DNA from: a virus
DNA: 23,159 nucleotides
Reading direction: 5' to 3' (one strand)
IMG/VR virus record: IMGVR_UViG_3300032053_002817
Coordinates: 1 to 23,159 of that record
In this document: one piece after another, positions 1 to 23,159 of the stretch
How positions within the stretch are numbered: position 1 is the stretch's first letter
Layout of the letters: each line of letters starts with the position of its first letter
Translations under genes and position numbers: made by a program
Notes under the pieces: model-generated
The model's input: only the letters and a program-made list of their open reading frames with translations
What the model was told of the DNA's origin: nothing
Databases searched by the model: none

Positions 1-2
1 AT

Positions 3-1145
3 GCGATGATCAAACGCCGCAACAGCGAGATTCTCGCCAAGACAGGCATCGTACCTTTCCCATTCATCGAAGGCATCTTGTTTGATGAGTCGATCAGTAA
101 AGACTTCGATGCCGTGACGCTATACCAGCGTTTATTGAAATCGCAACCGCCGCAACCGCCGCAACCGCCGCAACCGCCCGCCGCTGGCGATGACGCTGGC
201 GACGATGAAGGCGATGACGCTGGCGACCAGTCGGGCGATGGCGATGCTGGCGAAGCTGGCGACCAGTCGGGCGATGGCGATGGCGACCAGTCGGGCGATG
301 GCGATGGCGATGGCGGCGAAGCTGGCGACCAGTCGGGCGATGGCGATGGCGATGGCGGCGAAGCTGGCAGCGGCGGCGGTAAGTCAAACGAGCGCAAGAC
401 AGATAAGGAAATCTTGGGCGACGAGTGGATCGGCACGGGCGCGGTCGATACTGCCAAGCCTGAGCTAGCTGGCGATGAGACGGCGGAGGAAGCAGCTGCT
501 GCCATCGATGCCGCGAACGAGTCCATTCTGATCGGCGACGAGATCGATTCCCGCGCTGGTATGGGCGGTGCTGGCGGCTCCCGCCAAGTGCAGCAGCAAC
601 GCGCCAGGCGTGACGGATTGGACTGGTCGGACGTACTCCGCCAATGGCTCACCGCCCGATGCGCTACGGGATGGGACAAGCCATTCAACGCCCCCATTTA
701 CTCCAGCACGGGAACGATCTGCGCGGCTCGCTCTGCGCGTGCGCTGCCAGAGATCGTCGTCGTCGTCGATACCTCCTGCTCAGTCCCTGACTCTCTGCTC
801 TCAGAGATGCTGGCTCAACTTCAAGACTGCTTGGACAAGCTCCACCCTGAAGCCCTCCATCTGGTGGCTTGTGACTCCCGCATCCGCGAGACGCATGAGC
901 TTCGCGAAGGCGATGCCGTACCGACTAAGCTCGGCGGCGGCGGCGGGACGCTGTTCACTCCAGCCTTTGAGTGGATGCGCGACAACGTCCCGAACGCTGA
1001 GGGCATGATCTATCTCACGGACGGCGAAGCATGGGATTGGTCAACCGTACAGGAGCCGACTTGCCCGATGCTCTGGCTCGACTACGGCACTCGCGGCGCG
1101 AGTGCCTACCCTTTCGGTGAAGTGGTTTCATTCACTCACCGCTAA
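3..1145 (+). CDS. DUF2201-like VWA protein, 5' end outside the window
   Basis: The frame is open to the left edge. The first ATG in the window is at base 6, but it is probably internal. The first ~45 residues (NSEILAKTGIVPFPF...FDAVTLYQRLL) resemble the end of the DUF2201 metallopeptidase-like domain, where a substrate-loop stretch precedes 'Y..LL'. The HExxH-bearing part would then lie upstream (inference). A disordered Pro/Gln and Gly/Asp-rich linker follows (about residues 47-125 from base 6). The C-terminal von Willebrand A-like domain has a MIDAS motif DTSCS (D255-S259), a Gly-rich turn before TLFTP, and a second acidic strand end IYLTDG (D339). Family knowledge: these proteins pair a zinc-peptidase-like domain with a metal-binding VWA domain, sometimes beside MoxR-type AAA ATPases. 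No ATPase is visible here. The stop is TAA at 1143-1145. Family assignment is fairly confident; cellular role is unknown. Confidence 0.72.
   Translation, partial: AMIKRRNSEILAKTGIVPFPFIEGILFDESISKDFDAVTLYQRLLKSQPPQPPQPPQPPAAGDDAGDDEGDDAGDQSGDGDAGEAGDQSGDGDGDQSGDGDGDGGEAGDQSGDGDGDGGEAGSGGGKSNERKTDKEILGDEWIGTGAVDTAKPELAGDETAEEAAAAIDAANESILIGDEIDSRAGMGGAGGSRQVQQQRARRDGLDWSDVLRQWLTARCATGWDKPFNAPIYSSTGTICAARSARALPEIVVVVDTSCSVPDSLLSEMLAQLQDCLDKLHPEALHLVACDSRIRETHELREGDAVPTKLGGGGGTLFTPAFEWMRDNVPNAEGMIYLTDGEAWDWSTVQEPTCPMLWLDYGTRGASAYPFGEVVSFTHR
147..387 (+). repeat. Low-complexity repeats encoding PPQ and DQSGDGD linker
   Basis: Four tandem PPQ-type units (9-bp CCGCCGCAA-like) are followed by a GC-rich block with four copies of a unit encoding DQSGDGD, starting at 225, 261, 285 and 327, plus degenerate GDD/GEAG units. 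All spacings are multiples of three, so the reading frame is kept. The product is an acidic, glycine-rich, probably disordered linker between the two domains of the VWA protein. Such arrays change length easily by slippage. Confidence 0.85.
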
Positions 1146-1150
1146 CAAAA

Positions 1151-1217
1151 CAAACCAACGGGGGGAGCGCATCCGATCACGCTCACTAATTGAAACAAGA
1201 ACCAACCATATAAAAAC
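1151..1217 (+). promoter_or_regulatory. Repeated leader, copy 1 of 3
   Basis: A 67-base untranslated stretch ends directly at the ATG of the 239-aa gene. Its first 55 bases (1151-1205) match 1975-2029 exactly by eye. It contains a run of six G at 1160-1165, a short hairpin (GAGCG 1165-1169 with CGCTC 1180-1184, 10-base loop), and then an A-rich tail without a Shine-Dalgarno site. The three copies sit immediately before separate genes, which argues for a shared transcription or translation signal. Which of the two is not shown by the sequence. Confidence 0.7.
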
Positions 1218-1937
1218 ATGAATACATTCGACATAAACAACAGCATCCACGCCGCCGCCTACAAACTAGCAGCCCGCCATTTCCTGTCCTCCACCCATGA
1301 GGATTGGGAAGCCAGCCGCCTGTTCAATGCCATCGAGTCCGATGAGGACTCCGACGACTGGCTCACCTGCGAACTCGACCGCGATCAAGTCAACCCATGG
1401 GTCGGCATCGAAGCGAGCTGTGAGCATGTGATGCTCGACCCATGGGTCAGGCTTCAAGAGTACATCGTCGGGCTGGCTGAGGACTTCATCAAGTTCCGAA
1501 CCGCCAGCATCGTGCCGCCAGCCAGCCCAAGCCATCGCCGCCGCCGCGAACTCCGCGAAGGATTCATCGGTGACGTAGCAATCTCCCATATCACGATCAA
1601 GATCTCGAAAGAGCTTGAGAATGTTACACTCCTCGACTTAGGGGGAGTCTACCTCTCATGCGAAGGTCGTGAGTACATAATGGACATCAGCGATAGTTGC
1701 TGGGACATTGAAGACGGATGCACGGAGATCACTTGTGGGTTAAAAACCTTTGATGAAGACGAGATCTTTGAGGAATGTCCTTTCGATCTGACGGGCGAAG
1801 ATTTGTTCTCGTCCTCCTTAAAGGCATCAGTCTTTGTCGGAGACGAAGAGGCGGTGACTGAAGGTGAAGAGATGACGGCAACGCTGTTCGTTGAACGCAA
1901 TGGATGCACCCACGCCATCGAGCTAGCCTTTGAATGA
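1218..1937 (+). CDS. Hypothetical acidic protein, 239 aa
   Basis: No family was recognised. The protein is strongly acidic, with Asp/Glu clusters (ESDEDSDDW near residue 40; DEDEIFEECPFDLTGED near 180). A short basic stretch (SHRRRRELREG) near residue 108 separates an N-terminal helical half from a C-terminal half that reads like beta strands (FIGDVAISHITIKISKELENVTLLDLGGVYLSCEG). Two DPWV/NPWV motifs about 15 residues apart lie over near-copies of the 12-bp palindrome GACCCATGGGTC (1392-1403 with one mismatch; 1437-1448 perfect). The ATG follows leader copy 1 with the tail TAAAAACATG, which supports this start. A phage accessory protein of unknown function is the most that can be said. Confidence 0.8.
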   Translation: MNTFDINNSIHAAAYKLAARHFLSSTHEDWEASRLFNAIESDEDSDDWLTCELDRDQVNPWVGIEASCEHVMLDPWVRLQEYIVGLAEDFIKFRTASIVPPASPSHRRRRELREGFIGDVAISHITIKISKELENVTLLDLGGVYLSCEGREYIMDISDSCWDIEDGCTEITCGLKTFDEDEIFEECPFDLTGEDLFSSSLKASVFVGDEEAVTEGEEMTATLFVERNGCTHAIELAFE

Positions 1938-1980
1938 ACCGTACTACCATAGTACAAACCGTACTACCATAGTACAAACC
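1937..1980 (+). repeat. Two tandem 20-bp units, each a GTACTA-CCA-TAGTAC dyad
   Basis: The unit GTACTACCATAGTACAAACC occurs at 1941-1960 and 1961-1980 without change, directly after the stop codon of the 239-aa gene. Each unit contains a perfect 6-bp inverted repeat around three bases (arms 1941-1946/1950-1955 and 1961-1966/1970-1975). The second unit runs into leader copy 2. Spacing of exactly 20 bp puts the two dyads on nearly the same DNA face, as expected for a tandem operator. Copy 1 of the leader lacks these units, so they may be a recent duplication. Confidence 0.85.
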
Positions 1981-2042
1981 AACGGGGGGAGCGCATCCGA
2001 TCACGCTCACTAATTGAAACAAGAACCAAACAAATAAGAAAC
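1975..2042 (+). promoter_or_regulatory. Repeated leader, copy 2 of 3
   Basis: This copy shares 55 identical bases with copy 1. Its last ~20 bases before the ATG (accaaacaaataagaaac) are instead shared with copy 3, so it is a mosaic of the two others. The six-G run is at 1984-1989, followed by the GAGCG/CGCTC hairpin. It is preceded by the tandem GTACTA dyads and ends at the ATG of the 78-aa gene at 2043. Confidence 0.7.
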
Positions 2043-2279
2043 ATGAAAATAGATATCAAGAACATGACAGAAGCGCAAGTGGGAGTGTACTTCAAAGCTA
2101 GGGTCGCAGAGACGAAACGATTCGGCTACACATACGTTCACAGCGGGATGCGGAGCGGACAGAGCACCATCATTGATGGCATCCGCTACTACATCGGGAG
2201 CTATGGGCGGAGCCTACAAAATAAGAAGGGTCACAAATATAAGGTCATGGCATGTAAAGAGGAGGAGGCGGTAGCATGA
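2043..2279 (+). CDS. Hypothetical small basic protein, 78 aa
   Basis: No family was recognised. The protein is basic, with an N-terminal helix (MTEAQVGVYFKARVAETKRFGYTYV) and a strand/turn-rich centre (TIIDGIRYYIGSYGRSLQNKKG). It ends in KEEEAVA. The start is fixed by leader copy 2 (AAGAAACATG). The stop overlaps the next start as ATGA at 2276-2279, so the following gene is probably translationally coupled. The size and position suit a small early or accessory phage protein. Confidence 0.72.
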   Translation: MKIDIKNMTEAQVGVYFKARVAETKRFGYTYVHSGMRSGQSTIIDGIRYYIGSYGRSLQNKKGHKYKVMACKEEEAVA

Positions 2280-2446
2280 AACACTTAGTCCTCGTAATTC
2301 ACTCAGGATGTGTAGCCTACCAACTCAGTACATCGACGAGGGTATCATCAGGCTCCCATCCAATGGGCGACGACACCCCTCAACAGGTCATCGACTACCT
2401 GATCGGCATCCTGAAGCCTGACTCGCACGAAGTCCTGCGAGACTGA
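2276..2446 (+). CDS. Hypothetical small protein, 56 aa, translationally coupled
   Basis: This short gene fills what would otherwise be a 170-base gap. Its ATG overlaps the preceding TGA (ATGA) and its TGA is at 2444-2446. The product starts MKHLVLVIHSGCVAYQLSTS and ends in TPQQVIDYLIGILKPDSHEVLRD. The C-terminal half looks like one amphipathic helix. The N-terminal stretch is beta-like rather than a convincing signal peptide. The overlap, the absence of other genes here and the fit up to leader copy 3 support it as real. Function unknown. Confidence 0.65.
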   Translation: MKHLVLVIHSGCVAYQLSTSTRVSSGSHPMGDDTPQQVIDYLIGILKPDSHEVLRD

Positions 2447-2455
2447 ACATGACCC

Positions 2456-2517
2456 GATGGGGGGAGCGCATCCGATCACGCTCGCTTATACAAACGCAAA
2501 CCAAACAAATAAGAAAC
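2456..2517 (+). promoter_or_regulatory. Repeated leader, copy 3 of 3
   Basis: The G-run and hairpin block at 2459-2483 matches copies 1 and 2 over 25 bases. The next ~15 bases diverge (GCTTATACAAACGCAA instead of ACTAATTGAAACAAGA). The last ~20 bases before the ATG match copy 2. The conserved parts are therefore the G6/hairpin block and the A-rich pre-start tail; the middle is a tolerant spacer. An in-frame ATG at 2449 lies upstream of the leader, but the parallel with the other two copies shows that the real start is 2518. Confidence 0.7.
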
Positions 2518-2730
2518 ATGAAAACCAAAATGAAACTCACGCAGATTCCAGCGGGAACCTACGCGCCGACAACGTCCAGCCCTATCAGCATCCAAGCCGC
2601 AATGGCGTACCTTATCAAGCGCGGCAAGCCGATCATCGGTGAACCCCTGCCAGTCATCGGGAGGAACGTCCTTCTATGGCATCCATCCGATGCAGCCGAT
2701 CTTCCACCCCTCACCGTCTCACGCCTATGA
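2518..2730 (+). CDS. Hypothetical small protein, 70 aa
   Basis: The start at 2518 was chosen because it sits at the same place after leader copy 3 as the starts after copies 1 and 2. The longer frame from 2449 would translate the leader itself. The product starts MKTKMKLTQIPAGTYAPTTS, has a helical centre (ISIQAAMAYLIKRGKPI) and ends in WHPSDAADLPPLTVSRL. No family was recognised. The TGA overlaps the next ATG (ATGA, 2727-2730). Confidence 0.65.
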   Translation: MKTKMKLTQIPAGTYAPTTSSPISIQAAMAYLIKRGKPIIGEPLPVIGRNVLLWHPSDAADLPPLTVSRL

Positions 2731-3038
2731 ACAAGCGCATCCAAGCCGTCGAATCCAAGCGTGCCGCCGATGCGGCGGAGAGATACCAGCGAATTCAATC
2801 GCATGAGGAGATCCAAAAGATGGACAGATGGAACGCGAGTCGGCAAGCCAGCGAGTGGATTGCCGCCGTGCGAAACCAGATGGGCATCCCGTTCGCCGAA
2901 CCGATACCGATGGAGAAGCTATGCGCGGAGATCCGAACCGCTCGCAACATCACCATACAGATCGGAGACATCGACCATGCTACCCGTCTCCGCCTGTTCG
3001 CCGCCATCGCAACCGTCTTGACTCCGCCGCCGCGATGA
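2727..3038 (+). CDS. Hypothetical helical protein, 103 aa
   Basis: The start is taken at 2727 because its ATG forms an ATGA overlap with the previous stop. The frame is open upstream to 2676, but that extension lies inside the preceding gene. The N-terminal half (about residues 1-55) is highly charged and helical, likely coiled coil (RIQAVESKRAADAAERYQRIQSHEEIQKMDRW). The C-terminal half contains PFAEPIPMEKLCAEIRTARNITIQIGDID. No catalytic motif was recognised. It ends in ATGA with the next gene. Confidence 0.65.
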   Translation: MNKRIQAVESKRAADAAERYQRIQSHEEIQKMDRWNASRQASEWIAAVRNQMGIPFAEPIPMEKLCAEIRTARNITIQIGDIDHATRLRLFAAIATVLTPPPR

Positions 3039-3136
3039 ATGAGAATCTCCGAACGTATGTGGGAGCGGCGGTGCAAACCATCCTCCTGCTCCTAATCGGC
3101 AGCACTATTCTGGTGCTGGTCATTTCAATAATATAA
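3035..3136 (+). CDS. 33-aa single-span membrane protein
   Basis: This micro-ORF starts in an ATGA overlap with the preceding stop and ends with TAA one base before the next ATG. About eight polar residues (MNENLRTY) precede an almost unbroken hydrophobic stretch (VQTILLLLIGSTILVLVISII) that reaches the C terminus, enough for one transmembrane helix. It has no signal-peptidase site and no charged tail. Exact packing between two genes and the strong hydrophobic bias argue for a real gene. A minimal holin-like or membrane-modulating peptide is possible but unproven. Confidence 0.6.
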   Translation: MNENLRTYVGAAVQTILLLLIGSTILVLVISII

Positions 3137-3137
3137 C

Positions 3138-3425
3138 ATGAACGTGAAACACGTAACACAAAAACTGATAGAGGTCAACGGAACTCCCGTCGATATCAAA
3201 GCGCGTCTGGAGAAAGGAGCATGGGTCGTGATCGCATTCACGCCTGTCTTCTCGATCCGCTCGCACAAGCTGCATCTGCCAAAGGCGCGGGACAACTTCA
3301 TCACCGCCATCGTGAGCGCGGCGATGGATGAGGACGATCCCGAATACATTGAAAAGTTTGATGCGTCTTATGATGAGGTCAACGCAACGCTGCTTCTGGT
3401 AACAGGAAACTTTAATGTTGAATAG
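3138..3425 (+). CDS. Hypothetical small protein, 95 aa
   Basis: The start follows ATAATATAAC with no Shine-Dalgarno site, and lies one base after the stop of the 33-aa membrane protein. The N-terminal ~45 residues read as a small beta sheet (VTQKLIEVNGTPVDIKARLEKGAWVVIAF). The C-terminal half is acidic (AAMDEDDPEYIEKFDASYDEVN). It overlaps the start of the DnaA-like gene by 11 bases, which suggests co-translation. No family was recognised. Confidence 0.7.
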   Translation: MNVKHVTQKLIEVNGTPVDIKARLEKGAWVVIAFTPVFSIRSHKLHLPKARDNFITAIVSAAMDEDDPEYIEKFDASYDEVNATLLLVTGNFNVE

Positions 3426-3753
3426 CCAAAGCATTCTCGAAACTGTAGCCCGCCGTGCAAAAGTCACGGCGGGCTTTCTTTGTTTATCACGCGAGAAGGA
3501 CGTGACCGCATGGAGGATGATCGCCATCCACATGATGCGGGAAAGCGGGATGACGATGGCAAGCATCGCCGCCGCCGTAGGTCGGGACGCATCCACTATC
3601 CATTACGTTTCCACAAAAATAAACAAGCTGAAGAACCAGAAGTGGTTCATCGAAATGCTGGCATCGATTGAGGAGGAGCAACGTCTCGACGTGTTCTGCC
3701 GCCAGCGCATACCAATGACGGTGTACGCTGCGGCGTTCGCATCGGAGGATTAA
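3415..3753 (+). CDS. Stand-alone DnaA domain-IV-like HTH protein, 112 aa
   Basis: Residues 4-73 follow the helical pattern of DnaA domain IV, the DnaA-box binding HTH. SQSILETVARRAKV matches the lead helix, TAWRMIAIHMMRESGMTMASIAAAVG matches the RQIAMYL...LSLPEIG region, and GRDASTIHY (56-64) matches the signature GRDHSTV. The AAA+ domain of DnaA is absent, so this is a DNA-binding protein, not an initiator ATPase. It might bind phage or host origin sequences, or act as a regulator (inference). The start at 3415 is needed to include the first helix. A strong intrinsic terminator lies inside codons 11-24. The TAA shares TTAA with the stop of the giant gene on the other strand. Confidence 0.78.
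   Translation: MLNSQSILETVARRAKVTAGFLCLSREKDVTAWRMIAIHMMRESGMTMASIAAAVGRDASTIHYVSTKINKLKNQKWFIEMLASIEEEQRLDVFCRQRIPMTVYAAAFASED
3447..3485 (+). terminator. Intrinsic terminator inside the DnaA-like gene
   Basis: There is a perfect 11-bp GC-rich stem (AGCCCGCCGTG 3447-3457 with CACGGCGGGCT 3465-3475), a 7-base loop, and then TTCTTTGTTT. The U-rich tract exists only for the plus-strand transcript, so it should stop transcription of the left gene block. It lies within the coding sequence of the DnaA-like protein, about 33 bases after its start, so it may act as an attenuator for that gene. Confidence 0.8.
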
Positions 3754-6700
3754 GGCTCGATGAGAATGTAACGGCTGTATTTTTTAAGCTCGTCGTTCGC
3801 GATCTTTATCCGCTCCATGCCCTGCTCGTTCGTCGGGTCAGCCAGTCTGGCTTGGAAGTCAGGCGTGAGGACGGGACGATCCATCATCTTGTTGAATAGC
3901 AAGCGGGATCTATCTTTCCCGTAACCCATGTTCTTGCCTGTCATAATGCTGTAGATCTCCTGAGTCGGTAAGCCTAAGCCTTCGTACCCGCGCAGCTTGC
4001 GATAGATCTCTTCGTTCATCGCCGCCTTATCCTCCACTTCCGATGTGACGATCTCGCGGATGGATGCCTCATCGATAGGGCGTTCGCTAAACAGCACATT
4101 CTTCCGCTCATTGATGCGGTTGTACACGTCACGCGACTCCGACAAGTAACGCCTGAGTTGCTTATCCAATTCGATATCGTGACGCTTAACAGGATAAACT
4201 TCCTGCATCAGGATACCGATGGGCGAGCTATCAAAATCCGTATAGTCGGAGCCGACCGCCTGATAGGATTTGATGGCGCGATTCATAACGCTTGGCATAT
4301 ACGCCTGACGGAATACGTGAGACATCGACTTGACAAGAACGGTTCCCGTCGAGTCGATCTTCGATTCGTAGATCGGCTTGTCAGTCGCGGGATCACGGTT
4401 GTCTCGCAGCGATTGGATGGCGGATGAGAAGATCTGATCGTCCAGATACTGGTCGAAGATCGCCGTCTCAACCAACGATGCCGCCGCTTTGGCAAGATCG
4501 CCGCGCACCAGATGCTCCATCGAACGCAGGGCTGGATCGGATACCAATGAAAATGGATTGAGGAACGTGAGATCCCAAGACTGTAGCTTGCCATCGGATC
4601 GTCGGCGGTAAAAGAACGTGTGGTTTCTTAAGTAAGAAGGCAACGAAGCGCGTAAGGCTTCGTCTTCATCGTCTCCGATTCCCGTTATCGCACGGAGTAC
4701 GGCGGGAACGATCATCGAAACGCCGCCCACTACGAAGGTCATGCCAGCGAAACGCTTTTGTCCGCGTGCTTTGATGACGCTGTTGTCGCTCCTCATCTCA
4801 TCGATGGCGAGCTTGTACGTGTTCAGTACGATGCGCGGGACTTCAGCTTTGAATCGGAGGAACGGCGAGAACAGTAGACCGATGCCCGACTTGGAGATCT
4901 CCTTCACGATGGGCGGAGCTTGGCTTGCCGACTGCGCTGTCATCAGGACTTTGCTCGCTGCTTCACGCTTCAGCTCGTAGTCACTCATCGTTCCGTACTT
5001 GCCGCCGCCCGCAGTTCTTGCGCTCGTAAGTACTTTGAGTTCGTTCTCATAGTAGGCGATCTTGTAGAATGCATCGGCGGATTGCGCGAGAAGCTGTGCC
5101 TTCTCCGTCAGCCATGTGAGCGGCTTCGTTCCTGAGTGGGCGACCTTGATCAGCTTGTCCAACTGACTTTCAACAGACTGGATTGTGGTTGTGCCGCGCA
5201 GAAGATCCGCCATGACGGTGGCTTTGATTTCGTTTCCGATCACACCCAACGAAATGAGTTCCGAATGGTACGTATCTATCTGATTTGGATCGGAAAGCGT
5301 AGACCAGATTTCTTTGCGAGCCGTACCAATCATCGATCCGAAGTTGACGAAGCCTTGTGAAGGTCCAAAGAAAAGGATGTTGCTGGCGATGTTGCGGATG
5401 TAGAAGCCTAATGATCCTAAAGTCTTCGCCGCCATCGCTCCGCCCGTAAGCTTTGCGAATAGGCTCAACGTCTTAGCCACACTTTCTTGTGCGGTGTCCA
5501 TGTTCTGGTTGCGGGATTCCGAAGAGAAGACTTTGTTCAGACCTTCGACAAGTTCGGGAGGTCCAAAGAGATCGCCCAATGGATCGTAAGCGGATGCATC
5601 TTTAGCATGACGGATTGTGGTGTAGTTCTTATACGTATCGTAGTCAGCGGTTAGCTTCGCGTCCAGCTCTGCTCTGGTCATCAACCAACCGCCATCAACT
5701 CCGATGGTCTTAACGTGTTGTAAGAATGATTGGTTAGCAGCCATCGATGAGACGGTCACGAACGAACGAAGCAGGTTGTCAACTCCTGATTCGGAACCGT
5801 ACTCTCCTAAGATACCGCGAAGTTCTTCTGGTATATCTTTCTTCTGCTTGATGTTCTTCAGAAGGATGCGGAACGATTCAGACATAGATGAACCAGCGAG
5901 AGGGGAGATTCCTTTTTTCTCGTAGTGCGAGATGAATTCCTCCAGAGCGTTCTCTGAGATAGACCTTCCGTTAGCAGCTTTGTTTGCCAGATCGATACGA
6001 GCGTTGTTCTCCGCGTCGGACTCAGTCTCGCCAGCCTTCACCCGACGTGCTGTCTCATACTCCACGAACTTCTCCCCAAAAAAGTCCATCGCTGCCTGAC
6101 GCTGTGGTTCGTATGACGGATCGCTGCGTACCGTTTCGGCAAAGCCTACTTCGTGGAACATCTTATACGAGCGGGTCAAGTAGATGCCCAACTGCGAATC
6201 GAACGTAGCTGCAAGCTCAGGCTTGAATCCGTACAAAGATGTTACTCGATTAGATACTTCATCGGTTAATGTTCTGAGCTGTACAATGTGGCGTGCAAGA
6301 TCGGGAGACTGCTTCGCGAGACTCTCAAGTGCAGCATTGCGTGCCGCACGGATTGCATCGGCTTGTGCTGTTCGTTCCGCATCGATGGCTTGCGCTTTGT
6401 CATCGATAGCAATCTTCCGTGCCGCCGTCTTTTGCTTTGCGTTGAGCGTAGTGTCGATGTCTATCGTCTCAAGTGCTGTTTGATACGTGTCTTCGATCTG
6501 ATCGACGATAGCTTTGTCCAAGACTGTACCGCGTGTAGATCCGATGGCAGCTGCGATGTCGTCGAGCGGTGCGTTCTTCAGAGAACCGAAGTCCTTCTCG
6601 ATGATACCGTCGAGCTTAGTCTTGTAGTTCTTAACCAGATTTGCAGCTGCGCTCTTGAAGAAGTCGCGATGGTTCTTCAGAGTGGTGATGCGCGGGTCGA

Positions 6701-6860
6701 GTTCTCCTTTGAAGAGACGGTCTAGTATTGTTTTGGGCGAGCGGTACGTACCGACTTCAAGCATCGGCATCTCCAACGCTTGCACGAAGTTGCTGAAGTC
6801 CATCTTGTCCGCGTCGAAGCGAGCGGGCAGTTGTGATACATCGCCGAAGGATGTACCTAC
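3750..6860 (-). other. Giant protein segment F (residues 3094-4129): LPD38-like C terminus
   Basis: A long charged helical region (about 3150-3330) leads to TLGSLGFYIRNIASNILFFGP, then GIGLLFSPFLRFKAEVPRI (3752-3770) and a hydrophobic GMTFVVGGVSMIVPAVLRAITGI (3799-3821). This order matches what I know of 'large polyvalent protein associated domain 38'. The last ~200 residues are charged and helical. Probably structural: packing in the capsid or membrane insertion. Confidence 0.5.
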
Positions 6861-9800
6861 TTTGATTGAGTCTCCTCCATTCTGCGGTACGAATGGCGCA
6901 GCCCGCATCTCTTCCGTTATAGATCTCGCACGGAGTGATCCTTTCGGTAGGATGTGTACGGGTATCGCCGCAGCTCCTAACTCCGAAGCGGCATCTGTTC
7001 GGCTACGTCCTTCATGGTCTGAGACTTCCCAGACTTTGGATCGCTCATTCCAAATGGCTGACAAAAATGGAGGAGCGATTGCATTCCCTTCCGCTATCTG
7101 ATTTTTAATAAATGGAATAGTCTTCTCGTCGAAGTTACCTTCTGGAACTAATGAACGGAAGTCAGCTGGACTCATCGTCTTGACGAATCCGAAGTAGTCG
7201 ATATCAGCCTGATTCGGAGTACCTCCTACGCCAGTGCTGTCCCACTTTATGTCACCGAAGGATGTACCTACAGAGACATTAGTTTGTCCAGTAGCATTTC
7301 CAGTTGCGAGTTCGTCATCCCCTCCGCTATTTCGTGGGGTTCGATTGGTTCTGATGGATTCTGCGATGGCTCTGGCTTCGTCTCCGAATCCGCGTTGCGT
7401 TGCGATGTTAATGAATTCTTCGTCATAAGATAGTTTAAGGTTGCTCTCCTCTTTCCCTGTTAGCTTTGCCCAAAGATCTTTTTCTGGATACCACAGGATG
7501 GCTTGGATGTCTGCGTTAGTGGTTTCATATCCTAATGCTTTTAATTGTAAACGGCTATTGTTGACAATCTTCGTGATCACTCTGCGATCTTGATCGGACG
7601 GTGCATCGATGGGGTTGAGCCTTGCTTTGATGACGCTCGCGGCATTAGCCCATGATGGCTTAACCTCTTTCATCTGGTCTTTGGTAAGGAACGTATCCCT
7701 TCCTGCTTTGGCAAACTCTTGCGCCCTCCACGCATCAATCGTAATGCGCGGAGTCTTACCTTTTGCAACCAGCGCATCAAATTTATTTGGCAAATCATTA
7801 AGCAACACTTCCCGTTTGGCATCGGTAAGCTTTTCTTTTTTAGCCGCAGCGATAGTCTCTTTTGTTTTCTTTGCCATCCAAGCTTCCCGCGTAGTCGGAG
7901 GAAGGTTCTTACTGGCTGACAGTGCTGCGTGTTCTGCGTTAATTTTTGTGGCGAGCTTATCCGTAGTAGCAACATATTGCTTTAAAGTTATTTTGCCAGA
8001 CAGTAAGTCGTCGGACAACTTCTGACTTATCGGCTGACCCAATAACTTGTATTGACGTTCCCATTCAGCGTTGAGCTTGATGGCGGTATCGTTGCACAGC
8101 TCCCTGAATTTTCTATCTGTCGTGAGTCTTTCAACGGCGGTATACTCAACGGTTAATTTTGTACTGCCATCTTTTTTTATGATAGGCTTGCCCGCTTTAT
8201 TTAGGTCGGGAACAAGCTTAATCTTTTCGAGAGCATAAGGTAGAGGGACATTAGCTTCTCTCGCTCCAATAATTAAGTTAGCCAGACGAGATTCAGTAAC
8301 GCCGTCACCGACTACATCGCCAGTCCATCGACCCCATGTACGCCGCATCCATAGATCAACCGTGACAGGATCATAGACCGACAGTAAATTCTGTAAGAAT
8401 CCCTGTCCAATCTTCGGTCCAAAGAGTGCCGCTCCGTTTACTTTGTCGTCGTTGGCTCCAGAGACGGTGACTTTCTTGCCACGGATCTCGCTTGCAATCG
8501 CCGTCAACTGTTTAACAGTAAACTCTTTTCTAACAAACATCTCCCCTTCTCCATATCCGTATTTTGCAACTAGAATATTTGCAAGATTGAGATTACTTTT
8601 GATTGCTGCGGCTTTCGATCCGTAGCTTATTGTTGGGTCAAATTGTCCGTCACGCTTTAGTGCTGTGAATTGCTCTTCGGCGTATCGGGTATTCTGTTCT
8701 ACGTTGATGTTCTGCGAAGTGATGGCGAGTGCCATACGCATTGCAAAGTTCGCTGCCTGTACTGGATCAGCAGCAGAAGCAAATGCTGGCACAGCTCTCG
8801 CTGCGTTGACATCTGAGAGTTCGGGATGGATAACAGCGGCAACACTCATCGCTACTTCAATCGCAGTAGAGTACCAGTCGGCGGCATTCCTTCCGCTAGC
8901 GTTGAGCGCGGCGACAACTTCTCTTGTGCAGTTGTCCGTGATAATAGCCATCTGCTCTGGAGTAATGTTGTTGCTAGTAACTATACCGCCCCAGAATTTT
9001 TGAGCCATCTCCGCCAGTTGATTGGCAACAACTTTGTTGGTAGCTTTGACCGCAGACTTTGTCGCTCCATGTAGTAACAGGAGAGAGGACATTGGGAACG
9101 GAGCTTCTGAAAGTTGAGCAGCTAGATCACCGAATGATGTGCCTACTTGATTAGAGAACATTCCAACTACGTCGGATGGATTCTCTGGATCGAATGACAT
9201 TGAGTTCGGAGACAAACGATATCCCGATTGCAGCGCACGCATCTCAGTGACGATGCGTTGGACGGCTACAACTTCATCGGCAGACATCGCGAGAACAGAC
9301 TTGCCACGAACAAAAGATCCAACTTCGTTATTGATGTTGATTGTGTTGCCAAACATCAGGTTGATCATGTTCTTTAGGTAACGTCCAAGAATCTTTAATG
9401 TGCTTGGGTTAGTTCTCCAGAAGGCGTAGTCCTGTTCGGTCGTAGTATTGCGCTGAACTTTCTGTGCCAGCATCCGTAAGCGTTCCTCAACGAGACGTAT
9501 CTTCTCTGCTCCCGAAACTTCAGGATCTTCACTGCGAAGTCTTTCAAGACCGAGCGCACGGTTGGCTTCGTTACCGTAGTATTCGTTTGCGATCTCTTCA
9601 AAGTCCGAATCCTTTTTAGCCTTGACGATGGTGTCGATCTCAGATTCCGTAAGTGAGTTGAACGAAGCGACGTGACGCATCTCCTCATCCACCATCGTCT
9701 TGATGGCGAGACTCGCTTGAGCTGGAGTCCTGCCGATGAGGAGTGCCGCTACGCTCTGAGGATTCATTGACATCACTCCCGTCTGAAGATCAACCTCAGC

Positions 9801-12800
9801 CATTGATATCTCAATGTCCCAACGTAATGCAATCTCTTTAGGAACCAGTCGGCGGACAAGAAGCATCGAACGCTTCATCGTCTCGATCATCGTTTTGTTC
9901 GTATCCGTTGTAGGATCAAACGCGATACTGGCGGGATCAACATCCAACATCAAATCAGAAACCTGAACATCCTCATCAGCTTTTGCTGCGGCTTCTTCTG
10001 CTTCGGCGGCAGCGTACTCGTTATCGAGAACATTACCGTCTCCAGTAACAGCTCCGAACGCAGTGCCTACACTCTTCGCGTTAGCCAGCAACTCGCTTGA
10101 CTTAACGGCGAGCTTGTTAATCAAACCGCTTGGAGCGTTAGGCGCAGAGTGAATAGCTGAACGTGTGAGATCGATCACGTCCGTGAACGCCTGTTGGTAA
10201 GCGGACTGTCTTGACTTGCCCATTCCGAATACGTCGAGAATCGCATCGACAACGCGAGCAAAGAATCCACGTTGTTTAGCTGGAGGCGTGAGAGTCTTAA
10301 CCAGATTCTGGAAATCGGTTGACGTAAAGAAGTGTGCGACGAACTCGTTAAGATCAACCAGACCATCCGTTAGCATCGGTGAATCGATCCCGTTATTGGC
10401 AGCGGTATCACGTACCAGATTCAGGATTCCGTTCAAGCGTTGGATAGCAGAACGCTGATCTTCCGTTTGAAGTTCGGTCGGAGCGGACACTACTCTGTTC
10501 ACGAAAGCGTGCAGATACTCATGCATCAATGCATCGGATAGTCCTCTGCCGTTGTGTCCATTCAAGTTCAACGATACGGCTGACGTACCGTCTGCCATCA
10601 CTACGAACTGACCAGCGTATGGTAAGCTGACTTCGTCTAATGAGAAAGTAACTTGTCGGATAAAGGATTGGTTCTCCAGTAGGAGTCTAGCTAGAAGCTT
10701 CTTGTTCGGATCTGTATCCGTAGCGGCGATGACTTTAAAAGCGTTGATGACGGATTGTGGATCACCATCCTTCAGCCCTAAGCTTGCGACATCTGCGTCG
10801 TTCAGATTGCGTGCGAACTGTGCTTGTTCTCCGCGCACGTAGGATCGCGAGAACAAACGTGTGGCTACTTGTCCGATTGACTTAGCAAACTCTCTGGCTT
10901 GTCTGTTCGTTACGGTGAATCCAGATGACGATGAAAGATTTCTTGCCAGTTCTGCAATGTAATCAGGATCTTGATCAATGCTTCCAGTAACTGATCTAGA
11001 TGCGATGTGCATAATCTTCAGCGCATCACGCAGAGCCGTGCCATTTTCATAGTCACCGTCTTGAAGACCTCTTTGGAAAGCAATGGCTTCGGGATTGGTA
11101 GCGTGGTTCCCGCTTGCCATCCACGATGCGAGTTGACTGAATGCGTCTTGCGAAGTCATCCCGCTGATATCGAATGCACTATTCCCTTTATACAATGTAC
11201 TACGTAATAGTTTATCCAACGCTGTACGTAACTCAGGATCAGCATCGATGGATTCGATGGCATCCGATGCCGTGCGTTGTAACAAACCCTTAGTGAACTG
11301 AGACGTTGGGCTAAACAGATTCTTATCAGGAGTAATGTGCTGGATAGATACTTCTTGATTAGGATCATATGCTTGATCAGAAATCTTAGAGAGCTTGTCT
11401 GGAGACGTTGTCTGGAACAATGCTCTACGTGCAAATAAGTTTCTTCTTCTCTGCTGATCTGCATACATATTGCCAACTTTTTCACCGACAGAACGTAAAG
11501 TCGGTGGGACGGTAGGAGCTGTGAGGATATGGTTGTTGATGAAGTTAGCGATAACTAGATCAGGATTTGTTTCAGGATTCACATCGCTTCCGAATGTTTT
11601 TTGGAGGCGGGTAGCAACGATAACTTTTTGGTTGACCCCCTCTGGCTTCGTTAATCCAATGAATTCATTGATAGCTGCGCTGACTCTGTCAGGTTTAAGC
11701 GAAGGAGAAGCTTCTCCAGAGACACGCTGAGAGGATTTGTCGAATGACAATCGCATGGCGTGCAAACGCAGCGCACGGCGGTATGCCATATCGAACGCAA
11801 TCGTCGCCGTTTCTTGGAAAGTACTATCTAATGTACCAGAGTACGGCTTAATTGCGTCCGCAATACGGGTAGCAGATTCATTTCTACTTCTGCTTCTGAT
11901 CCTCAAGCGAGCGGCATTGGCACGCACCGCATCTCGATATTCTGTCTCATCTCCCTGATCTTGGAGCTTCTCCATAGCGTCGGTACGCATATTGGTTACG
12001 GTATTAAGTGCATCTCTGAGAGTAATCTTTTCGCTTTGCTTAAGCGGGTTTGAGATAATTTGCTCGCCAGCCGTCTTGTTATTAAACAAGTTTTCAAAGT
12101 CACTTACTTTCGTAATGAAGTCGTAATCTGGTTCCTCACTAAGAACGGTATCCTGTCTCGTAAGCGTCGATACGAATCCCGATCCCGTTGCGGGATTTAC
12201 TTTGACGATATCAGTAAGAATATGCTCGCTGCCTAGCTTGCTGTATCGGAATGATGGATTGATCTTACTAAGATCAAACCCTTCAGGTATCACAACAGGA
12301 TGGTTGTTCTCCATCAGTACCTTCATCGTCAACGGATTGTTGTCGAACTCACCGACACCATTATCGTTGACGTACCCTGTAGGAGCAGTTCTGGTTTTCT
12401 TATTTAGTTTAGTATCAAATATAGTTACTCTGCTACCTATTACTTTAGTCCAATTTTTCTGTACGGATAGGGCGATAGACTTATACATCTCAGCCGTCTT
12501 CTTGGCTATCAAGTCAGACTTGCCCTCAAGATATCCTGTGTCGTAAGATGCACGCTTCGGGTATCCGTGTAGTTCTTTCGCCTGTAAGCGAACGGGGAAC
12601 CCGTATCCGATTAGGCGTTTAAGCGTGGAGATTTCTTGTCCAGTAAACTCGTCGTCGATGAACGTCTCTTCATCAAATATTTCTGGTACTTTTTCAGTGG
12701 GTTTCTCAGATACATCTTGCCCGAAGGATGTTCCTACTTTGGTTGACTTCTTGCTAGCTTTGGTTGGCTTCTTGCCAGCGGCAATGATCGGGACAGACGC

Positions 12801-15800
12801 GACAGTATCTTCAACAGCGGCTTCGACAATAGCTTCGCTCTCGTCTACGGAGCCAGCGTGGTTGCTGCTCTCCATGATAGCTTCTTGAATCGGATCAAGT
12901 CCAAGCTGTTCGGCATCAGCCGTCTTGTCTTGGTTCTTGATGCTCCGTCTAGAACGTGGAACTTTTACTGGCGGTGCGCCGTTAGCGGATAGCTGGAGTT
13001 CAAGTTGTCCCGTCGGAGCAGATGATGCTTCTTTAAGAGATGCCTCTTTCTGTTCCATCTGAGCGACAACAGGACTAACTCCTTTTCTGGCAGCGGTTTT
13101 GCGTCCCTTCTTTGCCGTTTCATTCGGGATAGAATCAATATCCATCCCCACATCTGGAGCCTTATTGGGGTCGGTGACGATGGCAGAGGCAACAGATTCT
13201 TGTGACGTGTTCGCGTGTAGTGCGGCAGACATCTTTTCGACTTCGGCTATCGTCGTCGGCATCTTCGGCTTCTGCTTTGCAATCGCTTCTTGATTATTTG
13301 TCAAATCAAGTTGCGTGATAACGGTAGCTGCTTCGTTGCCATCTTCATCCGTGTAAGTTACTTCTCTAGTTTCTGGATCGTATCCAGTCACTTTAAGTAC
13401 ATCACCAAAACGATCAGTGATTTCTCCTGCGGAAGCAACGTCCGACTTCAGGAGTTCGTGCATCACGTCGTAGTCATCGGGAGTCTTGTACTCTGCTTCA
13501 GTAGCCACAACAGGCGCAGCCACAACAGGCGCAGCCACAACAGGCGCAGCCACAACAGGCGCAGCCGCAACAGGTGCAGCCGCAACAGGTGCAGCCACAA
13601 CAGGCGCAGCCACAACAGGCGCAGCCGCAACAGGTGCAGCGGGACGTGATGCTTTTAACTGCGCTTCAGCTGCCATTGCGCGTGTGCGTCGTGGAGCTGA
13701 CAGAATTCCATATACGGCTTGAGCCGTTAATGGACTGCCGCTGGCTTCAAGCGAAGAGCTGACTCTTTTAGCGAAGTCAACTTCAACCGCCAGTTGGCGT
13801 TCTCGCGAGCTTTGTTTGAACATTGGAGCAGCAGCCCCACGGATCGCTGGAACACCTGCGCCCATAAACCCACCGAGAAGTGCGGCGTAACCCGCTTGTT
13901 CTAGTCGCTTGAGGAACGGAGTATTCTGATCGGTTGCTGCATCGGTTATGAATCCGTTGATGAAGTCATCAAGACCTTCTTCCCCTGCTTCGTCTACAAA
14001 CCCTTTGCCAACTTCTTTAGTTAAGTTTGATCCGTATTTTTTAAATACGTTTTTCATTTCTGCCGCAACAACTTTATTGAAGACTTCGTCTTTGATGTCG
14101 CTGACATTGGCGATACGCGCCATAACGGATTTGAGTTCGCTTCTGGTAGCACCTTTGAGCATTGCGTCTTCAAGACCGCCGTGACCAAATGCTCCGAACG
14201 CGCCCGTAATCAATCCTGTAATTGCTCCTGCTGCTAGTCCCGCTCCCAACGCACGGTCGTGACGTTCTTCGGGAGTGATGTCTTTATTGTTTTCCAGCTG
14301 TAGATACACACCTGCATAGGTAGCACCAGCAGAACGGTTGAACGCAGGAATTGCCATCGCCGAAGTGACCCCGACCTTTTTAGCCATCTGGCTATTGAAT
14401 CCGTTGATAGCCGCCATCGATCCTTTTGTGCCAGCTTCTTTAACCGATTCTTTAATCAAGCCAGCAGCAGCGATGCGAGATGCTGCTCCTTCTACTGTCT
14501 CATTTGGTAGCTGGCGGAACGCCCCACTAACCAAACCTTTAACCAATCCCTTAGCGGTAAGTCTGGCTCCCTGTTTTGCAGCGAGATATGCAGCACCTCC
14601 GATCCCGCCAGCTGGAGCGGTTGCCATAGCTAGAAGCGTCGTAGCTGCCATGTCAACGATCATTGGAGCAATCGTCTCTGAGAGATCTTGACCCATGCCA
14701 TACTCACGTCCGAACATACGTGCAACCTCACGTCGATTCTGCCTCTCTTTGATGTTGCCCACCATGTAATCACGCGCCCAATCAGCACCCATTATCGCTG
14801 GCACGGCGGATAACAGTTCCCCAAAACCGTCAAGAATGGATTCTTTGATGCCGCCTACGCGGCTTGTAAGCTCGCTGAAGTTATCTGGATTAGATACAAA
14901 TTGCTGAAGAGTATCCGAGTCTTTACTCCCGCTGGCACGCCCGCTCTGTAATGCGTTAAGCCAGTCACTTGAAATCGTAGATTCTGTTAGGATTTTGTTG
15001 TAGCTATCAAACGAGTTTGCTGCGGATATTTCACGCTGTGCGTTCAGAGCAGTCCTTTGGCTTTCCGTAATCTCAGGATGCGCTGCTAGAGCTTTATCAA
15101 ACAGTGGCTTGTTCAGCATCAGTGCTGGAGAAACAAATGGCGTGCCATAACCGACGTTGCGGACGTTGCGACCCACGTCTTCATCTTCATAGAATTTAAA
15201 TTTGTTCTGGTCGTTCGCCGAATAGTAAGCCAGTTGAGTAAGAGCTTTATCAACTTCTTCGTCACTAAACGTATGACCTGATTTAAGGTTGGCGTTGAGG
15301 GAACGCCGTACAGCGGAGATGTCAGGCTTCTGAGCATCAAAGATTTCTCTATCGTTCTCATCAGCCCATGCGAGAGATGTTCCAAAAGAGTCAACAACTT
15401 TAGCCGTCTGCGCATCGTTCTTAACAAGCTCGCCAATCATAGCGGCAGCTTCGTTATAACGTGCCACTTTATATAGCGGAGCTTTGTACCCTAACGGAGT
15501 GCTGAGTAGCGACTGCACGTTCAGAGCGTCTGAGAAACCAACGCCTCCTGTTTTACTGGAGCGGATAGCTTCGGAAAGGTTCATCGAATCCATCATCGAT
15601 CCAGCGATGATTTCTTGCTCGCCGTCTTCGTTAGTTACTCTAGCAAGTGGTAGTTCTCCGTTAAGTACTTTGATACGTTTTGCAGTATCAAATCCTTTTA
15701 GGGCAGCTTCTTCGGCTTCTTGTCTGTAACGGTCACGCGAAGGGATTAAGTCGGGAGCGAGATTATCAAGATCTTTATGGACGGATTTGAAAGTCAAGTA

Positions 15801-16139
15801 ACGATTTGCAGCCGCCCATTCAGGATCACTGGTATCCATCGCGTCTGCCATCATCAAGAGCTTCGTGTCAAGATCTGGCTCTTTAGTCGTAAACAAAGAG
15901 TCTACTTCCTCTTGGTTAGTTGGATCAATCAATCCAGCTTCAGCGGCTTTGTCTCTGGTTGCAGTGTTGATCTCGTTTGCAACGGTGCTATTGTAAGAAT
16001 TTGATTTGATATATTCTCCGCGAACATAGTCAGCGTATCCTTTCCTATTCTCGATAGCGTCTCCCGAATTATTTTGCGGCTCCCAATCTTTAAACGAAGT
16101 AAAGTCAGGCGTTTTGAGTAAGTCTTCAAGCTCTGGCAT
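3750..16139 (-). CDS. Giant multidomain polyvalent phage protein, 4129 aa
   Basis: One uninterrupted frame, roughly 450 kDa. In order: a helical N terminus; membrane-active glycine/alanine helices (about 489-523, 629-652, 748-771); a (P)VVAAP linker (836-880); a zincin-like site MHEYLHAF (H1873, E1874, H1877) with a downstream NEFVAHFF glutamate (E1932); a degenerate DEEMRH site (2151-2156); a helical domain with GPK...VTVDLWMRR and IQAILWYPEK (about 2480-2900); a ParB-like domain with HEGRSR (3042-3047); and an LPD38-like C terminus (GIGLLFSPFLRF at 3752). VGT(S/A)FG recurs at 1135, 2024, 2332, 2957 and 3094. Known: phage 'polyvalent' proteins of this architecture are packaged and injected with DNA. 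Inferred: this is an ejected virion protein, possibly processed. It follows the 338-aa gene by 28 bases, in the same transcript as the two smaller putative virion proteins. The start ATG at 16137-16139 has no Shine-Dalgarno site. Confidence 0.88.
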   Translation of the reverse strand: MPELEDLLKTPDFTSFKDWEPQNNSGDAIENRKGYADYVRGEYIKSNSYNSTVANEINTATRDKAAEAGLIDPTNQEEVDSLFTTKEPDLDTKLLMMADAMDTSDPEWAAANRYLTFKSVHKDLDNLAPDLIPSRDRYRQEAEEAALKGFDTAKRIKVLNGELPLARVTNEDGEQEIIAGSMMDSMNLSEAIRSSKTGGVGFSDALNVQSLLSTPLGYKAPLYKVARYNEAAAMIGELVKNDAQTAKVVDSFGTSLAWADENDREIFDAQKPDISAVRRSLNANLKSGHTFSDEEVDKALTQLAYYSANDQNKFKFYEDEDVGRNVRNVGYGTPFVSPALMLNKPLFDKALAAHPEITESQRTALNAQREISAANSFDSYNKILTESTISSDWLNALQSGRASGSKDSDTLQQFVSNPDNFSELTSRVGGIKESILDGFGELLSAVPAIMGADWARDYMVGNIKERQNRREVARMFGREYGMGQDLSETIAPMIVDMAATTLLAMATAPAGGIGGAAYLAAKQGARLTAKGLVKGLVSGAFRQLPNETVEGAASRIAAAGLIKESVKEAGTKGSMAAINGFNSQMAKKVGVTSAMAIPAFNRSAGATYAGVYLQLENNKDITPEERHDRALGAGLAAGAITGLITGAFGAFGHGGLEDAMLKGATRSELKSVMARIANVSDIKDEVFNKVVAAEMKNVFKKYGSNLTKEVGKGFVDEAGEEGLDDFINGFITDAATDQNTPFLKRLEQAGYAALLGGFMGAGVPAIRGAAAPMFKQSSRERQLAVEVDFAKRVSSSLEASGSPLTAQAVYGILSAPRRTRAMAAEAQLKASRPAAPVAAAPVVAAPVVAAPVAAAPVAAAPVVAAPVVAAPVVAAPVVATEAEYKTPDDYDVMHELLKSDVASAGEITDRFGDVLKVTGYDPETREVTYTDEDGNEAATVITQLDLTNNQEAIAKQKPKMPTTIAEVEKMSAALHANTSQESVASAIVTDPNKAPDVGMDIDSIPNETAKKGRKTAARKGVSPVVAQMEQKEASLKEASSAPTGQLELQLSANGAPPVKVPRSRRSIKNQDKTADAEQLGLDPIQEAIMESSNHAGSVDESEAIVEAAVEDTVASVPIIAAGKKPTKASKKSTKVGTSFGQDVSEKPTEKVPEIFDEETFIDDEFTGQEISTLKRLIGYGFPVRLQAKELHGYPKRASYDTGYLEGKSDLIAKKTAEMYKSIALSVQKNWTKVIGSRVTIFDTKLNKKTRTAPTGYVNDNGVGEFDNNPLTMKVLMENNHPVVIPEGFDLSKINPSFRYSKLGSEHILTDIVKVNPATGSGFVSTLTRQDTVLSEEPDYDFITKVSDFENLFNNKTAGEQIISNPLKQSEKITLRDALNTVTNMRTDAMEKLQDQGDETEYRDAVRANAARLRIRSRSRNESATRIADAIKPYSGTLDSTFQETATIAFDMAYRRALRLHAMRLSFDKSSQRVSGEASPSLKPDRVSAAINEFIGLTKPEGVNQKVIVATRLQKTFGSDVNPETNPDLVIANFINNHILTAPTVPPTLRSVGEKVGNMYADQQRRRNLFARRALFQTTSPDKLSKISDQAYDPNQEVSIQHITPDKNLFSPTSQFTKGLLQRTASDAIESIDADPELRTALDKLLRSTLYKGNSAFDISGMTSQDAFSQLASWMASGNHATNPEAIAFQRGLQDGDYENGTALRDALKIMHIASRSVTGSIDQDPDYIAELARNLSSSSGFTVTNRQAREFAKSIGQVATRLFSRSYVRGEQAQFARNLNDADVASLGLKDGDPQSVINAFKVIAATDTDPNKKLLARLLLENQSFIRQVTFSLDEVSLPYAGQFVVMADGTSAVSLNLNGHNGRGLSDALMHEYLHAFVNRVVSAPTELQTEDQRSAIQRLNGILNLVRDTAANNGIDSPMLTDGLVDLNEFVAHFFTSTDFQNLVKTLTPPAKQRGFFARVVDAILDVFGMGKSRQSAYQQAFTDVIDLTRSAIHSAPNAPSGLINKLAVKSSELLANAKSVGTAFGAVTGDGNVLDNEYAAAEAEEAAAKADEDVQVSDLMLDVDPASIAFDPTTDTNKTMIETMKRSMLLVRRLVPKEIALRWDIEISMAEVDLQTGVMSMNPQSVAALLIGRTPAQASLAIKTMVDEEMRHVASFNSLTESEIDTIVKAKKDSDFEEIANEYYGNEANRALGLERLRSEDPEVSGAEKIRLVEERLRMLAQKVQRNTTTEQDYAFWRTNPSTLKILGRYLKNMINLMFGNTININNEVGSFVRGKSVLAMSADEVVAVQRIVTEMRALQSGYRLSPNSMSFDPENPSDVVGMFSNQVGTSFGDLAAQLSEAPFPMSSLLLLHGATKSAVKATNKVVANQLAEMAQKFWGGIVTSNNITPEQMAIITDNCTREVVAALNASGRNAADWYSTAIEVAMSVAAVIHPELSDVNAARAVPAFASAADPVQAANFAMRMALAITSQNINVEQNTRYAEEQFTALKRDGQFDPTISYGSKAAAIKSNLNLANILVAKYGYGEGEMFVRKEFTVKQLTAIASEIRGKKVTVSGANDDKVNGAALFGPKIGQGFLQNLLSVYDPVTVDLWMRRTWGRWTGDVVGDGVTESRLANLIIGAREANVPLPYALEKIKLVPDLNKAGKPIIKKDGSTKLTVEYTAVERLTTDRKFRELCNDTAIKLNAEWERQYKLLGQPISQKLSDDLLSGKITLKQYVATTDKLATKINAEHAALSASKNLPPTTREAWMAKKTKETIAAAKKEKLTDAKREVLLNDLPNKFDALVAKGKTPRITIDAWRAQEFAKAGRDTFLTKDQMKEVKPSWANAASVIKARLNPIDAPSDQDRRVITKIVNNSRLQLKALGYETTNADIQAILWYPEKDLWAKLTGKEESNLKLSYDEEFINIATQRGFGDEARAIAESIRTNRTPRNSGGDDELATGNATGQTNVSVGTSFGDIKWDSTGVGGTPNQADIDYFGFVKTMSPADFRSLVPEGNFDEKTIPFIKNQIAEGNAIAPPFLSAIWNERSKVWEVSDHEGRSRTDAASELGAAAIPVHILPKGSLRARSITEEMRAAPFVPQNGGDSIKVGTSFGDVSQLPARFDADKMDFSNFVQALEMPMLEVGTYRSPKTILDRLFKGELDPRITTLKNHRDFFKSAAANLVKNYKTKLDGIIEKDFGSLKNAPLDDIAAAIGSTRGTVLDKAIVDQIEDTYQTALETIDIDTTLNAKQKTAARKIAIDDKAQAIDAERTAQADAIRAARNAALESLAKQSPDLARHIVQLRTLTDEVSNRVTSLYGFKPELAATFDSQLGIYLTRSYKMFHEVGFAETVRSDPSYEPQRQAAMDFFGEKFVEYETARRVKAGETESDAENNARIDLANKAANGRSISENALEEFISHYEKKGISPLAGSSMSESFRILLKNIKQKKDIPEELRGILGEYGSESGVDNLLRSFVTVSSMAANQSFLQHVKTIGVDGGWLMTRAELDAKLTADYDTYKNYTTIRHAKDASAYDPLGDLFGPPELVEGLNKVFSSESRNQNMDTAQESVAKTLSLFAKLTGGAMAAKTLGSLGFYIRNIASNILFFGPSQGFVNFGSMIGTARKEIWSTLSDPNQIDTYHSELISLGVIGNEIKATVMADLLRGTTTIQSVESQLDKLIKVAHSGTKPLTWLTEKAQLLAQSADAFYKIAYYENELKVLTSARTAGGGKYGTMSDYELKREAASKVLMTAQSASQAPPIVKEISKSGIGLLFSPFLRFKAEVPRIVLNTYKLAIDEMRSDNSVIKARGQKRFAGMTFVVGGVSMIVPAVLRAITGIGDDEDEALRASLPSYLRNHTFFYRRRSDGKLQSWDLTFLNPFSLVSDPALRSMEHLVRGDLAKAAASLVETAIFDQYLDDQIFSSAIQSLRDNRDPATDKPIYESKIDSTGTVLVKSMSHVFRQAYMPSVMNRAIKSYQAVGSDYTDFDSSPIGILMQEVYPVKRHDIELDKQLRRYLSESRDVYNRINERKNVLFSERPIDEASIREIVTSEVEDKAAMNEEIYRKLRGYEGLGLPTQEIYSIMTGKNMGYGKDRSRLLFNKMMDRPVLTPDFQARLADPTNEQGMERIKIANDELKKYSRYILIEP
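6861..7271 (-). other. Giant protein segment E (residues 2957-3093): ParB-like domain
   Basis: This 137-residue unit is bounded on both sides by VGTSFGD. It contains a strand/helix lead-in (QADIDYFGFVKTMSPADF), APPFLSAIWNERSKVWEVSDHEGRSRTDAASELG and a final strand AIPVHIL. This follows the ParB/sulfiredoxin pattern in which G/D-HxR (here HEGRSR, 3042-3047) begins a helix, followed by 'G...vPv.i'. ParB-like domains occur in polyvalent proteins. Its small size and clean boundaries make it the best test case for processing. Confidence 0.6.
7272..9146 (-). other. Giant protein segment D (residues 2332-2956): helical polyvalent-type domain
   Basis: This 625-residue helical segment contains GPKIGQGFLQNLL...PVTVDLWMRRTW (about 2574-2604) and ADIQAILWYPEKDLW (about 2876). 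Pairs of such motifs recur in a domain of unknown function seen in phage proteins; I recall it as DUF7178-like but cannot verify that here. A lysine-rich helical insert lies between them (about 2700-2830). No catalytic residues could be assigned. Confidence 0.45.
9147..10070 (-). other. Giant protein segment C (residues 2024-2331): degenerate zincin-like
   Basis: This 308-residue segment holds TMVDEEMRHVASFNSL, where EExxH (E2152 to H2156) replaces HExxH at the start of a helix. EEIANEYYG follows at a distance compatible with a third-ligand glutamate. The preceding ISMAEVDLQTGVMSMNP resembles a zincin edge strand. It may be an inactive or altered relative of the domain in segment B. This reading is tentative. 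Confidence 0.4.
10071..12737 (-). other. Giant protein segment B (residues 1135-2023): zincin-like domain
   Basis: Near the end of this 889-residue segment, ALMHEYLHAFVNRV places H1873, E1874 and H1877 in an HExxH arrangement. LNEFVAHFF 55 residues later offers E1932 or H1936 as third zinc ligand. The preceding strand AGQFVVMADGTSAVSLNL fits the edge strand before the active helix in zincins. Family knowledge: HExxH zincins are frequent in phage polyvalent proteins. The rest of the segment is mostly helical and unassigned. Likely an active peptidase; its target may be the host or the protein itself. Confidence 0.7.
12738..16139 (-). other. Giant protein segment A (residues 1-1134): membrane-active N terminus
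   Basis: This is the part before the first VGTSFG. About 480 helical residues precede glycine/alanine-rich hydrophobic stretches at roughly 489-523, 629-652 and 748-771 (for example GAGLAAGAITGLITGAFGAF). Between them is FVDEAGEEGLDDFINGF, a pattern common between membrane helices of phage ejection proteins. A VVAAP linker follows, then about 250 charged, probably disordered residues. Penetration of the host inner membrane during DNA ejection is inferred from the hydrophobic pattern only. Confidence 0.6.
13501..13635 (-). repeat. Nine 15-bp tandem units encoding VVAAP/VAAAP
   Basis: Nine consecutive 15-bp units of GCAGCC(A/G)CAACAGG(C/T) fill 13501-13635 exactly; the first begins GTAGCC. Read on the minus strand they give proline-alanine-valine pentapeptides at residues 836-880. 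Only two unit variants exist (ACA..C giving PVVAA, GCA..T giving PVAAA), so the array is young or homogenised. It likely forms an extended, protease-resistant linker after the membrane-active domain. Confidence 0.9.
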
Positions 16140-16167
16140 AGCAGAAACAGTTTAGTTGTTAGTGGTG

Positions 16168-17184
16168 TTATTTAAATTTATCCGCGATTCCCGATGTTGG
16201 TATTCCTACCAGTCTTCTAATTGCTCCAGTTGTGGAGCGGTAAGCGTTACGGTACAGTTGTTCCGATGTATATTTTGATAGATCAGCATCTTCAATCATA
16301 GGATTTTGTGTTCGGATGATCTCTTCTAACTGAACTTTATCTTCTGGCTTAAACGTAAATGGAGCGGCTTGTGGCATTCCGTTCTTAGGAACAGGAGCGT
16401 TCGACGATCCGTCTTTGAGAGAACCGATTGAGAAACCTTCATCTTCTTTTGCTGCAGCCATTTGATCTAACTGTGCGAGATTCCGATTAAGAAATGCGAG
16501 TTGTCCCGTCATCTGTTGTGTTCTGAGTTTCTCTTGCTCTTCCCGTAGACTCAGATCGCTCTTGTACTTAGCACTAGATCTAGCAGATTCCTCTTGCTGC
16601 TGGTTGATAGCGGTGGCAGCGTCGTAGTACTGTCTGCCAGTACCTTCAGAGACATCGCCGCCGAATACGCCTTTAACGGCTTCAGGCAGTCCTTGTGTTG
16701 CGAGCGCGTAACCCAATGCCGTCTTCTGTTTCTCCGTCTCGTCTTTGTTCCTAAGCGTATCTTCAGCAGAAGAAACGAGATTGACGAGACTCTTGTTGCG
16801 AGTGAGGCGACCAGAGTTCTCCATCTTATACTGACCCACAGCTGAAAGTTTTTCAAAGCTGTTCTTACTTGGATCGTTAACGATTCCAGTAATTATTTGA
16901 AGATCGTTTGGCAACGTCTCTAACGCTTCACGCTGCGCTTTGGCTTCGTCGGCGGCATTCATCAATTCAAGCTGTTGACGCTTAAACAAAATTTGCTGGG
17001 ACTGCGCCTTGAGCATATCCTCTTGAGTCTTGATTTGAGATTGGACGTAAGGGTCTACTTCCGCAGTGTACTTGCTCGTCAAGTAACTGGCAGCACCAGT
17101 GGTCAGACCTCTACTTGCCGCCACATCTGAAAAGAAATTGCCCTTCATCGGAGCAATAGAAGAATCGTAGGAGAACTCAGGCAT
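16168..17184 (-). CDS. Putative virion-associated helical protein, 338 aa
   Basis: No sequence family was recognised. The protein is dominated by helix and coiled coil, rich in Gln, Glu and Lys: QSQIKTQEDMLKAQSQQILFKRQQLELMNAADEAKAQREALE (about 48-90) and INQQQEESARSSAKYKSDLSLREEQEKLRTQQMTGQLAFLNRNLAQLDQMAAAKE (about 193-247). The C terminus ends NAYRSTTGAIRRLVGIPTSGIADKFK. It starts 8 bases inside the end of the preceding 214-aa gene and lies 28 bases before the giant gene. Position between TerL and a giant ejection-type protein suggests an internal virion or ejection protein, as T7 gp15 sits before gp16; this is inference by order and composition only. Confidence 0.75.
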   Translation of the reverse strand: MPEFSYDSSIAPMKGNFFSDVAASRGLTTGAASYLTSKYTAEVDPYVQSQIKTQEDMLKAQSQQILFKRQQLELMNAADEAKAQREALETLPNDLQIITGIVNDPSKNSFEKLSAVGQYKMENSGRLTRNKSLVNLVSSAEDTLRNKDETEKQKTALGYALATQGLPEAVKGVFGGDVSEGTGRQYYDAATAINQQQEESARSSAKYKSDLSLREEQEKLRTQQMTGQLAFLNRNLAQLDQMAAAKEDEGFSIGSLKDGSSNAPVPKNGMPQAAPFTFKPEDKVQLEEIIRTQNPMIEDADLSKYTSEQLYRNAYRSTTGAIRRLVGIPTSGIADKFK

Positions 17185-17821
17185 TGGGGAGGTTAGTGTA
17201 CTTAGTGGAGTCGAACTTACCTAAATCAAGATCTTTATTCTGTTGATCAAGTATTCTATTTAAGGTGTCGCGCTGTTTCTTTTTAAAATCAGCATCAGCT
17301 GCTGCTTCGGTCACAGCCGCTTGTTTGCTTTGTTCCCTAAGTTCAATGAATGATTGGCTCTTAATCGAAGGCTCACCGCTTACTTTTGCAGCGGCTCCCA
17401 TAGCTCCAAACTGATTTGCCGCCTGTGTAAGGCCCATCCTTCCAAGCTTACGAGCCATACGAAAAGCTTTTCCCGATTCAGATTCAAGACTGCGCGGAGG
17501 CGCACTCAACAGACTAGTCGCTCCCGTAGGCGAATTCTGCATCTTATCGTAACGATCTAGTAAACGGGTTACGGGTTGGGTTCCGATTGGAGCTGGCTTA
17601 TCTTCAACGCCACTGTATCGGTTAAATTTATTTCTAACTTGATTCTCACTTAATCCAATGCCCGCTCCTTCTGCTGCCAACTCTTTTGCAGTTTCTTGTG
17701 GAGTCATAAATGACACATCGTGATTTGTCGTTGCAAATAATTTAATCTTTGCGTCCAGATCTTTCCGCTTTTGCAGTTCAGCATTATCTTTTGGAGCTAC
17801 GTAAGTCGAAGGAAGTGCCAT
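17177..17821 (-). CDS. Putative virion-associated small protein, 214 aa
   Basis: No family was recognised. The N-terminal third is helical (DNAELQKRKDLDAKIKLF), with SENQVRNKFNRYSG near residue 78. The middle is Ala/Gly-rich (GKAFRMARKLGRMGLTQAANQFGAMGAAAKVSG, about 116-148). The C terminus is coiled coil (AVTEAAADADFKKKQRDTLNRILDQQNKDLDLG). The Gly/Ala helix resembles the membrane-seeking segments of small ejection proteins such as T7 gp14 in size and place, without recognisable homology. A consensus-like promoter ends six bases before its ATG, so its mRNA may be leaderless. It overlaps the 338-aa gene by 8 bases. Confidence 0.75.
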   Translation of the reverse strand: MALPSTYVAPKDNAELQKRKDLDAKIKLFATTNHDVSFMTPQETAKELAAEGAGIGLSENQVRNKFNRYSGVEDKPAPIGTQPVTRLLDRYDKMQNSPTGATSLLSAPPRSLESESGKAFRMARKLGRMGLTQAANQFGAMGAAAKVSGEPSIKSQSFIELREQSKQAAVTEAAADADFKKKQRDTLNRILDQQNKDLDLGKFDSTKYTNLPNA

Positions 17822-17827
17822 TCGCAG

Positions 17828-17856
17828 AATTTACTGCAACAACCTTACTTTGTCAA
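17828..17856 (-). promoter_or_regulatory. Sigma70-like promoter TTGACA-17-TAAATT
   Basis: On the minus strand, TTGACA (17851-17856) is followed after exactly 17 bases by TAAATT (17828-17833). The -35 box is perfect and the -10 box matches 4 of 6. Only six bases separate the -10 box from the ATG at 17821, so transcription would start at or next to the start codon. This would drive the 214-aa, 338-aa and giant genes. Confidence 0.55.
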
Positions 17857-17879
17857 TACTGTATCGTTTTGTTGGAAAT

Positions 17880-18034
17880 GTATTTACATTGTGAGTAACC
17901 TTTAAATTTTCCCTTTAATATAAACTTTATTATTAACTGGAGTTACATTGATTCTCAAGAAGCAATGTAACTCCGACTAACGTAGGAGTTTATAATAGGG
18001 GTATGAAATGCCAGTTTACTCACATTGTAAATAC
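17880..18034. repeat. 155-bp concentric imperfect dyad between TerL and the virion genes
   Basis: The outer arms 17880-17899 and 18014-18034 are inverted copies with one mismatch and one inserted base (core TTTACA(A/T)TGTGAGTAA). The inner arms 17939-17950 and 17963-17974 are perfect. Both pairs share one centre near 17957. The 39-base stretches between inner and outer arms have equal length and match at 18 positions, including TATAAACT in register. The region is AT-rich and noncoding. Candidate roles are a tandem operator, a replication origin or a terminase recognition site; the sequence does not decide. Confidence 0.75.
17939..17974. repeat. Perfect 12-bp hairpin at the centre of the dyad
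   Basis: GGAGTTACATTG pairs with CAATGTAACTCC. Inside, after one A-G mismatch, TTC/GAA pairs again, leaving a TCAA loop. An alternative, mutually exclusive hairpin can form between AACTCC (17969-17974) and GGAGTT (17985-17990). No U-tract follows on either strand, so it is not a standard terminator. Confidence 0.8.
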
Positions 18035-18037
18035 ACC

Positions 18038-18063
18038 ATCTTGCAAATAGCGAATTGCAAGAT
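18038..18063 (-). terminator. Hairpin at the TerL stop codon
   Basis: A perfect 9-bp inverted repeat ATCTTGCAA / TTGCAAGAT (18038-18046 and 18055-18063) with an 8-base loop directly abuts, and shares one base with, the TerL stop codon. No run of U follows in the direction of TerL transcription. It may be a weak or factor-dependent terminator, or an mRNA 3'-end stabiliser. Confidence 0.4.
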
Positions 18064-19835
18064 TAGTCGTAGATAACGGATTCGTCGTTTGCCAAAGCGT
18101 TGCGGAGCGAAGCAATAGTCGGACGCTGCATCCTGCTTCCGTTATCTTTTTTCTCGAAAGGCTCCACGGCAACCATGCCATGACGCTGTCGCGCTAAGTC
18201 GAGACAGAGGAACGCGGCATCCGCTAAGTCGGGAGATCTTCCAAACTTCGATTTGAATTCGATTTTCGATTCGATTTTGACGCGCAGCGACGTTCCTTTG
18301 ACCAGCTCATAGTTTCTAGCACAGATCTCTTTGGCAAGATCGACATTGATTCCAAACAACTGCTTCGTTCTGATAAGTTCCTTACCGACGAACCAGAGTT
18401 CGGATACACGATTTATGTACAGCTCCTCTCCCGTAAGCTGGCTGTTGGCACTCACACGCCTGTCAGACGCTCTGCCGCCGAAGCCGACCCGCAAGAAGGC
18501 GGGTGACCACTCTCCCGCCAGAACGTCGCAGAAGGGCGCACCTGCTCCCGTACTGTCCACCGCGATGTTATCGGGCAGAATGCCGCGCTTGAGGCAGTGT
18601 TCTTTGATTTGTTGTACAATCTGATACGTTCTTGGAATAGCCTTATTCCTAGCGTCATCGTTCAAGTGGATGGCTTCGCCCAATTCCGTGACAAAATGCC
18701 CGTCCTTATTGTATCCGACAAGTCCTGTATAAAGAATCGTTCGGTCACCACCGTTGGTGAACGCAGGATCGATCCCAGCAATCGGAGTCGGTCTTCCCTG
18801 CCACTCAACTTTGTGAAATGCCTGACTGCGCGACAACTCCGCTTCGGAGTAAATCCCTTCTGTCTCTTCCGAATCGAAGAAAACGGCGCGAACCATCCGC
18901 ATATATCCACGCGATGTCTCTCCCAATAAGGCTCTGTCTTCCGCCAGCTTCTCTTCTGTAGGAAGCCAAGAGTACAGTGTTTTACCAGCCAGAATGTTCG
19001 GAGAACGCTCGCCGTCCAATCGAATGTATTTGCCTCCCCATTTCGTTTCCCACTCATCATCTACTTGGACATCGATGCCGTCCCAACCTCTTTTCGGTTC
19101 TGACCATACTCCAAATGCGTCGAATCGACTATTCGGATTGGACATCCCGATCATCTGGAACTCTGGATTCTTAGACAAGTTAGATAGTCCTGCATTCAGA
19201 ATGGCTTCGCTTAGTTCAGAAAGCTCGTCTCCAATAAGTATGACCCGCTTCTGCTTGATACCAATGAACTTGCCGATGGCTTCGCGTGTCTTACTCCGCT
19301 CCGCTGCAATCAACGAAAGACCAGCCTTCTCGATCAAGTCACCGTTCTCATTGATGTAAGCGACGTTACCAATGGAATCCCGAATCCTGATGGGTGCGTC
19401 CTCAAGCACCGTCAGCAAGCTGATCACGGAACCCCATATCCGTTTACGCGCTTCGCGTAGCGTTGTGGACGTTAAGAGCACCAGAGTGTCACGCGGTTGT
19501 GCTAAGAAGTTCACAATGCCCCAAGCAGCCATCGTATGCGATTTTCCGCTGGATGCCGATCCTCCGATGGCGAGATACTTATTCCGTATCGCTGCTTTAA
19601 TCATCCGATCTGCCCACGGATGACGAACCATCAGCTGTTCTGCCATGTCAGGGCGATTCCAAAGCTCGTCACAGATGCGCCAGAAATAATATTCTTTAGC
19701 AATAGGCTTTGTATGGTTCGCGAAACCGTACAGCAACGCCGTGATTAAACTCGTCGGTCTGATCTCCAGACCTCCGACATCCATCTTTTTTGTTGTAGGA
19801 TTGATTCTAGGTTCCAGAACATTTTTTGTTTGCAT
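18063..19835 (-). CDS. terL: Terminase large subunit (packaging ATPase-nuclease)
   Basis: 590 residues, normal for TerL. The ATPase domain has Walker A GGSASSGKS (91-99), Walker B VILIGDE with catalytic D203-E204, and a coupling-type motif MSNPNS near 231. The C-terminal RNase H-fold nuclease has D356 in IAGIDPAF, D427 in IAVDSTGAG, and D536/D539 in SPDLADA, together the metal-binding acidic set. It cuts concatemeric DNA and powers its translocation into the prohead through the portal. The start ATG at 19833-19835 leads MQTKNVLEPR and has no Shine-Dalgarno site. A TATAAT box lies about 50 bases upstream. Unusually, the next genes are putative ejection proteins instead of portal, and the terminase-small-like gene is divergent. 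Confidence 0.95.
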   Translation of the reverse strand: MQTKNVLEPRINPTTKKMDVGGLEIRPTSLITALLYGFANHTKPIAKEYYFWRICDELWNRPDMAEQLMVRHPWADRMIKAAIRNKYLAIGGSASSGKSHTMAAWGIVNFLAQPRDTLVLLTSTTLREARKRIWGSVISLLTVLEDAPIRIRDSIGNVAYINENGDLIEKAGLSLIAAERSKTREAIGKFIGIKQKRVILIGDELSELSEAILNAGLSNLSKNPEFQMIGMSNPNSRFDAFGVWSEPKRGWDGIDVQVDDEWETKWGGKYIRLDGERSPNILAGKTLYSWLPTEEKLAEDRALLGETSRGYMRMVRAVFFDSEETEGIYSEAELSRSQAFHKVEWQGRPTPIAGIDPAFTNGGDRTILYTGLVGYNKDGHFVTELGEAIHLNDDARNKAIPRTYQIVQQIKEHCLKRGILPDNIAVDSTGAGAPFCDVLAGEWSPAFLRVGFGGRASDRRVSANSQLTGEELYINRVSELWFVGKELIRTKQLFGINVDLAKEICARNYELVKGTSLRVKIESKIEFKSKFGRSPDLADAAFLCLDLARQRHGMVAVEPFEKKDNGSRMQRPTIASLRNALANDESVIYD

Positions 19836-19866
19836 CAGATTATTTTCAATTATTTGATTATTTTTC

Positions 19867-19915
19867 TTGTAAAGAATTACATTGTAATTATATCTGATCC
19901 CATCTTGAGCAGCAA
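19867..19915. promoter_or_regulatory. Divergent promoter region with AATTACA-T-TGTAATT operator
   Basis: For the minus strand, TTGCTG (19910-19915), 17 bases, then a perfect TATAAT (19887-19892) would start transcription of terL near 19880. A perfect 7+1+7 palindrome AATTACATTGTAATT at 19875-19889 covers that start and overlaps the -10 box, the classic place for a repressor. On the plus strand TTGTAA (19867-19872), 16 bases, TATATC (19889-19894) is a weaker candidate for the rightward genes. The half-site TTACATTG is shared with the 17.9-kb dyad. Confidence 0.55.
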
Positions 19916-20540
19916 CCCTAAAGAAAACAAACCGAAACGATCCAATCAGGCTAAATCTGTTGAGCTAAAGAAACGTGCGTTGCAAATGTATAAGGACAAA
20001 TACAAGCAGACGATCATAGCACGCGATCTTGGAGTCCATCTCAACACAGTAGGAGTATGGATCAAGCAAGCAGGGTTGAAGGATGTTCCGATTGCTTCGA
20101 TGATTCCTAAAGATGCAGCGGGCATGGAGTTCTCCGAAATGCATGATGATGTCTTTGAAGGAAACCCTAATGATCTTACGCACGAAGCGTTAAGGATATT
20201 GAAGCACGATGCCGCTCTGGCAGAAGAGAAAGACATTCTTGACATAGCTGAATCGCAAGCCAGTCCAGCGGATAAGTACCAGCACTACATCGCAGCGGCA
20301 TCGATCAAGCTGTTGCGCGACTCGATGAGCCATCTGCGCGGACCGAGATCTGTCCGTGAACTATCCGAACTCGACCAACTAATCCGACGTAATTTAGGAC
20401 TCAACTCTAAAAGCTCTGGCGGAACTAGCAATATGCACATCGACATATCCATTCTTAATAATTCAGCCGCCAATAAGAGCGACGGAATTGTTAGAAAGAA
20501 AACAACAATAATTGACATCCAACCTGAATCAGAAGAATGA
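19905..20540 (+). CDS. HTH protein, probable terminase small subunit
   Basis: A helix-turn-helix (about residues 22-57 from the TTG start: KKRALQMYKDKYKQTIIARDLGVHLNTVGVWIKQAGL) precedes an acidic middle. A helical stretch follows, ending LRGPRSVRELSELDQLIRRNLGLN, a pattern frequent in phage terminase small subunits, then a beta-like tail (NMHIDISIL...TTIIDIQPESEE). TerS binds the packaging site and loads TerL. The frame is open back to ATG 19830, but that would add 25 residues (MHQIIFNYLIIFLVKNYIVII...) encoded by the AT-rich promoter region and overlapping terL. I therefore prefer TTG 19905, giving 211 aa. Divergent orientation relative to terL is unusual. A general HTH regulator is the alternative. 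Confidence 0.65.
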   Translation: MSSNPKENKPKRSNQAKSVELKKRALQMYKDKYKQTIIARDLGVHLNTVGVWIKQAGLKDVPIASMIPKDAAGMEFSEMHDDVFEGNPNDLTHEALRILKHDAALAEEKDILDIAESQASPADKYQHYIAAASIKLLRDSMSHLRGPRSVRELSELDQLIRRNLGLNSKSSGGTSNMHIDISILNNSAANKSDGIVRKKTTIIDIQPESEE

Positions 20541-20824
20541 TTGAACTATTCTCAAAACGCTTGCGGTTTACAGCTAAAATAGCTATTCAAAATCCGCAAG
20601 TAATTTACCAAAAGAAACATGAGAACTCTGATGAAATCTCATACTACGCAGATACAGTTATCGGAGAGTTCTATCGGATAATCCCCACATCGGCGCGAGA
20701 AATTGATTTTTTTTCCCGATGCAAGAAGTACAGTGAAATATTTGCCCCATCCATTGGGAATGGTTTGATTGTAAGATGTGATGTTATCGACTCAATTGAT
20801 CCTCCAGCAAAGAATCTAAAGTGA
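20537..20824 (+). CDS. Hypothetical protein, 95 aa
   Basis: No family was recognised. Basic N terminus (MIELFSKRLRFTAKIAIQNPQVIYQKKHENSDE), then GEFYRIIPTSAREIDFFSRCKKYSEIF and a beta-like end GNGLIVRCDVIDSIDPP. The start overlaps the preceding stop as ATGA (20537-20540) and its stop overlaps the resolvase start as GTGA (20821-20824), so it is in a tightly coupled operon. It may work with the RuvC-like nuclease, but only position supports that. Confidence 0.7.
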   Translation: MIELFSKRLRFTAKIAIQNPQVIYQKKHENSDEISYYADTVIGEFYRIIPTSAREIDFFSRCKKYSEIFAPSIGNGLIVRCDVIDSIDPPAKNLK

Positions 20825-21303
20825 TCATCGGCATCGACAACGGACTCGACGGCGGACTCTGTGCGATCTCAAAGCACAACGGATCGATCATCGAGAAGTT
20901 GGCGATGCCTACTTTCCAACGAGCAGGAAAGCGGGAAGTGGATTCAAAAACAATCTATAACTGGATTTTTAACCTGTATACTGAACCCTTAATCGCGATT
21001 GAGGAGCCATTGAAACACGCAAAGTCTTCGCAAGCCATGCGTTCGATGGGCATTTCGTTCGGAAAGATTATGGGAATGTGCGAGTCACGCGATCTCAAAG
21101 TCAAGCCCATTCAAGTACTGGACTGGCAGAAGAAGATGTTAGGCAAAGTGCCGAAGTCTAAAACAAAAATTTTTGCTTTGCGAAAAGCAAACGAACTTGC
21201 GCCTGATGAAGACTGGCGCAAGAACGAACGATGCACCGTCCCACATGACGGCATCATTGACGCTTTCTTGATTGCACAATATACACGATACACACTACTA
21301 TGA
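20821..21303 (+). CDS. RuvC-like Holliday-junction resolvase
   Basis: 160 residues, the usual size of RuvC-type enzymes. The RNase H fold shows in IIGIDNGLDGGLCAI (catalytic D6 at the end of strand 1), LIAIEEPLKH (E61) and VPHDGIIDAFLIAQY (H142, D143, D147), the four acidic positions that bind two metals. Resolvases of this family cut four-way junctions in replicating or recombining phage DNA and clear branches before packaging. The start is GTG at 20821, set by the GTGA overlap with the previous gene. It ends as ATGA with the next gene. The HTH protein, resolvase and helicase genes lie in one rightward block. Confidence 0.88.
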   Translation: MIIGIDNGLDGGLCAISKHNGSIIEKLAMPTFQRAGKREVDSKTIYNWIFNLYTEPLIAIEEPLKHAKSSQAMRSMGISFGKIMGMCESRDLKVKPIQVLDWQKKMLGKVPKSKTKIFALRKANELAPDEDWRKNERCTVPHDGIIDAFLIAQYTRYTLL

Positions 21304-21560
21304 GCAAAATTGATGATATGGTTATGGAACTCTTTGACGGAGAGGGCGTACTTACGGCTGTTGGCTTTGACGACGCATTCGTAGGAATCGGCGTGCAGTT
21401 CAATATGCCTGTCGCCGTATACGACTATGCGAAGTGCATCGACATTCTTGCTGAGTCAATGGACTACGAAGAGGCAGTCGAGTACTTTGAGTACAATGTC
21501 ATCGGAGCATACGTCGGCGAGCAGACTCCAATCTTTTTACGCTACCCAGAAAATTCTTGA
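21300..21560 (+). CDS. Small conserved-looking phage protein, 86 aa
   Basis: An acidic protein whose core AVYDYAKCIDILAESMDYEEAVEYFEYNVIGAYVGEQTPIFL matches, from memory, a small protein found in many phages next to replication genes. No function is known to me. The start is in an ATGA overlap with the resolvase stop. Predicted helices around residues 42-66 are followed by a short strand. Probably cytoplasmic; no signal or membrane segment. Confidence 0.75.
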   Translation: MSKIDDMVMELFDGEGVLTAVGFDDAFVGIGVQFNMPVAVYDYAKCIDILAESMDYEEAVEYFEYNVIGAYVGEQTPIFLRYPENS

Positions 21561-21593
21561 ACTTTTTTCTTGCGGTTTGGGTTGGGATAAAGT

Positions 21594-22904
21594 ATGAGCT
21601 TGTTCCGAATGAAAACACTATTCCCGAAGCAGAAAGAAACTAAAGAATTTTTTGAGAGCCGCATTCGTTGTGGCGGCAATACGTTAGATAGCTCTAGCGT
21701 AGGCACAGGCAAGACCGTCGTAGCCGTACATCTGGTAAAGGATTTGGACCGTCCGTTCGCCGTCATCTGTCCGAAAGCCGTCGTCCCTGCATGGGAGCGC
21801 GAGTGTGAAGAACACGGTGTGAAGCCACTGTTCGTTCTGAACTACGAGAAACTACGCGGCGGCAAGACTAAATGGTTGGGTAAAGCTGGAAAGAAGATCA
21901 TGCGCTGGAATCTCCCAGAAGGTACTATTGTACTTGTAGACGAAATCCACAAAGCGAAAGGTCCGTACACTCAGAACGCGCAACTTGTAGTTTCGCTCGT
22001 ACAGCAGGAGTTTACGGTACACGGAATGTCCGCTACCGCTGCGGAAGATCCGACGGAGATGCGTCCGTTAGGCTACGCGTTAGGACTGCACTCGCTCAAT
22101 AAGCCAGAGGGAGATTTGAAGAGCTGGTTCTCATGGATGATGATGAACGGATGTTATCAAGATTCATGGGGCGGCTGGAAGTTGAGCAATAAACAAAAAC
22201 TTGTCGAACTGAATAAGCAGATCTACGGAGTAAGTGGTCATAAACTCACGCCAAAAGACTTCCCTGATTCCTTCCGCGAGAATCGGGTCTTTGTAGAGCC
22301 GACGCATTTTTCCGATTGGAAGAAGATCAATAAAGCCTACGCTGATTTAGGTATTACTCCAGCGATCATCGAAGAGTTTATCGAGTTAGGCAGCGTATCA
22401 AATAGCGAACACGTACTTGTCAACATACTCAAAGCCCGCCAGCTTGCCGAATCGTTTAAGGCTCCTGATCTGGCGGAGATTGCGGGAGACTATATCAACG
22501 GCAAGAACAGCGTTGTGATCTTCGTGAACTTCTCTGACACAGTAGATGCTCTTTGCTTGTCACTACGTTGCCGCAAGATCGACGGACGGCAAACCGCTGC
22601 GGAACGACAACTTGCCATCGACCGATTCCAAGCCGACGAAGATCACTGTCTTGTCGTAAACATTGCAGCTGGCGGTACTGGACTGTCTCTGCATGATGTC
22701 AACGGCAACCGTCCGCGTATCTCTCTTATCTCGCCCACATTCAATGCAAAAGACTATTTGCAAGTCTTAGGCCGAATACACCGCAACGGAGCAAAGACGG
22801 ATGCACTGCAAAAAATTCTTGTTTCCGCTGGCTCCATTGAAGAAGTTGTGATGAAATCAATCGGCGTAAAGACGGCTAATATGCAAGCATTACATGGAGC
22901 GTAA
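21594..22904 (+). CDS. SNF2-type DEAD-like helicase
   Basis: 436 residues, a compact superfamily 2 helicase with both RecA domains. Motif I is SSVGTGKT (35-41 region, K40). Motif Ia is in AVICPKAVVPAWERE. Motif II is VLVDEIHK (D116-H119), a DEIH box. Motif III is MSATAAEDP (S146). In the second domain, IAAGGTGLSLHD is motif V and QVLGRIHRNG (about 391-399) is motif VI with the arginine finger. This matches phage SNF2/UvsW-like translocases that remodel branched DNA; pairing with a RuvC-like resolvase supports a role in recombination or replication restart. The ATG at 21594 follows a 33-base gap without Shine-Dalgarno site; M6 is an alternative start. No nuclease or zinc domain is attached. 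Confidence 0.9.
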   Translation: MSLFRMKTLFPKQKETKEFFESRIRCGGNTLDSSSVGTGKTVVAVHLVKDLDRPFAVICPKAVVPAWERECEEHGVKPLFVLNYEKLRGGKTKWLGKAGKKIMRWNLPEGTIVLVDEIHKAKGPYTQNAQLVVSLVQQEFTVHGMSATAAEDPTEMRPLGYALGLHSLNKPEGDLKSWFSWMMMNGCYQDSWGGWKLSNKQKLVELNKQIYGVSGHKLTPKDFPDSFRENRVFVEPTHFSDWKKINKAYADLGITPAIIEEFIELGSVSNSEHVLVNILKARQLAESFKAPDLAEIAGDYINGKNSVVIFVNFSDTVDALCLSLRCRKIDGRQTAAERQLAIDRFQADEDHCLVVNIAAGGTGLSLHDVNGNRPRISLISPTFNAKDYLQVLGRIHRNGAKTDALQKILVSAGSIEEVVMKSIGVKTANMQALHGA

Positions 22905-22915
22905 AAATAAATCAG

Positions 22916-22933
22916 GAATTATGAAAATAATTC
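22916..22933 (+). other. Small AT-rich hairpin after the helicase gene
   Basis: GAATTAT-GAAA-ATAATTC is a perfect 7-bp stem with a GNRA-type loop in the gap between the helicase and the next gene. No T-run follows, so it is a poor intrinsic terminator. It could protect the helicase mRNA end or mark an RNA-processing site. Confidence 0.35.
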
Positions 22934-22962
22934 TTGCCAACGTAATTTAGAATTATATTTTG

Positions 22963-23159
22963 ATGACGATGAGTTTTGGAACTGGAGCAGGAAAAGGATG
23001 TTTACCGCGAGCGGTAAAGGGCGCGGCGTTTAGGGCGGCGTATGATTCAATCAAGAAACCTACGGGATCGTTGCTTGAGCTAGTCACAAAGTTCGATGAT
23101 GCGGTAAACGAACGCAACACTGTCCTTATGGAAGAGCTGCACGAACAGATCAAAGCACA
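22963..23159 (+). CDS. Start of a gene cut by the window end, 65+ codons
   Basis: The frame is open from ATG 22963 to the last base. A second in-frame ATG is at 22969. The visible product begins MTMSFGTGAGKGCLPRAVKG, continues as helix (GAAFRAAYDSIKK) and then PTGSLLELVTKFDDAVNERNTVLMEELHEQI, a likely coiled coil. Codon use with GC-rich third positions resembles its neighbours. It follows the helicase by 58 bases on the same strand. No family was recognised from this fragment; GTGAGKG is only superficially like a P-loop, because the usual GKT/S ending and preceding strand are missing. Confidence 0.6.
   Translation, partial: MTMSFGTGAGKGCLPRAVKGAAFRAAYDSIKKPTGSLLELVTKFDDAVNERNTVLMEELHEQIKA

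Follow-up and report, generated by a model that had tools for sequence, protein, structure and literature searches.

Among the closest described systems is the gene 32 (SSB) operator of phages T4 and RB69, in which, according to excerpts of the published account, an mRNA pseudoknot of ~28 nt is followed by an unstructured, A-rich leader (PMC535899). The two-part layout (a knot and an unstructured A/U-rich leader) is, as far as those excerpts go, common to the leaders analysed here. The T4 knot, however, precedes ssb and is described there in T4-like phages, whereas the present element usually follows a gene (at 13 sites an SSB-like one, which led us to reject a T4-type operator 5' of ssb), adjoins many unrelated genes in many phage groups, and carries a fixed GGG/CAU/GCG signature. 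The STAXI pseudoknot (Rfam RF01728) is found near genes for DNA-handling proteins, SSBs included, and consists of two or three units in tandem, each set having UUCG loops (available part of PMC2864571). Proximity to genes for DNA-handling proteins is a likeness within that part of the source, but our element lacks the tandem units (it is single in 193 of the 211 listed loci), and the RF01728 model matched none of five phage records at E values up to 10; nor did any of the elements at 13 loci give a match.

The put RNA of phage HK022 is, in the passages available, a short cis-acting RNA between early phage genes (PMC9378689); the present element is likewise a short RNA between phage genes, but the sequence differs at both put regions, where the motif was absent by eye and by a loose pattern (39,732 bases). 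Cluster K mycobacteriophages carry repeated intergenic elements (SAS/ESAS), including the linear 13-bp SAS at start codons (excerpts of PMC3203893); the likeness that these excerpts allow lies in repeated intergenic elements in phage genomes, and the 13-bp SAS consensus had no match, at up to two mismatches, in the window (the whole 23,159-nucleotide stretch of IMG/VR record IMGVR_UViG_3300032053_002817 analysed here). Rfam 15 at the gathering score gave no match in the window, and across 12 loci it returned tRNA and tmRNA elsewhere only, none at the element. Riboswitches and recoding signals contain small H-type pseudoknots of the same topology class, but the present element has neither an associated metabolic pathway nor a favoured reading frame. 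Weinberg 2017 reportedly comprises 224 motifs, and we found no description of the element in open-licence PMC papers. It looks like a previously undescribed signal built into phage messenger RNAs.

The repeated block and its predicted fold

The 25-base block GGGGGGAGCGCATCCGATCACGCTC occurs, as originally predicted, in three exact copies (1160-1184, 1984-2008 and 2459-2483). Its 23-base core had three exact matches in the window (with up to three mismatches permitted) versus none in 100 dinucleotide shuffles, so that the three-copy block is far beyond chance expectation. All three copies are contained in a 67-base repeat family (D6), in which the second and third show 96% and 78% identity to the first. 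The remaining details of the repeat also held: copies 1 and 2 are identical over ~55 bases, the tail ACCAAACAAATAAGAAACATG is common to copies 2 and 3, and each A-rich tail runs to a start codon (Table 1). In the centroid fold, these leaders (33-34 nt) are mostly unpaired. A short hairpin (GTACTACCATAGTAC) is present in two tandem copies (1941-1955 and 1961-1975) after the 239-aa ORF and ahead of pseudoknot copy 2.

Table 1. Coordinates of the predicted pseudoknots, their leaders and adjoining genes in the window
Feature	Position	Strand	Remarks
VWA-like gene (DUF2201, PF09967), upstream of copy 1	6..1145	+	stop 13 nt 5' of N0
Predicted pseudoknot, copy 1	1159..1184	+	from exact sequence and family covariation
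Copy 1, N0	1159		C
Copy 1, G1-N2	1160-1161
Copy 1, loop 1	1162-1164		GGG
Copy 1, stem 2 5' arm	1165-1169		GAGCG
Copy 1, CAU	1170-1172
Copy 1, stem 1 3' strand	1173-1175		CCG
Copy 1, loop 3	1176-1179		AUCA
Copy 1, stem 2 3' arm	1180-1184		CGCUC
A-rich leader, copy 1	1185..1217	+	to ATG 1218
239-aa ORF	1218..1937	+	no family match; stop 45 nt 5' of copy 2
Predicted pseudoknot, copy 2	1983..2008	+	layout as copy 1, offset 824
A-rich leader, copy 2	2009..2042	+	to ATG 2043
56-aa ORF	2276..2446	+	stop 11 nt 5' of copy 3 N0
Predicted pseudoknot, copy 3	2458..2483	+	N0 = U (U-G with N6)
A-rich leader, copy 3	2484..2517	+	to ATG 2518
Terminase large subunit	18066-19835	-

Judging by its variation across viruses, the block is almost certainly an H-type RNA pseudoknot of ~28 nt that belongs to a large phage-associated RNA family. 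The family pattern reads N0 G1 N2, GGG, NNGCG, CAU, N4 C5 N6, a loop of n3-7, CGCNN: stem 1 (3 bp; pairs 0-6, 1-5 and 2-4) joins the start of the G run to the hairpin loop, stem 2 has 5 bp, and loop lengths differ between sites. Conservation in the family covers loop 1 (GGG), CAU, the inner pairs GCG/CGC and an A directly after the element; many of the ~27 positions are near-invariant, several of these having been set by the search patterns. In most patterns the inner stem-2 pairs were held fixed, position 3 and the U of CAU being left free in a dedicated test, and one scan that left the middle stem pair free retrieved no additional well-paired stem. Thermodynamic folding was uninformative (z = -0.31, -0.67 and -0.50 for the three copies); these z-scores alone give no sign of a pseudoknot, and the structural evidence is comparative. 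The hairpin first proposed for the block survives as stem 2; a plain hairpin is ruled out, since the G run covaries and pairs with the loop.

Under looser patterns, the outer pairs of stem 2 change in ways that keep pairing (GA/TC, AA/TT, CC/GG, GT/AC, GC/GC). A variable-loop scan returned at least 119 stretches, and both outer pairs were formed (>=5 stem pairs) in 64 of the 79 new matches read, where ~11 were expected (the pattern had fixed the inner three). For stem 1, base 1 and loop base 5 were G-C at 118 sites, A-U at 6 and others at 2 (126 sites, L083 excluded). A further scan, for a changed base 2 together with a changed loop base 4, gave at least 120 stretches; both outer stem-2 pairs were present in 97 of the 113 matches read, and at 94 of these 97 pair 2-4 was standard (U-A 69, A-U 17, C-G 8) versus ~61 expected from marginals. 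Pair 0-6, on which we never filtered, was standard in 180 of the 231 listed sites and took all four Watson-Crick forms (shuffle mean 94.6, with none of 10000 shuffles as high); restricted to distinct anchored cores, the count was 106 of 135 versus 52.8 in shuffles. Over 72 distinct rows (L083 and L151 excluded), 91.7% of the cells of the named helix were paired, with a covariation score of 0.160, as compared to 0.074 in shuffles (0 of 500 as high) and 0.000-0.092 for slid partners.

A fourth pair, between position 3 of the G run and the U of CAU, was rejected: a dedicated scan gave 107 matches, of which 21 had both outer stem pairs, 7 of these 21 with the pairing, and most resembled coding sequence. 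This pair is invariant or absent, which sets stem 1 at 3 bp. One copy in Francesca carries UAU, with A on the opposite side of the stem, so that the usual C-A juxtaposition becomes U-A. Loose-pattern matches in L026, L027 and L090-L096 were left out as chance, and those in L046, L048 and L057 were judged coding.

Distribution among viruses and bacteria

The element was found at no fewer than 231 sites in 211 loci (at least; 167 distinct cores), a handful of the listed sites probably being coding chance matches. A search with the exact 18-mer core recovered 9 stretches in 8 IMG/VR contigs (one or two copies in each), which fall into two groups (A and B). The same VWA gene precedes the element in both groups; its protein is only 24-30% identical between them, and the noncoding block after it shows one stem-pair difference (G-C vs A-U). 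Further occurrences include Shagrat (Rhodococcus), Silvanus (Stenotrophomonas), S-EIVl (Synechococcus), Faith1, Imvubu and Francesca (Mycobacterium and Rhodococcus) and the archaeal virus MetMV (Methanosarcina); among Mycobacterium phage records, 23 were listed with a pattern match, two of which were read directly. Shagrat encodes an integrase and an immunity repressor, which indicates that the element is not limited to virulent phages. A tblastn search (1e-5) of 50,697 phage records found no match to the window terminase, and hence no sequenced isolate of this phage group is contained in them.

The original prediction counted absence of the block from related phages as a refutation; the element is present in related and unrelated ones alike, a recurrence that bears out a maintained, phage-associated element in untranslated mRNA. 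Of the suggestion that such modules are spread by recombination, a part is supported, as copies are gained and lost between relatives. The intergenic region of one relative (G006) that matches window copy 2 has kept the A-rich tail, and the pseudoknot is absent from it.

Bacterial genome contigs contained no stretch of the exact form and eight of the near-exact form, all eight of which were read by eye as chance or coding (stems of 3 bp in five, 4 bp in two and 5 bp in one). A looser pattern matched in 34 of 396 and 21 of 369 bacterial genomes; both helices were satisfied in one of the 54 matches read (60 listed), and this single consistent match is probably due to chance. The element is essentially not found in the 765 bacterial chromosomes sampled.

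The window and its relatives carry other repeated or unusual features. Three genomes have genome-specific 16-bp dyads, namely TGTCATAAATATGACA in G003 (L031; 13 copies), TGCAGTAAATACTGCA in G005 (L035; 11 copies) and TGCATTAAATAATGCA in G007 (L041-L042; 10 copies), each without the other two versions. Six copies of the G003 dyad lie at 26-bp spacing (7-137), and some dyad copies are directly 3' of the pseudoknot; the dyads look like a genome-specific operator array. In group B, a conserved leader element, GCGTAGCTTACCGCATAGTTG(T/G)AGC, stands repeatedly before start codons (L031 2336; L035 7706 and 7980; G007 and G008) and may be a second structured RNA. The early regions of G006 and G001 (L028, L038) have several intergenic hairpins after stop codons, with arms like GCTTAGTGCG / GCATTAAGC; between the two genomes the sequence differs and the pairing is kept. 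A 4129-aa ORF without Pfam match adjoins the packaging genes of the window (3750-16139, minus strand), and ORFs of 3611-4414 aa occupy the equivalent place in related contigs; within it, a 15-bp tandem repeat (13503-13640) encodes an A/P/V-rich linker. Long AT-rich inverted repeats (I1, I9; 17879-18035) separate the terminase gene from the next one.

Position relative to neighbouring genes

The stop codon of an open frame (>=40 codons) was present within 60 nt upstream in 199 of the 231 listed sites, and in 165 it lay 3-14 nt from the element on the coding strand; the antisense control gave 99 sites with such a stop, evenly spread. The spacing from stop to knot has its mode at 6-9 nt and is typically 5-10 nt, and the rule holds also at one site located 8 nt after a tRNA-Thr gene. 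Distances from the knot to the start codon downstream vary widely (0-79 nt, median 20). Of the 231 listed sites, 54 have no such anchor within 20 nt, and some of these resemble coding chance matches. Exceptions to the usual placement include two viruses: MetMV carries the element in the leader of the gene that comes first beyond a divergent region, where a TATA-like stretch ~27 nt upstream would by inference place the RNA start near the G run, and in S-EIVl no preceding frame has a stop at the usual distance. Neighbouring genes were called by simple ORF rules, and as 75 of the 231 listed sites lie within an ORF of >=60 aa that was kept greedily, the lengths of co-directional runs were not used.

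When site pairs were sorted by neighbour homology, 128 shared the upstream gene only, 27 the downstream gene only and 77 both, a bias that rests on few upstream families (VWA-like, 13 sites; SSB-like tails, 13; a ~105-aa protein, 10). By this comparison, the element tends to stay with the upstream gene where the downstream gene differs. The 13-site family we take to be SSB-like from its C-terminal D-E-I-P-F tail; Pfam gave no match in the six proteins with this tail that were tested (6/6), and PHROGs assigned SSB to 2 of 73 upstream proteins. Operon neighbours match DNA-metabolism families (helicase, RecT/Erf, exonuclease), and in G003 and G006 the element comes towards the end of the early operon, so that few genes follow it. 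The genes downstream of 167 sites fall into 123 clusters and are thus mostly unrelated. At 76% of 209 sites the first base 3' of the element is A, and the flanks of these 209 sites are otherwise A-rich without a motif; the median A fraction across 154 leaders is 0.44.

Candidate functions and significance

We reason that the element very probably acts in cis in mRNA, at the border between two cistrons. The original prediction had proposed a phage-specific promoter, which is opposed by the low upstream information (at most 0.21 bit, at -2, in 209 sites) and by the two interleaved covarying helices with variable loop length. Replacement of Shine-Dalgarno sites is unsupported as a general rule, since an SD-like string is still present in 56 of 154 leaders and it is the end of the upstream gene, not the start codon, that anchors the element. 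An intrinsic terminator is likewise unsupported, the U tract being mostly missing (TTTT within 14 nt in 19 of 209 sites).

Within this frame, our preferred, still tentative, mechanism is an intercistronic mRNA barrier. Loop 1 (GGG) would pack in the deep groove of the GC-rich stem 2 and create a rigid knot, which would fold after the upstream ribosome terminates and serve as a cis barrier or landing point between two cistrons; most likely, it would determine how stable the upstream segment is during infection and at what relative level it is expressed. Intercistronic hairpins play such a role in some bacterial operons; here a phage-specific knot would take their place. Two observations lead us to prefer a barrier serving the upstream segment: the anchoring of the element at the upstream gene, and its tendency to be inherited together with that gene. 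For MetMV and S-EIVl, the positions given above make a 3'-end role alone insufficient. In addition, the sequence conservation exceeds the needs of a purely mechanical role and hints at a specific partner; together with the leader positions in some phages, it leaves room for a polymerase- or protein-binding role. As a whole, the combination of pseudoknot family and intercistronic barrier is the best explanation we can offer, at somewhat less than even chances.

A bolder and rather unlikely generalization is that the element is a 28-nt RNA handle, common to phages with no other relationship and to at least one archaeal virus. It would bind a machine that all bacteria and archaea possess (RNA polymerase or the ribosome) and thereby give phage messages an advantage. 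If this were true, the same knot would have spread or re-arisen across hosts from Mycobacterium and Synechococcus to Methanosarcina, and would amount to a general hijacking signal, unrecognised before and nearly exclusive to viral genomes. A more specific possibility, to which we give a low probability, is a signal in the nascent RNA that, in the manner of the HK022 put RNA, would bind host RNA polymerase and keep it from pausing or terminating; it would act in cis and without a phage protein, on a polymerase conserved enough for bacterial and archaeal hosts. The few copies per locus, their coding-strand orientation within operons that hold DNA-metabolism genes, and a position just after the stop codon (so that ribosomes leave the knot folded) agree with such a signal, as do the presence in the archaeal MetMV and the strongly conserved bases, suggestive of a conserved partner. 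The motif, however, is without match at the put regions by eye and by a loose pattern, and its late placement in the early operons of G003 and G006 leaves few genes downstream of it.

Somewhat more doubtful is a translational leader or operator that serves the downstream gene and is recognized by a protein (a phage SSB, for example), as in T4 gene 32. The two-part layout of the published operator (PMC535899, in excerpts), the A-rich and mostly unpaired window leaders, and the upstream family with the SSB-like tail are all in its favour. Nevertheless, the T4 knot precedes ssb and here the knot follows the SSB-like gene, Pfam matches none of the six such proteins tested, PHROGs assigns SSB to only 2 of 73 upstream proteins, and the broad start distances and diverse downstream clusters are at odds with an operator of the downstream gene.

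The modal stop-to-knot spacing of the present element (6-9 nt) agrees with the geometry of known recoding pseudoknots, and a knot 5-9 nt past the stop could pause terminating ribosomes and cause readthrough, frameshifting or reinitiation. We regard such a ribosome-facing role as improbable: the three frames are open through the element in 140, 134 and 135 of 176 cases, with none favoured (median open lengths of 18, 17 and 21 codons), all three stops are in use, the frames of downstream starts are mixed (59, 42, 53), and the element also follows a tRNA gene. A feature that works at the level of DNA (a dimeric repressor's operator, a single-stranded-DNA structure of the kind proposed for STAXI or a recombination linker between modules) is equally improbable. 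It would fit the frequent swapping of neighbours on one side and the coming and going of copies among relatives, but variable loop lengths would rotate its arms around the DNA helix, orientation tracks the coding strand, and the interleaved helices covary.

The structured regulatory RNAs of phages are poorly charted. An element with more than 200 sites, distributed over phages of several bacterial phyla and an archaeal virus and near-absent from the sampled bacteria, points to a shared, undescribed step of infection. Given its small size and its presence in phages of Mycobacterium smegmatis mc2 155, point mutation can address its function directly, and the intercistronic knot is a potential compact part for the control of expression between operon genes.

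Follow-up and report, generated by a model that had tools for sequence, protein, structure and literature searches.

Lineage-specific peptides at the borders of exchangeable modules in a giant phage protein

Polyvalent proteins of phages and conjugative elements (Iyer et al. 2017, PMC5512222) raise the question of how multidomain injected phage proteins are dismantled, if they are dismantled at all. This question can be asked of a 23-kb linear virus record, analysed here over its whole length of 23,159 nucleotides and referred to as the window, in which a giant ORF carries the same hexapeptide five times. An earlier sequence-only reading took VGT(S/A)FG to be a cleavage or docking site that divides a possible self-processing polyprotein, and named as the alternative a junction used in domain exchange. 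Its interpretation as a whole is partly supported. The features that matter for the argument are collected in Table 1, in which a short border peptide, VGT(S/A)FG in the window, is called a seam. All five peptides were checked and lie at the residues and minus-strand coordinates that had been claimed for them; they are preceded by K, S, Q, S and K, also as claimed, but the Asp said to follow the peptide is present in three of the five copies only, the other two having Gln and Ala.

Table 1. Features of the window, with remarks on related proteins
Feature	Positions	Strand	Remarks
Giant ORF (4129 aa) for a modular phage protein of polyvalent type	3750..16139	-	related proteins of 3911-4414 aa in the same clade
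Seam 1, VGTSFG, residue 1135	12720..12737	-	common to L003 only; missing in L002, L004, L006 and lineage B
Zincin-like region	10071..11153	-	HEYLH at residues 1873-1877 (nt 10509-10523) and downstream NEF glutamate; fold search weak
Seam 2, VGTAFG, residue 2024	10053..10070	-	after the zincin-like region; VGSSFG in L002
Seam 3, VGTSFG, residue 2332	9129..9146	-	L002 has LGTSFGD, lineage B ATQ(F/L)G(A/S), lineage C LSSAP/LASAP
Block between seams 3 and 4	7272..9128	-	part common to podovirus-type phages ctEw122, ctQRb9 and DC33
Seam 4, VGTSFG, residue 2957	7254..7271	-	left edge of the exchangeable cassette
Cassette, ParB-like unit, 131 aa, residues 2963-3093	6861..7253	-	other units there in L002 and L003
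Seam 5, VGTSFG, residue 3094	6843..6860	-	right edge of the cassette; the conserved C-terminal block starts here
Conserved C-terminal block, about 1030 aa	3753..6842	-	core common to 70 IMG/VR loci and to Cellulophaga and Pseudoalteromonas phages
Large terminase subunit, context marker	18063..19835	-	PHROG 2, E 1.6e-16

The giant ORF lies near a terminase gene on what is a phage fragment, and a distant relative of its product bears the annotation 'virion structural protein'. The protein is probably injected into the bacterium. It joins several unrelated effector-type domains in one phage-derived chain, and their order is mosaic among relatives, both of which mark a polyvalent protein. No tRNA genes were found in the window. 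The protein encoded at positions 6-1145 of the window combines a DUF2201 VWA-like domain (E 1.4e-22) with a long acidic region of Gly-Asp repeats.

Could such a peptide recur by chance, or through low complexity? The giant protein does contain an Ala-Pro-Val repeat (AAPVVA and variants, at about residues 840-890), which would lend this reading some colour; residues 801-900 are just 71% identical between the window and its closest relative. However, about 0.0005 copies are expected from composition, none of 2000 shuffles of the giant protein has any hexapeptide at four copies, and the peptide is kept in relatives at matching borders. This explanation is vanishingly improbable, and for lineages A and B, introduced below, it is already refuted.

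Relatives were sought by scanning viral contigs with the whole protein as query, and those closest to the window, here lineage A, comprise two full-length proteins, L003 (90% identical) and L002 (71%), together with the partial copies L004-L007. A scan of genome contigs gave no relatives, and neither the cassette region nor the terminase had a tblastn match among named phages. Both full-length relatives retain seams 3, 4 and 5. What lies between the last two of these is wholly different in the window, L003 and L002, although the flanks are 70-98% identical. The unit in the window had been read as ParB-like and framed by two copies of the peptide; both points hold, its predicted fold giving Foldseek matches to ParB (probability 0.97-0.99, E about 0.01). 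A relative of this unit (50-52% identical) occurs in L220 at a different position and without seams. In L003 the slot is occupied by 176 aa that match methyltransferases weakly in Pfam (E 0.001), a unit with a 55% relative in L226, likewise shortly before the C-terminal block. In L002 it holds two units, one GNAT-like from a reading of its sequence (a Pfam search gave no match) and one ART-like (weak Pfam match to ART-PolyVal, E 0.025), with an extra TSFGDVS seam between them. The placement of the peptide at domain borders is thus borne out, since cassettes are replaced between its copies in relatives.

The breakpoints are sharp. Between the window and L003, homology stops with the final base of seam 4 and resumes at the first base of seam 5, and in L002 a 26-bp seam copy, CTGCAAACATCCTTCGGCGATGTCTC, stands between the two cassettes and is repeated identically at site 5. 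Homology breaks at the peptide, and the slot is an exchange border, so that the junction alternative of the sequence-only reading has direct support at sites 4 and 5. Effector modules are in this way swapped within one reading frame at fixed borders.

Two sister lineages have seams of their own. Lineage B (L144-L147, 58-59% identical in the C-terminal block) has a peptide of the ATQ(F/L)GA type at matching borders. The slot in L146 is empty and has a single seam, IGTQFGAASQLP; in L144 it holds a GNAT-like cassette with two seams, and L145 and L147 each combine two cassettes with three seams. Seam 1 is absent from this lineage and site 2 shows no clear seam. A first alignment had left site 3 without a seam in L076 and L077, which share their contigs with L144 and L146, a result overturned by the ATQ(F/L)GA found there in L145 and L147. 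Lineage C consists of L219 and L230 (at 51% identity), with the seam LFSAP or LYS(A/S)P and, at site 3, LSSAP and LASAP. At the border corresponding to seam 2, L219 has an ART-like cassette between LFSAP copies, with a further LFSAP at the C-terminal block; L230 is without this cassette, and LYSSP occurs there once. The case for lineage C comes from two proteins and from repeats of five residues, with seams and register picked by eye, and some 5-mer reached three copies in 7 of 500 shuffles. Empty and filled slots can be paired directly (L146/L077 with L144/L076, L230 with L219), and across the compared relatives of lineages A to C, n cassettes go with n+1 seams.

This count, together with the breakpoints and the 26-bp copy in L002, would also be left by recombination alone, with the seam serving as short homology for exchange, each insertion duplicating the resident seam, and the peptide having no function. 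The codons of lineage A lend weight to such a scar. The sequence-only reading held that the peptide, not the DNA, is conserved, which is half right for the window, where codon identity among copies is also above chance: Val is GTA in all five seams (23% gene-wide), Thr is ACA in four of five (20% gene-wide), and 32 of 56 codon pairs are identical where 17.7 are expected (p = 0.002). The same excess is seen in L003 (p = 0.0003). Because seam codons in lineage A agree beyond the expectation from codon usage, at least some copies are recent duplicates. However, the sister lineages tell against a scar without function. L147 has ATQFGA three times, with 4 of 18 codon pairs identical against 6.5 expected, and L219 has LFSAP three times, with 5 of 15 against 4.4 expected and with AGT alongside TCN among its seam serine codons. 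Synonymous sites are saturated in both and the peptide is intact, which argues for selection on the peptide and not only on the DNA, since a functionless scar of such age would have decayed. As judged from these codons, peptide-level conservation is established for lineage B and suggested for lineage C, where the sample is smaller. Recombination leaving nothing but a scar is, on balance, improbable.

What, then, would the peptide be conserved for? With sites and register picked by eye, the mean BLOSUM score is 22.4 among copies within a protein and 3.5 for the same site in other lineages. Copies that are alike within a protein and change together between lineages point to one common reader of the motif, and we infer from these alignments that a single partner may recognise all copies. 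Predicted flexibility at the window cassette suits cleavage or docking alike, with pLDDT below 50 at both of its seams (model residues 1-5 and 133-144). Of the cleavage or docking idea in the sequence-only reading, what stands is a probable role at the protein level, backed by the peptides of the two sister lineages, each uniform within its protein and synonymously saturated.

The best reading is that the peptide is a linear motif, specific to each lineage, which marks the borders of exchangeable modules and is recognised by a single common partner. As the comparison of relatives shows, slots for enzyme modules are bordered by a short seam peptide within flexible linkers, and cassettes are gained and lost through recombination that breaks at the seam, which leaves an occupied slot with one seam more than it has cassettes. 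The seam is also maintained as a peptide, firmly so in lineage B and by suggestion in lineage C, with copies kept alike in each protein and changing together between lineages. Its reader is most likely to be a protease that cuts the modules apart, either ahead of packaging or once they have been injected, and proteolytic release at the seams is the putative role that we tentatively favour on these comparisons, at somewhat short of an even chance. That the seam is the site of a processing protease releasing injected effectors, with protease and seams having co-evolved, is possible, and we hold it with less confidence.

Alternatively, the seam could be a docking or packing motif that is never cut, binding one partner at each module border. 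This partner might belong to the capsid, be an ejection protein or a chaperone, or be a groove on the giant protein, and the chain would be stowed or threaded stepwise. Docking fits the uniform peptides, their joint change and the flexible linkers as well as cleavage does. In its favour as well, no suitable protease was recognised among the L003 genes scanned: ten other genes of that genome gave no Pfam match to a protease, and nine of these ten plus one more gave none in PHROGs. However, any docking partner is hypothetical, the TSFGD DNA pattern has exact matches within the giant ORF and nowhere else in the L002 and L003 contigs, and docking alone leaves the position of the seam at cassette borders unexplained. 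We consider it somewhat unlikely.

If the favoured reader is a protease, one candidate lies in the same chain, as the sequence-only reading proposed. The HEYLH it named is indeed in this protein, between sites 1 and 2, so that the window has the HEXXH with downstream glutamate of a zincin-like metallopeptidase, and HEYLH or HEYTH with that glutamate is conserved across lineages A and B. In the predicted structure of the region, three strands precede the HExxH helix, and autoproteolysis by such domains has been suggested for polyvalent proteins (PMC5512222). However, a search of the model against the PDB gave no significant fold match (best matches at E > 0.2, some of them to zincins), and seams and site do not go together. 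L218, L220, L221 and L226 have an intact HEYxH and no seams, and in L219 and L230, which do have seams, HExxH is replaced by EEYxH, with loss of the first zinc histidine. The zincin is therefore doubtful as the seam protease, and self-processing by it is very unlikely; the proposal that this segment cuts VGTSFG is not supported by the comparison. The reader protease would probably be encoded elsewhere than in the zincin-like domain of the chain. A site repeated at domain borders, as in a self-processing polyprotein, is present, but an active protease in the same chain does not co-occur with the sites, so the class of self-processing polyprotein is not claimed. EEYxH also replaces HExxH in L215, L216, L222 and L223, which, with L219 and L230, suggests on sequence grounds that metallopeptidase activity has been lost in part of the clade.

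The seam characterises lineages A, B and C and is not shared by every protein of this kind. Beyond these lineages, the core of the C-terminal block was traced through a total of 70 viral contigs as well as Cellulophaga and Pseudoalteromonas phages, and no repeated seam peptide was found in these wider-family relatives, including phages that share blocks with the window. Most of the wider family swaps modules without one; for instance, the slot after the block common to podovirus-type phages also differs between DC33 and ctEw122. Homologues with the same domains and no border peptide, which the sequence-only reading would have counted against itself, thus make up most of the wider family, but not the clade of the window. 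A family-wide seam motif, [FY]S[KRLVI], was rejected, as it is not enriched across the 70 relatives. So was the idea that peptides recurring where the C-terminal block starts are generally in excess, there being no excess on average in 66 proteins (mean percentile about 0.5); recurrences there that convince by eye are confined to lineages A and B and L219. Lastly, the idea of VGTSFGD as a motif common among phages was dropped, because elsewhere in the viral contigs scanned it occurs in unrelated contexts only.

Several individual phages deserve mention. In Pseudoalteromonas phage Y3 (L069, OR779980.1), the C-terminal 319 residues of WPJ21802.1 are the first 319 of WPJ21803.1. The pair could be a single giant gene that an assembly artefact or a recent duplication has divided, and a gene boundary at site 5 in Y3 was dropped because of this identical stretch. 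Limnohabitans phage DC33 (L071, PQ492659.1) is filed under Inoviridae, and its giant gene and neighbours are like those of tailed podovirus-type phages. Cellulophaga phages phi19:3 and phi13:2 (L128 and L136) are distinguished by about 119 residues inserted in a linker of the related protein, without a seam peptide.

Viral polyproteins have cleavage sites matched to their protease. The window protein resembles them in having one short peptide that is repeated at domain borders and changes together between lineages; unlike in viral polyproteins, its cleavage and protease are only putative, and its borders double as points of cassette exchange. With polyvalent proteins it shares giant size, multidomain make-up, zincin-, ParB-, ART- and methyltransferase-like modules and mosaic order. 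Processing of polyvalent proteins has been proposed as likely, but the portions of the source used here mention no repeated, lineage-specific border peptide (PMC5512222), and a literature search found no paper containing the string VGTSFG. Also treated in the same portions are DdrB and DarA of phage P1, which are large, have related domain types, and are head-internal, packaged and reported as proteolytically processed; these portions describe no repeated cleavage motif for them, and processing in the window is only putative (PMC5512222). The virion RNA polymerase of phage N4, reported there as packaged unprocessed (PMC5512222), is likewise a giant virion protein with a zincin-like domain, the comparison being one of description and not of homology.

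A peptide that is nearly uniform in each protein and different in three lineages can be put to the test as a candidate mark for cutting or for docking, and its lineage-specific form gives exact predicted fragment ends for mass spectrometry. It also offers a sequence rule for locating cassette slots in uncharacterised giant phage proteins. If release at the seams is true, each phage lineage would have a 'cut here' word peculiar to it, which would also be the point for plugging in new effector cassettes.

Follow-up and report, generated by a model that had tools for sequence, protein, structure and literature searches.

A palindrome family with conserved symmetry at late-operon boundaries in a large group of uncultured phages

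A concentric DNA dyad behind the terminase gene terL of an uncultured phage is one member of a palindrome family not described before, here called PAL, whose copies stand at late-block starts within a large uncultured phage group. PAL reads best as a two-fold symmetric, DNA-level control site at operon boundaries, and is a clear natural case in which pairing, copy number and position are kept whilst the inner sequence is wholly replaced. For late transcription in this widespread phage lineage, of which no isolate was found among the records searched, it provides a cis-element and, in the protein family f12, a candidate regulator. A literature search for such elements returned nothing matching.

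Results

A concentric dyad in the gap behind terL

The window, a 23,159-nucleotide IMG/VR contig (IMGVR_UViG_3300032053_002817), contains the dyad (PAL-1 of this phage) at positions 17879–18035, in a 241-nt gap between terL and a 214-aa gene, both leftward. Over its 157 bases the dyad aligned to its own reverse complement with 71% identity (blastn, E = 1.1e-15), its gapless symmetry score of 17 was above all 40 first-order simulations of the window (mean 9.8, maximum 13), and single-strand folding gave z-scores of −8.1 and −9.0, which shuffled sequences never equalled. The outer arms at 17879–17901 (containing TGTATTTACATTG) and 18013–18035 are 91% complementary, the nested arms at 17916–17955 and 17958–17997 are 73% complementary, and the inner arms at 17939–17950 (GGAGTTACATTG) and 17963–17974 (CAATGTAACTCC) form a perfect 12-bp pairing. 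Inner parts are centred at 17956.5 and outer arms at 17957, bearing out the common centre near 17957 and the equal 39-nt spacers (17900–17938 and 17975–18013) described in a sequence-only reading of this DNA. Two boxes conserved over 115 sites (see below) lie at 17919–17926 (TATAAACT in the window, AAAAACTTT or AAAAAGTCT in relatives) and 17987–17994 (AGTTTATA in the window, AAAGTTTTT or AGACTTTTT in relatives); arms and boxes are given on the plus strand. The dyad had no match in Rfam at the gathering threshold.

In front of the dyad lies the co-directional terL (18063–19835, minus strand; phrog_2, E = 1.6e-16), with a small separate terminator-like hairpin at its stop codon (18038–18063, minus strand, from a terminator scan). 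Behind it the 214-aa gene (17177–17821, minus strand), an open-reading frame without a family match, is the first of its operon and is preceded by a sigma70-type promoter, TTGACA-17-TAAATT (17828–17856, minus strand), about 100 nt past the dyad centre. The −10 box ends only 6 nt ahead of the ATG, as in some relatives, so the message of this gene may be leaderless. An initial placement of the dyad between terminase and virion genes held for the terminase, whereas the downstream genes of 214, 338 and 4129 aa gave no match in a PHROGs search. The last of these is a single open-reading frame (3750–16139, minus strand) occupying half of the window, with counterparts of about 3350–4400 aa in relatives.

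PAL in related phages

We fetched 80 relative loci via terL, all on metagenome contigs. Within the DNA taken per locus, the sole centred palindrome scoring ≥14 lay directly behind terL, where a few loci had two or three overlapping palindrome centres. Setting one terL clade aside, all 59 relatives sampled had a hairpin of the same plan behind terL; the loci without PAL-1, the copy between terL and the next late gene, all fell in one clade of 22 rows in the terL tree, and every other locus possessed it. Although PAL sequence differs from lineage to lineage, AAAAA(C/G)T(C/T)T recurs as one box and its mirror image as a second. Relatives retain the pairing whilst the inner sequence changes completely, which speaks against a decayed palindrome and for the other possibility raised from the sequence, a deliberately symmetric site or operator. 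Loss of the symmetry in related phages, named in that reading as an outcome that would refute it, was not what we observed.

Complete and larger relative records carry two or three PAL copies each. PAL-2 opens the portal/capsid operon, immediately ahead of the gene for f12 (~150 aa), and several genomes have it in tandem, the two units lying 119 bp apart; in two genomes (G026 and G028) a third copy lies ahead of a 347–350-aa gene. We take the ~750-aa gene of the PAL-2 operon to be the portal from its place and size, as it had no family match. Across 22 complete or partial genomes nearly all PALs lie between co-directional genes, mainly between terL and the next late gene and between f13 and f12–portal, and these two sites are fixed across lineages with only 74% of terL in common; our counting expression misses divergent PALs, such that "no PAL" in some genomes denotes no canonical form. 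The core lies 0–3 nt from the upstream stop codon in many genomes, and directly at the stop codon of the preceding gene in the G025–G031/G047 group. Searches of INPHARED with the phage DNA, the terL protein and the portal gave no match, and related terL genes occur in MAG records with mutually conflicting labels (Blastopirellula, Opitutae and Altibacter).

Individual contigs showed further variation. In L100 (positions 1–224, genome G005) the contig end has a third PAL and, after it, GTGTCATAAATATGACAACGGAAAGA repeated in tandem at least five times, whilst L176–L178 have, ~160 nt ahead of f12, palindromes with the A-tract boxes inside out (AGAAAGTTTTTT...AAAAACTTTCT). L017 is without most of the inner hairpin found in the near-identical L016 and L018, as though it had been deleted or had dropped out in assembly. 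Many contigs (L023, L050, L202, L205, L232 and others) extend no more than a few hundred bases past terL, where the palindrome probably interrupts the assembly.

Anatomy of PAL

Pairing was analysed over 115 distinct sites, which are related by descent, so that the counts of pairs and mismatches below are of non-independent events. The first 16 pairs from the centre are 88% Watson-Crick, a value that drops to 38% once right halves are exchanged at random among sites; three to four pair types occur at every position and all four at nearly each. Pairing at positions 17–25 is 45% (32% shuffled), hence the spacer is largely unpaired, and rises again to 83% (63% shuffled) in the box at positions 26–37. 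The box-to-box span is mostly 63–65 bp (mode 64), and the left and right boxes are almost symmetrically conserved. G-T mismatches (345) were as frequent as A-C mismatches (351), without the tolerance of G-U expected of RNA pairing, which implies selection on DNA and not on RNA.

The outer arms are optional and lie at about ±75 from the centre. At this distance the motif TGTATTTACAT(TG) flanks PAL-1 in G001, G002 and G003 and PAL-2 in G007; in these four motif-bearing genomes it was confined to PAL flanks, the sole exception being a one-mismatch copy ~118 nt from the centre in G003.

PAL-1 and the late promoter

A promoter of the form TTGACA-16/17-TANNNT was present behind PAL-1 in 38 of 39 distinct PAL-bearing lineages, but in 0 of 15 without PAL-1 (scanned for TTGAC plus a −10 box, ≤450 nt from terL); base-shuffled sequence yielded such a promoter at 5.5%. 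The joint presence or absence of PAL-1 and promoter indicates that PAL marks an operon boundary, and we regard this coupling as the strongest functional clue, bearing in mind that the PAL-less lineages are one clade and that the pattern may reflect a single evolutionary event. PALs and promoter stand at the starts of late operons, where an operator would be located, "late" being judged from the portal and terL context. The distance from PAL to promoter is variable, at about 65–120 nt.

Concerted change and inverted copies

Copies within a genome resemble each other far more than copies of different genomes. Inner-arm identity is 0.96 within against 0.41 between genomes, box identity 0.94 against 0.73, and in the eight bases just outside the boxes these values fall to 0.56 and 0.39. 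Around half of the within-genome pairs are flipped relative to each other, and in G007, G013, G025, G026, G028–G031 and G047 a copy is flipped with its spacer included. Copying between loci in either orientation would account for both the within-genome sameness and the flips, and template switching is a known creator and repairer of such stems (PMC8794818). We conclude that recombination or template switching probably keeps the core copies alike. The origin and upkeep of the symmetry, whether by template switching, gene conversion or selection, can be tested from sequence data alone.

Two comparisons between close relatives bear on single events. In L033, compared with L032 and L056, the left arm has been rewritten to the right arm to give a perfect 74-bp palindrome, which looks like a template-switch correction. 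L047 and L050 differ by a flip at the same locus at 100% identity, which may be an assembly artefact, L050 terminating at the palindrome; flips between loci in complete contigs escape this problem. An empty-site test of the third copy found none, the neighbouring family f192 being known from three contigs only.

Candidate binding proteins

The f12 gene lies 24–170 nt behind the symmetric site at nearly all loci, outside the window. Its ~150-aa product contains two repeats of a NUMOD4-like motif (beta domains), and amongst widely shared families f12 ranks with the most divergent (median identity 33%, compared with 70–76% for portal and terL). Of 47 members, 5 matched Pfam NUMOD4 at E ≤ 0.1 (lowest E-value 5.1e-6) and 38 matched HNH PHROGs; no HNH catalytic motif was visible in f12. 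An AlphaFold2 model (mean pLDDT 91) had no meaningful Foldseek match amongst solved PDB folds, and the PDB profile match was a weak one to I-HmuI (E = 0.071).

Distance in f12 follows inner-arm distance beyond that of the portal (partial r 0.44–0.47), and L151 and L152 have near-identical portals with different f12 and different arms. In a genome screen of all families for a trans factor f12 ranked third of 43, after f128 and the DUF5906 primase, in a set of few independent genomes where the ranking hinges on one or two. Divergence of the primase tracks that of the inner arms (partial r 0.50, 18 genomes), a signal which drops away once two genomes are removed and which sliding windows along the protein assigned to no single domain. 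Of 15 genomes without a canonical PAL call, 12 have f12, many with variant dyads upstream. On these sequence comparisons f12 is the likeliest candidate for the PAL binder, and the helix-turn-helix (HTH) proteins suggested earlier, encoded at 3415 and 19905, are weaker ones. The former (3415–3753, plus strand; 112 aa) resembles the HTH of the DnaA C-terminus (PF08299, E = 4.5e-7), falling slightly short of the curated cut-off. Family 13, directly before PAL-2, is a small, very basic protein with repeated K/R-EYYxxNR motifs and a possible DNA-binding partner.

Discussion

Function of PAL

The match of PAL copies within a phage and their difference between phages suggest that a rapidly evolving phage protein recognises PAL as a switch. 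We favour, at somewhat under an even chance, a late-gene operator as the role of PAL, with f12 its probable binder. In this model a symmetric oligomer of a phage DNA-binding protein would contact both A-tract boxes, which at ~64 bp or six helical turns apart would face the same side of the DNA, together with the lineage-specific inner dyad, and would control the late promoter 65–120 bp onward in both late operons simultaneously, whether by activation, repression or as a roadblock. An activator that touches RNA polymerase in one set position fits poorly with the variable distance to the promoter. Encoded directly behind PAL-2, f12 would regulate its own gene, and recombination or template switching may insert the core either way, since the site would work symmetrically.

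Like a terminator, PAL often sits directly against a stop codon and finishes with a T-run, which speaks against this operator. In the main rival reading PAL would be a bidirectional intrinsic terminator or insulator: the upstream transcript would stop there, the next operon would start from the promoter behind it, and the sameness of copies would be due to recombination only. The core 0–3 nt from the stop codon in many genomes, the right-side T-runs of most sites, the very stable hairpins and the shared presence or absence of PAL and promoter would all fit; yet the stems are AT-rich, G-T mismatches equal A-C mismatches, the box span is constant across an unpaired spacer, and both boxes are equally conserved where a stop is needed in one direction only. 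The window's own dyad has an interrupted T-run and went uncalled in the terminator scan, and we consider a terminator somewhat unlikely. A further reading, in which PAL is a small repeat without a regulatory role of its own that moves or homogenises itself, with an unspecified mechanism spreading and flipping it, seems decidedly unlikely. Identity between copies does fall at the boxes, and the frequent flips (including the same-locus flip of L047 and L050), the tandem pair and the third copy behind a gene known from only three contigs are as a mobile element would leave them, but the two main sites are fixed across distant lineages, neither a tyrosine recombinase nor a Y1 transposase was found in 16 genomes, no empty site was found and the promoter coupling is left unaccounted for.

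An origin or a packaging site had also been proposed from the sequence, and both sit poorly with two to three copies at late-operon starts between co-directional genes and with the coupling of PAL-1 to a promoter. That PAL is a replication origin, with the DUF5906 primase-helicase or a different replication protein as its binder, is very improbable: PALs do lie in AT-rich stretches and the primase correlates with the inner arms, but that correlation fades without two genomes, PAL is absent together with the promoter, GC-skew extremes follow the gene-strand switch, and the skew minimum in most genomes lies ~1.4–1.9 kb from PAL-1, at the divergent terL start. For a pac or cos site one may cite that PAL-1 adjoins terL and that some contig ends are close to PAL; however, palindromes break assemblies regardless, the clade without PAL-1 still has terL, there are several copies per genome, and the end repeats of closed contigs fall at varying map places, which does not suggest one fixed end, making this function extremely improbable.

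Returning to the operator reading, an extended form, which we consider rather unlikely, is that PAL and f12 are a fast-evolving specificity pair in lytic phages, in which all sites of one genome evolve in step with the regulator, and the 74-bp core is held uniform, whichever way round it lies, by a mechanism dedicated to copying or inverting it. If so, related phages could not read each other's late switch, which would constitute an immunity-like barrier.

Comparison with known systems

PAL resembles several described elements in part. Like integron attC sites it is an imperfect palindrome behind a stop codon with conserved outer boxes and a variable inside (PMC3053210), but it has A-tract boxes, constant length and sites fixed in place; attC was rejected, as none of the 16 genomes searched had a tyrosine recombinase (PF00589), whilst the control was positive in 14 of 14. 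A protelomerase telRL site was likewise rejected (PF16684 in 0 of 40 records). REP/BIME elements likewise are palindromes that recur in the gaps behind genes, facing either way, whereas PAL has only two to three fixed, promoter-linked copies; the Y1 (RAYT) family PF01797 occurred in 0 of 16 phage genomes, although the enzyme could be host-encoded. Intrinsic terminators share the hairpin and T-run behind a stop codon, but PAL has no strand bias, and has symmetric boxes, a fixed long-range geometry and AT-rich stems. By profile, f12 resembles I-HmuI-type HNH homing endonucleases in its tandem NUMOD4-like DNA-binding motifs, but has just two tandem domains and no HNH motif was seen in it.

The phage phi29 regulator p4 is a phage-encoded protein of the late switch, which acts at early/late promoters with the host sigma70-type RNA polymerase and binds sites with inverted A-tract ends, 5'-CTTTTT-15 bp-AAAATG-3' (PMC3100819). 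A p4-like protein was not identified in the PAL phages, whose f12 is NUMOD4-like, and p4 half-sites are 15 bp apart whereas PAL boxes are ~64 bp apart around a hypervariable inner dyad. By analogy, PAL may in part work like the p4 sites, with which it shares symmetry, A-tract ends and a sigma70-type promoter (PMC3100819).
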